A stretch of 64,000 bases of DNA, from contig NZ_JAOTBD010000012.1 in assembly GCF_026162625.1 (NCBI RefSeq), positions 29,229 to 93,228 of the forward strand, read 5' to 3'. A program made the translations under genes and the position numbers. The notes beneath the pieces were generated by a model. The model had not been told where the DNA came from, did not search any database, and worked only from the letters and a program-made list of their open reading frames with translations. Origin of the DNA: Paracoccus beibuensis (GTDB lineage: Bacteria > Pseudomonadota > Alphaproteobacteria > Rhodobacterales > Rhodobacteraceae). This document shows positions 1 to 64,000 of this stretch, one piece after another. The stretch's first letter is position 1. The number at the start of each line of letters is the position of its first letter.

Positions 1-1
1 A

Positions 2-85
2 CCCCCTGATTCTCCGCTGCCCCAAGTAGAACTCGCAACGCTGCTGCGGCTGCTGGTCCAGGACGACCAGCAGCCGGTCACCTGA
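2..85 (+). other. possible 3' end of an unidentified CDS
   Basis: An open frame enters from the left edge and ends at a TGA at 83-85, encoding about 27 residues ending in LVQDDQQPVT. I do not recognise it. Its only support is that it is open to the window edge and stops just before an unrelated relic on the other strand. It could equally be chance. Confidence 0.2.
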
Positions 86-360
86 TCAGCCGTCTTGGCG
101 GTTGAGGATGTCTTCGCCCATCCGCTCGTCGGTCTGCACCATGCGCAGTTTGACGCATCGGGTGAAGCCGGATTTCGGCTCCTCGGCCTCCAGTCCGGCA
201 GAGAGCTATGCAGATCGCGTAGCCCGTTGAACAGCGGCAACAAGCCCGCCGCGTAACAGGGCGACCCGGCAGACAACTCGTACCTCTCGATCAGCAGCGG
301 CTCCCGTTCCGCCTCGGCCAAATGACGGGCCGTCCCACAGCCCCCCGCGCCGCCACCCAT
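86..360 (-). pseudogene. relic of FAD-dependent sarcosine/dimethylglycine dehydrogenase-type oxidoreductase (N-terminal part)
   Basis: Read on the minus strand, 360 to about 205 encodes a degraded FAD-binding start: a GGGAGGCGTARHLAEA stretch like the DAO-family GGGxxGxxxAxHL motif, then LLIERYELSAG and YAAGLLPLFN. These follow the order seen in dimethylglycine/sarcosine dehydrogenases (nucleotide-binding loop, ER-EL-SG, AAGLLP). The frame then breaks, and a second frame continues with LEAEEPKSGFTRCVKLRMVQ and TDERM, matching the next conserved block of the family. It ends at a stop at 86-88. A real enzyme of this type has 400-850 residues, so only about a tenth remains, with at least one frameshift. 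The family assignment is by motif pattern only. Confidence 0.5.
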
Positions 361-496
361 GCAACTTTATCCCGATCTGATGCAGCGCGTCATTCACGTG
401 GTGATTCCCTGTGGCGGAAAGCCATGCGCCGCGTCGCCGCCCTTGCCCGGGGGAGGTCTGGCGGCTAGGTTGCGGCGCACGCTTTGGGGGACGATC

Positions 497-1354
497 ATGC
501 AGATTTGCCGCAGCACGCAAGACATGCGCGCCTGCACGCGCGACTGGCGCGCCGCCGGTGCCCGCGTGGCGCTGGTGCCGACGATGGGCGCGCTGCATGA
601 CGGCCATCTGGCGCTGGTGGCCCGCGCACGGGATTGGGTCGAAGCCGAAGGCGGCGGCCGCGTCGTCACCTCGATCTTCGTGAACCCGACGCAGTTCGGC
701 CCGAACGAGGACCTGGACAAGTATCCGCGCGACGAGGCGGGCGATCTGGCGCTGCTGCGCCGGGCGGGCTGCGACGGGGTGTTCCTGCCCACCGTACCCG
801 ACATCTATCGTCCCGGCGCCCAGACCCATGTGGAGGTCGCGGGCCTTGGCCGAATGCTGATCGGCCGTCTGCGCCCGGGCCATTTTCGCGGCGTGGCGAC
901 GGTGGTGACCAAGCTTTTCAACATCGTCGGGCCGGATGCCGCCGCCTTCGGCGAAAAGGACTACCAGCAGCTGACCCTGATCCGGCAGATGGTCGCCGAC
1001 CTTGACGTGCCGGTGCAGATCCTGCCGGTTCCGACCGTGCGCGAAGCCGACGGGCTGGCCATGTCGTCGCGGAACGCGCGCCTGGCGCCCGCCGACCGCG
1101 CCGCCGCGCCAGTCCTGAACCGCGCCCTGGACCATGCACAGGCGATGGTGGCCCAAGGCCAGCCCCTGTCGCAGGTCCGCCGCCAGATCCGCGACATCCT
1201 GCGGCTCGAGTCCCAGGCCGAGGTGCAGTCCGTCGACATCCGCGACGCCCGCACCCTGACGCGCATCGCCGCTCCGTCGGGTTCGGTGGTCATCCTGCTG
1301 GCCGTCCGCTTCGGCGACGTGCTGCTGATCGACCAGCGCGTCGCACATCCCTGA
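497..1354 (+). CDS. panC: pantothenate synthetase (pantoate--beta-alanine ligase)
   Basis: PanC joins pantoate and beta-alanine using ATP, the last step of vitamin B5 synthesis in the cytoplasm. With the ATG at 497 the product has 285 residues, the usual family length. Visible motifs are the HIGH-like nucleotide loop PTMGALHDGH (residues 28-37, H34 and H37), FVNPTQFGPNEDLDKYPR (61-78), RPGHFRGV (126-133), FGEKDYQQ (151-158) and the KMSKS-like MSSRN (189-193). The frame stays open further upstream to 359, but those codons are not PanC-like. panB follows 12 bp downstream on the same strand, so the two pathway genes probably form an operon. Confidence 0.95.
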   Translation: MQICRSTQDMRACTRDWRAAGARVALVPTMGALHDGHLALVARARDWVEAEGGGRVVTSIFVNPTQFGPNEDLDKYPRDEAGDLALLRRAGCDGVFLPTVPDIYRPGAQTHVEVAGLGRMLIGRLRPGHFRGVATVVTKLFNIVGPDAAAFGEKDYQQLTLIRQMVADLDVPVQILPVPTVREADGLAMSSRNARLAPADRAAAPVLNRALDHAQAMVAQGQPLSQVRRQIRDILRLESQAEVQSVDIRDARTLTRIAAPSGSVVILLAVRFGDVLLIDQRVAHP

Positions 1355-1366
1355 AAGGTTCGCCCC

Positions 1367-2176
1367 ATGTCCGCACAAGCCCCCGTAAAGCGCGTCACCG
1401 TCCCGCAGATCATGCAGGCGAAGGGCGCGACGCCCCTGGTTGCGCTGACAGCGTATACCGCGCCGATGGCGGCGCTGGTCGATGCGCATGCCGACATCAT
1501 CCTGGTGGGCGATTCGCTGGGGATGGTGGTCCATGGCATGACCTCGACGGTCGGCGTAACGCTCGAAATGATGATCCTGCATGGCAAGGCCGTGATGCGC
1601 GGCAGCCAGCGCGCGATGGTCGTCATCGACATGCCCTTCGGCAGCTACGAGGAAAGCCCGGAACAGGCCTTCCGCAACGCCGCCCGCGTCATGGCCGAAA
1701 CCGGCTGCGGGGCGGTCAAGCTGGAAGGTGGCAGCCGCATGGCCCCCACCATCCGCTTCCTGGTGGATCGCGGCATCCCGGTGATGGCGCATGTCGGGCT
1801 GACCCCGCAGTCGACGAACGTCATGGGCGGGTTCAAGACCCAAGGCCGCGACCAGTCCAGCTGGCCCGCCCACCTGACCGACGCCCGGGCCGTGGCCGAG
1901 GCCGGGGCGTTCTCGGTTGTCGTCGAGGGCGTGATGGAAGCCTTGGCAGACCGCATGACCGAAACAGTGGTGATCCCGACCATCGGCATCGGCGCCTCGG
2001 CCCGCTGCGACGGGCAGATCCTGGTGCTGGACGACATGCTGGGCCTGTCGGGCCGGGTGCCGCGCTTCGTTCGCAAGTTCGGCGACCTTGGCAGCCGCGC
2101 GGATGAGGCCATCGCCGACTACGCCGCCGCCGTCCGCGACCGCAGCTTTCCCGCCGAGGCGCAGGTCTATCGCTAG
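1367..2176 (+). CDS. panB: 3-methyl-2-oxobutanoate hydroxymethyltransferase (ketopantoate hydroxymethyltransferase)
   Basis: PanB adds a hydroxymethyl group from methylene-tetrahydrofolate to alpha-ketoisovalerate, giving ketopantoate, the first committed step of pantothenate synthesis. The product has 269 residues, full length for the family. Visible are VGDSLGMV (47-54), the metal-site acidic residues D49, D88 (VIDMPFGSY) and E120 (KLEGG), HVGLTPQ (142-148) and the late block [18 protein letters not shown]. The gene follows panC by 12 bp, with AAAGG ahead of the ATG. The pathway's third enzyme, ketopantoate reductase, is not in this window. Confidence 0.96.
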
Positions 2177-2547
2177 ACCCTGACGGCTGAAATTTTCCAG
2201 CCGGTTCGGTTCCGCTGGACAAGCCGGACATGTCAGACCAACCTGACTGCGCACCCGTCCCGGCGCCTGGCCGCCGTTCTGCATCTTGCGGATCACCGCG
2301 CTAAGCGTGCTCGGTCTCTCTGCGCAGCAGAAATCCGTCGCCATTCGGATCAAACCAATGAAGTCGGCGGCACCCGAAGCATAGGGACGTCCGAGCGACG
2401 AAAAATTGTGAAGCTGATGCGCGCCCAAGGGGCGGCGACGCCTTGGAGACCGGTCATGCGCAGGGCGACCGGACAAGCGTCGGCGCATTCTACAAGACCG
2501 ACTGCGGCGATCTTGATTCGCATGCAGACTGTTACGACCGCTGCCCG
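2177..2547. other. 371-bp gap without a recognisable gene
   Basis: The gap lies between panB and the 3' end of the MFS gene, which face each other. Short open frames exist on both strands, but none has a recognisable domain or a good ribosome binding site. No convincing hairpin with a T-run was found. It may hold degraded coding sequence. Confidence 0.4.
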
Positions 2548-3699
2548 TCAGCGGCTCTCGAAATCGGCGGTGGCGGCCAGACGCGACAGCGCCAGCGGGA
2601 TCAGCAGCAGGACGGCCAGCCCCAGGTAGATCGTCCCGAGGCTCAGCCTTTCGGCCAGCCAGCCGATGCTGCTTGGCGCCAGAAGGATGCCGGAATAGCC
2701 CATGATCGTGACGACCGACAGGCCCACGCCGGATGCCAGCCCCGGCACGTTGCCCGCCGCCGACAGGGCGATGGGCATCATGTTGGCGATGCCGATCCCC
2801 GCCAGCGCAAAGCCCGCGATGGCCAGCATCGGACCGCCCGCCAGACCCGCCAACGCCAGGCCGGACATCGCGATGCCAGCGCTGACCTGCAGCGTCCGGA
2901 CCGCGCCGAAGCGCAGCCGCAACCCGTCGCCCAGGAAGCGCATCATGGCCATCGTCCCGGCGCAGGCAGCGAACCCCCAGCCCGAGACCGTCAGCGATGC
3001 GCCCATCTCGCGCTCCAGATAGACGGCGGCCCAATCGAGGATCGCGCCCTCGGGGATCATCGAGGTCAGCGCCATCAGCCCCAGCAGATAGGGCAGCGCC
3101 GTTCGCGGCAGGCGCAGGGGGGCCTTCGCTTCACCGGGTGCCGGGGCATCCGCCAGCAGGCGCGGCAGCGCCCAGGCCAGTGCGGCAAAAGCCACGGCGC
3201 TGACGACCACCGCATGCAGGGTGTCGCCGCCTGCCTGAATGATCGCGCCGCCCACGCCAGCGCCGGTAAAAGCCCCGAGGCTCCAGAACCCGTGGCAGGA
3301 CGACATGATCGCCCGCGCGCGCGCACGTTCGACCGCTACCGCGTTGGCGTTCATGGCGACATCCATCCCGCCGATCAGGCCGCCGAACAGGAACACCGCC
3401 GCCGCCACCGTCCACAGGTTCGGCGCGGCCGAGATCCAGATCAGCGACGGCGCGGCCAGCCATGCGCTGAGCGTGACGGCGCGCCTGGAACCAGCCCGTG
3501 CGACCATCGCACCGAAGACCGGCATCATGCACAGCGACCCGATCCCCAGCCCCAGGACGATCAGCCCCAGCGTTGCCTCGGTGATGTCCAGCCGCGACAT
3601 CAGCACCGGCAGCTTCGGCGCCCAGCTGCCGACGATCAGCCCGTTCACGAAGAACAGCATCGATACCGCCCAACGGACGGTCACGCCCGGCACGGTCAC
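2548..3699 (-). CDS. MFS transporter (YbjJ-like)
   Basis: A 383-residue hydrophobic protein with about twelve predicted membrane segments and the loop FGAMVARAGSRRAV, resembling the MFS loop 2-3 signature. The start WAVSMLFFVNGLIVGSWAPK and overall length resemble YbjJ-type major facilitator permeases; the substrate is unknown. I chose the GTG at 3699, whose bases overlap the TGA of the upstream dehydrogenase (GTGA, 4 nt), indicating translational coupling. GTG codons at 3693 and 3684 are alternatives. The pairing suggests a transporter serving the same hydroxyacid metabolism as its partner, but this is inference. Confidence 0.85.
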   Translation of the reverse strand: MTVPGVTVRWAVSMLFFVNGLIVGSWAPKLPVLMSRLDITEATLGLIVLGLGIGSLCMMPVFGAMVARAGSRRAVTLSAWLAAPSLIWISAAPNLWTVAAAVFLFGGLIGGMDVAMNANAVAVERARARAIMSSCHGFWSLGAFTGAGVGGAIIQAGGDTLHAVVVSAVAFAALAWALPRLLADAPAPGEAKAPLRLPRTALPYLLGLMALTSMIPEGAILDWAAVYLEREMGASLTVSGWGFAACAGTMAMMRFLGDGLRLRFGAVRTLQVSAGIAMSGLALAGLAGGPMLAIAGFALAGIGIANMMPIALSAAGNVPGLASGVGLSVVTIMGYSGILLAPSSIGWLAERLSLGTIYLGLAVLLLIPLALSRLAATADFESR

Positions 3700-4700
3700 A
3701 GCATCGACGGCACGACGAGGTCCGGCGGCCGGTGCCCGTCGGCGAAGGTCTTGATGTTGATGATGACTTTTTCGCCCATCTCGGCACGGCCTTCGACGGT
3801 CGCCGAACCCATGTGGGGCAGCAACACGACGTTGGGCAATTCGCGCAGGCGCGGGTTGATCTCGTGGCCGTGCTCGAAGACGTCCAGACCCGCGCCCGCG
3901 ATCTCTCCGGCGCGCAGCATCCGCGTCAGGGCGTTCTCGTCGATGACCTCGCCGCGGGACGTGTTCACGATCACCGCGGTAGGCTTCATCAGCTTCAGCC
4001 GCCGCGCGTTCAGCAGGTGAAAGGTCGAGGGCGTGTGCGGCGCATTCACGCTGACGATGTCCATGCGCGCCAGCATCTGATCCAGGCTCTCCCACCAGGT
4101 GGCCTGCAATTCGTCCTCGATCTCGGGGCGCAGGCGCTTGCGGTTGTGATAGTGGACCTGCATCCCGAAGGCGTTGGCACGGCGCGCGACCGCCTGACCG
4201 ATGCGCCCCATGCCCAGGATGCCAAGCCGCCGCCCGCCGACGCGGCCGCCCAGATGCGCCGTGGGCGACCAGCCCTGCCAGCGCCCGGCCTGCATCTCGG
4301 CCAGCCCTTCGGGGATGCGACGCGTCACGGCCAGGATCAGCGCCAGCGTCATGTCGGCCGTGTCCTCGGTCACCACGCCGGGCGTGTTGCTGACCAGGAC
4401 CCCCCGCTGGCGCGCGGACATCACGTCGATATGGTCCACCCCCGCCCCAAAGTTGGCGATCAGCTTCAGCCGCTCTCCGGCGCGGGCCAGCATGTTGGCG
4501 CTGATCTGATCCGTCACCGTCGGCACCAGCACGTCGACCCCGTGCATCAGCGCCACGATCTCGTCCTGGCTCAGCTTGCGGTCGTCGTCGCGCAGGACCA
4601 CGTCGAAAAGCTCCGACATGCGGGTCTCGACCGCTTCCGGCAGGCGGCGGGTCACTGCCACGCGCAGCTTCTGGCGGGACGAGGGGGTGGCGGCTGGCAT
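3696..4700 (-). CDS. D-2-hydroxyacid dehydrogenase (glyoxylate/hydroxypyruvate reductase type)
   Basis: An NAD(P)-dependent oxidoreductase of 334 residues that should interconvert a 2-keto acid and a D-2-hydroxy acid. The Rossmann motif GMGRIG is at 163-168, preceded by NFGAGVDHID, the family's substrate-domain signature. The catalytic set is visible: Arg249 in NTSRG, a Glu in FEHGHEINP (about 276-280) and His296 in LLPHMGSAT. The ATG at 4700 has AGGTGA just upstream. The exact substrate cannot be told from sequence; glyoxylate, hydroxypyruvate or phenylpyruvate are all possible. It overlaps the downstream MFS gene by 4 nt and is divergent from the SH3-like gene. Confidence 0.9.
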   Translation of the reverse strand: MPAATPSSRQKLRVAVTRRLPEAVETRMSELFDVVLRDDDRKLSQDEIVALMHGVDVLVPTVTDQISANMLARAGERLKLIANFGAGVDHIDVMSARQRGVLVSNTPGVVTEDTADMTLALILAVTRRIPEGLAEMQAGRWQGWSPTAHLGGRVGGRRLGILGMGRIGQAVARRANAFGMQVHYHNRKRLRPEIEDELQATWWESLDQMLARMDIVSVNAPHTPSTFHLLNARRLKLMKPTAVIVNTSRGEVIDENALTRMLRAGEIAGAGLDVFEHGHEINPRLRELPNVVLLPHMGSATVEGRAEMGEKVIINIKTFADGHRPPDLVVPSML

Positions 4701-4864
4701 GGTCACCTCACTGTGTCGGTCTCGTGTCGCGGTGCCCTTCCAATGGCCCGGCGCTTTTGGCAAACTGCCCGCGTTGAGGGGCCGGCACAAGACCCCAGAA
4801 GGTCGACCCGCCAGCCCCCCATGGGCGCGGCGGGCGCGACGCAGAGGACAGGAACGGACAGCGG

Positions 4865-5413
4865 ATGAGATCAGCGACAGGCAGGACACGCGGCGCATCG
4901 GGGGCCCTTGCGCTGGCCGCCGCCTTGATGGTGGCGGTGCCCGGACCGGTGACGGCCCAGCCTGCGCCGGAGGCGCAGGCCGAACAGCGCGGACCGGTGA
5001 CGAACCTGCCCCTGCCCCGCTATGTCAGCCTCAAGGGCAACGAGGGCAATGCCCGGCGCGGCCCCAGCCTCTCGCATCGCATCGACTGGGTGTTCCGCCA
5101 CGCCGGCATGCCGCTCCGCGTCGTGGCCGAGTTCGGCCACTGGCGCCGGGTCGAGGACAAGGACGGCGCCGGCGGCTGGGTGCATTATGCGCTGCTGTCG
5201 GGCGTCCGAACGGCGCTGGTGACCCAGGACATGCTGGAACTGCGCTCGCGCCCGCACCGGGACGCCGACATCGTCGCCCGGGCCGAGGCCGGGGCGATCC
5301 TGCGCCTGAACGAATGCGAGCCCGACTGGTGCCGCGTTTCGGGCGGGGGCCAGCGCGGCTGGGTGCCCAAGCCCGCGATCTGGGGGGTCGACCCGGACGA
5401 GATCCGCGATTGA
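4865..5413 (+). CDS. exported SH3-like domain protein
   Basis: A 182-residue protein with a signal peptide (about 1-32, hydrophobic core LALAAALMVAVPGP, cleavage near TAQ-PAP). Two bacterial SH3-like repeats follow: about 48-110 (RYVSLKGNEGNARRGPSL then VVAEFGHWRRVEDKDGAGGW) and about 115-178 (LELRSRPHRDADIV then WCRVSGGGQRGWVPK). Both share the pattern N-x-R-x-G-P ... W-x-x-V ... G-W-V. Such proteins act in the periplasm and may bind cell-wall or protein ligands. The gene is divergent from the dehydrogenase across 164 bp. No enzyme residues are seen. Confidence 0.85.
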   Translation: MRSATGRTRGASGALALAAALMVAVPGPVTAQPAPEAQAEQRGPVTNLPLPRYVSLKGNEGNARRGPSLSHRIDWVFRHAGMPLRVVAEFGHWRRVEDKDGAGGWVHYALLSGVRTALVTQDMLELRSRPHRDADIVARAEAGAILRLNECEPDWCRVSGGGQRGWVPKPAIWGVDPDEIRD

Positions 5414-5532
5414 CCTTCGGCCGCATCGGCCAGAGCCACGGGCGCAGGTTCCATACCGCCCGCGCGCTGCGACAGCGGCGCGCCCCCCGGCCTGCCCGGC
5501 AGGGCGCCGACCGACGGTCGGCTCCTCCGGTT

Positions 5533-7557
5533 TCAGCTCAGGCCGCGCCCCTTCAGCAACGCGTCCACGCCCGGCATGCGCCCGCGGAACTCCATCCACA
5601 GCGCGTCCGCAGGTGCCGATCCACCACGCGACAGGATCGTCTCCTCCAGCCGCTTCGCCGTCGCCGGGTCGAAGATGTCGCCCGCCTCCTCGAAGGCCGC
5701 AAAGGCGTCGGCGTCCATCACCTCGGACCACATGTAGCTGTAGTAGCCAGCCGCATAGCCGTCGCCCGCAAAGACATGGGCGAAATGCGGCGTCGCGTGG
5801 CGCATCGGGATGGCATCCGGTGCCCCCAGCCCCGCCAGGACCTCGGCCTGCTGCGCCATCGCGTCCGCCGGCGGTGCGCCCCGGTGGAAGGCCAGGTCCA
5901 CCAGCGCGCTCTCCAGGTATTCGACGGTCGAGAATCCGGCATCCGCCGTTCCGGCCGCCAGCAGACGGTCGCGCAGGTCCGCCGGCAGCGGCGCCCCCGT
6001 CTCGTGATGTCGCGCATGAGCGTCCAGAACCGAAGGCTGCTCCAGCCAGTGCTCATAAAGCTGGCTCGGCAGCTCCACGAAATCCTGCGCGACCGAGGTT
6101 CCCGAGATCGACGGCCAGGTCACGTCGGACAGAATGTGATGCGTCGCGTGGCCGAACTCGTGGAACAGCGTCCGTGCGTCGTCCCACGACAGGAAGGCGG
6201 GCTCCCCGTCTTTCTCGGGCGGGGTGAAGTTGCAGACGTTCACGACGATGGCGCGCTGCTCGTCGCCGATCTTGTGCTGCATCTGCAGGGCCGAGCACCA
6301 CGCCCCCGACCGCTTGGACGGCCGCGCGAAAAAGTCGCCCACGAAGATCGCCATCAGCCGTCCGCCGCGCGTGACCCGCCAAGCCCGCACGTCCGGCGCC
6401 CAGAGCGGCGCGTCCAGCGGCTGGAACTCCAGCCCGAACAGCCGGTGCGCCACGTCGAAGACCGCGCCCAGCATCGCCTCCAGCGTCAGATAGGGCGCGA
6501 TCTGGTCCGCATCGAACTGGTGGTCGCGCTGGCGCAGGCGCTCTGCATAAAGCCGCCAGTCCCAGGCCTCCAGCGCGCCATTGAGGCCGTCGGCATGCAG
6601 CATCGCCGTCAGCTTCTCCTGGTCCTCGGCCGCGCGGGCGCGGGCGGCGGCCCAGACCTGCGACAGCAGGTCCTGAACCCGGTCGGGGGTCGCGGCCATC
6701 TGCGTCTCCAGCTTCCAGCTGGCGAAGTCGGCATGTCCCAGAAGCCGCGCCCGTTCGTGGCGCAGGGCCAGGATTTCGTGGACCAGCGGCAGGTTGTCGG
6801 TCGCGTCGCCGCCGGCGCCCTGCCCCGACCCGCGCGCGGTCCAGGCGCGGAAGGCCGTCTCGCGCAGCGCCCGGTCCTCCGCATGTTCCAGGAACGGCAC
6901 GATCAGCGACCGGTTCAGCGTCACGATCTGGCCCTCGTGACCCCGTTCGCGGGCGGCGGCGCGCATGGCGCGGACCAGCCAGCCGGGCAGCCCTGTCAGC
7001 CTGCCGTCCGCGACGGGCAGGACATAGTCGCGCTCATCCGCCAGCACATTCTGGGTGAACTGCGTGGTCAGGACCGCCAGCCGCGCCCGGATTTCGGCCA
7101 TCCGCTCGCGCCCCGCAGGCTCAAGCCCCGCGCCCGCCCGCGTCAGGTCCCGCAGCGCCAGTTCCGTGATCCGCCGGCCTTCTGGCGCCAGCGCCCCGGC
7201 CCCCTCGGCCACGGCCTTCACCCGCGCATAAAGCCGCGGGTCCATGCTGATCCGACTGCCGTATTCGGCCAACCGCGGCGCGAAGTCGCGCTGCAGCGCC
7301 TGCCGCGCCTCGTTCGAATCGACGCCCGCCAACGTGTAGAAGATCGACAGGACGCGGTTCAGCCCTTCGTCGGCCACCTCCATTGCGGCGATCGTGTTCT
7401 CGAACGTCGGCGCGTCGGGATTGGCGGCAATCGCCTCGTGCGCAGCCTCGGCCGCGGCCAGTTCGCGGTCGAAAGCCGGGGCGAAATCCCTGTCCGCGAT
7501 CTGGTCGAAGCGGGGCAGCCCCTCGGGGCCGGTCCATCGGGTCAGCTGTCGGTTCAT
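5533..7557 (-). CDS. M3-family zinc metallopeptidase (oligopeptidase A / Dcp-like)
   Basis: A 674-residue cytoplasmic peptidase that should degrade oligopeptides such as cleaved signal peptides. The zinc site LFHEFGHATHH lies near residue 465, with family blocks DDARTLF before it and YYSYMWSEVMDADAF near the C-terminus. Length fits OpdA/Dcp. I start at the ATG at 7557 because AAGGAGGT sits 5-6 nt ahead of it; an ATG at 7572 overlaps that ribosome binding site and is less likely. It lies 32 bp downstream of the ThiF-like gene's 3' end, on the same strand. Confidence 0.95.
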   Translation of the reverse strand: MNRQLTRWTGPEGLPRFDQIADRDFAPAFDRELAAAEAAHEAIAANPDAPTFENTIAAMEVADEGLNRVLSIFYTLAGVDSNEARQALQRDFAPRLAEYGSRISMDPRLYARVKAVAEGAGALAPEGRRITELALRDLTRAGAGLEPAGRERMAEIRARLAVLTTQFTQNVLADERDYVLPVADGRLTGLPGWLVRAMRAAARERGHEGQIVTLNRSLIVPFLEHAEDRALRETAFRAWTARGSGQGAGGDATDNLPLVHEILALRHERARLLGHADFASWKLETQMAATPDRVQDLLSQVWAAARARAAEDQEKLTAMLHADGLNGALEAWDWRLYAERLRQRDHQFDADQIAPYLTLEAMLGAVFDVAHRLFGLEFQPLDAPLWAPDVRAWRVTRGGRLMAIFVGDFFARPSKRSGAWCSALQMQHKIGDEQRAIVVNVCNFTPPEKDGEPAFLSWDDARTLFHEFGHATHHILSDVTWPSISGTSVAQDFVELPSQLYEHWLEQPSVLDAHARHHETGAPLPADLRDRLLAAGTADAGFSTVEYLESALVDLAFHRGAPPADAMAQQAEVLAGLGAPDAIPMRHATPHFAHVFAGDGYAAGYYSYMWSEVMDADAFAAFEEAGDIFDPATAKRLEETILSRGGSAPADALWMEFRGRMPGVDALLKGRGLS

Positions 7558-7589
7558 CGGGACCTCCTTCATCGGAGGTCAGCCTAGGG

Positions 7590-8636
7590 TCACGCCGCGC
7601 CGGGTGCCAGAGGCTGCGTGCCGCAGACCGGGCAGGCCGGGTCCCGCGCCACCTCGATCATCCGGCTTTCGCCGTAAAGGCCGTCGAAGAGCATCATTCG
7701 CCCGCGCAGCCCTTGGCCCGCGCCGGTCAGGTGCTTGATCGCCTCCAACGCCATCATGCTGCCAATGACGCCCGGCAATGCGCCAACGACTCCGGCCTCG
7801 GCGCAAGGGGCGTCATGGACCGGGGGATTGCGGAACAGGCAGGCCATGCAGGGTCCGCCGAGCGCCGGATGAAACAGGGTCACCTGCCCTTCCCACTGCG
7901 CGATCGAGCCCCAGATCAGCGGGACGCCCGCCGCGACGCAGGCGCGGTTGATCGACGCGCGCCCCTTGAAGCTGTCGGTGCCGTCGATGACAAGGTCGTA
8001 GTCCGCGATCAGGTCGCGATCATCCTCGGAGATGCGGCGGACCAGGGGCGTGACGTCGATGTGCGGGTTCAGCTTCAGCATCGCCTCGGCGGCGGCATAG
8101 GTCTTGGGCTCCCCCCGCAGCTCGTCGCGAAAGATCACCTGCCGCTGCAGGTTCGACAGGCTGACCGTGTCGTCATCGGCCAGAGTGACATGCCCCACGC
8201 CCGCCGCCGCAAGATAAAGGCAGACGGGCGAGCCCAGCCCCCCTGCCCCCACGACCAGAACCCGCGCCGACTTGAGGCGCGTCTGCCCCGACCCGCCGAT
8301 CTGGCGCAGCACCAGGTGGCGGGCGTAGCGGTCAAGCTCGGCGTCCGATAGGCCCGCGTCCTGGACCGGGTCCGCAGGCGGCGGCGCGGCGCGACGGCGC
8401 AGCATCGCCAGCAGCCTGCGATAGGCGACGACCAGCGCGACGACCGCACCCAGCACCAGCCAGCCCGCCGCATTGCCGCCCACGGCCCGTGCGGCGGAGC
8501 TGCCCGGCAAGGTCAGCTGCAGGATCAGCATCCCCGCCCACAGCACGGCGATCATCGTCAGCGTGACCCGCCCCGGCATGCGCAGCACGCGCCCCAGGAT
8601 CAGCAGCATCACGATCAGCCACAGGCCCAGCATCAT
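7590..8636 (-). CDS. membrane-anchored ThiF/MoeB-type adenylyltransferase
   Basis: A 348-residue protein with two or three N-terminal membrane segments (about 1-18, 26-44, 56-72) followed by a complete E1-like domain. The domain shows the ATP loop GAGGLGS (130-136), acidic ADDD (153-156), SNLQRQ (161-166), DGTDSF, and zinc-type Cys pairs CMAC and CPVC. Such enzymes adenylate the C-terminal Gly-Gly of sulfur carriers (MoaD, ThiS). The CPVCG and cysteine-rich APCAEAG segment suggest MoeB/ThiF-type chemistry. The membrane anchor is unusual for the family. The ATG overlaps the dut TGA as ATGA, with AAGGA just ahead. No rhodanese domain is present. Confidence 0.9.
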
Positions 8637-9142
8637 CCTTCCTTTCGACCTGCCGCGCCCCAGCCGCCCGAATCCGTCCCGGTCGAGCCGAAGCCGCCAC
8701 TGCCCCGCACGGTCTCGTCCAGTGCCTCGACCTCGGCGAAGCGGGCTTGGGGTGCGGGCGCAAGGATCATCTGCGCGATGCGGTCGCCATGGGCGACGAC
8801 GAAGGGCTGCGATCCCAGGTTGACCAGGATCACGCCCACCGGCCCGCGATAGTCGCTGTCGATCGTGCCGGGCGCGTTCAACAGCGTCACGCCATGCTTC
8901 AGCGCCAGGCCCGACCGGGGGCGGACCTGAACCTCCCATCCCGGCGGTATCGCCAGCGCCAGCCCCGTCGGGATCAGCGCGCGACCCAGCGGCGGCAGGG
9001 TGATACCACCGTCACGCCGGTCCGGCGGCAGGTTGGCGCAAAGATCAGCCCCCGCCGCGCCTGCCGTGCGATAGGTGGGCAGCGGCAGTGCCGGGTCGGC
9101 ATCGGGAAGGCGCATCACGCGGATCAGGGAAGCTTCTGTCAT
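8633..9142 (-). CDS. dut: deoxyuridine 5'-triphosphate nucleotidohydrolase (dUTPase)
   Basis: Trimeric dUTPase hydrolyses dUTP to dUMP and pyrophosphate, keeping uracil out of DNA. The 169-residue product shows all five motifs: [32 protein letters not shown] (with the catalytic Asp), GDRIAQMI, and the C-terminal [11 protein letters not shown] start at the ATG at 9142; upstream in-frame codons are not dUTPase-like. It overlaps the ThiF-like gene by 4 nt and lies downstream of infC, separated by a terminator-like hairpin. Confidence 0.96.
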
Positions 9143-9160
9143 GGCGCATCCTTGCAGCGC

Positions 9161-9190
9161 AAAAGGCCGCGCGGCAATGCCCACGCGGCC
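9161..9190 (-). terminator. intrinsic terminator after infC
   Basis: On the minus strand, a GC-rich stem (GGCCGCG paired with CGCGGCC, arms at 9184-9190 and 9165-9171) is followed at once by TTTT (9164-9161). It lies 25-54 nt past the infC stop and just before dut, so it should separate the two transcripts at least partly. Confidence 0.7.
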
Positions 9191-9214
9191 CCATGTCGTC
9201 GCAGTCCCGACCGA

Positions 9215-9754
9215 TCAGCGCGGAGCGATCATCATGACCATCTGCCGGCCTTCCAGCTTGGGCATGGATTCGACCTTGCCCGTCTCTCCGACATCGTCGC
9301 GAACGCGGTTCAGCAATTCCAGCCCCAGGTCCTGGTGGGCCATCTCGCGGCCGCGGAAGCGCAGGGTCACCTTGACCTTGTCGCCGCCTTCCAGGAACTT
9401 CAGCACGCTGCGCATCTTCACGTCATAGTCGTGGCTGTCGGTCCCGGGACGGAACTTGATTTCCTTGACCTCGATGATCTTCTGCTTCTTGCGCGCCTCG
9501 GCCTCGCGTTTCTGCTGTTCGTACTTGAACTTGCCGAGGTCCATGACCTTGCAGACCGGCGGGGCCGCGTTCGGCGAAATCTCGACCAGGTCCAGCCCGG
9601 CGTCCTGCGCCATCTGAAGCCCGACCGACGGCGGCACGACGCCGACATTTTCGCCCTCGGGGCCGATCAGGCGAATTTCGGCCACGCGGATGCGTTCGTT
9701 GACGCGGGGTCCGGTATCACGGGTGGGCGGTGCATTATGCGGTCGACGGGCTAT
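9215..9754 (-). CDS. infC: translation initiation factor IF-3, probable ATA start
   Basis: IF-3 binds the 30S subunit and checks the start codon during initiation. From the proposed start the protein has 179 residues, matching the usual length. It shows RVNERIR, then the N-domain [12 protein letters not shown], the linker [18 protein letters not shown], and C-domain blocks [24 protein letters not shown] and LEGRQM. No ATG, GTG or TTG lies at the expected N-terminus; instead AAAGGAG sits 7 nt ahead of an ATA codon (9754-9752). A GTG at 9805 would add 17 residues not typical of the family and place the ribosome site inside the gene. Non-AUG infC starts are known (AUU in E. coli) and support autoregulation. 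Confidence 0.93.
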
Positions 9755-9761
9755 GGCGTTG

Positions 9762-9768
9762 CTCCTTT
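9762..9768 (-). promoter_or_regulatory. ribosome binding site deciding the infC start
   Basis: The minus-strand AAAGGAG is spaced 7 nt from the ATA at 9754. No other candidate start in this frame has a comparable site, which is the main reason for choosing ATA. Confidence 0.6.
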
Positions 9769-9948
9769 GATAGCCAATTCGGAAGTGACGGGAAAATAAG
9801 GCCACGGACCGCGTCTTTCAACCGGAATTGATGCCCGAGGCCGCGTCCCGGACAGGATTTCCGCGTTTCGGGCGGCCTTCGCCGCCTTTTCCAGCGACGG
9901 GGCCTGTGCCATAGAGGGTGCAGATAAGGTCAGCGCGAAGGGTGCCGC

Positions 9949-10641
9949 ATGTCGAGAGTTCTGCCGATCGTCGTGATTCTGGTGCTGGCGCTTGCAGGCG
10001 GGTGGATCTGGATGGACCGCCAGCCCGACGGGGACGCCGCGCCGGCGGCGGTGGAGACCGCCGAGCTGACCGCGCCCGACACGGCCGCCGGAGATGCCGC
10101 GCGACTGGCCGAGGAAGCTGCCGAAACGGCCGAGGACGTCGCCGCCACCCCCGACGTGACCGACGAATCCGAGGCCGCAGACGCCGCGGCCGACGCCGCA
10201 GCGGATGCCGCAGCCATTGCCGCCGATGCCGCAGCCGAAGCTGCCCGCGCATCCGAGGAGACCGGCGCTGCGCCCGCAAGCGCCGCCGCCGAAGCCGCCG
10301 AGGCCGCGGCCGAAGCCGCCCTGGACGCCGCCGACCGCGCAGCCGCCGCCGCGGCCGCTGGTGCGACGGCCCCCACGGCCGCGGCCGAGGAAGCCGCCAC
10401 CGCCGCACAGGATGCCGCCGAGGCGGCCACCGCCACCGCCGACGCAACTTCGGTCGCCGCGCGGATCGAGGCGCTTCTGACGCCCGAAGGCTTCGACCGG
10501 GCAGAGGTCGACCGCATCATCGACGACGCGGCCATCACAGACCCCCAGAAGGCCACGCTGAAGCGTCTTGTCGCTACGGCCGAAGGCAATCCCGAACTGC
10601 TGTCCGCCGCGCTCGAGCAGGTCAAGGCAGTCATGCGCTGA
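9949..10641 (+). CDS. Ala/Glu-rich membrane-anchored protein of unknown function
   Basis: A 230-residue protein. Residues about 4-22 (LPIVVILVLALAGGWIW) form a signal anchor. Residues about 30-175 are extremely rich in Ala with regular Glu/Asp (repeats of AADAA, AEAA, ADAAA), suggesting a long helix or low-complexity rod. A compact C-terminal segment (SVAARIEALLTPEGFDRAEV to the end) looks folded. I do not recognise the family. Its stop overlaps the start of the next gene (TGATG), so the two are probably co-translated. Confidence 0.8.
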   Translation: MSRVLPIVVILVLALAGGWIWMDRQPDGDAAPAAVETAELTAPDTAAGDAARLAEEAAETAEDVAATPDVTDESEAADAAADAAADAAAIAADAAAEAARASEETGAAPASAAAEAAEAAAEAALDAADRAAAAAAAGATAPTAAAEEAATAAQDAAEAATATADATSVAARIEALLTPEGFDRAEVDRIIDDAAITDPQKATLKRLVATAEGNPELLSAALEQVKAVMR

Positions 10642-11516
10642 TGCCGGCGCTGCCGATCCTGGACTTCCGCCAGACCCTCGCCCAGCAGCCGACCGCCTTG
10701 GCCAAGGGTCCCCTGGCGATCATACTGGTCGAGGACGACGTCGCCGTTCCGCAGACGGTGGCGCACCACCTGCAGCGCGGCTTCCGCCACATCCTGCTGC
10801 TCTCGGACCGGCCCCAGCACCTGCCCGAGGAGATGACGCCCCGGGTCACCCAGCTTCACTATGACACGCGGCGTCCCGATGCGCATGTTGACGCCGTCAA
10901 TGCCGTGGCCGCCGCAGTCCCCGCTGGAACGTGGATCTTCTACTGCTTCAACGCCGAGTTCCTGTTCCATCCCTTCTGCGAGACGCGCACCGTCGGCGAG
11001 ATGCTGGCCTTCCACACCGAGGAACGGCGCGCGGCGATGCTGACCTATGTCATCGACCTCTACGCAGGCGATCTTGGGCAACACGCGAACGCCGTCGACC
11101 TAGACGCGCCGCTGTTCGACCGTACGGGATACTACGCGCTTGGCCGCCGGGCGCCCGACGGCTCGCCTTGCGAGCGGCAGCTGGACTTCCATGGCGGCCT
11201 GCGCTGGCGGTTCGAGGAATTCCTGGCGTCGGACCGCCGCCGCATCGACCGCATCTCGATCTTCCGCAGCGCGCCGAACCTTCGCCTGACGCCCGACCAC
11301 CGCTTCTCGGTCGAGGAATACAACACCTATTCCTGTCCATGGCACCACAACCTGACGGCGGTTGTCGCATCGTTCCGGGTGGCCAAGGCGCTTGTCACCA
11401 ACCCGGGGTCGCGCGACGAGGTCGGCGACCTCGCCTGGCGCAATTCCTGCCGCTTCGAGTGGAGCGGGCAGCAGCTGATGGACCTGGGGCTGATGGAGCC
11501 GGGGCAGTGGTTCTAG
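10641..11516 (+). CDS. glycosyltransferase family 2-like protein (tentative)
   Basis: A 291-residue soluble protein starting at an ATG that shares one base with the preceding stop. The N-terminal part reads like a family 2 glycosyltransferase of the type that handles small decorations: LAIILVEDDVAVPQTVAHHL, then GFRHILLLSD, then FYCFNAEFLF where a DxD-like donor site would be expected but is not clear. The middle and C-terminus contain many Trp, His and Arg residues (SCPWHHNLT, FEWSGQQL). Two other possibilities are a nucleotide-sugar-binding protein without activity or an uncharacterised Rhodobacterales family. The gene is certain, the function is not. Confidence 0.7.
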   Translation: MPALPILDFRQTLAQQPTALAKGPLAIILVEDDVAVPQTVAHHLQRGFRHILLLSDRPQHLPEEMTPRVTQLHYDTRRPDAHVDAVNAVAAAVPAGTWIFYCFNAEFLFHPFCETRTVGEMLAFHTEERRAAMLTYVIDLYAGDLGQHANAVDLDAPLFDRTGYYALGRRAPDGSPCERQLDFHGGLRWRFEEFLASDRRRIDRISIFRSAPNLRLTPDHRFSVEEYNTYSCPWHHNLTAVVASFRVAKALVTNPGSRDEVGDLAWRNSCRFEWSGQQLMDLGLMEPGQWF

Positions 11517-11632
11517 GCGATCGACCTCGGAGGGGCTTGCCCTTGCGTCGCGCTGACCCCAGATGATAGACCGTGCGGCAACTTGACAACAGGACCGGCC
11601 GCTTGCGGCCGAACACGGAAGGCACGATCCGC

Positions 11633-12142
11633 ATGGCGATGACCCAGACCAGCTTCGACCGCGACGACCTGCTTGCCTGCGCGCGCGGAGAACTGTTCGG
11701 CCCCGGCAATGCGCAGCTGCCCGAACCGCCCATGCTGATGATGGACCGCATTACCGACATCTCGGAAGATCGCGGCGAACACGGCAAGGGCCACGTCGTC
11801 GCCGAATTCGACATCGACCCCGAGGCCTGGTTCTTCAAATGCCACTTTCCCGGCAACCCGATCATGCCCGGCTGCCTTGGCCTCGACGGTCTGTGGCAGC
11901 TGACCGGCTTCAACCTGGGCTGGCGGGGCTGGGAAGGCCGCGGCTATGCGCTTGGTGTCGGAGAGGTCAAGCTGACCGGCATGGTCCGGCCCGACCGCAA
12001 GATGCTGCGCTATACCGTCGATTTCACCAAGGCCGTGCAGACCCGCCGCCTGACGATGGGCGTCGCCGACGGCCGGGTCGAGGCGGACGGCGAACTGATC
12101 TATCAGGTCAAGGACATGAAGGTGGCCCTGTCGGCCAGCTGA
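11633..12142 (+). CDS. fabA: 3-hydroxydecanoyl-ACP dehydratase/isomerase
   Basis: FabA dehydrates 3-hydroxydecanoyl-ACP and isomerises the trans-2 product to cis-3, opening the anaerobic route to unsaturated fatty acids. The 169-residue product has the catalytic His71 in [12 protein letters not shown] and Asp85 in GLDGLWQL, plus LMMDRI near residue 37. Start is the ATG at 11633; a second ATG lies two codons later. fabB follows after 28 bp, the usual partner. A TTGACA sequence at 11583-11588 is a possible -35 element, but no matching -10 is clear. Confidence 0.96.
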
Positions 12143-12170
12143 CATCAATCAATTTCAAGGAGGCCCCCTA

Positions 12171-13400
12171 ATGCGACGCGTCGTCATCACCGGGCTCGGG
12201 ATCGTATCGCCCATCGGCAACAACGCCGACGAGGTCACGGAAAGCCTGCGCACGAGCCGGTCGGGCATTGTCTTTGCGCCCGAATATGCCGAACACGGCT
12301 TTCGCAGCCAGGTCCACGGCATGCCGCAGATCGTGCTGGAGGACCATGTCGACAAGCGCAACCTGCGCTTCATGGGACCCGGCGCGGCCTACAACTTCAT
12401 CGCCATGGAACAGGCGATCAAGGACAGCGGGCTGGAAGAGGACGACGTCTCGAACCCGCGCACCGGCCTGATCATGGGATCGGGGGGGCCGTCGACCAGC
12501 AACTTCTTTCAGGCGCACCAGACCGTCATCGAAAAGGGCAGCCCCAAGCGGATGGGCCCGTTCATGGTGACGCGCTGCATGTCCTCCACGAATTCCGCCT
12601 GCCTGGCCACGCCCTTCAAGATCAAGGGCGTGAACTACTCGATCACCTCGGCCTGCGCAACGTCCGCGCATTGCATCGGCAACGGGGTCGAGCAGATCCA
12701 GATGGGCAAGCAGGACATCGTCTTCGCGGGCGGTGGCGAAGAGCTGGACTGGACGCTGTCCTGCCTGTTCGACGCGATGGGTGCGATGTCGTCGAAATAC
12801 AACGACACGCCCCAGACCGCGTCCCGCCCCTATGACGCAACCCGTGACGGGTTCGTGATCGCCGGCGGCGGCGGCGTCGTCGTGCTGGAGGAGCTGGAGC
12901 ACGCAAAGGCCCGCGGCGCCAAGATCTATGCGGAGGTCACCGGCTACGGCGCCACCAGCGACGGATACGACATGGTCGCGCCTTCGGGCGAAGGCGGCGA
13001 ACGCGCCATGCGCGTCGCGCTGGAGACCCTGCCCGAGGGCCGCAAGGTCAGCTATATCAACGCACATGGCACCTCGACCCCCGTCGGCGACATGGGCGAG
13101 ATCAGGGCGATCCGCCGTATCTTCGGGGAAGGCAGCACGCCTCCCGTCAGCTCGACCAAGTCGTTGACCGGACATTCGCTGGGGGCGACCGGCGTGCACG
13201 AGGCGATCTACAGCCTGCTGATGTTGCAAAATGACTTCATTGCAGCATCCGCAAATGTGACGACGCTGGACCCCGAGATACAATCGGGCGAAATTGCCAC
13301 TAGCCGCGTGGACAATGCGGGGTTGGATTCGGTGCTGTCGAACAGCTTCGGTTTTGGCGGCACCAACGCGACACTGGTGATGTCCCGCTTCAACGAATGA
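12171..13400 (+). CDS. fabB: beta-ketoacyl-ACP synthase I
   Basis: FabB condenses malonyl-ACP with the cis-3-decenoyl-ACP made by FabA, committing it to unsaturated fatty acids. The 409-residue product has the nucleophile Cys162 in SACATSAH, the two catalytic histidines His299 ([11 protein letters not shown]) and His335 ([10 protein letters not shown]), and the C-terminal glycine loop [16 protein letters not shown] lies about 7 nt before the ATG. Gene order fabA-fabB-fabI on one strand with 22-28 bp gaps indicates a single operon. Confidence 0.97.
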
Positions 13401-13422
13401 CATAAGAACCAAAGGGGCAGTC

Positions 13423-14211
13423 ATGGGCGATCTTCTGAAGGGCAAGCGTGGGCTTGTGATGGGGGTCGCCAATGACCGCTCCATCGCGTGGGGCATCGCG
13501 AAGGCGGTCGCGACCGAGGGGGCAGAGCTTGCCTTCAGCTATCAGGGCGAGGCGTTCGGCAAGCGGGTCGAACCGCTGGCAGCAAGCGTGGGGTCGGATT
13601 TCCTTGTCGACGTGGATGTCACCGACGACGCGTCGCTGGACGCGGCCTTCGGCGCCATCGGCCAGCGCTGGGGCAAGCTGGACTTCCTGGTCCATGCCGT
13701 CGCCTTTTCGAACAAGGACGAGCTGACCGGCCGATTCATGAACACCAGCCGCGCCAACTTCAAGCGCAGCCTTGAAATCTCGTGCTATTCGCTGATCGAG
13801 GTTGCGCGCCGCGCCCATCCGCTGATGGCCGAAGGCGGGTCGATCATCACGCTGACCTATGGCGGCTCGAACCGGGTCACGCCGTTCTACAACGTCATGG
13901 GGGTGGCCAAGGCGGCGCTGGAAAGCAGCGTGCGCTACCTGGCCAACGATCTTGGCCCTGATGGTATCCGCGTCAACGCGATCAGCCCCGGCCCGATGAA
14001 GACGCTGGCCGGCGCGGCCATCGGCGGCGCGCGCCGCACCTTCCGCCATACCGAGGCTAACGCGCCGCTCCGTGCGAATGCCACGCTCGAGGCGATTGGC
14101 GGCACGGCTGTCTGGCTGATGTCCGACTGGGGCGCCTGCACCACCGGCGAAATCGTGACCGTCGACGGCGGGTACCACGTGCTGGGCATGCCGCAGAGCG
14201 AGAACCTCTAG
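13423..14211 (+). CDS. fabI: enoyl-ACP reductase (NADH)
   Basis: FabI reduces trans-2-enoyl-ACP, the last step of each elongation cycle. The 262-residue short-chain dehydrogenase shows GVANDRSIAWGIA (14-26) at the cofactor site and the FabI-type catalytic set Tyr146, Tyr156 and Lys163 (YGGSNRVTPFYNVMGVAK), followed by RVNAISPGPMKTLA. It sits 22 bp after fabB and is the third gene of the operon. Confidence 0.96.
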   Translation: MGDLLKGKRGLVMGVANDRSIAWGIAKAVATEGAELAFSYQGEAFGKRVEPLAASVGSDFLVDVDVTDDASLDAAFGAIGQRWGKLDFLVHAVAFSNKDELTGRFMNTSRANFKRSLEISCYSLIEVARRAHPLMAEGGSIITLTYGGSNRVTPFYNVMGVAKAALESSVRYLANDLGPDGIRVNAISPGPMKTLAGAAIGGARRTFRHTEANAPLRANATLEAIGGTAVWLMSDWGACTTGEIVTVDGGYHVLGMPQSENL

Positions 14212-14273
14212 CGGCAGGTCTGCATCATCGGCTTGCGACGGAGTTTCCGGACGTAACGGCAAAGGGGCTGCGC

Positions 14274-15110
14274 ATGGGTGAATTCGAGGCCAGCGACGGA
14301 GCGCGGATCGCATTTTCTGACGAGGGTGCGGGGCTGCCTGTGCTGTGCCTTGCCGGGCTGACGCGGACGCTGGCCGATTTCGACTATGTCGCGCCTCATC
14401 TTCCGGACGTCCGGCTGATCCGCATGGATTATCGCGGGCGCGGCGGGTCCGAATGGACCGGCCCCGACAGCTATACCGTGCCGCGGGAAGCGCGGGATGC
14501 GGTCGAGCTGCTGGACCACCTGGGCGTGGCGAAGGCCGCCATCCTGGGGACGTCGCGCGGCGGGCTGAACGGCCTTTTTCTGGCGGCGACGGCGCATGAC
14601 CGGCTGCTGGGTCTGTGCCTGAACGATGTCGGCCCCGAGATCGAACGCGCGGGGCTGGAGCGGATCTTCGACTATGTCGGCCGCAATCCCGCCTCGGCCA
14701 CGCACGACGCGCTGGCGGCCCGGCTGCCGGCGGTGATGACGGGCTTCGACGACGTTCCGGATGGCCGCTGGCTGGAGGATGCGCGGCGCCATTATCACGA
14801 AACGGCCGACGGCCTGCGCATCAACTATGACCCGGCACTGCGCGAGGCGTTCCTGGCCGCCTTTCAGGGCGATCCCGCAGACCTGTGGCCGCTGTGGCAG
14901 GCGACGCGCGACCTGCCCGTGGCGCTGATCCGTGGCGGCAACTCGGACCTTCTGTCGGCGGCCGTGGCCGAGCGGATGCAGCAGATGCGCCCCGACCTGA
15001 TCAGGGCCGACGTTCCCGGCCGCGCCCATGTGCCGTGGCTGGACGAGCCCGCCTCGCTGGAGGTTCTGGCCCGCTGGCTGGAGGCCTGCAGCGAACGCCC
15101 GCAGGGCTGA
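14274..15110 (+). CDS. alpha/beta hydrolase
   Basis: A 278-residue hydrolase of the lactonase/esterase type. The nucleophile elbow GTSRGG places Ser94; an acid lies near GGNSDLL and the catalytic His is likely in RAHVPWLDEP. The oxyanion region is CLAGLTRT (25-32), and RMDYRGRGGS (50-59) is the usual strand after it. The substrate is unknown. It starts 62 bp after fabI and could be read from the same operon. It converges on the phosphate transporter with 8 bp between stops. Confidence 0.88.
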   Translation: MGEFEASDGARIAFSDEGAGLPVLCLAGLTRTLADFDYVAPHLPDVRLIRMDYRGRGGSEWTGPDSYTVPREARDAVELLDHLGVAKAAILGTSRGGLNGLFLAATAHDRLLGLCLNDVGPEIERAGLERIFDYVGRNPASATHDALAARLPAVMTGFDDVPDGRWLEDARRHYHETADGLRINYDPALREAFLAAFQGDPADLWPLWQATRDLPVALIRGGNSDLLSAAVAERMQQMRPDLIRADVPGRAHVPWLDEPASLEVLARWLEACSERPQG

Positions 15111-15124
15111 GGCGCCGCTCAGCC
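15105..15124. other. hairpin between convergent genes
   Basis: A 7-bp perfect stem (15105-15111 with 15118-15124, 6-nt loop) covers both stop codons of the convergent hydrolase and phosphate transporter genes. There is no T-run on either strand, so it may act as a weak two-way barrier or be chance in GC-rich DNA. Confidence 0.35.
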
Positions 15125-16603
15125 GCCGATGCTGCTGAGCACCCAGAAGAGGGCCGCCGACAGCGCCGCAGCCGCCGGCACCGTGACCACCCAGGCCGCC
15201 GCGATGGTCAGCACGTGCGACCGGCGCACCAGCTTGCGGCGCCGGCGCTCTTCGGGCGCAAGGCGAGGACGCTCTGGCGCGGCGCCGGCGGCAGTGCGCA
15301 GGCGACGCTCGGCATCCCATTCGCGAAAGAAGCCGACACCGAAGATCGCGCCGACGGCGATATGGGTCGAGCTGACGGGCAGGCCCAGCCAGCTGGCCAC
15401 GATCACCGTCAGGGCCGCGGACAGCGACACGCAATAGGCGCGCATCGGGTTCAGCTTGGTGATCTGGCTGCCGACCATGCGGATCAGCTTCGGCCCGAAG
15501 AGGAAGAGGCCGAATGACAGCCCGAACGCGCCGATCAGCATGACCCAGAGGGGGATCGACACCGCCTCGGTCACGCTGCCAGAGGTCGAAGCCTGCACGA
15601 TGGCGGCCAGCGGTCCGACCGCGTTGGCGACATCGTTGGCGCCATGCGCGAAGCTGAGCAGCGCTGCCGAGACGACCAGCGGAATGCCGAACAGCACCTT
15701 CAGCGACTTGTTGCGGTTTTCCAGCCCCCGCGACTGGCGGCGGATCACCGGGATGCAGACAAGCCAGGTCGCCAAGCCAATCGCCGCGCCCAGAACAAGT
15801 GCACCGCCGAAAGAGACGTCGATCACCTTCCCAAGCCCCTTGAGCGCCAGGTACGCGGCGAACGCCCCCGCCATGATGCCGATCAGGACCGGCACCCAGA
15901 CCCGCGCCGCCGCGATCTTGTCGGTCCGGTAGATGATGCGCGCCTTGATGAACCAGAGGAACCCTGCCGCGATCACGCCGCCCAGCAGCGGCGAGACGAC
16001 CCAGCTTGCCGCGATCGTCGCCATGGTCGGCCAGCTGACTGCGCCGAAGCCCGCAGCGGCGATGCCCGCCCCCATCACGCCACCGACCACCGAATGCGTG
16101 GTCGAGACAGGCGCGCCGATCCACGTCGCGAGGTTCACCCAAAGCGCCGACGACAGCAGCGCCGCCATCATGGCCCACACGAAGACCGCCTGCGTACCGA
16201 TGCTCTCTGGTGCCACGATCCCACGAGAGATCGTTCCGACCACGTCGCCACCCGCGATCAGCGCGCCGCCTGTCTCGAAGATGGCGGCGATGGCGATGGC
16301 GCCTCCCATGCTCAGCGCATTCGCGCCCACCGCCGGGCCCATGTTGTTGGCGACGTCGTTCGCGCCGATGTTCAGCGCCATGTAGGCCCCGATGACCGCC
16401 CCCATGACCACGACCAGCATGTTGCTTGTCTGGCCGAAGGAGAGCATCGCGCCCAGCCCCGCCAGCAGCACGAAAGCCAGCGCGACGCCGGGCGCGACAA
16501 GCCCCCGCGACAGCGCCGTGCCCGCCAGCTCAAGCTGCGAGTAACGGCCGAGATCGCGGTCCAGCGTCTCGAGGTGGCGGGTTTCCAGATCGTTTTGGGC
16601 CAT
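15119..16603 (-). CDS. inorganic phosphate transporter, PiT family
   Basis: A 494-residue inner-membrane protein with about ten or eleven membrane segments and the two inverted PiT signature repeats: GANDVANNMGPAVGA in the first half and GANDVANAVGPLAAI in the second. Such proteins move metal-phosphate with protons or sodium. The start at 16603 (MAQNDLE) is chosen because upstream codons are not transporter-like. The N-terminal ~40 residues are hydrophilic, as in longer PiT forms. No PhoU-like DUF47 gene, the frequent partner, is adjacent. Confidence 0.93.
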   Translation of the reverse strand: MAQNDLETRHLETLDRDLGRYSQLELAGTALSRGLVAPGVALAFVLLAGLGAMLSFGQTSNMLVVVMGAVIGAYMALNIGANDVANNMGPAVGANALSMGGAIAIAAIFETGGALIAGGDVVGTISRGIVAPESIGTQAVFVWAMMAALLSSALWVNLATWIGAPVSTTHSVVGGVMGAGIAAAGFGAVSWPTMATIAASWVVSPLLGGVIAAGFLWFIKARIIYRTDKIAAARVWVPVLIGIMAGAFAAYLALKGLGKVIDVSFGGALVLGAAIGLATWLVCIPVIRRQSRGLENRNKSLKVLFGIPLVVSAALLSFAHGANDVANAVGPLAAIVQASTSGSVTEAVSIPLWVMLIGAFGLSFGLFLFGPKLIRMVGSQITKLNPMRAYCVSLSAALTVIVASWLGLPVSSTHIAVGAIFGVGFFREWDAERRLRTAAGAAPERPRLAPEERRRRKLVRRSHVLTIAAAWVVTVPAAAALSAALFWVLSSIGG

Positions 16604-16716
16604 CTTTTCCTCTGGGTCGTGGATCGGGTGCCTAGGGCCAAACAATGCCGGGATCAACCTGTTCGTTCTGCCCCACCACGCACAATTCCTTGGGTCGGTC
16701 TTCAACCTTCTGGCGA

Positions 16717-16730
16717 TGTAATCCTTTTCA
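16717..16730. promoter_or_regulatory. LacI-type operator 1a
   Basis: TGTAATCCTTTTCA, an imperfect palindrome fitting TGWAANCSNTTWCA. It lies upstream of the exported TIM-barrel gene at 16797 and 21 bp (two helical turns) from operator 1b. Confidence 0.6.
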
Positions 16731-16737
16731 TTCCTCA

Positions 16738-16751
16738 TGAAACCCATTACA
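16738..16751. promoter_or_regulatory. LacI-type operator 1b
   Basis: TGAAACCCATTACA, nearly the same palindrome as the sites at 21890, 27623 and 27656. It is 46 bp ahead of the start at 16797, placing it near the expected promoter. Confidence 0.7.
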
Positions 16752-16796
16752 TTTCAGAGAGCCCCTGAGGAGCGGGGTCGGAACCAGGAGGACTTG

Positions 16797-17660
16797 ATGA
16801 ATTTCGCGAAATCCGCGCTGTTCGCCGGTGCGTCATTGATGACGCTTTCCGTGATGTCGTTGGGGGCCATGGCCCAGGATGCGCGCACCGGCGACCTGCC
16901 CATCGCCGTGCAGATGTATACGCTGCGCGATCACGGCGCGCTGCAGGAACAGCTGGCTGCCGTGCAGGCTGCAGGGGTGACCGCCGTCGAGACCGTTGGC
17001 ATGCAGGACAGCAGCGCCGAGGATCTGAAGGCGCTTCTGGACGAATATGGGATCGAAGCCATCTCGACCCATGCGCAGCTGGCCGATCTGCGCTCGGACC
17101 CGCAGGCGGTGGTCGACTTCAACAAGGCCATTGGCAACGACGTGATCACCGTTCCCTATCTGGCGGAAGAGGATCGTCCCACCGATGCCGCGGGCTGGAC
17201 CGCCCTGGGAGAGGAACTGGCCGCGCTGTCCGAGACCCTCGAAGCCGAGGACATGACGCTGGCCTATCACAACCACGATTTCGAGATGGCCGAGTATGAC
17301 GGCCGCACCGCGCTCGAGATCATGATGGAAGCCGCCGGCGAGGATGTCATGGCCGAGCTGGACCTGGCCTGGGTGGCGCGCGGTGGCTTGGATCCGGTCG
17401 AGTATCTCGGCCGTTTCGACGACCGCGTCTTCGCGATCCACGCCAAGGACAACGCTCCCGAGGGCGAGGCTGCCGACGAACGTGGCTTCAAGGCCCTGGG
17501 TGAAGGCACGCTGGACTGGTCCGCCATCCTGCCCGCCGCCGAGGAAGCTGGCGCGCAGTGGTACATCATCGAACACGACCAGCCGATCGATGCGGCCGAA
17601 GTGGTCATGACCGGCGCGACCTTCCTGACCGAACACCTGCCGGAGAGCGCGACGCGCTGA
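16797..17660 (+). CDS. exported sugar isomerase/epimerase-like TIM-barrel protein
   Basis: A 287-residue protein with a Sec signal peptide (1-26, ending GAMAQDAR) and a xylose-isomerase-like TIM barrel. Typical features are VQMYTLRDHG (barrel start), VETVGM, LAYHNHDFEM (metal-ligand strand), MAELDLAWVARGG, VFAIHAKDN and IIEHDQP near the end. Family members isomerise or epimerise sugars, and some act on 3-keto-glycosides. CCAGGAGG lies ahead of the ATG at 16797. Two LacI-type operators lie upstream and a strong terminator follows, so this is a single-gene transcription unit of the sugar regulon. Periplasmic location is unusual for a sugar isomerase. Confidence 0.87.
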   Translation: MNFAKSALFAGASLMTLSVMSLGAMAQDARTGDLPIAVQMYTLRDHGALQEQLAAVQAAGVTAVETVGMQDSSAEDLKALLDEYGIEAISTHAQLADLRSDPQAVVDFNKAIGNDVITVPYLAEEDRPTDAAGWTALGEELAALSETLEAEDMTLAYHNHDFEMAEYDGRTALEIMMEAAGEDVMAELDLAWVARGGLDPVEYLGRFDDRVFAIHAKDNAPEGEAADERGFKALGEGTLDWSAILPAAEEAGAQWYIIEHDQPIDAAEVVMTGATFLTEHLPESATR

Positions 17661-17682
17661 CCTCCCTGCCGAACAGGTGACT

Positions 17683-17711
17683 GGGGCCGCGATCCTTCGC
17701 GGCCCCTTTTT
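17683..17711 (+). terminator. intrinsic terminator
   Basis: A 10-bp perfect stem (GGGGCCGCGA at 17683-17692, complement at 17697-17706) with a 4-nt loop is followed by TTTTT. It ends the transcript of the exported TIM-barrel gene. Confidence 0.9.
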
Positions 17712-17740
17712 CATGCGTTCGGGAGTGCCGGACCGCCACG

Positions 17741-17770
17741 AGAAAGACCCGCCCCCACAAGGGACGGGCC
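17741..17770 (-). terminator. probable terminator of the DUF1080 operon
   Basis: On the minus strand an 8-bp stem (one G-T pair, arms around 17761-17768 and 17748-17755) is followed by TCTTTCT. It lies 24 bp past the DUF1080 stop and faces the plus-strand terminator. Confidence 0.5.
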
Positions 17771-17793
17771 AAGACACCGGCAGGTTGCCGTTG

Positions 17794-18534
17794 TTACATC
17801 GGTCGGATCCAGATGTTGCGATAGCTGACATCGGCATCATGGTCCTGAAGCGAGATCGGCGCACAGTCATGCGCCTCGTAGGTCGGATAGCCGATCCACT
17901 CGGTCGCGCCCTGGATCTGAGCATGGTTCTGAACCACCACCCCGTTCTGCAACACCGTCACATGGGCCGGCCGACGCAGCGCGCCGTCATCCGAGAAGAC
18001 CGGCGCCTGAAAGATGATGTCATAGCTCTGCCATTCGCCGGGCTCCCGCGACGCGTTCACGAGAGGGATGTGCTGCTTGTAGATCGACCCTGCCTGGCCG
18101 TTCGGATAGGCTGGGTTCTCGAAGCTGTCCAGCACCTGCACCTCGTAGCGTCCCTGCAGCAAGATGCCGCTGTTGCCGCGGTCCTGGCCGTCATGCCCCT
18201 CGTCGTTCGGAGGAGAGCGCCATTCGACATGCAGCTGTGCATCGCAAAAGCTCTGCGTCGTGCGGATGTCGCCCGATCCGCGGTTCACCCGCAGGATCCC
18301 GTCCTCGACCGTCCATTCGGCAGGACCGCCATCCACACTCTCCCAACCATCGAGGTTCGTCCCGTCGAACAGCACCACCGCGTCGGAGGGCGGCTGGTCT
18401 TCGGGCGTCTGCACGGTCGCCGGCACCGGTCCCTCGACTTCGGTGACGCGGGACTGTGCCTGGCGGTCCATGTCCTGCGCCAAGGCCGGCCCGGCCAGCA
18501 CCAGGCCAGCGGCCATCAGGGTCAGTTTCTTCAT
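17794..18534 (-). CDS. exported DUF1080 protein (3-keto-disaccharide hydrolase-like)
   Basis: A 246-residue protein with a Sec signal peptide (MKKLTLMAAGLVLAGPALAQ) and one concanavalin-like beta-jellyroll domain of the DUF1080 type: LFDGTNLDGWES (55-66), WTVEDGILRVNRGSGDIRT, HVEWRSPP, RGNSGILLQGRYEVQVLDSF and the C-terminal YRNIWIRPM. Studied members hydrolyse or cleave glycosides oxidised at C3. It is the last gene of a four-gene operon with a GMC oxidoreductase and its subunit 3, which could make the 3-keto substrate. A strong hairpin precedes it. Confidence 0.9.
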   Translation of the reverse strand: MKKLTLMAAGLVLAGPALAQDMDRQAQSRVTEVEGPVPATVQTPEDQPPSDAVVLFDGTNLDGWESVDGGPAEWTVEDGILRVNRGSGDIRTTQSFCDAQLHVEWRSPPNDEGHDGQDRGNSGILLQGRYEVQVLDSFENPAYPNGQAGSIYKQHIPLVNASREPGEWQSYDIIFQAPVFSDDGALRRPAHVTVLQNGVVVQNHAQIQGATEWIGYPTYEAHDCAPISLQDHDADVSYRNIWIRPM

Positions 18535-18559
18535 GTCGTGATCCTTTCGCGAAGAAAGC

Positions 18560-18584
18560 GGGCCCCGGCGTGGTGCCGGGGCCC
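18560..18584 (-). other. strong intercistronic hairpin
   Basis: A 10-bp perfect GC stem (18560-18569 with 18575-18584, 5-nt loop) lies between subunit 3 and DUF1080. On the minus strand it is followed by GCTTTCTTCG, a poor T-run. It may dampen read-through or protect the upstream mRNA, so the two genes need not be made in equal amounts. Confidence 0.55.
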
Positions 18585-18593
18585 GGAGGAAGA

Positions 18594-19238
18594 TCAGGTC
18601 GCCCAGGCAGGCTCTCCGTCATAGTCCAGATCGCCGATGTATTCGCCCGGCACTGGTTCATAGCGGAGGACCTGCGTGGCCCCGACCTCGGACGTGAAAA
18701 AGCCAAACAGCGTCAACTGCTGGATCGGGGTGAACCAGTGCATCCGCGGCTCGGCCGCCTCCTCGGGCTGCTCGTCGGCGGCGGTATCGGCCGAGCTCTG
18801 CTGGTCGATCGACTGCTCCCTCCGCTCTTCCAGCTCGGCGAGGGCGCGGGCCGACTCCTCGCGTGCGGCCACGGATGCGGCCTGCAGCATCTCGCGGCGT
18901 TCCTCGGCCGTCATCTCCTCGAAGGTCCTGCCATACTCCTCCTGCGCCTTGACCTTCAGTGTCTCCATCCCGTCGCGGAAGGCCGCCTGCTCCTCGGCCG
19001 TATAGCAGTCGCTGACAAAGCGCGTCATGAAGGCGCCGACCCCGGCCTCCTTGGCGCCCGGCGTATCGGTGGCGGGAATGATGGTCTCGGCCACCTCGTC
19101 CAGGAAGGCGGCGTCCGCGTCCGAGAAGATGTTCTCGCCCACCGGCGTCGGCAGATAGGCAAAGGCTCGCTGTCCGCCCAGCATGGCCGTGCCGGTGACG
19201 GCGGCGATCATCGACAGAAGTTGGCGGCGGTTCATCAC
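18594..19238 (-). CDS. gluconate 2-dehydrogenase subunit 3 family protein (GMC partner)
   Basis: A 214-residue protein with a Tat-like signal (NRRQLLSMIAAVTGTAML, residues 3-20). The fold shows the subunit 3 pattern: FLDEVAETIIPATDTPGAKEAG, FMTRFVSDCYTAEEQAAF and the C-terminal block FFTSEVGATQVLRYEPVPG with DLDYDGEPAWAT. The middle is Glu-rich. Such subunits bind the flavin GMC subunit and carry it through the Tat system. Its ATG overlaps the TGA of the GMC gene by 4 nt. No cytochrome c subunit is present nearby. Confidence 0.9.
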   Translation of the reverse strand: MMNRRQLLSMIAAVTGTAMLGGQRAFAYLPTPVGENIFSDADAAFLDEVAETIIPATDTPGAKEAGVGAFMTRFVSDCYTAEEQAAFRDGMETLKVKAQEEYGRTFEEMTAEERREMLQAASVAAREESARALAELEERREQSIDQQSSADTAADEQPEEAAEPRMHWFTPIQQLTLFGFFTSEVGATQVLRYEPVPGEYIGDLDYDGEPAWAT

Positions 19239-20923
19239 AGATCTCCGTTCTTCAGGGCGTTGACGGCGTGCTCCGCCGCCCGCGCGGTCAGCGCCATGTA
19301 GGTCAGCGACGGGTTCACGCAGCTGGCCGAGGTCATGCAGGCCCCGTCCGTCACATAGACGTTCGGCGCGTCCCAGACCTGGTTGTTGCCGTTCAGGACC
19401 GAGGATGCCGGGTCGCGGCCCATCCGCGCCGTGCCCATCTCGTGGATGCCCATGCCGGGGGCATAGTCGCTTTCGGTGGGCTTCACGTCGACGACGCCGG
19501 CGGCCTCGAGGATATCAACCGCGTCCTGCTTCATGTCCTGGCGCATGCGCATCTCGTTCTCGCGCAGGTCCACGCTGATCGACAGGACCGGCAGGCCCCA
19601 CTTGTCGGTCTTCGACCGGTCCAGCGCAATGAAGTTGTCATGATAGGGCAGCATCTCGCCAAAGCCGGTCATGCCGATGGTCCAGTCGCCGGGCTTGGAC
19701 AGCGCCTCCTTCATGTCGGCGCCGATGTTCAGCTCGGCGACCTCGCGCCGCCAGCCCTGCCGGCTGGCCGATCCCTGATAGCCGAAGCCACGGGTATAGG
19801 GGCGCTCCTCGCCCTCGGTGTTGCGAAAGCGCGGGATGTAGAAGCCGGCGGGACGGCGGCCGAAATAGTACTTGTCGTCATAGCCCTCGACCCGGCCTTC
19901 GGCGCCCACGCGGAAATGGTGGTCCATGACGTTGTGACCCAATTCACCGGACGACGATCCCAGCCCGCCTTCCCAGACATCGGTCGCAGAATTCATCAGC
20001 ACCCAGGTGGAGTTGAAGCTGGAGGCGTTCAGGAACACCACATCGGCGGTGTATTCGTAAGTCATGTTGGTTTCGGCGTCGATGATCTCGACCCCGCGGG
20101 CGCGCTTGCGGTCCTTGTCGTAGAGGACCTCCTTCACGATGGAAAACGGCCGCAGCGTCAGGTTGCCGGTTGCCATGGCCACCGGAAGGGTTGCCGACTG
20201 CGTGCTGAAATAGGCGCCATAGGGGCAGCCCAGCCAGCATTTGTTCCGGTACTGGCAGGCGATGCGGTTCTGCTCTGGCTTGGCCTCGGTGATATTGGCC
20301 ACCCGTGCGTTGATCAGGTAGCGCTTGCCGCCGAAGGCCTTGCGCAGGCGCGCGGCGACGTCCTTTTCCACGATGTTCAGCGGGATCGGCGGCAGGAATT
20401 GTCCATCGGGCAGGATGTCCAGCCCCTCCTGCGACCCCGAGATCCCGGCAAAGCGTTCCACGTGGTCGTACCACGGCGCGATATCGGCATAGCGGATAGG
20501 CCAGTCGGTCGCGATCCCCTCCCGCTCGTTGGCGGTGAAGTCGGTGTCGGACAGGCGATAGGACTGGCGCCCCCACATCAGCGACCGGCCACCGACATGA
20601 TAGCCGCGGAACCAGTCGAAGCGTTTGGCCTCGGTATAGGGGTTCTCCTGCTCGTTGGCCCACATGCCGAAGGTCTGCTCGTTCAGAGGGTAGTCGCGGC
20701 GCAGGACCGGATAGTTGTCCTTCATCTCGATCGTCGCGGTGCCGCGATGGGGATAGTCCCAGGCTTCCTTGTCGGCGTTCACATAGTCGGTCAGGTGCTC
20801 GATGTTGCGGCCGCGCTCGAGCATCAGGACCTTCAGGCCCCTTTCGGTCAGTTCCTTGGCGGCCCAACCGCCGCTGATGCCCGATCCGACGACGATCGCG
20901 TCGTAATGCATGTTCTCTGCCAT
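19235..20923 (-). CDS. GMC-family FAD-dependent sugar dehydrogenase, catalytic subunit
   Basis: A 562-residue flavoprotein. The FAD loop VVGSGISGG is at 11-19; further blocks are GGRSLMWGRQSYR, the CQYRNKCWLGCPYGAYF cysteine segment typical of periplasmic sugar dehydrogenases, HEMGTARMG with the catalytic His, and NPSLTYMALTARAAEH. It has no signal peptide and probably leaves the cell with the Tat-signal subunit 3, encoded next. Relatives oxidise gluconate, fructose or the C3 of glycosides. The DUF1080 neighbour favours C3 oxidation here, but this is inference. Confidence 0.92.
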   Translation of the reverse strand: MAENMHYDAIVVGSGISGGWAAKELTERGLKVLMLERGRNIEHLTDYVNADKEAWDYPHRGTATIEMKDNYPVLRRDYPLNEQTFGMWANEQENPYTEAKRFDWFRGYHVGGRSLMWGRQSYRLSDTDFTANEREGIATDWPIRYADIAPWYDHVERFAGISGSQEGLDILPDGQFLPPIPLNIVEKDVAARLRKAFGGKRYLINARVANITEAKPEQNRIACQYRNKCWLGCPYGAYFSTQSATLPVAMATGNLTLRPFSIVKEVLYDKDRKRARGVEIIDAETNMTYEYTADVVFLNASSFNSTWVLMNSATDVWEGGLGSSSGELGHNVMDHHFRVGAEGRVEGYDDKYYFGRRPAGFYIPRFRNTEGEERPYTRGFGYQGSASRQGWRREVAELNIGADMKEALSKPGDWTIGMTGFGEMLPYHDNFIALDRSKTDKWGLPVLSISVDLRENEMRMRQDMKQDAVDILEAAGVVDVKPTESDYAPGMGIHEMGTARMGRDPASSVLNGNNQVWDAPNVYVTDGACMTSASCVNPSLTYMALTARAAEHAVNALKNGDL

Positions 20924-20956
20924 CTGGCTTTCCTTTCAGCTTTGCTAGCGGCTTCT

Positions 20957-21850
<894 letters not shown>

Positions 21851-21889
21851 GGTCTTCCTCCCTTGGTGTGGTGGCCCCGGTCGCCAGAA

Positions 21890-21903
21890 TGAAACCGTTT
21901 ACA
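21890..21903. promoter_or_regulatory. LacI-type operator 2
   Basis: TGAAACCGTTTACA, the best match to the locus consensus, lies 39 bp upstream of the Tat-exported TIM-barrel gene and near the expected promoter of the GMC operon. Confidence 0.75.
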
Positions 21904-21936
21904 CAGCGGGGCGGAACGACCCTCCTCCGGGTCGAA

Positions 21937-21961
21937 GCGGCGCGGGATGGACCCGCGCCGC
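21937..21961 (-). other. hairpin after the ABC binding-protein gene
   Basis: A 10-bp perfect GC stem (21937-21946 with 21952-21961) with a 5-nt loop lies 10 bp past the binding-protein stop on the minus strand. It lacks a T-run. It may stabilise the mRNA end or cause partial termination before the next operon. Confidence 0.5.
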
Positions 21962-21970
21962 GATATCAGA

Positions 21971-22906
21971 TCAATAGGGGCTGTCTTCGAAATAGAAGTT
22001 GTCGGCGTTTTCCGGCGTGATCAGCTCGGACGCGATGATGAACTCGCCCGACATGGGCGCGCCCGAGGTCAGGCCCAGGGCCGTCATCTCTATCGCGGTC
22101 GAGATCATCGCCGGCGGATAGGTCACGTTCACCGGAACCGTCGGGTCGTCGTTTCTGATGCGGTCGACCATTTCCTTCATGCCGGCACCGCCGACGACGA
22201 ACATTTCGTCGGTGCGGCCGGCTTGGTCGATGGCTGCCAGGGCGCCCACGGCCATGTCGTCGTCGGCCGCCCAGACCGCGTCGATCTCGGGGAAGCGCGA
22301 CAGCCAGTCCTGCATCAGGTTGAAGGCCGTGTCGCGGTTCCAATTGCCGTGGTCCATCGCCAGGACTTCGATGCCCGCCCCTTCGATGGCCGACTCGAAG
22401 CCCGCCACGCGCTCATTGTCGACGGTGGAGGCGATGCCGCGCATCACCACGACCTTCGCGCCCTCGTCCAGCGTGTCGGCAAAATACTGCCCCGCCGTGC
22501 GGCCGAAGCTGTCGTTGTCGCCGGCGACATAGAGGTTCTCGATCCCTTCCTGCGTCAGGCCGCGGTCGACGACCGTTACCCAGACACCGCTGTCGGCGAT
22601 GCGCTGGATCGGACCGGTCAGCGGCTCGGATTCGAAGGGCAGAACGACCAGCGCGTCGATGCCGCGCGTGGCGACCATGTCCTCGAGGTCGGACACCTGC
22701 TGGCCCGGGTCCGAGGTCGTGGTCAGCACGAATTCCAGATCGGGATTTGCCTCGGACAGCCGTTCGACAGTGCGTTCGGCGTGAAAGTTCAGCGCCCCCG
22801 CCCAGCCATGCGTCGCGGCCGGGATCGAGATGCCGATGGTTTCCGACAGCGCCGGTACGGCCGTCAGGCCAAGCAGCGCGGTCGTGGCGATCAGGGTCTT
22901 TCTCAT
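21971..22906 (-). CDS. sugar ABC transporter substrate-binding protein (ribose type)
   Basis: A 311-residue periplasmic binding protein with a Sec signal (MRKTLIATTALLGLTAVPALS). It is of the RbsB/LacI-like type: IGISIPAATHGWAGAL, NPDLEFVLTTTSD, ALVVLPFESEPL, VVDRGL, DAVWAADDDMAVGAL. I start at 22906 because GGAGGAG lies 8 nt ahead; a GTG at 22924 would include that site. It is the last gene of the five-gene import operon, an unusual place for the binding protein, which is normally made in excess. Confidence 0.93.
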   Translation of the reverse strand: MRKTLIATTALLGLTAVPALSETIGISIPAATHGWAGALNFHAERTVERLSEANPDLEFVLTTTSDPGQQVSDLEDMVATRGIDALVVLPFESEPLTGPIQRIADSGVWVTVVDRGLTQEGIENLYVAGDNDSFGRTAGQYFADTLDEGAKVVVMRGIASTVDNERVAGFESAIEGAGIEVLAMDHGNWNRDTAFNLMQDWLSRFPEIDAVWAADDDMAVGALAAIDQAGRTDEMFVVGGAGMKEMVDRIRNDDPTVPVNVTYPPAMISTAIEMTALGLTSGAPMSGEFIIASELITPENADNFYFEDSPY

Positions 22907-22933
22907 GGTAGTTACTCCTCCCACAGGTGAAAA

Positions 22934-23929
22934 TCAGCGCGCGGTGCCGGTATTCCGTTGCAGCACGACGGCCAGGATGATGACGACGCCCTGGATGGCA
23001 CCGTTCAGATACGGGCTGACGAAGTCGGTCAGGTTCAGCAGGTTGCCGATCAGCGACAGGATCAGCACCCCCACGACCGTGCCCCAGACCCGGCCGAAGC
23101 CGCCCTTCAAAAGCGTGCCGCCGATGATGACGGCCGCGATAGCCTCAAGCTCCCACAGAAGGCCGGTGGTGGCCGAGGCCGAACCGAGGCGCGGGACGTA
23201 CATGACCACCGCGATGCCGACCAGAAGGCCCAGCATGACATAGGTCATCAGCCGCACCCGCAGTACCGCCACGGACGAATAGCGGGCCACCTTCTCATTG
23301 GACCCGATGGCGGCGCAGTGCCGGCCGAAGGCCGTGTGGCGCATCACGATCTCGCCCAGGATGGCCAAGGCCGCGAAGACGATGATCGGCCAGCTGATGC
23401 CCATGATGCCGCCGTAATAGACGGGGCGGTACAGTTCCCGCATCTCGTAACCCAGCGACAGCGTGCCGCCGTCGGCCAGCCAGGTGACCAGGCTGCGATA
23501 GATGCCCATGGTGCCAAGGGTCAGGATGAACGCCTCGATGCCCGCGCGGGTAATCAGGATGCCGTTGATGAACCCCGCCGCCAGCCCCGCGAACAGCGCA
23601 AGCGCCACGCCGATCAGGATGACGGGCAGCCCGCCCCCCATGTTCTCGGTCAACAGGTTCATCACCAGAATCATCAGACCCGCGACAAAGGCCGCCATCG
23701 AGCCCACGGAGAGGTCCAGCCCCCCCGCGGTGATGACGAAGGTCATGCCGATGGCGATGATGCCGATGAACGCGGACCGCGCCAGCACGTTGGTGATGTT
23801 GGCAAAGCTGAGGAAGTTCGGGTTCATCGCGATGCCGATCAGCACCAGCACGACCAGCGCCACGATTGGCGCGATGACGGCCAGGTTTATCTTGGGCCGG
23901 CGCGTCTGTTGAAGGGTTGCCGTGCTCAT
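22934..23929 (-). CDS. sugar ABC transporter permease (RbsC-like)
   Basis: A 331-residue inner-membrane permease with about eight to ten membrane segments. The family signature is visible: FVITAGGLDLSVGSMAAF near residue 65, followed by INGILITRAGIEAFILTLGT and the late block GFGRVWGTVVGVLILSLIGN. It overlaps the ATPase gene by 4 nt and carries the sugar bound by the downstream binding protein. Confidence 0.94.
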   Translation of the reverse strand: MSTATLQQTRRPKINLAVIAPIVALVVLVLIGIAMNPNFLSFANITNVLARSAFIGIIAIGMTFVITAGGLDLSVGSMAAFVAGLMILVMNLLTENMGGGLPVILIGVALALFAGLAAGFINGILITRAGIEAFILTLGTMGIYRSLVTWLADGGTLSLGYEMRELYRPVYYGGIMGISWPIIVFAALAILGEIVMRHTAFGRHCAAIGSNEKVARYSSVAVLRVRLMTYVMLGLLVGIAVVMYVPRLGSASATTGLLWELEAIAAVIIGGTLLKGGFGRVWGTVVGVLILSLIGNLLNLTDFVSPYLNGAIQGVVIILAVVLQRNTGTAR

Positions 23930-25431
23930 GCCGCACTGTCCTCTTTGTTGTCGTCCATCCCCATCGCCAGTCGCACGATATTGCCTTCGGTGACCGCGTC
24001 ACCCGCCAGCTCTCCGGCGATGCGGCCGGCATGCATGACGATGACGCGCCCCGCGAGGCCGATAAGCTCCGGCATCTCGGACGAGATCACGATGATGCTG
24101 CGGCCTTCGGCGGCCAGCTTGGCGATGAGGGTATAGATCTGTTGCTTGGTGCCGATGTCGATGCCGCGCGTCGGCTCGTCGATGATGACGACCTCGGGGT
24201 CCGACAGAAGCGTCTTTGCGAGAAGCAGCTTCTGCTGGTTGCCCCCCGACAGATCGCCCACCGCCATGCCGCGTTCCGGTGCCCGGATGGCGAAGTCGTC
24301 GATGGCGCGGTCCAGCGCCGCTTCCTCGCGCCCGCGGTCGATCAGCGGGCGGCCGAATGTCTCCAGCAGCGGCAGCGTCAGGTTCTCGCGCAGGGTCTTG
24401 TCCAGAAGCAGGCCTGCGCCCTTGCGGTCCTCGGTCAGGTAGGCAAGGCCAGCGCGCATCGCATGGGCCACCTGGTTCGGCGGCAGTTCCTGCCCCTTCA
24501 GGCGCACCGTGCCGCTGCGCGGGCGCAATCCCGCGATGGCCTCGGCCAGTTCGGTGCGGCCGGACCCCACCAGCCCGCCGATGCCCAGCACCTCTCCTTT
24601 GCGCAGGCTCAGACTGGCACCCTCGACGACGCCGGGAACCGAGACGCCGCCGACTTCAAGGATCGCGTCGGCGCCCCCGCCGACCTTCGCCGGGAACAGG
24701 TCGGACAGCTCGCGCCCGACCATGGCGGCGGCCATGTCGTCCTCGGTCACGTCCGTTGTCCTGTCGGAGCGGATCATCGTGCCGTCGCGCAGGACCGTCA
24801 CCCGGTCGGCGATGCGCTTCACCTCGCCCAGCTTGTGCGACGTATAGAGGATCGCCACGCCTTCGGCGCGCAGCCGCTCGATCTGGCGGAACAGCACCTC
24901 GGTTTCCCGGCCGGTCAGCACCGCGGTCGGCTCGTCCATGATCAGGACGCGCGCCTTGCGCGACAGGGCCTTGGCGATCTCGACCATCTGCTTGTCGGGG
25001 ACCGACAACTGGTTCACGGGCGTTGCAGGATCGACACGGCATTCCAGCTGCGACAGAAGCTCCGCCGTCCGGGCGCGCATCGACTTGTGGTCCAGGAACG
25101 GCCCGCGTCTCAGTTCGCGCCCCAAAAAGACGTTCTGGTCGACCGACAGGTGCTCGGCCAGGTTGAATTCCTGGTGGATCATGATGATCCCCCGATCCTC
25201 GGCCTCGTCCGAGCCGGCAAATCGGATGGGCTTGCCGTCAAAGGTCACCTGGCCGCCGGTGGGATCCAGATAGCCCGCCAGGATCTTCATCGTCGTGGAC
25301 TTGCCTGCGCCGTTCTCGCCGATCAGCGCATGCACCTCTCCGGGATGCAGCGCGAAATCGACGCCGTGCAGGATTTCGATGGGACCGAAGGACTTCGTGA
25401 CGCCTTCCAGCGCCAGGACAGGGCTTGTCAT
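23926..25431 (-). CDS. sugar ABC transporter ATP-binding protein (double-domain, RbsA/MglA-like)
   Basis: A 501-residue protein with two ATPase domains. Domain 1 has Walker A GENGAGKS (about 38-45), the signature region LSVPDKQMVEIAKAL and DEPTAVLTG. Domain 2 has GLVGSGRTE in place of a standard Walker A, as usual in this family, then LSGGNQQKLLLAK and DEPTRGID. Overlaps of 4 nt with the genes on both sides indicate tight coupling in the operon. Confidence 0.95.
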   Translation of the reverse strand: MTSPVLALEGVTKSFGPIEILHGVDFALHPGEVHALIGENGAGKSTTMKILAGYLDPTGGQVTFDGKPIRFAGSDEAEDRGIIMIHQEFNLAEHLSVDQNVFLGRELRRGPFLDHKSMRARTAELLSQLECRVDPATPVNQLSVPDKQMVEIAKALSRKARVLIMDEPTAVLTGRETEVLFRQIERLRAEGVAILYTSHKLGEVKRIADRVTVLRDGTMIRSDRTTDVTEDDMAAAMVGRELSDLFPAKVGGGADAILEVGGVSVPGVVEGASLSLRKGEVLGIGGLVGSGRTELAEAIAGLRPRSGTVRLKGQELPPNQVAHAMRAGLAYLTEDRKGAGLLLDKTLRENLTLPLLETFGRPLIDRGREEAALDRAIDDFAIRAPERGMAVGDLSGGNQQKLLLAKTLLSDPEVVIIDEPTRGIDIGTKQQIYTLIAKLAAEGRSIIVISSEMPELIGLAGRVIVMHAGRIAGELAGDAVTEGNIVRLAMGMDDNKEDSAA

Positions 25432-26540
25432 GCCATTACCTCGACCCAGCCGGCGTCGGCGGCGTTCGAGCGGATGCAGGCATCGATGAAGTGCAGGCCT
25501 TCCAGGCCGTCATCAATGCCCGGCAGGGTGTCTGGGATGCGCCCCGTGCGGATTGCCTCGGCCGCTTCGGAATAAAGGTTCGCGAACCCTTCCAGATAAC
25601 CTTCGGGATGGCCCGGCGGCACTCGGCTGTTGCCGGCCACCGTGCCGGGGCCGCCGCGGCGCAGCTTCTGCGTCGGCTGACCGAACGGGGTGAACCATAG
25701 TGTCTCGGGCGCCTCGTGCTGCCACTCCAGCCCGCCCTTGTCGCCATAGACGCGCAGCTTCATACCGTTCTCGGTTCCCGGTGCGACCTGCGAGGCCCAG
25801 AGCATCCCCTTGGCGCCATCTGCATAACGCATCAGGATATGCGCGTTGTCGTCCAGCCGGCGGCCCACAACAAAGCTCGACAGATCGGCCGCCAGCCGTT
25901 CGGGCCGCATCCCGGTCGCGAAGCGCGCCAGTTGGAATGCGTGGGTGCCGATGTCACCAATCGCCCCGCCTGCTCCGGCCTTCGACGGATCGCCACGCCA
26001 CGATGCCTGCTTGCTGTCGCTGTCCTCGGTCAGCCAGTCCTGGGCATATTCCACCTGCACCAGGCGCAAGGTGCCCAGATCGCCGCGCGCGATCATCGCC
26101 CGCGCCTGCCTGATCATTGGATAGGCCGAATAGTTGTGGGTCAGGACGAACATCGCATCGGACGAACGTGCGATGGCGGCAAGCTCTTGCGCCTCCTCCA
26201 TCGTCGCGGTCATCGGCTTGTCGCAGATGACATGGATGCCTTGTGCCAGGAAGGCGCGCGCAACCGGGAAATGCAGATGGTTCGGGGTGCAGACTGACAC
26301 GGCCTGGATGCCGTCGTCGCGGCCGGCTTCCCCGCGGGCCATTTCCTCGAAATCGGCATAGCTGCGGGCGATGCCCACCTCGGCCGCGCTGGCGGCCGCG
26401 CGAGCGGGGTCCGATGACAGCGCCCCTGCCACCAGGTCGAACTGCCCGTCCAGCCGCGACGCGATCCGGTGCACGTTGCCGATCATGGCCCCGGCCCCGC
26501 CGCCGACCATGCCAAGGCGAATGGGAACGTGCCGGGTCAT
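25428..26540 (-). CDS. Gfo/Idh/MocA-family oxidoreductase
   Basis: A 370-residue NAD(P)-dependent sugar oxidoreductase. The N-terminal Rossmann domain shows GMVGGGAGAMIGNVHR (about 9-24), TPNHLHFPVA and the signature CDKPMT, with the catalytic-type Lys. The C-terminal domain has GDIGTHAFQLARF (HxF) typical of inositol/sugar dehydrogenases. Such enzymes often oxidise or reduce sugars at C3, which fits the locus. It has no signal peptide, so it acts in the cytoplasm on imported product. It overlaps neighbours by 4 nt on each side. Confidence 0.92.
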   Translation of the reverse strand: MTRHVPIRLGMVGGGAGAMIGNVHRIASRLDGQFDLVAGALSSDPARAAASAAEVGIARSYADFEEMARGEAGRDDGIQAVSVCTPNHLHFPVARAFLAQGIHVICDKPMTATMEEAQELAAIARSSDAMFVLTHNYSAYPMIRQARAMIARGDLGTLRLVQVEYAQDWLTEDSDSKQASWRGDPSKAGAGGAIGDIGTHAFQLARFATGMRPERLAADLSSFVVGRRLDDNAHILMRYADGAKGMLWASQVAPGTENGMKLRVYGDKGGLEWQHEAPETLWFTPFGQPTQKLRRGGPGTVAGNSRVPPGHPEGYLEGFANLYSEAAEAIRTGRIPDTLPGIDDGLEGLHFIDACIRSNAADAGWVEVMA

Positions 26541-27595
26541 CTGTCCAGCCCCAGCATCCGGCGATTTGCGGCCATGTCGGCCCCTCCGTTCGCAAAATCG
26601 TCAAAGGCGCGGTCGGTGACGCGAATGATATGGTCTCGCACGAAGGCCGCACCTTCGCGTGCGCCATCCTCGGGGTGCTTCAAGGCACATTCCCATTCCA
26701 CCACGGCCCACCCGTCGAACCCGATCGTCGTCAGCTTGGAGAAGATGGCCTTGAAGTCAACCTGCCCGTCGCCAGGGCTGCGGAACCGCCCCGCGCGATC
26801 GACCCACGGCTGATAGCCGCCATAGACGCCTTGCCGGCCGGTCGGGTTGAACTCGGCATCCTTGACGTGGAACATGCCGATCCGGTCGGCATAGATGTCG
26901 ATGTTCTGCAGGTAGTCCAGCTGCTGCAACAGGTAGTGCGAAGGATCGTAGAGCATCTTCGCCCGGGGATGCTGGTCCACGCGGTCCAAAAACATCTCGA
27001 AGCTGATGCCGTCGTGCAGGTCCTCTCCGGGGTGGATCTCGAAGCAGATGTCGACGCCGCGGCTGTCGGCATGATCCAGGATCGGGCGCCAGCGGGCGGC
27101 AAGCTCGTCGAAGGCCGCCTCGACCAGACCTTCGGGGCGCTGCGGCCAGGGGTAGAAGTAGGGCCAGGCCAGCGCGCCCGAAAACGCCGCCATCCGGTCT
27201 AGGCCGAGATTGGCCGAGGCGTCGATGGTCTTTCTGACCTGATCGACCGCCCAAGCCTGCCGCGCGACCGGATTGCCGCGCATGGCCTGTGGTGCAAATC
27301 CGTCGAAGGCCGCGTCGAAGGCCGGATGGACCGCGACCAGTTGGCCCTGCACATGGGCCGAAAGCTCGGTGATGCGGACGCCGTTGTCATCAGCCTGCCC
27401 CCTCAGTTCGTCGCAATAGCCGCTTGAGGTCGCCGCCAGATCGAGATCCATCAGCGGCGTCGCGCCCGAAGGAACCTGCACCCCCAGATAGCCGCATTCC
27501 GCCGCCCATTTCGTGATCGCGCCAAAGCTGTCGAATGGCGCCGACGTTCCCACGAACTGCGCCAGAAACAACCCGGGCCCCTGGATCGTCTTCAT
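26537..27595 (-). CDS. cytoplasmic sugar isomerase/epimerase-like TIM-barrel protein
   Basis: A 352-residue protein without a signal peptide. TIM-barrel blocks are WAAECGYLGVQVP, VRITELSAHVQGQL, VDICFEIHPGEDLHDG (metal-ligand Glu), KMLYDPSHYLLQQLDY (Asp and His), MFHVKDAEF and WAVVEWECALKHP. Length and the GxDLHDG segment match the longer IolE/epimerase branch. I start at 27595 where AGGAGG lies 4 nt ahead; an in-frame start at 27637 would contain the operator. It is the first gene of the import operon, behind two LacI-type operators. Confidence 0.92.
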   Translation of the reverse strand: MKTIQGPGLFLAQFVGTSAPFDSFGAITKWAAECGYLGVQVPSGATPLMDLDLAATSSGYCDELRGQADDNGVRITELSAHVQGQLVAVHPAFDAAFDGFAPQAMRGNPVARQAWAVDQVRKTIDASANLGLDRMAAFSGALAWPYFYPWPQRPEGLVEAAFDELAARWRPILDHADSRGVDICFEIHPGEDLHDGISFEMFLDRVDQHPRAKMLYDPSHYLLQQLDYLQNIDIYADRIGMFHVKDAEFNPTGRQGVYGGYQPWVDRAGRFRSPGDGQVDFKAIFSKLTTIGFDGWAVVEWECALKHPEDGAREGAAFVRDHIIRVTDRAFDDFANGGADMAANRRMLGLDR

Positions 27596-27622
27596 GTATC
27601 CTCCTGAAGCCGAAGATCCCCA

Positions 27623-27636
27623 TGTAATCGGTTTCA
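27623..27636. promoter_or_regulatory. LacI-type operator 3a
   Basis: TGTAATCGGTTTCA lies 27 bp upstream of the import operon start, in the divergent gap shared with the lacI-type gene. Confidence 0.75.
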
Positions 27637-27655
27637 TATTGACGCTCTCACAACA

Positions 27656-27669
27656 TGAAGTCGTTTACA
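27656..27669. promoter_or_regulatory. LacI-type operator 3b
   Basis: TGAAGTCGTTTACA lies 33 bp (about three helical turns) from operator 3a and 49 bp ahead of the repressor gene, so the repressor can regulate both directions, including itself. Confidence 0.7.
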
Positions 27670-27718
27670 ACAGGATTTTTTCGGCTAAAGCCTGTGATGA
27701 TCCAGCAGCGAGAATGCC

Positions 27719-28756
27719 GTGTCCGCTCAAGCCCGCCCGCCCCGCATCAGCGACGTCGCCAAGCTTGCGGGCGTGTCCGTGGCGACCGTCAGCCGCGCAA
27801 TCTCGAACCCGTCGATCGTTTCCGAGGCGACGCGAAAGGCGGTCGAGGAAGCCATTGCCCAGATGGGCTATACGCTGAACTTCACCGCGCGGAACCTGCG
27901 CCAGCAGCAGGTCGGAGGCGTCCTGGCCCTGGTGCCGAAACTGTCGAACCCGTTCTTCTCGCAGATCCTGGCCGGGATCTCGGGCGTTCTGCGGACAAGG
28001 GACCTCAGCCTGCTGGTGCTGGACACGACCGCCGCGCCTGACCAGTCGGCGATGAAGGTGCTGGGGCCATATCTGAACCGGTCGCGGTCCGACGGGGTGA
28101 TCGTGCTGGACGGCAACCTCGATCCCCGGCTGTTCGACCAGCCCGGATGTCCGCCGCTGGTGCAGGCCTGCGAATGGATCGCGGGACTGCCCGCCCCCCG
28201 CGTTCTGGCCGACAATGTCGAGGGCGGCCGTCTGGCGGCCTGCCACCTGACAAGCCTCGGCCACCGCCGCATCATGCATGTCACCGGCCCTGCCCGAAAC
28301 TCTCTGACCGTGGCGCGGCGCGAAGGCTTCGCCGCCGGCCTGGCCGAGGCCGGCCTGCCCGACGCCACGCCGGACCTGCGGATCGAAGGCGACTTCACCG
28401 CCCGCTTCGGGCTGGAGGCGGCCGAGCGACTGCTGGCGCTGGAAGACCGCCCCACTGCGGTCTTTTGCGATAACGACGAAATGGCGATAGGGCTGATGAA
28501 CGGACTGATGCGGGCGGGCCTGCGGGTGCCGCAGGACATGTCGGTCATCGGCTTCGACAACATCGAGATGTCGGCCTTCTGCCTGCCGGGCCTGACCACG
28601 ATCCGTCAGTACCGGGCGCGCCTGGGGCAGCGCGCGGCGGAATTGCTGCTGGCCCGGATGCGCGGAGAGGAAATCACGGACAGCACGACGCTCGGCGTGG
28701 ATCTGCTGATCCGCGACAGCACGGCCCCTGCCCCGGCGGATCTGTCGAAATCATGA
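27719..28756 (+). CDS. LacI-family transcriptional regulator
   Basis: A 345-residue repressor starting at GTG. The N-terminal HTH reads RISDVAKLAGVSVATVSRAI (9-28), with the hinge helix near FTARNLRQQQ (about 55-64). The effector domain follows: GGVLALVPKLSNPFFSQIL, DGVIVLDGNL, VFCDNDEMAIGLMNGL, SVIGFDNIEMS. It is divergent from the import operon, and the 14-bp palindromes found here and before the two other operons of the locus are the natural binding sites. The inducer is probably a sugar product of the pathway. Confidence 0.94.
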   Translation: MSAQARPPRISDVAKLAGVSVATVSRAISNPSIVSEATRKAVEEAIAQMGYTLNFTARNLRQQQVGGVLALVPKLSNPFFSQILAGISGVLRTRDLSLLVLDTTAAPDQSAMKVLGPYLNRSRSDGVIVLDGNLDPRLFDQPGCPPLVQACEWIAGLPAPRVLADNVEGGRLAACHLTSLGHRRIMHVTGPARNSLTVARREGFAAGLAEAGLPDATPDLRIEGDFTARFGLEAAERLLALEDRPTAVFCDNDEMAIGLMNGLMRAGLRVPQDMSVIGFDNIEMSAFCLPGLTTIRQYRARLGQRAAELLLARMRGEEITDSTTLGVDLLIRDSTAPAPADLSKS

Positions 28757-28822
28757 CTTGTGGCCGCTGATCCGAGTTTCTAGACTTTTCGCCAGCGGCG
28801 GGCATCATCCTGCCACCACAGG

Positions 28823-29371
28823 ATGCCTATGCCCGAAGCCGAGTTACCGGAAGCCCTGCGCGCTCAGATCGCCCGATCGACAGTCGCCCTGTCACTGGCC
28901 ACCGCGGATGCCCCAGACATGCCGCTCTGCCTGGCCAATGATGCCTTCTTCCGCCTGAGCGGATATGACGCAGACGCGGTTCATGGCCGCAACTGCCGCT
29001 TTCTTCGGACGCCGGACACTCCGCCCGAACAGGTTCGGGAGATGACCCGGTTCCTGCACGCGGACGATCGCGACGACGGGCGGTTTCCGGTCCTGAACCG
29101 CACGCGGCAGGGTCGGGTGTTCACGAACCTCGTCTTCATGTCGAAGCTGCGTGGGCAGGACGGACGGGTCCGCTTCGTCATTGCCTCTCAGTTTGACCAG
29201 AGCGTCGCCGACCGCGCCACCGCGCAGCGGCAAAACGACGCCGCGCTGACCCGCAGCGTGGGCGACCTGCGGGTGGCGGCGGCGCAGTTCGGTCTGATCC
29301 TCTCGGATACATCTGCGCTGCTGGCGCGGTCGGTCAGCACGCTCGCACGGATCGCGGTGCGCGATGAATGA
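28823..29371 (+). CDS. short LOV-domain (blue-light PAS) protein
   Basis: A 182-residue protein. Residues about 33-128 form a PAS domain with the LOV signature GRNCRFL (55-61); Cys58 is the residue that forms the flavin adduct in known LOV proteins. Other flavin contacts are in place: Asn92 in LNRTRQG, Asn102 in FTNLVFMSKL and Gln123 in FVIASQ. One departure is Arg62 where a Gln is common. A C-terminal helical tail (130-182) has no recognised domain. The second ATG (28829) has the better-spaced AGGA. It overlaps the following kinase gene by 8 nt, so it is probably its light-sensing partner. Confidence 0.88.
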   Translation: MPMPEAELPEALRAQIARSTVALSLATADAPDMPLCLANDAFFRLSGYDADAVHGRNCRFLRTPDTPPEQVREMTRFLHADDRDDGRFPVLNRTRQGRVFTNLVFMSKLRGQDGRVRFVIASQFDQSVADRATAQRQNDAALTRSVGDLRVAAAQFGLILSDTSALLARSVSTLARIAVRDE

Positions 29372-32300
29372 CGTCTCTTTCCAGCAGTCGCGGCAGCGCG
29401 ACGATTTCGCCGTGGTCGGCATCGGCGCCTCGGCCGGCGGGCTCGAGGCGCTGCACGACCTGTTGCGCGACGCCCAACGCGACGATCCCGCCGCCTATGT
29501 GGTGATCCAGCATCTGGACCCGAACCATGACAGCGTCCTGGCCGAACTTCTGGACCGCCGCACCGCGCTGACCGTCCAGCAGGCGACCGAGGGGATGCGG
29601 CTGCAGGCCGGCCATGTCTATACCATCCCGCCCGGATCAAGGATGCTGATCCGCGACGGCCTGCTGCGGCTGACGGATTTCGACCAGCCGCGCGGATTGC
29701 GCCGCCCGATCGACGACTTCTTCGAAAGCCTGGCCGAAGACCGCGGCGCCTCGGCCGCCTGTGTGATCCTGTCGGGGACCGGTGCCGACGGCACCTTGGG
29801 ACTGCGGGCGATCAAGGAAAACGGCGGCATGTGCGTGGTCCAGGAACCCCGCACTGCGCGCTATGACGGGATGCCGTTATCGGCCGAGGCGACCGGCCTG
29901 GTCGATTTCGTCCTGCCGCCCGACCGGATCGTCCCGGCGATCCTGCAGTTCTTCGGCTCCAGCGACGCCGAACTGGCCGAGGACGTGCTGCTGGCCGACG
30001 CGCGCCGCATTTGCAAGCTGCTGCTGGAACGCAGCGGCCACGACTTCTCTGGCTACAAGATGTCCACCCTGGTGCGGCGCATCCGGCGGCGGCTGCAGGT
30101 TCTGAACATCACCGACACGCGGCAATACCTGGACCACCTGCAGCGTGACCCGGTCGAGGTTGACGCACTGGTCAACGAGTTCCTGATCAACGTCACCCGC
30201 TTCTTCCGCGATCCGGAGCTGTTCGAGGCGCTGCGCGACAAGGCGATCCGGCCGATGGTCGCCAGCGCCGAGGGAGAGGAGCTGCGGGTCTGGGTGCCCG
30301 GCTGCTCCAGTGGCGAGGAAGCCTACAGCGTCGCAATGCTGATCGATTCCGAGATGCGTGCCGCCGGCCTGCGCCCGCGCCTCACGGTTTTTGCCACCGA
30401 CATCGACAAGAAGATGGTCGAGGTTGCCCGCGCCGCGACCTATCCGATCAGCGCGCTTGCCGATATTCCCGAACGGCTTCGCGCCCCCTACACCACGCAT
30501 CGCGACGCGCTGATGCAGATCACGCCGCACCTGCGCGACCGGGTGCGGTTCTCGCTGCACAGCGTGCTGCGCGACCCGCCCTTCGCGCGAGTCGACCTGA
30601 TTTCATGCCGGAACCTGCTGATCTACCTTGACGAGGACCTGCAGTCGCGGGTGCTGCCGCTGTTCCATTATGCGCTGCGGCCGGGGGGCTTCCTGTTCCT
30701 TGGCCCCTCGGAAGGGGTGCGCCGGGAATCGGCGCATTTCGCCGAGCTGGACCGTCCTGCCCGCCTTTACCAGCGCGACGAGATGCCGGCTCGCCTGCCG
30801 CTGTCGCTGCCCTTCACCCGGTCCGACGCCGACCGCGGAGGCATCGCGCGGACCACCGGCAACGGCAACGGTCGCACCAGCCACCATGGACTGGCGGCGC
30901 AGCGTCGGGTGCTGGACCGCTTCGCACCAGCAGCGCTGCAGGTGTCGCCCACCGGCGAGGTGCTTTGGACGGCCGGGCGGCTTGGCCGGTTCCTGTCGGT
31001 CGACCCGACGGCCCGCCAGCCCGCGCTGGCTGCGTCAATTGTCCATTCAGGCCTCAAGGAGCCTGTGACAGCCGCGCTTGAACAGGTGGCCTCCAGCGGC
31101 AGGGCGGTGATCGTGCGCGATCTGCTGGCGCGGTCGGATATCGGCGCGCAGCCTGTGACGCTCTTCGTCGAGCCCCTGCCCGACAGGACGATCCTGATCG
31201 TCTTTCAGGAAGCCGGCCTTCAGGGCAAGGCCGAGCTTTCCGACGACGCCGACGAGCTGCGCGTCACCGAATCGCGGGCCGACCTTCTGGAGGAGCGGCT
31301 GCGCCTGACGCGGATCGAGCTGCACGGTGCCGTTCAAGAGCTCGAGACAGCGAACGAGGAGCTGAAGAGCTCCAACGAAGAAATGATGTCGATGAACGAG
31401 GAGCTTCAGTCGACGAACGAGGAGCTGAGCACCGTCAACGACGAGCTGAAGTCCAAGATCGACGACCTGACGGCAGCGAACAGCGATCTGCAGAATTTCT
31501 TCTCGGCTACCAAGATCCCGCTGCTGGTTGTGGACCGCGACGTGCGAGTGCGCAACTTCACGGCCGCCGCGCTGCAGATCTTTCCGCTGCGCCGGTCGGA
31601 CCACGGCCGGCCGCTGGCCGATGTGTCCAACGTCTTCGGCAGCGACATCCTGCAGCAGATGGCGGCCGATGTCGTCCGCCGCGGTGAGGCGCAGGGGACC
31701 GAGCTTCACGAGCAGGGCCGGGAACGCGCCTGGCGCGTGGATGCGAAGCCCTATCGCGGCGCCGACGGCCATCTGGACGGCGCCATGCTGGTCTTCGAGG
31801 ATGTCACGGCGCTGCGCGACCTGCGGGTCGAGGTCGAGCGCCAGGACGAACGCCTGAAGGCCGTCCGCTCGATGGCGCGGATCACGGTGTGGCACCTGGA
31901 CAGCGATGGCCAGACGCTGACGATCGACGACAGCTCCAACCTGCTGGGGATCGGGCAGACCGCCCGCCTGCCCCTGCCGGCCTTTGCGGCCCTGATCGCC
32001 CCCGAGGATCGCGACGGTCTGCAAGAGGACATGGCCGCCTGCATGGTCGGCACGCCGTTCCGTCGCGTGCTGTCGCCATCGGCGAAGGCGCTGTCGAACG
32101 TGCGCCTTGAAGCCGCCGGAGAGCGTTTCGGTGGCGACGAGGCGCAGGTCCTGGGGGTCATGGTCGACGTGACGGCCGCGCAATCCGCCGCCAAGCTGCG
32201 CGAGGCGGTGATTTCCGAGATGGACCACCGGGTCAAGAACCTCTTCACGCAAATTTCGGCGATGCTGCGCATGGCGGGCCGCGAGACCGACGATGCGCAG

Positions 32301-32756
32301 GAGGTGGTCGAGCAGGTATGCGAGCGCATTTCGGCCCTGGCCAATTCGCACAGCCTGACCACGGAACGCGGCAGCAGCGCCGAGATCGAGCTGCGCCGGC
32401 TGATCGACACCTCGCTGGCGCCCTATCGCGGCGCCGAGATCGTGCTGGACGGTGACGGTGCGGTGGTGCTTCCGGGCCGCGTCGTGCCCTTGTCGCTGAT
32501 CCTGCACGAGCTTGCGACAAACGCCTTCAAGTACGGCGTCCTCGGTCCGGTCGAGGGCAGGCTGACGGTGGCATGGCGGGTGATCGACGAACAGATCGTC
32601 CTCGACTGGATCGAGACCTATGCCGCCGAGCGTCCCGAGCAGCAGGCCGACAGCGGCTTCGGGTCGGTTCTGCTGGAAGGCGCGGCGGCACAGATCGGCA
32701 GCGATCTGGACATCACGCAGGACGCGCTGGAACGTCGGACCCGCCTGCGCTTCTGA
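29364..32756 (+). CDS. CheB-CheR-PAS-HWE histidine kinase fusion
   Basis: An 1130-residue multidomain signalling protein. Order: CheB methylesterase (about 14-195; Ser23 in GIGASAGG, His50 in VIQHLDP, Asp in SGTGADG); CheR methyltransferase (about 215-460; NEFLINVTRFFRD, WVPGCSSGEEAYS, FATDID, CRNLLIYL); a coiled coil (about 630-710, repeated NEEL/TNEEL); a PAS domain (about 710-820); and an HWE-type kinase with phospho-acceptor His955 in EMDHRVKN and the ATP-site HELATNAFKYG (His1048, Asn1053). No response regulator or chemoreceptor gene is adjacent. It overlaps the LOV gene by 8 nt. Confidence 0.93.
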   Translation: MNDVSFQQSRQRDDFAVVGIGASAGGLEALHDLLRDAQRDDPAAYVVIQHLDPNHDSVLAELLDRRTALTVQQATEGMRLQAGHVYTIPPGSRMLIRDGLLRLTDFDQPRGLRRPIDDFFESLAEDRGASAACVILSGTGADGTLGLRAIKENGGMCVVQEPRTARYDGMPLSAEATGLVDFVLPPDRIVPAILQFFGSSDAELAEDVLLADARRICKLLLERSGHDFSGYKMSTLVRRIRRRLQVLNITDTRQYLDHLQRDPVEVDALVNEFLINVTRFFRDPELFEALRDKAIRPMVASAEGEELRVWVPGCSSGEEAYSVAMLIDSEMRAAGLRPRLTVFATDIDKKMVEVARAATYPISALADIPERLRAPYTTHRDALMQITPHLRDRVRFSLHSVLRDPPFARVDLISCRNLLIYLDEDLQSRVLPLFHYALRPGGFLFLGPSEGVRRESAHFAELDRPARLYQRDEMPARLPLSLPFTRSDADRGGIARTTGNGNGRTSHHGLAAQRRVLDRFAPAALQVSPTGEVLWTAGRLGRFLSVDPTARQPALAASIVHSGLKEPVTAALEQVASSGRAVIVRDLLARSDIGAQPVTLFVEPLPDRTILIVFQEAGLQGKAELSDDADELRVTESRADLLEERLRLTRIELHGAVQELETANEELKSSNEEMMSMNEELQSTNEELSTVNDELKSKIDDLTAANSDLQNFFSATKIPLLVVDRDVRVRNFTAAALQIFPLRRSDHGRPLADVSNVFGSDILQQMAADVVRRGEAQGTELHEQGRERAWRVDAKPYRGADGHLDGAMLVFEDVTALRDLRVEVERQDERLKAVRSMARITVWHLDSDGQTLTIDDSSNLLGIGQTARLPLPAFAALIAPEDRDGLQEDMAACMVGTPFRRVLSPSAKALSNVRLEAAGERFGGDEAQVLGVMVDVTAAQSAAKLREAVISEMDHRVKNLFTQISAMLRMAGRETDDAQEVVEQVCERISALANSHSLTTERGSSAEIELRRLIDTSLAPYRGAEIVLDGDGAVVLPGRVVPLSLILHELATNAFKYGVLGPVEGRLTVAWRVIDEQIVLDWIETYAAERPEQQADSGFGSVLLEGAAAQIGSDLDITQDALERRTRLRF

Positions 32757-32759
32757 CGC

Positions 32760-33341
32760 TTAGCACAGAAGCGCCGCAACCCTTTCCAGCTGCTCGCGGG
32801 TCATCGCCCGGATGTCGTCGTCGCTGCTGATCGTGCCCTCGGCCCAAGCCCTGACAGAGTTCGACAGCGCGTGCGTTCCCAGTTCCGCCAGCAGCCGCGC
32901 CTCGAAGGCCATGTCGCGCCCCAGCCGCGCCTCCAGCAGACCGGCAAGGGCCAGCGCCATCTCGTCCATGCTCTTGCGAAAGACCGCCAGCAGTTCGGGC
33001 GTATGGTCCACGACTTCGATGATCCGCTGCAGCAGGGCCCGGTCGGGGCGGTCTTCGCACAGCATGTTCCCCAGCAGCCGCGAGATGTCGTCGATCAGCG
33101 ACCCGTTCGATGTGACGATCCAGCTTGCCGCCTCGACATCCAGGGCCGGGGGCTGGCCCAGGATTGCCGCCTGCTTGTTGCAATAATAGTTGAAGAAGGT
33201 GCGCGGGCTGATGCCCGCCTCGGCCGCAATCGCCTCGGTCGTCGCGGTGCCATAGCCCATGCGCAGCGCGACGTTCAGCGCGGCCATCTGGATCTCTCGC
33301 GCGGTCTCGCGGCGACGGCGGTCGCGAAGATTGGTATTCAT
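32760..33341 (-). CDS. TetR-family repressor
   Basis: A 193-residue regulator. The N-terminal HTH covers about 12-57: REIQMAALNVALRMGYG, then TTEAIAAEAGISPRTFFNYY, the TetR recognition helix. The ligand domain is undefined. It is divergent from the RND efflux operon across 109 bp that contains a palindrome, the usual arrangement for a local efflux repressor. It converges with the kinase gene, leaving 3 bp between stops. Confidence 0.93.
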   Translation of the reverse strand: MNTNLRDRRRRETAREIQMAALNVALRMGYGTATTEAIAAEAGISPRTFFNYYCNKQAAILGQPPALDVEAASWIVTSNGSLIDDISRLLGNMLCEDRPDRALLQRIIEVVDHTPELLAVFRKSMDEMALALAGLLEARLGRDMAFEARLLAELGTHALSNSVRAWAEGTISSDDDIRAMTREQLERVAALLC

Positions 33342-33376
33342 TTCTCGTGCAACCCCCTATTGCAGTGAAAGCAAAC

Positions 33377-33403
33377 ATTGCACACTCCGCAGGATTGTGC
33401 AAT
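33377..33403. promoter_or_regulatory. palindromic operator between tetR and the RND operon
   Basis: Perfect 8-bp arms ATTGCACA (33377-33384) and TGTGCAAT (33396-33403) are separated by 11 bp. Its position in the divergent gap makes it the likely TetR binding site controlling both sides. Confidence 0.65.
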
Positions 33404-33450
33404 GAGCGCACCAAACATGGTGCCTTCGGGGCAAGATCGGGATAGTTCAC

Positions 33451-34740
33451 ATGATGCGCGAGTTCAGCCTTAACGCCGGGACGGTCATGGCCGCGGCAAT
33501 GTTCCTGACGCAGCCGGCCGTGGCGCAGGCCCCGGAAGGGATGCCCCCCAAGCAGGTCGGCGTGGTCGAGGTGGCGCTGCAGGACGTGCCGCGCATCGTC
33601 ACCCTGCCCGGCCGGGCGGTGGCCGCGAATTCGACCGACATCCGTCCGCGCGTCGGCGGCATCGTGACCGACATCCTCTACCAGCCCGGCAAGCCGATCG
33701 ATGCCGGCACCCCGATGTTCAAGATCGACGACACGACCTATCAGGCGAACCTCGCCAGCGCCGAGGCGCAGGTCGCCTCGGCCGAGGCGCAGGTGACGCA
33801 GGCGGAATCGGCCTATAGCCGGACCGAACAGCTTCTGGGGTCCGGCACGACGCAGGCCCAGGTCGAGACGGCGCGCGCCACGCTGGACCAGGCTCGCGCG
33901 GCGGTGCAGTCGGCTGCCGCCGCCCTGACGTTGGCCCGGGCCGAGCTTGGATGGACCACCGTGACCAGCCCCATCGCCGGCATCGCCACCGTTTCCGAAA
34001 CCTCGGTCGGCGATCTTGTGACGGCGGGACAGGCCGACGCCATGGCGACGGTGATCCAGCTCGACCCGATCGAGGTCGACATGTACGAACCCGCCGCCCG
34101 CTTCCTGAGCCTTCTGGACGACATCGGCGCGGGCAACCTGCGCCTGAACGACGAGCTGAACGCCAAGCTGACGCTCGAGGACGGCCAGACCTACCAGGCG
34201 GTAGGCGAACTTGTGGCGCCGGGCGTGACGGTCTCGACCTCGACCGGATCGATCGACACGCGGTTCCGCTTCGACAACCCGAACAACCTGCTGCTGCCGG
34301 GCATGTTCCTGCGTGGCCAGGTGGAACTGGGCGTGACGCCCGCATTCCTGGTGTCGCAGTCGGCGGCCGTCCGCGACAAGATCGGCAACCTCTCGGCCTG
34401 GGTGGTCGAGGACGGAAAGGTCAGCCAGCGTCGACTGACCGAGGACGGTACCTACCAGAACCAGTGGATCGTAACCGACGGGATCGAGGAAGGCGACATG
34501 CTGGTCGTCGACGGGCTGGCCGGCCTGGCGGAAGGCGCCGAGGTCGTCACCGTTCCCGTCACCTTCGACGAGAACGGCGTGGTGCGCGACATCGCGCCCC
34601 CCGCGGATGCCGCCACGCAGGACGGCGCCGCGGCGGCGCCGGCATCCGATGAGCCGGCATCCGAAGCGCCGGCCACCACAGAACCGGCCCCCGCAGAACC
34701 GGCAGGCGACGCGCCTGCCGACGCGCCCGCGACGGAGTAA
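33451..34740 (+). CDS. RND efflux periplasmic adaptor (AcrA-like)
   Basis: A 429-residue adaptor linking the inner-membrane pump to the outer-membrane channel. It has a signal peptide (to about 25, QPAVAQA), the lipoyl/barrel-sandwich strand RPRVGGIVTDILYQPGKPID, a long alpha hairpin (about 95-155, AEAQVASAEAQVTQAESAYS), LGWTTVTSPIAG and the late barrel NNLLLPGMFLRGQVE. The last ~50 residues are an unusual Ala/Pro/Glu-rich tail (EPASEAPATTEPAPAEPAG). No lipobox Cys is present. It is 6 bp ahead of the pump gene. Confidence 0.94.
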   Translation: MMREFSLNAGTVMAAAMFLTQPAVAQAPEGMPPKQVGVVEVALQDVPRIVTLPGRAVAANSTDIRPRVGGIVTDILYQPGKPIDAGTPMFKIDDTTYQANLASAEAQVASAEAQVTQAESAYSRTEQLLGSGTTQAQVETARATLDQARAAVQSAAAALTLARAELGWTTVTSPIAGIATVSETSVGDLVTAGQADAMATVIQLDPIEVDMYEPAARFLSLLDDIGAGNLRLNDELNAKLTLEDGQTYQAVGELVAPGVTVSTSTGSIDTRFRFDNPNNLLLPGMFLRGQVELGVTPAFLVSQSAAVRDKIGNLSAWVVEDGKVSQRRLTEDGTYQNQWIVTDGIEEGDMLVVDGLAGLAEGAEVVTVPVTFDENGVVRDIAPPADAATQDGAAAAPASDEPASEAPATTEPAPAEPAGDAPADAPATE

Positions 34741-34746
34741 GGACCG

Positions 34747-37700
34747 ATGGCACGCTTTTTCATTCATCGCCCGGTCTTCGCCTGGGTGCTGGCCCTCGTC
34801 ACCATGCTGGTTGGCGCGCTTGGCCTGAACACCTTGGCGATCGAGCAATATCCGCAAATCGCGCCGACGACGGTGCGCGTCAGCGCGACCTATAACGGCG
34901 CCTCGGCCGAGATCGTCGAGTCCTCGGTGACGACCGTCATCGAGGATGCCATGACCGGCATCGACGGGCTGATCTACATGACGTCGAACTCGACGCCGGG
35001 TTCGGCCTCGGTCACGCTGACCTTCGACGACACGGTCGATGCCGACATCGCGCAGGTGCAGGTGCAGAACAAGCTGCAGCTGGTGACGTCGCAGCTGCCC
35101 GACGTGGTGCAGCAGCAGGGCGTGCAGGTTGCGCGCTCGACCAGTTCGATCCTTCTGGTGGGGGCGCTGACGGCGCCCGACGGCGGCTATACCACGGTCG
35201 AGCTTGGCGACCTGATCGCCCAGCTGATCGAGGACCCGGTCAAGCGCACGCCGGGCGTGGGGTCGATCAACACCTTCGGGTCGGGCTATGCGATGCGCAT
35301 CTGGATGGACCCGATGAAGATGGTCCAGTACCAGGTGACGCCTGCCGACGTGACCGCCGCCGTCGCGGCGCAGAACACCAACGTCACGGTAGGCGACCTG
35401 GGCGCGCAGCCCGCGGCGCAGGGCCAGCGGCTGACCGTGTCCGTGTCGGCGCAATCACAGCTGTCCACCGTCGAGGAATTCGAGAGCATCCTGCTGCGCG
35501 TCGATCCCGACGGCTCGACCGTCTTCCTGGGCGACGTGGCCCGGATCGAGATCGGGCAGGAAAGCTATGGCGGCGCCTCGCGCCACAACGGCAACCCGGC
35601 CGCTGGCTTCGCCGTGAACCTGGCGACCGGCGCCAACGCGGTCGACACCGCCCATGCCGTGCGCGAGACGATCAACGGACTGGCAGGATCCCTGCCTGCC
35701 GGGGTCGAGATCATCTATCCTTACGACACCTCGCCCTTCGTCGAGGAATCGATCAACCAAGTCTATCATACCCTGGCCGAGGCCGTGGTGCTGGTATTCC
35801 TGGTGATCCTGGTCTTCCTGCAAAGCTGGCGCGCGACGATCATCCCGGTGGTCGCCATCCCGGTCGTGCTGCTGGGCACCTTCGCGGTGCTGGCGGCGGC
35901 GGGCTATTCCATCAACACGCTGACGATGTTCGCGATGGTGCTGGCCATTGGCCTTCTGGTCGATGACGCCATCGTCGTCGTGGAAAACGTCGAACGCGTG
36001 ATGGAGGAAGAGGGTCTGGGGCCCGTCGAGGCCACCGAAAAGAGCATGGACGAGATCACCAGCGCCCTGGTGGGCATCGTGCTGGTCCTGTCGGCGGTGT
36101 TCCTGCCGATGGCCTTCATGACCGGCGCGACGGGCGTGATCTATCGACAGTTCTCGATCACCATCATCACGGCCATGGTGCTGTCGCTTGGCGTCGCCGT
36201 CATCCTGACGCCCGCCATGTGCGCCAGCCTTCTGAAGCCGCGCAGGCATGGCGACGGCATCGCACCGGCGCGCTGGTTCAACCGCAACCTCGACCGCACC
36301 ACGGATGGCTTCGTCGGCGTGGTGACGCGGCTGGTCAAGCGTCCGATGCGGATGCTGATCGTGCTGGCCGCCATCGGCTTCGGGGTCTACGCCCTCTTCG
36401 ATCGTCTGCCCGGATCGTTCCTTCCCGATGAGGACCAGGGCGTCGCCCTGGTCATTATCCAAGGACCTGACGGCTCGACCACCGAACAGACCAGGGCGCT
36501 GGTCGAGAAGGTCGAAGGCTATCTGCTGAACGAGGAAAGCGAGACGGTGGAATCCGTCTTTTCGGTCCTGGGCTTCAGCTTCGGTGGAAGCGGCCAGAAC
36601 AATGCGATGGTCTTCATGAAGCTGCGCGACTACGAGGAGCGCGAGGGGCTGGACATTGCATCCCTGGTGAACCGGGCGAACGGGTACTTCTTCACCACCA
36701 ACCGGCAGGGGCAGATCTTCGTGCTGCAGCCGCCCGCGATCCAGGGCCTCGGCACCTCGTCGGGCTTCACCATGTACCTGATCGACCAGGCGGGCGCCGG
36801 GCAAGAGGCGCTGACAGCCGCGGCCGACCAGTTGGTCGCCAATGCCCAGGCCGACGGCCGCGTCACCGGCCTGCGCGGAAACGAGGCGACGACCCAGACG
36901 GCGCTGCGGCTCGACATCGACCAGCAGAAGGCTGCGGCCTTCGGGCTGTCCATCCCCGAGGTGAACGCCATGCTGTCGGTCATCTTCGCCGGCCGCGACG
37001 TCAACGATTTCGCACTCGGCAATGATCTGCGGCCGGTGGTCGTTCAGGGCGAGGCCAATGCCAGGTCCCAGCCCGAGGACATCAACCGCTGGTACGCGCG
37101 CAACGCGCAGGGCGAGATGGTGTCTTTCGGCGCCTTCTCGGACCAGCGGTGGGAACAGGAACCGCAGGCGCTGGCCCGCTATGGCGGCACCCGTGCGCTT
37201 GAACTGAGCGGTTCCGCTGCCGTGGGACTGTCCTCGGGCGACGGCATGAACGCGATGGAGCAGATGGTGGCCGATCTCGACGGCAACTACGGCACCGCCT
37301 GGACCGGCCTGTCCTACCAGGAACGGTTGTCGGGCAACCAGGCGCCATTGCTGTTCGCGCTGTCGGCGCTGGTCGTGTTCCTGTCGCTGGCCGCACTCTA
37401 CGAAAGCTGGACCGTGCCGCTGGCGGTCATGCTGACCGTGCCGGTCGGCATCCTGGGCGCGCTGGCGGCCGCGCTCTATTTCGGGCAGTCGAATGACGTC
37501 TACTTCAAGGTGGGCCTGCTGACGACCATCGGTCTGGCCGCGCGGAACGCGATTCTGATCGTGGAATTCGCCCAGGCCCAGGTGCACGAGGGCAAGACCG
37601 TCATCGAGGCCGCCCTGATCGCGGCACGCCAGCGACTGCGGCCGATCCTGATGACCACCTTCGCCTTCATGCTGGGCGTGCTGCCGCTGGCCATCGCCTC

Positions 37701-37854
37701 GGGTGCAGGTGCCGGGGCGCAGAACTCGATCGGTATCGGCGTTCTGGGCGGCATGGCGTCGTCCGCCGTCATCGGGATCTTCCTGGTGCCGGTCTTCTAT
37801 GTCGCCGTCCTGAAGCTGCGCTCGATCTTCTCGAGAAAGGAAAAGACCTCGTGA
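34747..37854 (+). CDS. RND multidrug efflux pump, HAE1 (AcrB-like)
   Basis: A 1035-residue inner-membrane pump, full length for the family, with about twelve membrane segments. Typical features are the N-terminal FFIHRPVFAWVLALV, the segment 4 block GLLVDDAIVVVENVERVM with the proton-relay Asp pair, the porter domains, and GLAARNAILIVEFAQ in segment 10. It exports lipophilic compounds using the proton gradient; the substrates are not predictable. The stop overlaps the outer-membrane gene start. Confidence 0.97.
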   Translation: MARFFIHRPVFAWVLALVTMLVGALGLNTLAIEQYPQIAPTTVRVSATYNGASAEIVESSVTTVIEDAMTGIDGLIYMTSNSTPGSASVTLTFDDTVDADIAQVQVQNKLQLVTSQLPDVVQQQGVQVARSTSSILLVGALTAPDGGYTTVELGDLIAQLIEDPVKRTPGVGSINTFGSGYAMRIWMDPMKMVQYQVTPADVTAAVAAQNTNVTVGDLGAQPAAQGQRLTVSVSAQSQLSTVEEFESILLRVDPDGSTVFLGDVARIEIGQESYGGASRHNGNPAAGFAVNLATGANAVDTAHAVRETINGLAGSLPAGVEIIYPYDTSPFVEESINQVYHTLAEAVVLVFLVILVFLQSWRATIIPVVAIPVVLLGTFAVLAAAGYSINTLTMFAMVLAIGLLVDDAIVVVENVERVMEEEGLGPVEATEKSMDEITSALVGIVLVLSAVFLPMAFMTGATGVIYRQFSITIITAMVLSLGVAVILTPAMCASLLKPRRHGDGIAPARWFNRNLDRTTDGFVGVVTRLVKRPMRMLIVLAAIGFGVYALFDRLPGSFLPDEDQGVALVIIQGPDGSTTEQTRALVEKVEGYLLNEESETVESVFSVLGFSFGGSGQNNAMVFMKLRDYEEREGLDIASLVNRANGYFFTTNRQGQIFVLQPPAIQGLGTSSGFTMYLIDQAGAGQEALTAAADQLVANAQADGRVTGLRGNEATTQTALRLDIDQQKAAAFGLSIPEVNAMLSVIFAGRDVNDFALGNDLRPVVVQGEANARSQPEDINRWYARNAQGEMVSFGAFSDQRWEQEPQALARYGGTRALELSGSAAVGLSSGDGMNAMEQMVADLDGNYGTAWTGLSYQERLSGNQAPLLFALSALVVFLSLAALYESWTVPLAVMLTVPVGILGALAAALYFGQSNDVYFKVGLLTTIGLAARNAILIVEFAQAQVHEGKTVIEAALIAARQRLRPILMTTFAFMLGVLPLAIASGAGAGAQNSIGIGVLGGMASSAVIGIFLVPVFYVAVLKLRSIFSRKEKTS

Positions 37855-39242
37855 CCTTCCCACGCCACTCAAAGGCGCTGTCGCTGACGGCGGCGCTGAT
37901 GCTGTCCGCCTGCGCCGCCGTCGGGCCCGATCCCACGGAACTGCCGGACGCGCGCGTGCAGGACAGCTTCGCCGAAGGCGAGGCCGCCCCGGCAGGACAG
38001 GTGGGCACCAACGCCTTCTGGTCCGGCTACCAGGACCCGACGCTGTCGAGGCTGATCGCGCAGGGGCTTGGCACCAACCTGGACATCATCGCGGCGAACG
38101 AACGCATCCGCGCCGCCGCCGCCGACCTGCAGGCAACCCAGCCGCTGGCCGCCCAGATCAGCGGAGAGCCCGCCTCGGCCAGCCGCGTCCGGTCGGGGGG
38201 CGATGGCCGCGCCGACAGCTATACCAGCAGCGCCAACCTGTCTGCGGGCTTCGTCTTCGACATCTTCGGTGGCGCGCGGCGGGCCCGCCAGGGCGCCGCC
38301 GCGGCCTATGCCTCGGCCGAAGCGCAGGTGCAGGTCACCCGCCTGGCCTGGCTGGCCGAGGTGATCAGCGCCTATTCCGACGCCCGCTTCTATCAGCAGG
38401 CGCTGGCCTTGACGCGCGACACGATCCGCGCCCGGGAAAGCACGCTGGAGGTGACGAACGACATGCTGTCGCTGGGTTTGGCGACAGACTACGACATCGC
38501 CCAGACCCGCGCGCTGCTACAGACGGCTCGCGCCGACCTGCCGAACTACGAGGCGCTCTTCAACGCGCAGGTTTATCGCCTTTCGACGCTGCTGAACCAG
38601 CAGGCAAGCCCGCTGATGACGCGGATGCAGGACGGCAGCGGCGCGCTGCGCATTCCGCCCGGTCCGGGCACCGGCGTTCCGGCAGAGCTGCTGCGCAACC
38701 GTCCCGACGTCCGTGCTGCGCAGCAGGATCTCGTTCAGGCGCTGGCCGAGGTCGGGGTCGCGACGGCGGATCTCTTGCCGTCGCTCTCGCTCAGCGGGAC
38801 CGTCAGCGACACCGGGGGGTCGGACAGTTGGGGCTTCGGCCCCCGGATCAGCCTGCCAGTGGCGAACCAGGGCATCCTGCAGGCCACCCGCACCCGGCGC
38901 ATCTCCGAGGCGCGGCAGGCGGATCTGGCATGGCGCAGCCAGGTGGCGTCGGCGGTCGAGGACGTGCAGACCAGTCAGTCGAACCTGCGCCGCTACCGCC
39001 AGCGCGTGGCGGCCCTGGACGAGGCGGCGCAGTCCTACAACCGAGCCTACGACCTTGCCCGGACGAACTTCGAGGCAGGCGCCTTGCCCCTGGTCGATCT
39101 GCTCGACGCCGACCGCCAGCGCGCCGCGGCCCGACTGCAGGCCGCCTCGGCCCGCAACGACGCCGCGAAGGAATGGGCCGGGCTGCAGATCGCCACAGGT
39201 GCCGGCGGCGCGGTGGCGGCCATCGCAACGACCGCCCCTTGA
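37851..39242 (+). CDS. outer-membrane efflux lipoprotein (NodT/OprM-like)
   Basis: A 463-residue TolC-type channel. The N-terminal lipobox LSAC (Cys about residue 21) marks it as a lipoprotein. Two similar halves of the outer-membrane efflux fold follow, with FVFDIFGGARRARQ, DYDIAQTRALLQTA, NRPDVRAAQQDLVQA and ANFEAGALPLVDLLDADRQ, all standard in NodT members. It begins with GTG overlapping the pump's TGA by 4 nt, completing a three-gene efflux operon under the divergent TetR gene. Confidence 0.95.
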   Translation: MTFPRHSKALSLTAALMLSACAAVGPDPTELPDARVQDSFAEGEAAPAGQVGTNAFWSGYQDPTLSRLIAQGLGTNLDIIAANERIRAAAADLQATQPLAAQISGEPASASRVRSGGDGRADSYTSSANLSAGFVFDIFGGARRARQGAAAAYASAEAQVQVTRLAWLAEVISAYSDARFYQQALALTRDTIRARESTLEVTNDMLSLGLATDYDIAQTRALLQTARADLPNYEALFNAQVYRLSTLLNQQASPLMTRMQDGSGALRIPPGPGTGVPAELLRNRPDVRAAQQDLVQALAEVGVATADLLPSLSLSGTVSDTGGSDSWGFGPRISLPVANQGILQATRTRRISEARQADLAWRSQVASAVEDVQTSQSNLRRYRQRVAALDEAAQSYNRAYDLARTNFEAGALPLVDLLDADRQRAAARLQAASARNDAAKEWAGLQIATGAGGAVAAIATTAP

Positions 39243-39379
39243 CCGTCATCCTGGCGCTGCTTTGCCGGCGCCGGGCCGCAGCTCCGTCCTGCCGGAGGAA
39301 AACCGACCTGCGGCGCCTCTCGTTGTTTTGGTCCCGGACGGTGCGATACCGCCAGCGGCAAGATTGCTCCGGCGAACTG

Positions 39380-39720
39380 GCCCGGAACGACCGTACCGCT
39401 CTGTCCGCGTCAACAATCCCCGGACCCGAGTGAATGCACGCGGGGCTGCCGGCCAACAGCGCATAGTAGAGGGCAGTCGCGACGAGCCAGCCGGAAGCGG
39501 AAGCACGCCACAAGCAAGACGCGCAACCGAACGCGGGCGCGTGGCAGACTTGGTCCGAGGGCGAGGCTGATCCCGATGTCGATGCCTGGATCGGCGCCAG
39601 CCTCAGGATCGACACCAACACAAAGTGGCCGCCCAGGCCGGCCAATGCGACCGAATCGGCCGGCGCTGTCGCCCGTCGCCTGCGTACCGCGCCACACCTA
39701 CCCCCGTCGCTTGCCAACGA
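39380..39720 (-). pseudogene. possible decayed EamA/DMT-type transporter fragment
   Basis: On the minus strand a hydrophobic stretch ALAGLGGHFVLVSILRLAP (about 39660-39605) is followed, after frame changes, by GWLVATALYYALLAGS and a tail resembling the end of EamA permeases (GA-hydrophobic-SG-hydrophobic-R). No single frame holds it together. The call rests on hydrophobic pattern alone. The remainder of the 725-bp gap (39243-39967) shows nothing else recognisable. Confidence 0.28.
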
Positions 39721-39967
39721 CACAATCGCCGCGAGAAAAGCAGTGCGCCGCGTATTTCATTCGACTTGGCCGGTTTCACCGCTCGAGTGCCCATTGCAGC
39801 GCGACAGTCCGCAGCCGAGAGAGGAGCCTGAGCGTCCACCTGCACCACGTTCTCCGGCCAGACTTCTTGCCTGGAAAGACTGCAGAGCGACATCGCCCGG
39901 CACGCGACGCTTGACAGCACCGATCTTGCGGGAGTTCGATGAAGCAGCTTGGACAAGGACACCGGAG

Positions 39968-40783
39968 ATGTGCACCGCCTGCCTGATCGAGGACGTGAAA
40001 CGCCACATGCTTTCGCGCCGCAGCCTGTTCTCGGGGGCTGCGGCAACCGCGGCAATGGGGGCTGCCGCAGGGGTTCTGTCTGCAAGACCCGCGCTGGCGC
40101 AGGCCACGGGGCGCGTGGTCGACCTGACGCACAGCTATGACAGCGACTTTCCGACCTTCGACGGCAAGCCCGGCATTCTCTACGAGGTGGACAAGAGTTT
40201 CGACCCGGATGGGTATCACCTCTTCAAGCTGACCATCTTCGAACATACCGGCACGCATATCGACGCCCCGCTGCATTTCGCGGAAGGCGGCGCGTCGGTC
40301 GATTTGCTGCCGGTCGAAAACCTGATCGCCCCTCTTTGCGTCGTCGACATCAAGGACAAGGCCGCCGAGGAGCCGAACGCGGTGGTCGAACCGGCCGATA
40401 TCGAGGCGTGGATATCGGCCCATGGCGCCATCCCCGCGGGTGCATGCGTGGCTATGAATTCCGGTTGGTCGGCGCGAATGGGTGATCCGTCGTGGAGGAA
40501 CCTTCCCGATGGCAGCCTGGCCTTCCCAGGCTTCTCGAAGGCCGCAACGGATCTGCTGGCCGAGACGGGGGCCGCCTCGATCGGCGTCGACACCCTGTCC
40601 CTGGATCCCGGCAATTCCTCCGATTTTGCCGTCCACTCTTCCTGGCTGCCTGCAGGGCGCTTCGGGATCGAAGGGCTGGCCAATCTGGATGTGCTTCCGG
40701 CGGCCGGCGCCACGATCTTCATCGGCGCACCCAAACACCGCGGCGGCACCGGCGGCCCGGCGCGTATCGTTGCGATGTTTTGA
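39968..40783 (+). CDS. exported cyclase-family protein (kynurenine formamidase-like fold)
   Basis: A 271-residue protein with a Tat signal (SRRSLFSGAAATAAMGAA, about 17-34, ending ARPALA). The metal-binding core HTGTHIDAPLHF is the signature of the cyclase/formamidase family, with VVDLTHSYDSDFPTFDG before it and GVDTLSLDPGNSSDF after. Cytoplasmic relatives open N-formylkynurenine or cyclic amides; a Tat-exported form acts in the periplasm, and its substrate is unknown. The ATG at 39968 precedes the twin arginine by about 16 residues. Neighbours give no pathway clue. Confidence 0.88.
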   Translation: MCTACLIEDVKRHMLSRRSLFSGAAATAAMGAAAGVLSARPALAQATGRVVDLTHSYDSDFPTFDGKPGILYEVDKSFDPDGYHLFKLTIFEHTGTHIDAPLHFAEGGASVDLLPVENLIAPLCVVDIKDKAAEEPNAVVEPADIEAWISAHGAIPAGACVAMNSGWSARMGDPSWRNLPDGSLAFPGFSKAATDLLAETGAASIGVDTLSLDPGNSSDFAVHSSWLPAGRFGIEGLANLDVLPAAGATIFIGAPKHRGGTGGPARIVAMF

Positions 40784-41069
40784 GACCGTCAAGCAGGCCT
40801 GTCACTTCGCGGGGACGCGTGGTGCCGGGGCCGGGGTTCCTTCGCGCCTGATCGACGGCGGCCGCCCTTTTCTGGCCCGTGCTGCCGGGGCGCATCGCTC
40901 TGCCGCCAGCAGCTGGCTTCCGAGGCGTGACCGGAACTGCTGGTGAGGCTTGGCTGCCGATCTTTCTCGACCAGATGCAGGCCGTCATGCATCTGCAACT
41001 TTCTGCTATCTTGTCGATCTCTCCCACGCGGGAGAGGCTGAGCTGATTTGGTCATCGGAGGAGAGGACC

Positions 41070-41810
41070 ATGGCGAACACACAAACCGTGAAAATTCATC
41101 CTGCAGTCGACAACGGCGTCAGGCGAAGCAACCCGGACTTTTCCGGCGGCGTCCTGACGTGCCATTGCGCCAGCAGGCCCGTCAAGGTCCGCGTCGGGGC
41201 GCAGACGGCGCACAACCATGTCTGCGGCTGCACCAAGTGCTGGAAGCCCCAGGGCGCCATCTTCAGCCAAGTGGCCGTCGTGTCGCGCGATGCCATCGAG
41301 ATCCTGGAGAACGGCGACAAGCTGCAGGTCGTCAACAAGGACGCGCCGATCCAGCGTTACGCCTGCAGCGAGTGCGGCGTTCACATGTATGGCCGGATCG
41401 AGAACAAGGACCATCCGTTCTATGGGTTGGACTTTGTTCATACGGAATTGTCGGACGCAGACGGATGGTCCGCTCCCGAATTCGCGGCATTTGTCAGCTC
41501 TGTCATCGAATCCGGGGTAGATCCCTCACGTATGGACGGCATCCGCGAGCGGCTCCGCGAGCTGGGGCTTACGCCCTACGACACGTTGTCGCCGCCACTG
41601 ATGGATGCCATCGCCACCCATGCAGCCAATCGACAGGCCAAGCCCGAGCCGACTGCGGCAAGGCAAAGCGCCGCGCCAGCGGCTGCGGAATCGCGGCCAC
41701 CTGCGACAGCAACGCATGGGAGAAGCCAGGAGTCGCATCCACCGGCGCGAAACGGTGGCTCGATATTCTCACGGCTGCTGAACAAGCTTTTGGGCGGCAG
41801 CTCGCGTTAG
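41070..41810 (+). CDS. Gfa-like S-(hydroxymethyl)glutathione synthase with C-terminal extension
   Basis: A 246-residue protein of the Gfa family, which helps condense formaldehyde with glutathione and binds zinc. Zinc ligands are visible: CHC near residue 31, CGCTKC near 50-55 and CSEC near 98-101. The enzyme proper ends near residue 190 ([17 protein letters not shown]). A further ~50 residues, rich in Pro, Ala and Ser and ending [14 protein letters not shown], are not usual in the family. GGAGGAG lies ahead of the ATG. No formaldehyde dehydrogenase gene is adjacent. Confidence 0.9.
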
Positions 41811-41884
41811 GCTGATCTTCATACGGAAACGACGAGGTGGGAAATTCCATCCTCGTCGTTTACGAGATTGACAGAAGGACCAAA

Positions 41885-41936
41885 GCGACCGCCTTGCCGT
41901 GCCGTCCGCAGCGACCGCCTTGCCGTGCCGTCCGCA
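41885..41936. repeat. 26-bp perfect tandem duplication
   Basis: The 26-bp unit at 41885-41910 (beginning GCGACCGCCTTGCC) is repeated without change at 41911-41936, and the next bases start a third copy (GCG). It lies in non-coding DNA after the Gfa-like gene. It looks like recent slippage. Confidence 0.9.
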
Positions 41937-42601
41937 GCGGCCGCGACGCGCCAATGACTTTGACACACGCAGACACAAGCGTCCGCCAAGCGCGTGGGTG
42001 CAGGAGATGTCGATATCGCAGGCGTCGATCAGCCGCGACGGGGTCGGTTAAAAATCGGCGCTTGGCAGGTTGCAAGCAACGTCGGGCTGGGGCCGCTTTG
42101 TCGCATCCGTGGTGATCAAGCTGGTCGGCTGGTCGAAGGTTGCTGCGCAAGAGACGGCGCATATTCCGCTTCTGCCGATCTTCGGACAATTCGATGGCAG
42201 TTGCTGGAAGGCGTGTCGCAACGCGACTATACTCATTGGATGGCGAGAGGCCCGCGAGCCACTGAAAGGCGCCAACTTTCCCTGGCAGACAATCGTCTTC
42301 TCTCAGCCGGCGTCTGCCGGCGCAACCATTCGAATTCGCAGGCGAAAGGCGTTCCCGCACATACTCTTGGCGAAGAAGCAGCGCAGGCACATCTTCCGGC
42401 CATCGAAGCGATCGCGCATCGGCGGAAGAACTGCCTGCTAGGGCGAAAGAGCTTGATCGGCCCGCAAGCGCCGCGGTTGGTTGACGCCACCTATCGGCCA
42501 GGAATCATTGACAGCGGGAACCTGTGTGCGACTTGCCGGATTGATCCGGATTGCCGGCGTCTGTTTCCACACATCATTATATGCCGGAGCAGGAGGACAA
42601 G
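41937..42601. other. 665-bp stretch without a recognisable gene
   Basis: Several open frames of 75-200 codons exist on both strands (for example 42070-42441 plus and 42048-42275 minus). None shows a known domain, a plausible membrane pattern or a good ribosome binding site. Base composition looks less GC-biased at third positions than in the neighbours. It may be decayed foreign DNA. Confidence 0.4.
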
Positions 42602-43624
42602 ATGGTGAAGCCGAATTTCCTAGCCGCAATCACCGTGGGCATCATGTCCGTGCACGGACATTCCGCTTACGCAGAGCCGGACCTGGGCGAGGTCGTAGGC
42701 ACCATCGCGAGGAACGTTCTTGAACAACAGCAGGCCGCGCAAGAGAGGGCGCTATGGGAGGGCGTCATCGAGAACGGATCTGCGGCTGCCTACCGGCAAT
42801 ATCTGAACACGTATCCGGGCGGTCCGAATGCGCAAAGGGCGCGCGACCAGTTGGCGCAGCTAGAGGCCAGGGCGGCCGCAGACAGTGAGGGAGCGAGAGC
42901 CGAGGCACAGCTTGGACTGACACAGGCGAACCGCCTTGACGTCCAGCGCGAACTTGCCGCGCGTGGGTTCTACAGGTCCGGCATCGACGGTGACTTCGGA
43001 TCGGGGACGCGGCGGGCGATCAGGGCGTGGCAGACCGCCAACGACTTTGATGGCACCGGATATCTGACCAGGCGGCAACTTCCTGTGCTGCTCGGGCGGG
43101 CAACGGCAGCGCCCGCTCCAGCGGCACCGACCCTGGAAGATCCTGCCATATCGGCTGCACAAGCAGAACTGAACCTTGGTCTGACGCGGACGCAGCGTGC
43201 GCAGATACAACGCGACCTTGATGCGCTGGGATATGACCCGAAGGGGGTGGACGGCCTGTTCGGCTCTGGAACGCGTGACGCCGTCAAGGCGTGGCAGCGC
43301 AACAAGGGCCAGCGCGCGACAGGCTATGTGACGGCGGCGCAGGTCAAATCGCTTCGTGCCGATGCCACGGCGCGCAACTCGGAGACGACAGGACGCCGCG
43401 CGGCAGCGATCGACGAAGACCTGCTGGGGCTGACGCGGACTGAACTGGTGAAGATCCAGCAACAGCTCATCGGCTTGAGCTACCTGAACGGACAAGCCGA
43501 TGGGGTATTCGGATCGGCGACACGAGGTGCCATCGGCCGCTGGCAGGGTGACAATGGCCTTGCCGAGACCGGCTATCTTACTGCAGAACAGGTGAGGGTC
43601 CTGCAGCAGCAAGCGCGCATCTAG
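42602..43624 (+). CDS. exported protein with three peptidoglycan-binding domains
   Basis: A 340-residue protein with a signal peptide (1-24, ending GHSAYA). A helical region (about 28-110) is followed by three PG_binding_1 modules, about 115-168, 195-250 and 278-338. Each opens with LGLT(x)7-QIQ-type helices and carries the core YxxGxDGxFGxGTRxAIxxWQ (for example YRSGIDGDFGSGTRRAIRAW). Such modules bind cell-wall glycan or peptide; no catalytic domain is present. AGGAGG lies 5 nt before the ATG at 42602. An IS remnant begins 136 bp downstream. Confidence 0.9.
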   Translation: MVKPNFLAAITVGIMSVHGHSAYAEPDLGEVVGTIARNVLEQQQAAQERALWEGVIENGSAAAYRQYLNTYPGGPNAQRARDQLAQLEARAAADSEGARAEAQLGLTQANRLDVQRELAARGFYRSGIDGDFGSGTRRAIRAWQTANDFDGTGYLTRRQLPVLLGRATAAPAPAAPTLEDPAISAAQAELNLGLTRTQRAQIQRDLDALGYDPKGVDGLFGSGTRDAVKAWQRNKGQRATGYVTAAQVKSLRADATARNSETTGRRAAAIDEDLLGLTRTELVKIQQQLIGLSYLNGQADGVFGSATRGAIGRWQGDNGLAETGYLTAEQVRVLQQQARI

Positions 43625-43759
43625 CCTTGCGATGGCCTCTCGACGTTGCGAACTGACGGCAGTTCAAACTTGCGCCGCATGTGCTCCTCCCCGCAAATCG
43701 GACAGTGACGGAAGCTACGATCTTCCGTTTGCTGATCTCCAAAGACGTGGAGATCCGGA

Positions 43760-44165
43760 ATGCCCAAGCGCGGAAACCACCACGCGGGCTTCAAGGCCCG
43801 TGTGATGCTGGAGGCCGTTGAGGGCGCGCGCACGGTGTCGGAGCTGGCGGCCGGATATGGCGTGCATCCGACGATGACCACCCGTGGAAGAAATTGCTGC
43901 TGGGCCGCGCTGCGGATATCTTCGCGCGGGGCAGCCGAACGCCTGCGGAGGTGGATGAAGAAACAGGCCGGTCACTGCGCGCCAAGATCGGAGAGTTGGT
44001 CGTCGCCAACGATATTTTCACTGATGCTCAAGCCGTGGACCGGCAGATGAGGCGCGCGATGATTGAGCGGGACCATCTCGGGCGCAGTGCCGCCTTCTGC
44101 CGATCTCACGCTCGTCGTTCTCCCACGAGCCATCGGGTGAGACGGAGCAAAACCGCAAGCGTAGA
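43760..44165 (+). pseudogene. IS3-family transposase remnant (OrfA and start of OrfB)
   Basis: The start MPKRGNHHAGFKARVMLEAV and ELAAGYGVHPTM are a typical IS3 OrfA helix-turn-helix. The frame then shifts; the next piece reads LLGRAADIF, EVDEETGRSLRAKIGELVVA, another shift gives LKPWTGR, the usual OrfA end. OrfB then begins MIERDHLGRS and continues, in a third frame, as LLPISRSSF and EPSGETEQNRKR before a stop at about 44164. At least three frame changes and truncation make it inactive. Confidence 0.85.
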
Positions 44166-44237
44166 TTGGTCCCACCTTCCAATATGCGTCCTGATCGGTT
44201 CATTGGACCGGAATGCGTGTTGGAATGGAGTTTCTCC

Positions 44238-44342
44238 ATGGAGCCTGCATTGAAGTTTCTCCCGGTTAACGGCCGCAGCCGTCGGGATCGAAAGTGGCCA
44301 GATGAGGTGAAGGCGCGGGTCGTAGCGGAGAGTAAGCGTTTG
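44238..44342 (+). pseudogene. IS66-family accessory (OrfA/TnpA) fragment
   Basis: The frame from the ATG at 44238 contains RRDRKWPDEVKARVVAES, the N-terminal signature of the small IS66 OrfA protein. The similarity ends after about 35 codons, where the sequence joins the C-terminal end of an IS66 transposase on the opposite strand. Confidence 0.7.
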
Positions 44343-44359
44343 CTGGGATCACCGGCCGT

Positions 44360-44775
44360 TCAGCTTGACGACTTGAAGTTCCAGGGCAGCAGGTCATCGA
44401 TGTCGCTTTGCGGGTGGCCGTTGGCGATCGCCGTCAGGGTGGCTTTGAGGTAGGCGAAGGGCTCGCCGCCGTTGATCTTGCAGGTTCCGATCAGTGACCC
44501 GATGCGGCCCCACGCGACGCCGCCCTCGTCAAGGCCGGCGAAGAGCGCATTCTTGCGATTGAGGGCGATGGGGCGGATCAGGTTTTCGACCCTGTTGGAG
44601 CCGATCTCGATGCGCCCGTCGGTCAGGAAGGTTTGCAACCCGTCCCAGTGATTATGGATGTAGGTCAGCTTTTCGCCCAAGCGGGATTTTGCGACGTTGC
44701 GCTTGGAGCCATTCGCCGAAGGCTGCGACCAGCGGTGCGGTGCGGGTCTGGCGGGCCGATAGGCGCGCACCGCGC
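44360..44775 (-). pseudogene. IS66-family transposase (TnpC) C-terminal fragment, frameshifted
   Basis: From 44700 down to the stop at 44360 the frame reads SRLGEKLTYIHNHWDGL, then RIEIGSNRVENLIRPIALNR, KNALFAGLDEG, IGSLIGTCKINGGEPFAYLK and SDIDDLLPWNFK, the conserved end of IS66 TnpC. The preceding segment (about 44775-44700) is in another frame and reads RQTRTAPLVAAFGEWLQAQR. About 135 of 510 or more residues remain. Confidence 0.85.
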
Positions 44776-44779
44776 CACT

Positions 44780-44920
44780 GGTGGCTGAGGCTCAGCGCCA
44801 CAGGATCGTGGCGATCAAGAACTGGTTCACTCGCAGGGTGCTGGCTTGGCGGATCTCAAACACGCTGGACGTCGACTTCTGCGTCGAGGCGCTGAACGAG
44901 GCTATTCAGTCCGGCCTGAA
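44780..44920 (+). pseudogene. IS3-family OrfB internal fragment
   Basis: A short piece of the integrase core: IKNWFTRRVLAWRISNTLDV, DFCVEALNEAI, matching the middle of IS3 OrfB (the D-x-(F/Y)-TRKV-x-AW block, with the catalytic Asp apparently replaced by Asn). Both sides are unrelated, so this is an orphan fragment between IS66 and IS5-like remnants. Confidence 0.75.
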
Positions 44921-44928
44921 CAACTGTG

Positions 44929-46146
44929 TCAGACGGCCAGCGCGAAGCTCTGGTAGTGTCTTTCGCGCCAGATACTGGCCTTGGTCAGGTGAAGCAGCAG
45001 ACACCAACGAACCCTCATACGGGCGAGGATCTTGCGGATGTTGTGGCCGCAGGCGCAGAGGACGGCATCGCCGATGCGGCCTTTCAGCGGGCGCCTGGCG
45101 AGGCGACCGCCTGTGTTCATGTGCCCGATCTCAGGCTCGAGGGCGCTTCGTCGCTTGATGAGCTTGGCCGATAGCGGGGGTGATGCCGCGTCTCGTGCCG
45201 CTGATCAGGACCCTGGCCGTCTCCACGCCGTGGCCGCGATAGCCGCGGCCGACCACGGCCAGAGCCGGCACCTGGCCGGTCAGGATGGCGACCTGTTCCA
45301 GCGCAGGCGCCAGGGTATGGCCGTCGTGGGGGTTGCCGGGGAAGCTGCGGGCGCCGACAGCGAGGCCTCCGTCGAGGGTTGTGGCGAGGCTGACCTTGGT
45401 GCCGAACTCGTAGCGGATGCGGGCCTTGCCCCTGGAGATGCTGTCGACCTCCGGCTCGTGCAGGGAATGGACCCTGTTCTTGCTCTGCGGCGTCTGCTCG
45501 AGCAGGCGGCCGACCAGCCAGAGCGCCTCCAGCACCCGTCCGCGCAGCGGACCTTCGGAAATGTCCTGCGAGTGGCGGCGCAGGTCCCGGCAGAGCCTTC
45601 CAGCAAAGTTCTTGATCTGACGCAGGGCCTTGGGCATGCGCTAGAATTTTCCGGGTATGGGCATACCGCCCGACTTGAAGGGCCAGTCGCGGGGCAAGAC
45701 GGGCGTAGCTCTGGCGCAGATCGATCCTGGCTTCCTTCGCCAACCCCACTAGCCGTGCGCGCGCCCGCTCGGAAAGCCGCGCATCCGTGGGATGGGCGAT
45801 GGCTTTTTCCATCACGGTTGTGTCGACCGCGACCCGCTTCAGGCTCTTGTCGCCGCCCGCGCCGGCGGCTCGGCCTGCTTCAAGGGGTCCTGGTCAGCAG
45901 CCACTCCACTCCTTCCTCGCCGATCCGCTTGCGCCAGCGCACCAGCGACGAGGGATCGATCGGCGGGCGGTGCCGGAAGAACGTCTCGCCGGTGAAGTGC
46001 TGATGATACGGCTTCTCGACCCAAAGGGCGACGACGGCCTCGTCCGACAGCTTGAAGGCATGCTGGAGATACATCAGCCCCGCCAGGCGCGGCGACGGCG
46101 CAGGCTGACCCTGATGCGAAGGGAAGAAGCGCGCGCGCCAATCCAT
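44929..46146 (-). pseudogene. IS5-like DDE transposase, frameshifted
   Basis: Four consecutive minus-strand frames rebuild one DDE transposase: 46146-45880 (FFPSHQGQPA, YLQHAFKLSDEAVVALWVE, HFTGETFFRHRPPID, IGEEGVEWLL); 45815-45640 (MEKAIAHPTDARLSERAR, SYARLAPRLALQVGRYAH); 45637-45131 (EPEVDSISRGKARIRYEFG, SFPGNPHDGHT, GYRGHGVETARVLISGTRR); and 45170-44932 (LEPEIGHMNTGGRLARRPLK, CGHNIRKIL). At least three frameshifts disable it. It spans about 1.2 kb, nearly the full element. I could not define its terminal repeats. Confidence 0.85.
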
Positions 46147-46219
46147 GCTTCATGCGGTCGAGGTTGCGATCCTCAACGGTGGCTACCTTGGCAAGGGTTG
46201 CACGGCGCCGGGCACACGT

Positions 46220-47938
46220 TCAGTCCCCGCCGCCCTTGCCACCTCCATTGCCGCCCCCACCGCCGTTCCCGTTGCCCCCGCCCTTCCCGTTCCCCCCGCC
46301 GTTCCCGTTGCCCCCGCCGTTCCCGTTGCCGCCGCCGTTCCCATTGCCACCACCATTACCGTTGCCACCGCCATTCCCGCTGCCGCCGCTGGTTCCTCTG
46401 CCGCTGTCGCTCCCTGCGCTGCCACTGCTCCCACCGCGGCTGCTGCCACCGCTGTTGGCACCGCTCCCGCTGCTGCCGGCATTCCATCCGTAGTCGCCAG
46501 CTTTGCCCTCACCGATGCGTCCATCAGATCTGCCGAGGCTGGTCCCGCCGGAACCTTGTGCGCGGCTTCCGACAGCCGCCGAACTGCGAGCCTTCGGAGT
46601 TCGCAGCCATTCGTCGTCCCCCCTGCCAGGAACGGCCGGTTCGGCTTTGGCAGCTACCTGCGGCGCCCTCGTGGCGCTTCTCCTCCCATCAGCCTCGGCT
46701 GAAGCTGGCACAGGTTCGCGCATCATGACCGGATTGGCCTTCTGGGGGGCTCCTCGCCCCCCTAGCCAGAGTTCCAGGTAACCCTCTTCGGGAGACGGGG
46801 TGAAACTGACGAAATCGCGTGCTGCAGTGTCGAGCAAGGCGGCCAAGTCCTCGGCTGCCGCCTGATCCTGCGGGTGGAAGTACCGGACATGAGTCTCGCC
46901 GATCGTGAACGGCGTCGAAGCCTCTTCTGGCGTCCAGCCTGTTTGTGCAAGATGGGCCATGGCCTGCTCTCGCAGTTCGGCGGGCAGGCGTTCCGGGGCA
47001 TAAACGGCCAACCGCATTTCCGCCGGTCCTGAAGTGGACAGCAGCTGTCGGGGGCTGGCGTCCCTTGCCGGCGTCTGGAGACGGATCATCTGGGACCTCG
47101 AGACGAAGATAGCCTGCCGACCTTGACTGAGCGCTGCGACCTCATGGGTGGTTGTCGACGCTGGTCGCTCCAGCGCGGCAGGTTGTGCAGAGACGTCTGG
47201 CAGGCGTGGCAGGGCGGTCGCAGCCGACAGGACAGGCAGTGCCAGCCCATGCGCCGATGGGGCAATCACCACATCGAGCGACGCGAACGTGGTCTTGTGC
47301 GCATCGGCAGCCGGTGCTGTGCCGGGACCTGCAGGCGAAACGGTTACCGTTGGCGCCATCATTTCGGGTGGATGGAGACCCGCAGCGTCGAAGGAGGGAC
47401 CAGAAGAGACAGATGGTCCGATCCGGCTGCTCAAACCCAGGCCGTTGAGGCGGGTTGCGGCAAGCCCGGCCAGAGAAGCGCCTGCCAGGCACCCGAGGAC
47501 CAGCCCGAACAGCATCGGATGCCGACGCAAGGCAAACCGGTCGAGACCCATTGTCCTTGCCCAGCCCGCAAGTATCCGGCGCGGATCCGCGGAACGCGGT
47601 ATGTCGCGTGCAACTTCGGGCTGCTTGCCCAAGAAAGTCGTCGCCAGCACCGGCTCATCCCGGTCCGGCAGGTTGACAAGCAAGTCGGTTGGCCCGGCCG
47701 GCCCACCGATCTGGGCGCCGCCGATCCGCCGATGCTCTTCCGCACGCTGCCGCAGGACCTCTTCGCGCTGGACGCGAGCGGCCGCCACGCGTCGCTTCCA
47801 TTCTTCAGGATCATAAGGCAGGGGGCTGGCAGCCCGATCATCACCAAGAGGTCGATGCTCCGATTCCCGCGCAAGCTGAACGATGACTGCACCATCCAAT
47901 TGGCGCCGTTCTGGCGCGCTCATTTCCATGGATACCAT
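46220..47938 (-). CDS. membrane protein with LytR_C-like domain and Gly/Asn repeat tail
   Basis: A 572-residue protein. An N-terminal Arg/Glu-rich cytoplasmic part (1-140) precedes one membrane segment (about 142-162, PMLFGLVLGCLAGASLAGLA). A periplasmic region follows, with a segment at about 305-393 (MRLAVYAPERLPAELREQA, THVRYFHPQDQAAAEDLAAL) that resembles the LytR_C/SPOR-like cell-envelope fold. The last ~100 residues are a Ser/Gly then GNGGGN hexapeptide repeat, ending GGGKGGGD. The function is unknown; an envelope or surface role is inference. It lies just beyond an IS remnant. The ribosome binding site is weak. Confidence 0.75.
   Translation of the reverse strand: MVSMEMSAPERRQLDGAVIVQLARESEHRPLGDDRAASPLPYDPEEWKRRVAAARVQREEVLRQRAEEHRRIGGAQIGGPAGPTDLLVNLPDRDEPVLATTFLGKQPEVARDIPRSADPRRILAGWARTMGLDRFALRRHPMLFGLVLGCLAGASLAGLAATRLNGLGLSSRIGPSVSSGPSFDAAGLHPPEMMAPTVTVSPAGPGTAPAADAHKTTFASLDVVIAPSAHGLALPVLSAATALPRLPDVSAQPAALERPASTTTHEVAALSQGRQAIFVSRSQMIRLQTPARDASPRQLLSTSGPAEMRLAVYAPERLPAELREQAMAHLAQTGWTPEEASTPFTIGETHVRYFHPQDQAAAEDLAALLDTAARDFVSFTPSPEEGYLELWLGGRGAPQKANPVMMREPVPASAEADGRRSATRAPQVAAKAEPAVPGRGDDEWLRTPKARSSAAVGSRAQGSGGTSLGRSDGRIGEGKAGDYGWNAGSSGSGANSGGSSRGGSSGSAGSDSGRGTSGGSGNGGGNGNGGGNGNGGGNGNGGGNGNGGGNGKGGGNGNGGGGGNGGGKGGGD
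46245..46385. repeat. 18-bp tandem repeat encoding GNGGGN
   Basis: About seven to eight degenerate copies of an 18-bp unit (plus-strand form like CCGTTCCCGTTGCCCCCG) encode the hexapeptide tail of the minus-strand gene. Copies in the centre are nearly identical and diverge outward, as expected from slippage-driven growth. Confidence 0.85.
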
Positions 47939-48349
47939 TTCCAGACCCGGTCCGCAAAGCCCCAGGGATTCGCCTACGATCAGGCAGGCAGGATTTGTCC
48001 TAGAGCGCCGATCCTGCGCCCGAGGCTGGGAAGGTGCAACAATCGCGGGTCATGAACAGACAGCAGAGGTCGGCATTGCGTTCCTTTCAGACGCCTTGAC
48101 GACACTGCCCCTGGCGGTATCCGCTGCACGTCTGCATTTACAGGCCTCGGGCGGATCGCAGGTCATGGCTGTCACGGCGTCGCCTCGACACGCCTTCGGC
48201 CAACGGTCAGCAGCGCCACCTGTGTTGCAACAATGGCATGATCATTGCGCGACAGAGCCTGTCGGGCCCGGATGACGAGCAGACTGACAAGCCGCTGCCC
48301 CGCTCATCGAGCGGAGCAGCGGCCAGGCCGGAACAAGACGCCCGTGCTG
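47939..48349. other. 411-bp gap without a recognisable gene
   Basis: It holds the promoter region of the Gly/Asn-repeat gene and the 3' end zone of the sugar dehydrogenase gene. I see no conserved domain, tRNA or clear terminator in it. Confidence 0.4.
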
Positions 48350-49870
48350 TCAGTTCGCTGGCTGGGGTTCTGCGCCCGAACCCGGTGCAGTTTCCACCGT
48401 CGGTGCCTCGCCCTGCGGCTCGAATGGCGCGGGCAGGTCGGTCGCAGACGTCGTTGCGTTGCCTGGCACCTCGACCCGGTCGCTACCGACAGGACCGTCC
48501 GTGACCGCGCCATCCGCAGCTGCGACGCGCCAGACGGTGTTGCCGGCATCGTCGGCGACAAGCAAGGCGCCCGTCCCGTCGATGCCCACGCCGACGGGGC
48601 GCCCGTGAGCCTGATCGCCGTCGATGAAACCGGTGACCACGTCCTGCGCCATGCCGGATGGTCGCCCGTCACTGAACGGCACGTAAGAGACCTTGTAGCC
48701 ATTGAACGCATCGCGGTTCCAGCTGCCATGCTGCCCGACGAACGCGCCGTTGGCATATGGCTCGGGCATCGCCGAGCCGTTGCTGAAGGCGAGGCCGAGG
48801 GCCGCGACGTGGCTGGACAGGGCATAGTCGGGCGCGACGGCAGCGGCGACAAGGTCGGGCCGGGCGGGGCGCACACGTTCGTCCACATGATCACCGAAAT
48901 AGCTGTAGGGCCATCCGTAGAACGCCCCTTCCTGAACCGAAGTCATGTAGTCCGGGACCAGGTTCGGGCCAAGCTCGTCCCGTTCGTTGATGACCGCCCA
49001 GAGCTCGCCCGTTTCCGGGTGGAACGTCACTCCGTTCGGGTTGCGCAACCCCGAAGCGTATATCCTGGCCGCTCCGTTGGCGCGGTCGATCTGCCAGATG
49101 GCCGCGCGGCCCTTCTCGGCTTCCATCCCGTTCTCGGCAGCATTGGAGTTGGAGCCGACCGAGGCATAGAGCATCGTGCCGTCAGGGCTGAGAGCCAGGT
49201 CCTTGGTCCAGTGATGGTTCAGCGGCCCGCCGGGCAAGGGCGACAGCATCGTGGGCTCGGCCGTGATGGCAGTCTCGCCCAAGGCATAGGGATAGGAGAC
49301 CACCGCATCGGCCTCGGCCACATAGAGCGTATCGTCGATCCAGGCGACGCCGAAGGGGGAATGCAGCCCGGTCAGCAGATCGTGGCGCTCATCAACGACG
49401 CCATCGCGATCCGTGTCGCGCAGAAGGGTGATCAGGTTGCTCTCGGGCTGCGGTCCGCCGCCGCCTGCCGCCAGCGACATGATCCAGCCGCGGATGAAGT
49501 CCTTGGGACGGTACTTCGGCTTTCCTTCGGGGGCGCGCGACTGCACGACCAGCACGTCGCCGTTGGGCAGCGTGTGGACGGTGCGCGGGTGGGCCAGATC
49601 GGTGGCATAGGCGGTGACCCTCAGTCCTTCGGGGACGGTCGGCGTCTGACCTTCTTCCCAACCGACGACCTCGGCCACCTTCACGCTGGGGAGCAGATTC
49701 ACGAAATTCGGTTCGGGCAGGACCGGGTCGGGGCCGATCTGGCTTGTCACGTCGAAGTCGTCTGCAGCGTTCTGCTGGGCGTGGCCGCTCGGCGCCGCAA
49801 GCCCCAGCGCCAATGCGGCGCTGCCGCCCAAAAGCACGAGCCGCTGCAAGGAAGGGTTGGAAATCATCAT
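48350..49870 (-). CDS. exported PQQ-dependent sugar dehydrogenase-like beta-propeller protein
   Basis: A 506-residue protein with a signal peptide (about 1-31, ALALGLAAPSGHAQQ). It has the six-bladed propeller of the soluble aldose/sorbosone dehydrogenase family: LAHPRTVHTLPNGDVLVVQS, GLHSPFGVAWIDDTLYVAEA, NHHWTKDLALSPDG, YASGLRNPNGVTFHPETG, YGWPYSYFG, HGSWNRDAFNGYKV. Members oxidise sugars in the periplasm with PQQ, though many relatives are untested. The C-terminal ~40 residues are Pro/Glu-rich. It is 16 bp downstream of a DUF2231-type membrane gene, a frequent partner, so they probably form an operon. Confidence 0.9.
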   Translation of the reverse strand: MMISNPSLQRLVLLGGSAALALGLAAPSGHAQQNAADDFDVTSQIGPDPVLPEPNFVNLLPSVKVAEVVGWEEGQTPTVPEGLRVTAYATDLAHPRTVHTLPNGDVLVVQSRAPEGKPKYRPKDFIRGWIMSLAAGGGGPQPESNLITLLRDTDRDGVVDERHDLLTGLHSPFGVAWIDDTLYVAEADAVVSYPYALGETAITAEPTMLSPLPGGPLNHHWTKDLALSPDGTMLYASVGSNSNAAENGMEAEKGRAAIWQIDRANGAARIYASGLRNPNGVTFHPETGELWAVINERDELGPNLVPDYMTSVQEGAFYGWPYSYFGDHVDERVRPARPDLVAAAVAPDYALSSHVAALGLAFSNGSAMPEPYANGAFVGQHGSWNRDAFNGYKVSYVPFSDGRPSGMAQDVVTGFIDGDQAHGRPVGVGIDGTGALLVADDAGNTVWRVAAADGAVTDGPVGSDRVEVPGNATTSATDLPAPFEPQGEAPTVETAPGSGAEPQPAN

Positions 49871-49886
49871 CTGCGGGTCGTCCTTC

Positions 49887-50309
49887 TTATGTGCGGTGAC
49901 GGTTCATCGTCCGGCGACCCAACGCAGCGGCGACAAGCATCAGCACGCAGGTCACGGCCGACAGTCCGATCCCCCATGGGACGACGGCGGTCCAGCCGTC
50001 ACCTGCATGAACCAGGCTGTTGATCACCGCGAGGACGAGCACCAGGACTTGAAGGATGACGACGCCCCAGCCGACGCGAGGCCGCCCGGTCGCAACGCCG
50101 ATCAGCCAGAGCAGAACGGCAACCCCGCCCGAGATCAGACCGAAGAACAGCAACCACGACGAGAAATCCTGCCACATCAGCACCACTGTCCGCATGTAGA
50201 GGACGTCCGTCAGCAGCGTGAGGGTGAAGAATGCTGCGGAAAAATGGTTCAATGTCGACAGACCGGGAACCGTTGCATCCGCGCCGTCGTGGAAGGTCGT
50301 AGCCGCCAT
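49887..50309 (-). CDS. DUF2231-type membrane protein
   Basis: A 140-residue protein with four predicted membrane segments (about 20-38, 48-70, 77-97, 108-130). The opening GLSTLNHFSAAFFTLTLLTD and RVGWGVVILQVLVLVLAV fit DUF2231 proteins, which are often encoded beside PQQ sugar dehydrogenases or cytochromes. The role is unknown; electron transfer to quinone has been suggested for neighbours of this type, and here it is inference. The start at 50309 has GGAAAG ahead. Confidence 0.85.
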   Translation of the reverse strand: MAATTFHDGADATVPGLSTLNHFSAAFFTLTLLTDVLYMRTVVLMWQDFSSWLLFFGLISGGVAVLLWLIGVATGRPRVGWGVVILQVLVLVLAVINSLVHAGDGWTAVVPWGIGLSAVTCVLMLVAAALGRRTMNRHRT

Positions 50310-50434
50310 GGTTCTGCTTTCCCGCGTTGACTGTCGAAGCCGAACGTTGCTCCGCGCGAATTCGTTCCGGACCGTCCTGCCGCGGCCGCTGCCGTTCGGC
50401 ATGAACCGCAGCAGGCGACGCTGGATGAGGCGTG

Positions 50435-51238
50435 CTACCTGGCCGGCCTGGCGGCCAGGGTTTCGGTATCGGGGCCGGATGCCTTTGGAATGATGCGATA
50501 GAAGGGGAAGATGGCAAAGCCGACCGGACCGATACATACGGCAACGACCAGGACCCGACCGTAGACCTGGTTCGAAAGCCACCAGAATGCCTCGCCCGCG
50601 CCACCGGCGGATTGCGGATCGCCCGCCAGACCGCGAACAGGAAGAGCAGCCCGATCACCCCGATGACGAGGCCATGCGCGATCAAACCCGCCTTCAGGAT
50701 TGGCTTCCAGCGCGTGGTGAATTGGCTTGCCCGAAGATGCTCGCTATACTCTTTCTTCCCGCCTTCGCCCGTAGTACGCGCCCGTCGCCAGGATCAGGAT
50801 CGCGCCGACCCCGATGATCCAGCGCCCTTTCGGCCACTGCATCACCGCGCCGACATGGCGTGGGATGCTGGACCCCTTGCCCGAGCCGCCGCTGCCAAAC
50901 AGCAGCGAAAGGCAAGGATACCGATCCCCAGGTGAACGCCGCCCGTGTGCAGCATTCCGATGCGGGCGACGATGCCCTTCCCGTCGCTGCCTTGATCTTC
51001 CAGGTCATACGCGGCATCCGGAACGCATAGGCAAACATGCCGATCAGGATGAGGAACAGGGCCATGCCGCCACCCCAGCTGTTCTAAGCCAGCCCAAGGC
51101 GGACGAAGTGTCCTGCGCCTGGCCGCCCTGCAAGATCGAGTAGAGCGAGATCCCCGCAACGGCCAGCTACACCACACCGCGGCCCGAGGGACCCTGCCCT
51201 CATCAGCGAGATCGCCCAGTTCATCTTCTTTCGGCCAT
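50435..51238 (-). pseudogene. DUF1206 membrane protein, multiply frameshifted
   Basis: Joining frames on the minus strand rebuilds a DUF1206 protein with its three paired-helix repeats: MNWAISLMRAG, ISLYSILQGGQAQDTSSALG, MALFLILIGMFAYAF; then YDLEDQGSDGKGIVARIGML, HTGGVHLGIGILAF, VMQWPKGRWIIGVGAILIL; then IAHGLVIGVIGLLFLFAVWR and EAFWWLSNQVYGRVLVVAV to a TAG at 50435. At least four frame changes separate these pieces. The full length of about 265 residues would suit the family, so decay by small indels is recent. Confidence 0.75.
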
Positions 51239-51679
51239 GTTCTCGTCTTTTCGGACCAGTGGAACGTGCGTCCCCTATCGAGGCCTCGTCAAGTGATGCC
51301 ATCCGACGAACGCGGGTCCCGCAGCAGGAGCAGTGGATTGCCGGACCTTGAAACGACCAGAATGACCTGCGCAGGCGTTCGACGAGATGGCGCAAGATCG
51401 TGAAAAGTTCAGGACGGCCCATCGATTGCGCGAGGAGTCGGCGACAGCTGCGATGCCGTGCAGCACGCACAGTCCCCTGCCCTCGTGTGTCCTTCCGGCG
51501 CAGCTTTATACGCGGCGGGCGTCGTGGCGGACGACCTCCAGTCGCAAGGATTCATCGCTTAGGCTGAAACCTCTCGTGGCAGTTCGCCTGGATGATCAAG
51601 CGCCGATGCCGGCCGGAACTGACAAACGCCCAATTTCAAGCAATCAGCAAAGGTTGATGATGCCGGAATCGTGCCACCG
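51239..51679. other. 441-bp stretch without a recognisable gene
   Basis: It lies between two pseudogenes that share one orientation. Open frames on both strands show no known motif. It is probably further decayed coding sequence. Confidence 0.35.
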
Positions 51680-52478
51680 TCAGTTTCTGGTCAACGTGCA
51701 ATCGGCATACAGCTCGATAAATGCAGGGCGAAGTACGCTTGTATGGACATTCTGCGGGACAAGGTCCGACAAAGTTGAGAACGCACGACCATCGAAACTC
51801 GCGGCCCTTGCGGGGTCTCCGGCTCCGAGGATGATCAGCAAGAACTGCAACCCGAACACTGAAACTCCGAAAGAGATCAGGCATATGGCAGCCACATCGG
51901 CGTGCCGAAACTGCTGGAGACACGCCCGTCGTAGATGTAGGCGTCATGCGACATCAGCACGCCGCGCCACGTCAGGGCCGCACAAGAAGCCACACCGTCC
52001 AGGCCCACATTGACACTTGGAACACGCCGCACGCGCGGGGCATCCAGTCCCCACTTGGAGGCATTGGTGCGGATCAGCCGCATTGCCCTTTGCGCATCCG
52101 CTATTGGTGCATTGGTGGCCTGCCCGTCGCCGAGGAGCCGGTAAAGCAGTCTGAACACCGTGTCCCGGCCTCATCCAGAGCCGGTGCGACCTCATCGGCC
52201 TCTTTGCGCAAACGACACGCGCGCAAGCCACTTGGGGTCACCAGCATCGCGGAACAATTCGGGTTCTCGGGCAGGTAGACCATGAGATCGGGCGTCGTGA
52301 TGTTGAACGCGGCGCAGTCCTTCAGGGTCTTCCGACCGCTCAAGGATCTCTTGCGGCCCTGCGAACGTGGCGTATAGGGCGAGACATCGATCTGCATTCG
52401 ATCAGAAAGCGGTTCCGCATGCGCGGCAGAGACCCCGATCCACATGCCGAACGTCAATGTAGCAGGCTCGAACTGCAT
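51680..52478 (-). pseudogene. exported alpha/beta hydrolase (BD-FAE/acetyl-esterase type), frameshifted
   Basis: From 52478 the frame opens with a likely signal (MQFEPATLTFGMWIGVSAAH ending AEP). It continues DLMVYLPENPNCSAMLVTP and EADEVAPALDEAG, shifts to FRLLYRLLGDGQATNAPIAD, AQRAMRLIRTNASKWGLDA, then loses the expected GxSAGG nucleophile elbow where the frame breaks, resuming LMSHDAYIYDG. A third frame gives SFGVSVFG, GAGDPARAASFDGRAFST. The DAQRAxRLxRxNAxxWGxD block is typical of BD-FAE esterases. Confidence 0.65.
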
Positions 52479-52532
52479 ATATCTCGACCTCTCATGGTGA
52501 CCCGGGATTGACGGACCCTTACGGTCACAGCT

Positions 52533-52940
52533 TCACGACTGCAGTTGCGGGCGTCCCAGCCATGCAGGTTGCTTCCGGGGCAAATTGACGAAGATCCGCT
52601 GGACGGTCGGCGTTGCTGCGACCGCGAGACAGAAGCTGGAAAGGTGGGTCCGCGCCATCGATCGCGCTGCTCCTGGACAGGGCAAGACAATGTCGATAAG
52701 GTCGTAGGCTTTCCCCACCATCGATACGAATCTCGTCGGGCGCGCACGAGGATACGCTCCAGATTGCCCATCATGCTCCGGGAGATCGTGGCACAGTGGG
52801 CTTTGATCCCGCCGCCGCCGAGCGACGTCAGGTCGGACTGCCGGGTCAGTGTCGTGCGCCCGAGACAATCATGATCGACGCGATCTGTCTCAAGGCATCC
52901 CGCACGCTTCGAGCCCGCGTGTCAAAAGAAGAGGCGCGGT
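52533..52940 (-). pseudogene. possible IclR-family regulator relic
   Basis: Two minus-strand frames give pieces resembling an IclR regulator: LTSLGGGGIKA, CATISRSMMGNLERILVRAR, DSYRW (the winged-helix start), then in the next frame VGKAYDLIDIVLP and THLSSFCLAVA, the pattern leading into the effector domain. The assignment is weak and based on pattern order. The rest of 52480-53186 shows nothing recognisable. Confidence 0.33.
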
Positions 52941-53186
52941 CGCCGATCGGTGGAACAAAAGGTGGCATGAACACTTAGCTGCCCGGCTGCACCGATGTCC
53001 GCTTCACACTTTTGACCCGCGGCCGCACAGGTTGGCTTACATATCGCTCCTCCGATCGCAGGGAAGGCGGTGGATCTGATCGTGCGGGAGGGTCTGTCAA
53101 GCCACCTGTCCCTCTGATGGCTGTCACGGCGTCGTGGAAACTTCGCTCGACGACATGATGATTTCCGGTTTTCCGGAAGAAGGAAA

Positions 53187-53575
53187 GTGTGCCGCACAAT
53201 CGTTCTTGGCCATCCCTGCCGTCTCGCCATTCTCCGGCTGCTGATGCGATTCGCCCCGCGCGGGGTGCGTCTGACCGAGATCGCGCAGGCGCTGGCGATG
53301 AAGCCCAACACTCTGTCCCACCACCTGTCGGACCAGACCGACTGCGGACTGGCGCAGGTGCGGCGCGACGGACGTTCGCTGCATTATCCAGTCGACCTGG
53401 GGCGGACCGAGGCGCTGCTTCGCTATCTGGCGCTGGATCTGGGACGGGAGTGGCCCAACCTGGTGGCGCCGCTCGGAACGGAGAGACCCACGTTGTCCTC
53501 TTCATCTGCTCGGAAGATACGCCCGGACGATCTTCGCCAATGCGCTGCTGCACGATTTGGGCGGAACGGCATGCA
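53187..53575 (+). pseudogene. ArsR-ArsC fusion relic (arsenic operon)
   Basis: The plus-strand frame from 53187 reads GHPCRLAILRLLMRFAPRGV, LTEIAQALAMKPNTLSHHL, then QVRRDGRSLHYPVDLGR and LRYLALDLGRE, a clear ArsR winged helix. Its N-terminus lies in a different frame (VETSLDDMMISGF just upstream). After 53486 a frame shift leads to VVLFICSEDTPGRS then IFANALLHDLGG, the phosphatase-loop region of a low-molecular-weight ArsC, with the CxxGNxARS active site garbled. Fusions of these two domains occur in alphaproteobacteria. The sequence then jumps into GAPDH. Confidence 0.75.
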
Positions 53576-53666
53576 GGTAAAGATCTATGCCTCGTACGAC
53601 AACGAAAGGGGCTATGCCTGCCGGCTGATGGACGTCATCCGGTTGGTCGAGGGGCGCATGGCATGA
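53574..53666 (+). pseudogene. C-terminal end of glyceraldehyde-3-phosphate dehydrogenase (ArsJ-associated type)
   Basis: The final 30 codons read VKIYASYDNERGYACRLMDV, IRLVEGRMA, then TGA. This matches the GAPDH C-terminus (VKV-x-x-WYDNEWGY-x-x-R), with W replaced by S and R at two positions that are normally invariant. Placed between ArsR/ArsC and ArsJ, it is the remnant of the GAPDH that makes 1-arseno-3-phosphoglycerate for export. Confidence 0.7.
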
Positions 53667-53708
53667 ACCCTATCCGCGCCTATGCGGCGGTGACGGCCGT
53701 TCACTGCC
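53663..53708 (+). pseudogene. N-terminal end of ArsJ (organoarsenical efflux permease)
   Basis: ATG at 53663 overlaps the GAPDH stop (ATGA). It encodes MNPIRAYAAVTAVHC, which fits the start of ArsJ, then runs into unrelated sequence after about 15 codons. A real ArsJ has about 400 residues. Confidence 0.6.
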
Positions 53709-54126
53709 TTGAGCGCAGAAGCTGCTTTGATGCTGCAGGGTCGCTTATGGGATCAGCCTGACCCGCGCTTCCATCGCTTTGCATCAGCTTGCGCAGCTTC
53801 ATTTTCCCGATGCCAGCGCGACGCTATGGAATTTGCGCTGGTACATGGCCTTCCCCCGCTTGAGGCAGCCTCTAGCGCCGGGAAAGCTTGTTCACCTGGT
53901 TCTCGCTTCTCAAAAGATAATCCGAAGGTTGTATTCAGCCCTCGATCGAAATCTGAGACTCTAGCACTTCGCGGCGAGTGGCGGAGGCGGCTTTGAACGT
54001 CGATCAGCTCTTGCGTCTGCATCAGCTTGGGCTGCCGCGAGATCTTTGGTCCACCTCATGATGCAACGAGCATCACCGAACAACGCCCTGCGCCCCACCG
54101 GACGACCATCCGCCTTACGTGGGCCA
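53709..54126. other. 418-bp stretch without a recognisable gene
   Basis: It follows the truncated arsJ start and ends at the isoaspartyl peptidase stop. It is visibly less GC-rich than its surroundings around 53880-53960. Short open frames show no known domain. Confidence 0.35.
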
Positions 54127-55062
54127 TCAGTCAGAGAATATTGCAGTTCTGATCTCGCCGCTTTTGTCGCACCAGGCGCGATACATGCCGGGGCTGTTGA
54201 ACGGCAGCGTGACCGTGCCGGTTCGGTCGACAGCCACCAGCCCGCCCGATCCGCCGCGCGCGCCCAATTCGGCGACGACATCGCCGGCCGCGCGCGTCAG
54301 GTCCTGACCGGCCCATCTCATGCGGGCGTCGATCTCGTGACCGACTGCCCACCGAATGAAGAACTCGCCGTGGCCGGTGGCGGACATGGCCAGCGTCTCA
54401 TCGTCGGCCCAGGTGCCTGCACCGATGACAGGGCTGTCACCCACACGTCCGGGCAGCTTGGCCGTCATGCCGCCGGTAGAGGTGGCGGCAGCGAGATGGC
54501 CGCGCATGTCGCAGGCCACAGCCCCTACGGTGCCATGCTTGCGGGCCGGATCTCCGTCGTCAGGCAGGTTCAGGCGACGCCGCTCCAGCTCGGCCTCAAG
54601 CGCCTCGCGGCGGGCGTCGGTGCCGAACCACTCGGGGGTCATCATCTCCAGTCCTGCAGAGGCGCAGAACTTTGCGGCACCCTCTCCGGTCAACAGGACA
54701 TGCTCGCTCTGCTCCATCACGGCACGGGCGGCGAGGATGGGATGGCGGGGGCCGCAGATGCCCGCGACTGCTCCGCAGGCGCGTGTCGTCCCGTTCATCA
54801 CCGCCGCATCCATTTCGTGCGTGCCGTCCGAGGTAAAAACCGCCCCGCGACCGGCGTTGAAGAGGGAATCATCCTCCAGCGCCATCACGGATGCCGTTAC
54901 CGCGTCAAGCGCAGACGCGCCATCGCGCAGGAGAACCAGCCCCGCCTCGAGGCAGCTGCGAAGCGCGGCATGCAACGCAGCTTCCTTTTCGGGGGTAATC
55001 TTGCTGGGGAGGATCGTGCCTGCACCGCCGTGCAGAGCGATGGCTGGGATGAAGGTCGTCAA
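54127..55062 (-). CDS. isoaspartyl peptidase/L-asparaginase (Ntn hydrolase)
   Basis: A 311-residue enzyme that self-cleaves before Thr178 in KHGTVGAVACD, giving alpha and beta subunits, and removes N-terminal isoaspartyl residues from peptides or hydrolyses asparagine. Further blocks are IALHGGAGT (8-16), FNAGRGAVFTSDGTHEMDA (68-86) and GDSPVIGAGTWADD. No ATG suits the N-terminus; I chose TTG at 55062, with AAGAGG 6 nt ahead. A second TTG at 55098 would overlap the preceding gene. It is the last gene of the peptide locus. Confidence 0.92.
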   Translation of the reverse strand: MTTFIPAIALHGGAGTILPSKITPEKEAALHAALRSCLEAGLVLLRDGASALDAVTASVMALEDDSLFNAGRGAVFTSDGTHEMDAAVMNGTTRACGAVAGICGPRHPILAARAVMEQSEHVLLTGEGAAKFCASAGLEMMTPEWFGTDARREALEAELERRRLNLPDDGDPARKHGTVGAVACDMRGHLAAATSTGGMTAKLPGRVGDSPVIGAGTWADDETLAMSATGHGEFFIRWAVGHEIDARMRWAGQDLTRAAGDVVAELGARGGSGGLVAVDRTGTVTLPFNSPGMYRAWCDKSGEIRTAIFSD

Positions 55063-55084
55063 GGTCGGCCTCTTATGGGTAAGG

Positions 55085-55903
55085 TTAACGGACAGCAAAA
55101 CTCATCGCGGAAAGGGCAGTCATCCAGCCGATGACCTCGGCGATGCTGGCGCAGTCGAAGGCCACGGTCATGGCGTCGAGCCTCCTCACGGGCGGCAGGA
55201 CCGCAAACTGATCGGCCAACACCGCCCTGGTTACGGCAAACTCCACCCGGAACGGGCCCTGCGGGGCGATCGGCGCGGGACGATCCTTCCGACTTGCCGC
55301 CCGCCGCCCCGCTTCGCGGAGCAGCGCCCGCGCGCGGGCCACTGACATCTGGCGCGCGGCGCGTTGGCCAATGGTTTGCTTGACCACGGCAAATTCCGCG
55401 TCAGGGAACAGAGGCCTGTTCTCGGCTTCGGTCAGATCATCGCCGGAGATCAGGCCGACAGGAATGCCCAGTTCAGCCGCGTAGAGGCCATAGATTGCAG
55501 GCTCTCCCATCGGGGTGCCATTTACCCGGACCTCGGCGAAGGCGAACCCGTTGGTCGTATGGGCCAGAACCCCACCCGCCCCTGCCCGCGAATGATGCCC
55601 CAGCATGCAGAAGAGGTCGAAGCCCGCGTCAAGACCACAAGCCATGTTCATCGGCTTGGGTTTGCCAAGGATCAGGTCGGCAGCCGGATGCATCAGCTCG
55701 GGCAGAAGGTTGGTCATCTGCCCGTGGGAGTCGTTCACCAGCACCTCGGTTGCGCCGCCCTCGATCAGCCCCTCGACCAGCGCGTTGACCTCCTGCGTCA
55801 TCAGGATCCGCGCCTTCTCGTGCTCGGGATGGCCCGCCTGCCCCTGCTGGGGCGCCACGACGCCCGCCACCCCCTCGATATCGGCGGAAATGTAGACGCG
55901 CAT
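55085..55903 (-). CDS. M55-family D-aminopeptidase (DppA-like)
   Basis: A 272-residue zinc peptidase that releases N-terminal D-amino acids such as D-Ala. The metal ligands known from B. subtilis DppA are in place: Asp8 and Glu10 in SADIEGVAG, His60 in VNDSHGQM, His104 in MLGHHSRAG, and Glu134 in MGEPAIYG. Length matches the family decamer-forming subunit. It is 9 bp downstream of an ABC permease gene, as DppA often is, and 22 bp ahead of the TTG start of the isoaspartyl peptidase. Confidence 0.94.
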   Translation of the reverse strand: MRVYISADIEGVAGVVAPQQGQAGHPEHEKARILMTQEVNALVEGLIEGGATEVLVNDSHGQMTNLLPELMHPAADLILGKPKPMNMACGLDAGFDLFCMLGHHSRAGAGGVLAHTTNGFAFAEVRVNGTPMGEPAIYGLYAAELGIPVGLISGDDLTEAENRPLFPDAEFAVVKQTIGQRAARQMSVARARALLREAGRRAASRKDRPAPIAPQGPFRVEFAVTRAVLADQFAVLPPVRRLDAMTVAFDCASIAEVIGWMTALSAMSFAVR

Positions 55904-55912
55904 GCCCGCCCC

Positions 55913-56797
55913 TCACCCGTTGCGCAGCTTGGGGTCCAGCGCATCGCGCAGCCCGTCGCCCAGAAGGTTGAAGCCCAGCACCGTCAGGAAAATCGCCAAG
56001 CCCGGAAACAGCGTCAGATGGTCGGCCACGCCCATGTAGGTGCGCCCGTCCGCCAGCATCGCCCCCCATTCGGGCGAGGGCGGCTGCGCGCCTAGGCCGA
56101 TGAAGGACAGTGCCGCCGCAGTCAGGATCGACGTGCCGATGCGCATCGAGAAATAGACGATCACGTTCGGCAGGGTACCCGGCAGGATGTGGCGCAGCAT
56201 GATGGTGCCGTCGGCCACGCCTACCGCGCGTGCCGCGTCGACGTAGACCGCGCGCTTGAGCTGCAGCGTGGTGCCGCGCGCCAGCCGTGCGAAGACCGGG
56301 ATCGAGAAGATCGCGACGGCATAAATGACGTTGGTGATCCCCGGCCCCAGGATCGCGATCACCGCGATGGCCAGCAGGATGCCCGGAAAGGCCAGCAGCA
56401 GATCGCAGAGCCGCATGACCGCGCTGTCGATCCAGCGCCCGTAATAGCCTGCGATGATGCCAAGCCCCACGCCGCCAAGTGCGCCGAGGCTGACCGACAG
56501 GAAGCCGACCGTCAGCGAAATGCGCGCGCCCCAGATGATGCGGCTGAAGATGTCGCGCCCATAGGTGTCGGTGCCGGCCCAATGGGCGGCGCTGGGGCCC
56601 TGCAGGACGTTCATGTAGTCGGGGGCCGAAGGATCATATGGGGCGATCCAAGGCGCCAGGATGGCGGCCGCGATCAGCAGGACCAGGAAGGCCAATGCGA
56701 CCAGCGCAACCTTCTGTCTCAGAAAGCGCCGCCAGAACTCGGCCAGGGGCTTGCGGGTCTTGCCGATATCGCCTGGATTGGTGCTGATGTCGCTCAT
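55913..56797 (-). CDS. peptide ABC transporter permease (DppC-like)
   Basis: A 294-residue inner-membrane permease with six predicted membrane segments. It has the N-terminal domain of DppC types ([17 protein letters not shown]), then [20 protein letters not shown], the conserved EAA-like loop [19 protein letters not shown], and the end [19 protein letters not shown]. It pairs with the upstream DppB-like protein, overlapping by 4 nt. Confidence 0.95.
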
Positions 56798-57714
56798 TGG
56801 TAGCGGATCTCCGGGTTGGCAAGGACATAGAGGACATCGACCAGCAGGTTGATCAGGATGAACTGAATCGAGAACATCAGCACCAGCGCCTGGATGACCG
56901 GATAGTCACGATAACTAACGGAATCGACCAGCAGGCGCCCGACGCCGGGCCATGCGAAGACAGCCTCGATCACGATCGACCCGCCCAGAAGAAAGCCGAA
57001 TTGCAGCCCGACCATGGTGATGATCGGGATCAGCGCGTTGCGAAGTGAATGGTGCCAGATGACCCGGCGTTCCGGCACACCCTTGGCGCGTGCGGTGCGG
57101 ACATAGTCCTCGCGCGCGATCTCGATGAAGGCCGAGCGGGTGAAGCGGGCCATGACGGCTGCAACGCCGAGGCCGAGCGTGAAGGACGGCATCAGGAAAT
57201 GCTGCCAGGTGCCGTAGCCCCCCGTCGGCAGCCAGCCAAGCCGGACCGAAAACAGGTTGATCAGCAGAAGGCCCAGCCAGAATGGTGGAAACGAAATCCC
57301 AGAGACCGCGAGGATCATGCCGCCGTAATCTTGCCAGCGTCCACGCCTGACGGCCGAGACGACGCCGATCAGCAGCCCGATCGCCACGGCCCAAAGCATC
57401 GCGAACAGCGTCAGCCAGACCGTCGGCATCAGGCGCATGCCGATCTCTTCCACGACCGGGCGGCGGGTGCGCAGCGAGGTGCCGAAATCCCCCTGCAGCG
57501 TATTGCTTACATAGGTGACGAACTGCTGCGGCAGCGGCTTGTCGAGCCCAAGCGAGGCGCGCACGGCGGCGACGTCCTGCGCGGTCGCCTCGGGGCCGGC
57601 AACCAGACGGGCCGGGTCGCCGGGCAGAAGATGGACGAAGGCGAAGACGGCGATCATCACCATCAGGACGACCGGGGCCGTGCCCAGAAGTCGCTTGATC
57701 AGAAAGGAGAGCAT
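56794..57714 (-). CDS. peptide ABC transporter permease (DppB-like)
   Basis: A 306-residue permease with six predicted membrane segments. DppB features are [20 protein letters not shown] at the start, [10 protein letters not shown] (the conserved PGDP), the EAA-type loop [20 protein letters not shown] and the end block [17 protein letters not shown]. It lies between the binding-protein gene and the DppC-like gene. Confidence 0.95.
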
Positions 57715-57785
57715 CAGGTTCCTGTCCCGGCCGGGTCACCCCGGATCACGGCGCCGACCGTCGGCCGGCCCGCGCATGTCGAAGG

Positions 57786-57812
57786 GCGGGGACGGCACAA
57801 GGCCGCCCCCGC
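57786..57812 (-). other. hairpin after the binding-protein gene
   Basis: An 11-bp stem with one mismatch (57786-57796 with 57802-57812) lies 8 nt past the binding-protein stop on the minus strand, without a T-run. Such hairpins often protect the abundant binding-protein mRNA and reduce read-through to the permeases. Confidence 0.45.
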
Positions 57813-57819
57813 AGGTGCA

Positions 57820-59346
57820 TCATTCGGTGAAGGCTGCGTCTTCCAGCAGGAAGCCGCGGTCGGGCAGCATGTGGACGCCGGTGACGTCCGAAGACTGCGC
57901 CGCGACCAGGTCAGTCACGCCAAGGAAGATCCACGGTGCGCCTTCCCATGCCAGGTTCTGTGCGGTTTCGTAATAGGCCGCGCGCTCGTCAGGATCAGCG
58001 GTGCCGATGGCGCCGTTGATCGCCGCGTCCAGTTCGTCGTTGGCATAGTAGGCAACGTTGAACATCGAGGGCGGGGTGTTCTCACCCAGAAGCAGCGGAC
58101 GGATGCCCCAGTCGGCATCCCCGGTCGAGGACGACCAGCCGCCGTAATACATCTGCACCTCGGCATCCTCGGGCGATTCTATCGACCAGATGCGCTGCGC
58201 GGCGACGCCGGCCTCAAGCGGGACGACGTTCAGCTGGACATTGATCTGCGCCAGCTGCTGCTGAAGGAACTGCAGCGCGCGCAGGGATTCGGTGTTCGAG
58301 TTGGCCCAGATTTCGGCCGAGAACCCGTCCTCGTAGCCTGCCTCGGCAAGCAGTTCGCGCGCGCGGTCCAGATCGTATTCGTATTCACCGGCGGTGACGT
58401 GGAAGGCAAGGCCTTGCGGGATGATTGAGTCAGCCGGCGTGCAGAGGCCGCTGAAGACGACCTGGCAGAAGGCGTCCTTGTCGACGGCGTGGTTCAACGC
58501 CTGCCGGACCTGCTTGTTGCCGAACGGCTCCTTGTTGTTGTTCAGCGCCACATACCATTCGACGATAGAAGGCGAGGTCTCGACCGTCAGGTCCGGGTTG
58601 TTCTGGACGACCTGCAGCAGTTCAGGCGGAAAGTTCGGGACGAACTGCGCCTCTCCGGTCTGCAGCATCGCCATTCGTGCGCCGGATTCCGGAACCGAGC
58701 GGATAATGATGTTGTCGACCTCTGCAGGCCCTTTCCAATAGTCGTCGTTGCGCGCGACCTCCAGCGTGTCGGCCGACCAGTTGGTGAAGGTGAAGGCGCC
58801 GGTGCCGACCGGGTTGCGGTCGATGTCGTTGCCGTATTCCTCGAGCGCGGCGGGCGAGATCATCATCGCACCCGGATGGGCGAGCGACGCGATCATCGCG
58901 CCGAAGGGTGCATCGAGGATCAGCTTCACGGTGCGGTCATCGACGACCTCGACCTCCTGGACCATCGAGACAAGGCTGCGGCGCGACAGGTTGTTGTCGG
59001 GGTTGCGCAGCCGGTCGATATTCACCTTGACCGCCTCGGCGTTGAAGGGTGTGCCGTCGTGGAACTCGACGCCCTCGCGCAGGGTGATGGTGAATTCGGT
59101 CGCGTCGGCGTTGCTCTCGTAGCTTTCGGCCAGAAGCGGCACCAGGTTCATCTCGGGGTCGAAGCCGAACAGACCCTGATAGATGAGGCGCAGCGATGTC
59201 TGCGACAGGGTGTCGTTGACGTTGGTGGGGTCCAGCCCGGTCAGGTTGTTCTGGATCGCGACGGTCAGATCGCGAGCCACGGCCGCTCCGGGGGCCAGCA
59301 GCATCGCGCCGAGCGCGGACGAGATCATCAGGGATTTCAGGGACAT
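57820..59346 (-). CDS. peptide ABC transporter substrate-binding protein (DppA/OppA type)
   Basis: A 508-residue periplasmic protein of the SBP_bac_5 family, with a signal peptide (about 1-24, LGAMLLAPGAAVA). Family blocks are LTGLDPTNVNDTLSQTSLRL, ITLREGVEFHDGTPFNAEAV (the typical FHDG-P-F-A-V motif) and VRQALNHAVDKDAFCQ. The bound ligand is unknown; the neighbouring peptidases point to short peptides with D- or isoaspartyl residues, which is inference. Confidence 0.94.
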   Translation of the reverse strand: MSLKSLMISSALGAMLLAPGAAVARDLTVAIQNNLTGLDPTNVNDTLSQTSLRLIYQGLFGFDPEMNLVPLLAESYESNADATEFTITLREGVEFHDGTPFNAEAVKVNIDRLRNPDNNLSRRSLVSMVQEVEVVDDRTVKLILDAPFGAMIASLAHPGAMMISPAALEEYGNDIDRNPVGTGAFTFTNWSADTLEVARNDDYWKGPAEVDNIIIRSVPESGARMAMLQTGEAQFVPNFPPELLQVVQNNPDLTVETSPSIVEWYVALNNNKEPFGNKQVRQALNHAVDKDAFCQVVFSGLCTPADSIIPQGLAFHVTAGEYEYDLDRARELLAEAGYEDGFSAEIWANSNTESLRALQFLQQQLAQINVQLNVVPLEAGVAAQRIWSIESPEDAEVQMYYGGWSSSTGDADWGIRPLLLGENTPPSMFNVAYYANDELDAAINGAIGTADPDERAAYYETAQNLAWEGAPWIFLGVTDLVAAQSSDVTGVHMLPDRGFLLEDAAFTE

Positions 59347-59373
59347 TTACCTCTCCTTTTGGTTGTTGGGCGG

Positions 59374-61244
<1,871 letters not shown>

Positions 61245-61248
<4 letters not shown>

Positions 61249-62120
61249 TCCAGGTCCTTCGCGGCCGTGCCGGACGAGACTTCGTCCGTGTAGAGATAGG
61301 GAAAGATCAGGCGCGTCACAGCCGTCGCGTCGGACGTGCTTTGGTATCGGGCGGTCAAAAGGGCGGCGATCGTCTCGAAGAAGGCGAAGCCGACCAAGGC
61401 CGAGCTGTTCAGCACGGGATGCGTTGCCGGCAGCAGGATCGTGTCGTCGCAAAGCGCGGTCAGCGGGGAATGCGCGCTGTCGGTGATCCCCACCGTCGGT
61501 ATGCCCGAGGCCCGCGCCAGCCGCACGAATTCCATCGTCGCGACCGAGTAGCGCGGCAGGGTCATGGCGATGATCAGATCGCGTGGTCCCATGCGCCCGA
61601 TCAGACGGGCCATCCGCTCATGCCCCGCGGTCCCGTCCAGAAGATGCTGATTGCGAATGAAGGGCTCGGCCAGACCGTACAGATAGGTCAGGCAGCGCGC
61701 GCTGCTGCCGAAGCCCAGAAGGCCGACCTGGTTCGCGGCCACCATCTGGTCGACCAAAGCCTCGCAGGTGGTGGCCGCCATCGCATCGAGCCCGCCCAGA
61801 TTGGCGCGCGCCGATGCGATGGACGAGGCGACGACATCCGCGCTGGAGGCGTCCTGCGCCCGGCTGACGTTCTCGATCGGCCGAAGCAGATCCTGATAAC
61901 GCCGCACCGCGATGGCGCGGAACTCGGCGTAGTTCTTCAACCCCAGCTGCCGGACGAAACGGGTGATGGTCGCCGGAGAGACGCGGGCCGCCTCGGCCAA
62001 ATCCTCGATCCCCATGGTCGCGACGAGGAATGGGTTCGACAGGACGAAATCGCCGACGCGCTGCTGGTTGGAGGTCAGCTCCGCCCAATGTGCGTCGATG
62101 ATGCTCTTGAGACCCGTCAT
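61245..62120 (-). CDS. RpiR-family transcriptional regulator
   Basis: A 291-residue regulator. The N-terminal HTH_6 domain (about 1-77) reads [54 protein letters not shown]. The C-terminal SIS sugar-isomerase-like domain (about 125-255) has [13 protein letters not shown] and [14 protein letters not shown]. RpiR proteins usually sense phosphosugars, but some control amino-acid or peptide uptake. It is the first gene of the transporter operon, so it probably regulates it. Confidence 0.92.
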
Positions 62121-62177
62121 GGGCAGACTGCTCCTTGCCTATGATGCATAGTCTTAGCCGGCGCAGCGGCACATTGT

Positions 62178-62226
62178 GAACCTTTTATTTTCATCCGGCG
62201 ATTCTTCTACCGTAATTTTTTTCATC
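62178..62226 (-). promoter_or_regulatory. AT-rich promoter/operator region before rpiR
   Basis: This 49-bp AT-rich patch in GC-rich DNA contains, on the minus strand, GATGAAAAAAATTAC and GATGAAAATAAAAGG, two direct repeats of a GATGAAAAWAAA-type element. RpiR proteins bind AT-rich repeats, so it may hold the operator and promoter of the transporter operon. The site was assigned by eye. Confidence 0.4.
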
Positions 62227-62240
62227 GGCAGCCAATGTGC

Positions 62241-63272
62241 CTATTCGGTGGGCAGCGACCTCATCCAGTCTGACAGCAACGGCCGCGCCGCGCCATCGCG
62301 CCCTTCAACCGCCGTCGCCTGGCACAGCGCGTTCAGCACCGCCTCCTCGGTCGCCTCGCAGGCGGCTTGGAACGCGACGTCGATCCGCGTGTCCGCCAGC
62401 CGCTCGAGCGCCGTTACATCGACCTCGGGGCGGTGGGACACACGGTTCCGCGTCGTGAAGCCCACCACGATATCGCCGCTGCCATTGCCGTAAAACGCTC
62501 CAAGCCGCGCCAACCCTGCCCCTGCCCTTCGGCAGACGCGGGCCAGCTGGCGCTGGTCCAGGGGCAGGTCCGTGGCAAGGATCACGATGACCGAGCCCTT
62601 CTCGGCTTCGCCCGCCCGCTGCGGCTCCGGCCGGCGCCCATCCGGCAGGACCAGATCCCCGGCCCTGCCGAAATTCGCCAGAACCAGAACCCCAAGGACG
62701 TGCTGCCCCGTCTCAAGGTCGATCCGGCGCGATGCCGTGCCAATCCCGGCTTTGAAGCCAAAAGCCACCATCCCCGTCCCGGCCCCGACCGACCCTTCGA
62801 CAACCTCGGTGCCGGCCTGCTCGATCGCCTGCAGTGCATCCGCCTCGGACACCGCCATGGCTTGTATGTCCGAGAGAACGCCGTCATTGCACTCGCAAAC
62901 GACGGGGTTCACCGTCGACGTCCCGCGCCCGATATCCGGGCTTTGCGCGATCGCGCGCCGGATCAGCGCATTGCTGCATGTCCCGACGCCGAAGGTGTTC
63001 GTCAGCAGGATCGGCGTCTCGAGGGTGCCAAGCTCGGCGAGTTGGACGAGCCCCGCGCTCTTGCCGAAGCCGTTGATCACCTCGACCGCGGCCGTCAGCT
63101 TGGTCTCGAACAGGTTGCCGGGCTGCGGGATGATAGCCGTCACGCCCGTGTTGATGCCGCCCCCCGTCAGTGTGACGTGCCCTACCCTGACGCCTTCGAC
63201 ATCGGTAATGCAGTTCGCAACACCAGGCGGCAGCGCGCCCGGCTTGATCCCCAATTCGCGCAGCCTGGCCAT
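62241..63272 (-). CDS. P1-family (S58, DmpA/BapA-like) aminopeptidase
   Basis: A 343-residue Ntn-type hydrolase. Members cleave themselves before a serine and release N-terminal D-, L- or beta-amino acids from short peptides or amides. The conserved autocleavage segment EKGSVIVILATDLP places the bond at Gly226-Ser227. Other family blocks are GVANCITDVEGVRVGHVTL, NTFGVGTCSNA, ECNDGVLSDI and VEGSVGAGTGM with FKAGIGTASR. GAGG lies ahead of the ATG. It is 120 bp upstream of rpiR on the same strand and extends the peptide theme of the locus. Confidence 0.93.
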   Translation of the reverse strand: MARLRELGIKPGALPPGVANCITDVEGVRVGHVTLTGGGINTGVTAIIPQPGNLFETKLTAAVEVINGFGKSAGLVQLAELGTLETPILLTNTFGVGTCSNALIRRAIAQSPDIGRGTSTVNPVVCECNDGVLSDIQAMAVSEADALQAIEQAGTEVVEGSVGAGTGMVAFGFKAGIGTASRRIDLETGQHVLGVLVLANFGRAGDLVLPDGRRPEPQRAGEAEKGSVIVILATDLPLDQRQLARVCRRAGAGLARLGAFYGNGSGDIVVGFTTRNRVSHRPEVDVTALERLADTRIDVAFQAACEATEEAVLNALCQATAVEGRDGAARPLLSDWMRSLPTE

Positions 63273-63361
63273 TGTTTTCCTCGTGTTCAGCCTGCGCCGG
63301 TCTCACAGCCGGCGCGGATGCCGGCGTCACATCCCAAATGAACGAAAGGGTCAAGCTGGAA

Positions 63362-63580
63362 TGCCATGCAGGTCGGCCGAGAGCTTCCTCAACCTGCTCG
63401 AGCGTGAACGGATCAGGCGCGGAACCTATCGGACCCGCGACGAAGCAAGGCAGGACGTGTTCGATGACATCGAGATGTTCTACAACCCGAAGCGCAAGCA
63501 TGCGAGAAACACGATGCTGTCACCCGCCGAGTTCGAACGGCAGCAGATGTTGAGACGTCAACGGTTCGCGTCGACGATCC
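63362..63580 (+). pseudogene. IS3-family OrfB C-terminal fragment
   Basis: The frame reads SAESFLNLLERERIRRGTYR, TRDEARQDVFDDIEMFYNPK, RKHARNTMLSPAEFERQQM, the conserved end of IS3 OrfB with the catalytic Glu. Only about 65 of about 280 residues remain. It abuts a truncated dehydrogenase gene on the other strand at about 63560-63580, suggesting the element inserted there and later lost most of its length. Confidence 0.85.
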
Positions 63581-63795
63581 TGTCCAGCGGGAAAACCCGG
63601 TCGATCCGGGGCATCAGGATACTCGCGGCGATCGCCTCTGCGGCAAACCTTGCGGCGCGGGCCAAGACTTCCGGGTTGCCGGTTACTTCCGAGTAGACAT
63701 AGCCGCGCAGGGACAGGTTGTGGCGCAGCGCGACCTTCAGCGGGAAGGGCGTGGGCTGCGGGCTCAGCGCGCCATGAACGACGATTGTTACACGA
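63558..63795 (-). pseudogene. C-terminal part of a zinc-type alcohol dehydrogenase/quinone oxidoreductase, truncated both ends
   Basis: Minus-strand codons from about 63795 read VTIVVHGALSPQPTPFPLKV, ALRHNLSLRGYVYSEVTGNP, then AARFAAEAIAASILMPRIDR and VFPLDRIVDANR. This is the end of an MDR-family enzyme (the F-x-hydrophobic-D-R-I-V-x-A motif), missing the last ~12 residues, where the IS3 fragment begins. Upstream it is cut by an IS256-like element. Confidence 0.75.
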
Positions 63796-63914
63796 GGCCG
63801 CACCGGGCCTGACGGGGTTGTGTCTCGGACCTGGTGGAAATTGGCTGGCGGCGTGATCTGCAGGTGGACACTCACCCGTCCGACCGGCGGCGGCAACGCC
63901 AGGGAGATCACGCC

Positions 63915-64000
63915 ATGAAGCAGAATACCGACAGCTCGTCCTTTTCGCTACTGCGTGACGCAGGCGCGCATGATCCGATCGAGGATCGCCTGCGGGCGAA
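63915..64000 (+). CDS. IS256-like transposase, N-terminal part (runs off window)
   Basis: The ATG at 63915 opens MKQNTDSSSFSLLRDAGAHD, PIEDRLRA, open to the window edge. The start and GGGAGA ahead of it fit IS256-family transposases (Ser-rich start, then DPIEDRLR). The ~100 bp upstream (about 63805-63914) should contain the left inverted repeat of the element. Only 28 codons are visible, so family and activity cannot be confirmed. Confidence 0.55.
   Translation, partial: MKQNTDSSSFSLLRDAGAHDPIEDRLRA

What the first reader, a model, noticed from the sequence alone, without database searches (positions are those of the whole stretch)
16717..28756. A single LacI-controlled locus combining periplasmic 3-keto-glycoside chemistry with ABC import
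Seen: an exported TIM-barrel protein, an exported DUF1080 protein, a GMC dehydrogenase with Tat-signal subunit 3, a Tat-exported second TIM-barrel protein, then a ribose-type ABC importer, a Gfo/Idh/MocA oxidoreductase, a third cytoplasmic TIM-barrel protein and a LacI regulator. Established: DUF1080 proteins include 3-keto-disaccharide hydrolases, and GMC/subunit 3 pairs oxidise sugars. Inference: glycosides are oxidised at C3 and cleaved outside the membrane, and the keto-sugar is imported and reduced by Gfo/Idh/MocA. An arrangement with two exported TIM barrels and no cytochrome subunit is unusual and may be an undescribed pathway variant.
Basis: partly seen in the sequence, partly recalled or inferred. 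Interest (0 to 1): 0.78.

Follow-up and report, generated by a model that had tools for sequence, protein, structure and literature searches.

The report
Membrane-split non-hydrolytic glycoside utilisation locus
This bacterial gene cluster encodes enzymes with export signals that are predicted to oxidise sugar conjugates (glycosides) and split them outside the inner membrane, plus an importer and cell-interior enzymes that likely take in the keto-sugar fragment and turn it into glucose; it is an enlarged version of a known Agrobacterium pathway and makes it testable which sugar crosses the membrane.

Summary
This is not a new kind of pathway: it is a member of the four-enzyme, non-hydrolytic glycoside route published for Agrobacterium tumefaciens (GlycDH, OGE, HYD, Gfo), with two extra exported enzymes. 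The first exported TIM barrel is a relative of the solved beta-eliminase AtOGE (8BVK, E 6.6e-94) with its metal and catalytic residues; the cytoplasmic barrel is a relative of the solved 2-hydroxy-3-keto-glucal hydratase (8RO4, E 1.5e-162). Cleavage is thus predicted to be by elimination. DUF1080's solved relatives are eliminase/hydratases; the Tat-exported barrel is epimerase-like and unassigned. A 16-bp palindrome stands before OGE, before the Tat-barrel operon and between HYD and LacI; its exact form occurs at three places in the 3.94-Mb genome, all here, supporting one LacI regulon. Among 95 distinct loci, OGE with a signal peptide goes with CUT2 or MFS importers (31 of 31) and OGE without one with CUT1 (47 of 47), but the tree holds only one independent contrast. 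Many genomes hold the importer-hydratase-reductase half alone. New variant of a known kind; interest 0.5.

The parts
16716..16752 (.). Two putative LacI operators (16716-16731, 16737-16752), 21 bp apart, before OGE
   Evidence: 0 mismatches each; a pair with the same 21-bp spacing in 16 of 17 OGE-bearing loci of other genomes scanned
16797..17660 (+). OGE: TIM barrel with Sec-type signal, relative of 3-keto-O-glucoside beta-eliminase AtOGE
   Evidence: 8BVK E 6.6e-94; E65 H92 H158 H160 E187 D189 H215 E259 match AtOGE residues; conservation in 95 relatives
17683..17711 (.). GC hairpin followed by T run between the convergent OGE and DUF1080 genes (terminator-like)
   Evidence: Seen in the sequence printed; no terminator scan was run
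17794..18534 (-). DUF1080 (PF06439) protein with Sec-type start; predicted periplasmic 3-keto-glycoside eliminase/hydratase
   Evidence: 151.1 bits against cut-off 26.8; model matches 4qhz and, more distantly, the eliminase/hydratase entries 8rr2, 9fbe, 8tda, 8v31
18594..19235 (-). Gluconate_2-dh3 (subunit 3), Tat-type start MNRRQLL; its ATG overlaps the GMC stop
19235..20923 (-). GMC flavoprotein, GlycDH type; C223, C229, C233 align with cysteines of fructose dehydrogenase; H494 and N537 align too
   Evidence: 77% identical to the GMC of the Agrobacterium-type operons
20957..21850 (-). TIM barrel with Tat-type signal, epimerase-like, function unassigned; E174 D210 H236 E273
21889..21904 (.). 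Putative LacI operator before the Tat-barrel/GMC/subunit 3/DUF1080 operon
   Evidence: 1 mismatch; a site at that gene in 12 of 16 loci of other genomes that have it
21971..22906 (-). CUT2 (ribose-type) substrate-binding protein
   Evidence: 4joq E 4.4e-134
22934..23929 (-). CUT2 permease (PF02653)
23926..25431 (-). CUT2 ATPase
25428..26540 (-). Gfo/Idh/MocA oxidoreductase, predicted 3-keto-glucose reductase
   Evidence: 62% identical to the Gfo of the Agrobacterium-type operon L266
26537..27595 (-). HYD: cytoplasmic TIM barrel, relative of 2-hydroxy-3-keto-glucal hydratase
   Evidence: 8RO4 E 1.5e-162; start by Shine-Dalgarno
27622..27670 (.). Two putative LacI operators (27622-27637, 27655-27670) between HYD and LacI
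27719..28756 (+). LacI-family regulator

Best explanation
The locus encodes a glycoside-utilisation pathway, likely run by one LacI-family regulator, in which enzymes with export signals are predicted to oxidise glycosides at C3 and split them by elimination outside the inner membrane, and an ABC importer with two cytoplasmic enzymes would then take in the keto-sugar fragment and convert it to glucose. Step by step, all activities inferred from relatives: (1) GMC plus its Tat-signal partner (GlycDH type) oxidises C3 of a bound glucosyl unit. (2) The exported OGE removes the aglycone from beta-glucosides by Mn-assisted beta-elimination, giving 2-hydroxy-3-keto-glucal; the exported DUF1080 protein probably does the same for alpha-linked or disaccharide substrates and may hydrate the product. 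(3) The Tat-exported barrel probably epimerises or isomerises a keto-sugar in the periplasm, widening the substrate range; its exact reaction is open. (4) The CUT2 importer carries the keto-glucal or 3-keto-glucose inward. (5) HYD hydrates the glucal to 3-keto-glucose and Gfo reduces it to glucose. Shown here: gene content, homology, signal sequences, kept active-site residues, conserved order, operator-like sites. Not shown: any activity, the transported sugar, or LacI binding.
For: OGE: 8BVK E 6.6e-94, and the residues named in PMC10628242 as metal-binding or catalytic are present. HYD: 8RO4 '2-hydroxy-3-keto-glucal hydratase' E 1.5e-162. In PMC10628242 the A. tumefaciens operon holds GlycDH, OGE, HYD and Gfo; OGE was characterised in depth, and OGE, HYD and Gfo were put together in one pot on 3-keto-phlorizin, with the hydratase role called preliminary there. 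DUF1080 relatives are titled eliminase/hydratases in the PDB. Xanthomonas sacchari and Halomonas-type loci keep the enzymes but have a nucleoside-permease-like MFS protein in place of the ABC importer, as expected if import is a separate step between exported and cytoplasmic enzymes. Three own-genus genomes hold the two halves at different places. Exact operator pattern at 3 places in the genome, all here.
Against: The importer-hydratase-reductase half is common without the exported half: of 50 genomes with an HYD locus lacking GMC, 49 have no GMC of this type at E <= 1e-60, and 12 of 32 CUT2-type ones have no OGE at E <= 1e-20 either. So CUT2 need not serve a home-made periplasmic product. 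The signal/importer link rests on one independent contrast on the tree. Two GMC-linked OGE genes (L258, L260) show no signal peptide. The operator pattern was composed by eye from these sites, so its count in the window is partly circular. No cytochrome partner was found with one query (itself a weak test), leaving the electron sink unknown.
Confidence: 0.72

Rival explanations
1. Hydrolytic reading of the first reader: GMC oxidises C3, DUF1080 hydrolyses the 3-keto-glycoside, 3-keto-glucose is imported and reduced; the TIM barrels are accessory isomerases.
For: [quoted passage not shown] The net reaction is the same.
Against: OGE and HYD relatives are a solved beta-eliminase and a solved glucal hydratase. 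Ketogulonicigenium robustum, the Agrobacterium-type operon and one own-genus genome (G027, L148) have OGE and GMC but no DUF1080 at the locus (G027 also had none genome-wide), so OGE alone probably suffices for cleavage there.
Confidence: 0.12
2. The ABC importer carries intact glycosides or an unrelated monosaccharide, and the exported block and the CUT2-HYD-Gfo block only share a regulator; the cytoplasmic block serves another sugar.
For: CUT2-HYD-Gfo blocks, mostly with LacI, occur without GMC, and some without OGE, in many genomes; the SBP is only typed as ribose-like.
Against: OGE loci without a signal use CUT1 importers in 47 of 47 cases with a recognised importer, OGE loci with a signal CUT2 or MFS in 31 of 31, though this is clade-bound; the importer is an MFS permease in other lineages with the enzymes unchanged; the operator-like sites persist even where the halves are apart (L014, L016, L147).
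Confidence: 0.22
3. The locus is for levoglucosan (1,6-anhydroglucose): Gfo as levoglucosan dehydrogenase, the barrels as LgdB1/LgdB2.
For: Gfo's best NCBIfam match is levoglucosan dehydrogenase; the levoglucosan route has the same oxidation-elimination-hydration-reduction logic (PMC10066097, passages).
Against: 115 bits against the equivalog cut-off of 650; the described levoglucosan oxidation is by a NAD-dependent Gfo-type enzyme, with no use for a GMC pair, an exported OGE or DUF1080.
Confidence: 0.04

Closest known systems
A. tumefaciens GlycDH-OGE-HYD-Gfo operon (Bitter et al. 2023, PMC10628242; abstract, parts 1, 2 and 4 of ten of the text, and passages seen)
   Same: Same four enzyme families, GMC plus Tat-signal partner; Agrobacterium-type operons fetched here also have a signal-bearing OGE, a CUT2 importer and LacI
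   Different: The window adds exported DUF1080 and a Tat-exported epimerase-like barrel, has a one-permease instead of a two-permease CUT2, and OGE on the opposite strand
Caulobacter crescentus LacABC plus DUF1080 lactose route (Price et al. 2022, PMC9007349; abstract, one section and passages seen)
   Same: Periplasmic C3 oxidation and an exported DUF1080 protein, with a transporter, two epimerases and a reductase nearby
   Different: The paper gives three dehydrogenase components (lacABC) and leaves the fate of the keto-sugar open; the window has two components and an OGE/HYD pair
Bacteroides/Alistipes eliminase-hydratases (PDB 8tda, 8v31, 8rr2, 9fbe, by title; Nasseri 2024 and Kastner 2024 not held, their content recalled)
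   Same: DUF1080 fold and predicted chemistry
   Different: Window DUF1080 is only 19-22% identical to them; its close solved relative 4qhz (about 56%) is untyped
Xanthomonas sacchari and Halomonas sp. PA16-9 loci
   Same: OGE, DUF1080, subunit 3, GMC, Tat barrel, HYD, Gfo, LacI
   Different: Nucleoside-permease-like MFS importer instead of ABC; Xanthomonas also has a small cytochrome c

Membership tests
Four-enzyme non-hydrolytic glycoside pathway (Bitter 2023) | GlycDH-type GMC, OGE, HYD and Gfo in one locus | tested here: met
Four-enzyme non-hydrolytic glycoside pathway (Bitter 2023) | Glycoside to glucose by oxidation, elimination, hydration, reduction | not testable with these tools
   Needs enzymes
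AtOGE-type beta-eliminase | Homology to 8BVK, its metal ligands (His132, Asp163, His189, Glu233) and catalytic His134 | tested here: met
   ungapped 251-residue alignment
2-hydroxy-3-keto-glucal hydratase | Homology to 8RO4 | tested here: met
   E 1.5e-162; active-site residues not checked
PF06439 (DUF1080) | Score above gathering cut-off, and fold | tested here: met
GlycDH (GMC plus Tat-signal subunit) | Close relation to the GMC of Agrobacterium-type operons, with subunit 3 bearing the Tat-type start | tested here: met
   77% identical; C3 selectivity not testable
LacABC-type three-component dehydrogenase | Cytochrome c component in the locus | tested here: not met
   The eleven genes leave no gap over about 135 bp between 16797 and 28756, and none of the ten scanned has a cytochrome domain (the ATPase was scanned). 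Elsewhere in the genome one query found nothing (a weak test)
Levoglucosan dehydrogenase pathway | Gfo above the NF052479 cut-off | tested here: not met
   115 of 650 bits
YcjR-type 3-keto-glucoside 4-epimerase (for the Tat barrel) | Closest solved relative and metal site | tested here: inconclusive
LacI regulon | Shared palindrome at the promoters of the locus and rare elsewhere | tested here: met
   binding not tested

The most novel reading that the evidence does not exclude
The pathway is cut in two by the inner membrane, the species that crosses it is an unsaturated keto-sugar (2-hydroxy-3-keto-glucal) or 3-keto-glucose, and the CUT2 importer (an MFS permease in other lineages) is its dedicated transporter. 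The CUT2-HYD-Gfo units found in genomes without GMC, and in 12 of 32 without OGE, would then be scavengers that live on keto-sugars leaked by neighbours that carry the exported half.
Probability: 0.3. Interest if true: 0.75.

Novelty: new variant of a known kind. Interest (0 to 1): 0.5.

Why it matters
Price et al. call the fate of the 3-keto-galactose released in the periplasm unknown, and three of the A. tumefaciens enzymes were combined in one pot, in a paper whose held main text does not contain the word 'periplasm'. This locus puts the exported half, an importer and the cytoplasmic half under one rare operator-like sequence, so the transported intermediate becomes a simple binding and deletion test. 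It also offers a concrete regulon motif, and suggests that the eliminase's location and the importer class go together. If the scavenger reading holds, keto-sugars would be a shared food among bacteria. Nine searches of the held library gave no description of this split; two key papers (Kastner 2024, Nasseri 2024) are not held, so it may be in print.

Tried and rejected
Levoglucosan reading: rejected on the NCBIfam cut-off. Idea that OGE loci without a signal (CUT1 plus a second Gfo) are levoglucosan loci: the two of their Gfo proteins that I scanned score only 61 and 65 of 650 bits, so their substrate is left open. My first guess that A. tumefaciens OGE is cytoplasmic while this one is exported: dropped, because Agrobacterium-type operons have an OGE with a signal peptide whose mature part agrees with the 8BVK sequence (about 10 differences in 251 residues, counted by eye). 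Prediction that every CUT2-HYD-Gfo genome has the exported block elsewhere: in the three own-genus genomes whose halves are apart both are present (found from the exported side), but it failed for 49 of 50 GMC-less HYD genomes. Tat barrel as a second hydratase or eliminase: no support; the fold searches place it among epimerases/isomerases without a clear winner. tRNA and Rfam scans of the window: nothing.

Method limits: signal peptides were called with my own rule, plus labels set by hand for 17 loci. In one search a motif miss left 26 rows untested and labelled 'no signal' by default; I re-ran the rule on all rows while checking this report: 94 of 95 labels agree with the rule, the exception being L246 (CUT1), where the rule sees a signal in sequence upstream of an ATG five residues before the barrel, and which I keep as 'no signal'. 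Importer class was set by tblastn within 10.5 kb; CUT1 permeases needed 40% identity to one Agrobacterium sp. T29 cluster; 100 OGE rows, 5 dropped as duplicates; 17 of 95 had no importer recognised (12 with a signal, 5 without). The window itself is not among the 95.


Full report
What is there. The eleven genes claimed lie at 16797-28756 in the stated order. The genome is of a Paracoccus-like genus: the nearest named relatives of HYD and of the Tat barrel listed are Paracoccus species. Start sites were refined from Shine-Dalgarno sequences: OGE 16797, SBP 22906, HYD 27595. OGE and DUF1080 carry Sec-type starts, subunit 3 (MNRRQLL) and the Tat barrel (MSRRGLF, arginines nearly invariant in 41 relatives) Tat-type starts; GMC has none and would be carried out by subunit 3, as is known for this enzyme group (recalled, inference).

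The known pathway. PMC10628242 (abstract, parts 1, 2 and 4 of ten of the main text, and passages seen) reports an operon of A. tumefaciens in which GlycDH, OGE, HYD and a Gfo oxidoreductase are to turn a beta-glucoside into aglycone and glucose by oxidation, elimination, hydration and reduction. OGE was characterised in depth; OGE, HYD and Gfo were combined on 3-keto-phlorizin, and the hydratase role is called preliminary. GlycDH was expressed with a Tat-signal partner; no cytochrome is in the list of expressed proteins. L266's GMC is 77%, HYD 66%, Gfo 62% and OGE 57% identical to the window's. Both OGE genes begin with a signal peptide. The window locus is thus a member of that pathway, with DUF1080 and the Tat barrel added.

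Where each step happens. Fetched loci fall into two architectures. In one, OGE has a signal peptide and stands with a CUT2 ABC importer (own genus, Palleronia, Ketogulonicigenium, Agrobacterium type) or an MFS protein (Xanthomonas, Halomonas and other gammaproteobacterial types), mostly with GMC/subunit 3. In the other, OGE lacks a signal and stands with a CUT1 importer and a second Gfo protein. Among 95 distinct OGE loci, 47 of 47 with CUT1 lack a signal (one, L246, by my hand against the rule) and 31 of 31 with CUT2 or an MFS importer have one; 17 had no recognised importer (12 with a signal, 5 without). On the tree the signal label changes only twice, and only one independent pair exists, so this is a clade-level pattern. 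Inside the signal-bearing clade the importer type needs at least three changes on that tree, and CUT1 was not seen. Exceptions: L258 and L260 have GMC with an OGE without a signal. Among 34 GMC-linked loci, DUF1080 and the Tat barrel are both present in 28, both absent in 3, Tat barrel alone in 2, DUF1080 alone in 1, so the two probably act together.

Regulation. A palindrome ATGWAAYCNNTTWCAT occurs (up to 2 mismatches) at five places in the 64-kb window, all in this locus: 16716 and 16737 before OGE, 21889 before the Tat-barrel operon, 27622 and 27655 between HYD and LacI (9 strand matches against 0.36 expected). The pattern was composed by eye from these and related sites, so that figure is partly circular. 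Two checks are less so. In the whole genome the exact pattern is found at three places, all here; with up to one mismatch at nine places, four of them here; the control pattern at none. In 21 other loci from 18 genomes, the pair before OGE is present with the same 21-bp spacing in 16 of 17 that have OGE, a site in front of LacI in 19 of 21, and a site before the Tat barrel in 12 of 16 that have it.

Results against the simple story. The cytoplasmic half is an independent unit: of 50 genomes holding HYD without a nearby GMC (49 of the 58 I first asked for, plus one), one has a GMC of this type at E <= 1e-60; of 32 of these with CUT2, 20 have an OGE relative (29-41% identical) somewhere and 12 none at E <= 1e-20. 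Only 8 of those 23 OGE relatives had their N-terminus read; all 8 start close to the barrel. Either those bacteria take up keto-sugars made by others, or HYD-Gfo-CUT2 also serves other substrates. In three own-genus genomes (G030, G032, G087) the two halves are at different places but both present.

Literature state. PMC9007349 (abstract, one section and passages) proposes periplasmic C3 oxidation by LacABC and cleavage by exported DUF1080 in Caulobacter, reports that a transporter, two epimerases and a reductase nearby matter for lactose, and calls the fate of the 3-keto-galactose unknown. PMC10066097 (passages) describes the levoglucosan version. PMC13273386 (passages) cites Kastner 2024 (Angew) for the pathway and lists Nasseri 2024 (Nature); neither is held, so what they say about localisation was not seen.

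Verdict. Real, conserved, probably one regulon; chemistry predicted with good confidence from close relatives; a new variant of a known kind. The open and interesting point is the transported keto-sugar and the many importer-hydratase-reductase units that lack the exported half.

Noticed in passing
L023, L025, L042, L047 and other HYD loci: LacI-HYD-Gfo-CUT2 units in genomes without GMC of this type, and in 12 of 32 genomes without OGE: possible scavengers of keto-sugars.
   Followed up: partly
window 29364-32756: One 1130-aa protein fuses CheB, CheR, PAS and an HWE histidine kinase, preceded by a PAS protein at 28823-29371.
   Followed up: no
window 15119-16747: PHO4-type phosphate transporter beside and diverging from OGE; the operator pair lies within the 5' end of its longest reading, so its true start is probably further in.
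   Followed up: no
G000:C46:5728-5743: A one-mismatch copy of the operator-like palindrome (TTGTAACCGGTTACAT) outside the locus; may mark another member of the regulon.
   Followed up: no
Klebsiella and Enterobacter plasmid records, hits H8-H14: OGE relatives (about 40% identical) on enterobacterial plasmids; in the one such context looked at (L233, by length apparently the record of H8) no other marker gene was found nearby.
   Followed up: partly
L269 10.8-11.5 kb: The OGE of a Rhizobium rhizogenes genome changes sequence abruptly near its C-terminus, possibly a frameshift.
   Followed up: no
L258, L260: GMC (45-46%), HYD, Gfo and a Tat-barrel relative with an OGE that shows no signal peptide: an exception to the pattern.
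   Followed up: partly
G005:C1:2531575-2532642 and G005:C10:240863-241930: HYD is present twice with the same score in one genome, on two contigs, suggesting a recent duplication or plasmid copy.
   Followed up: no
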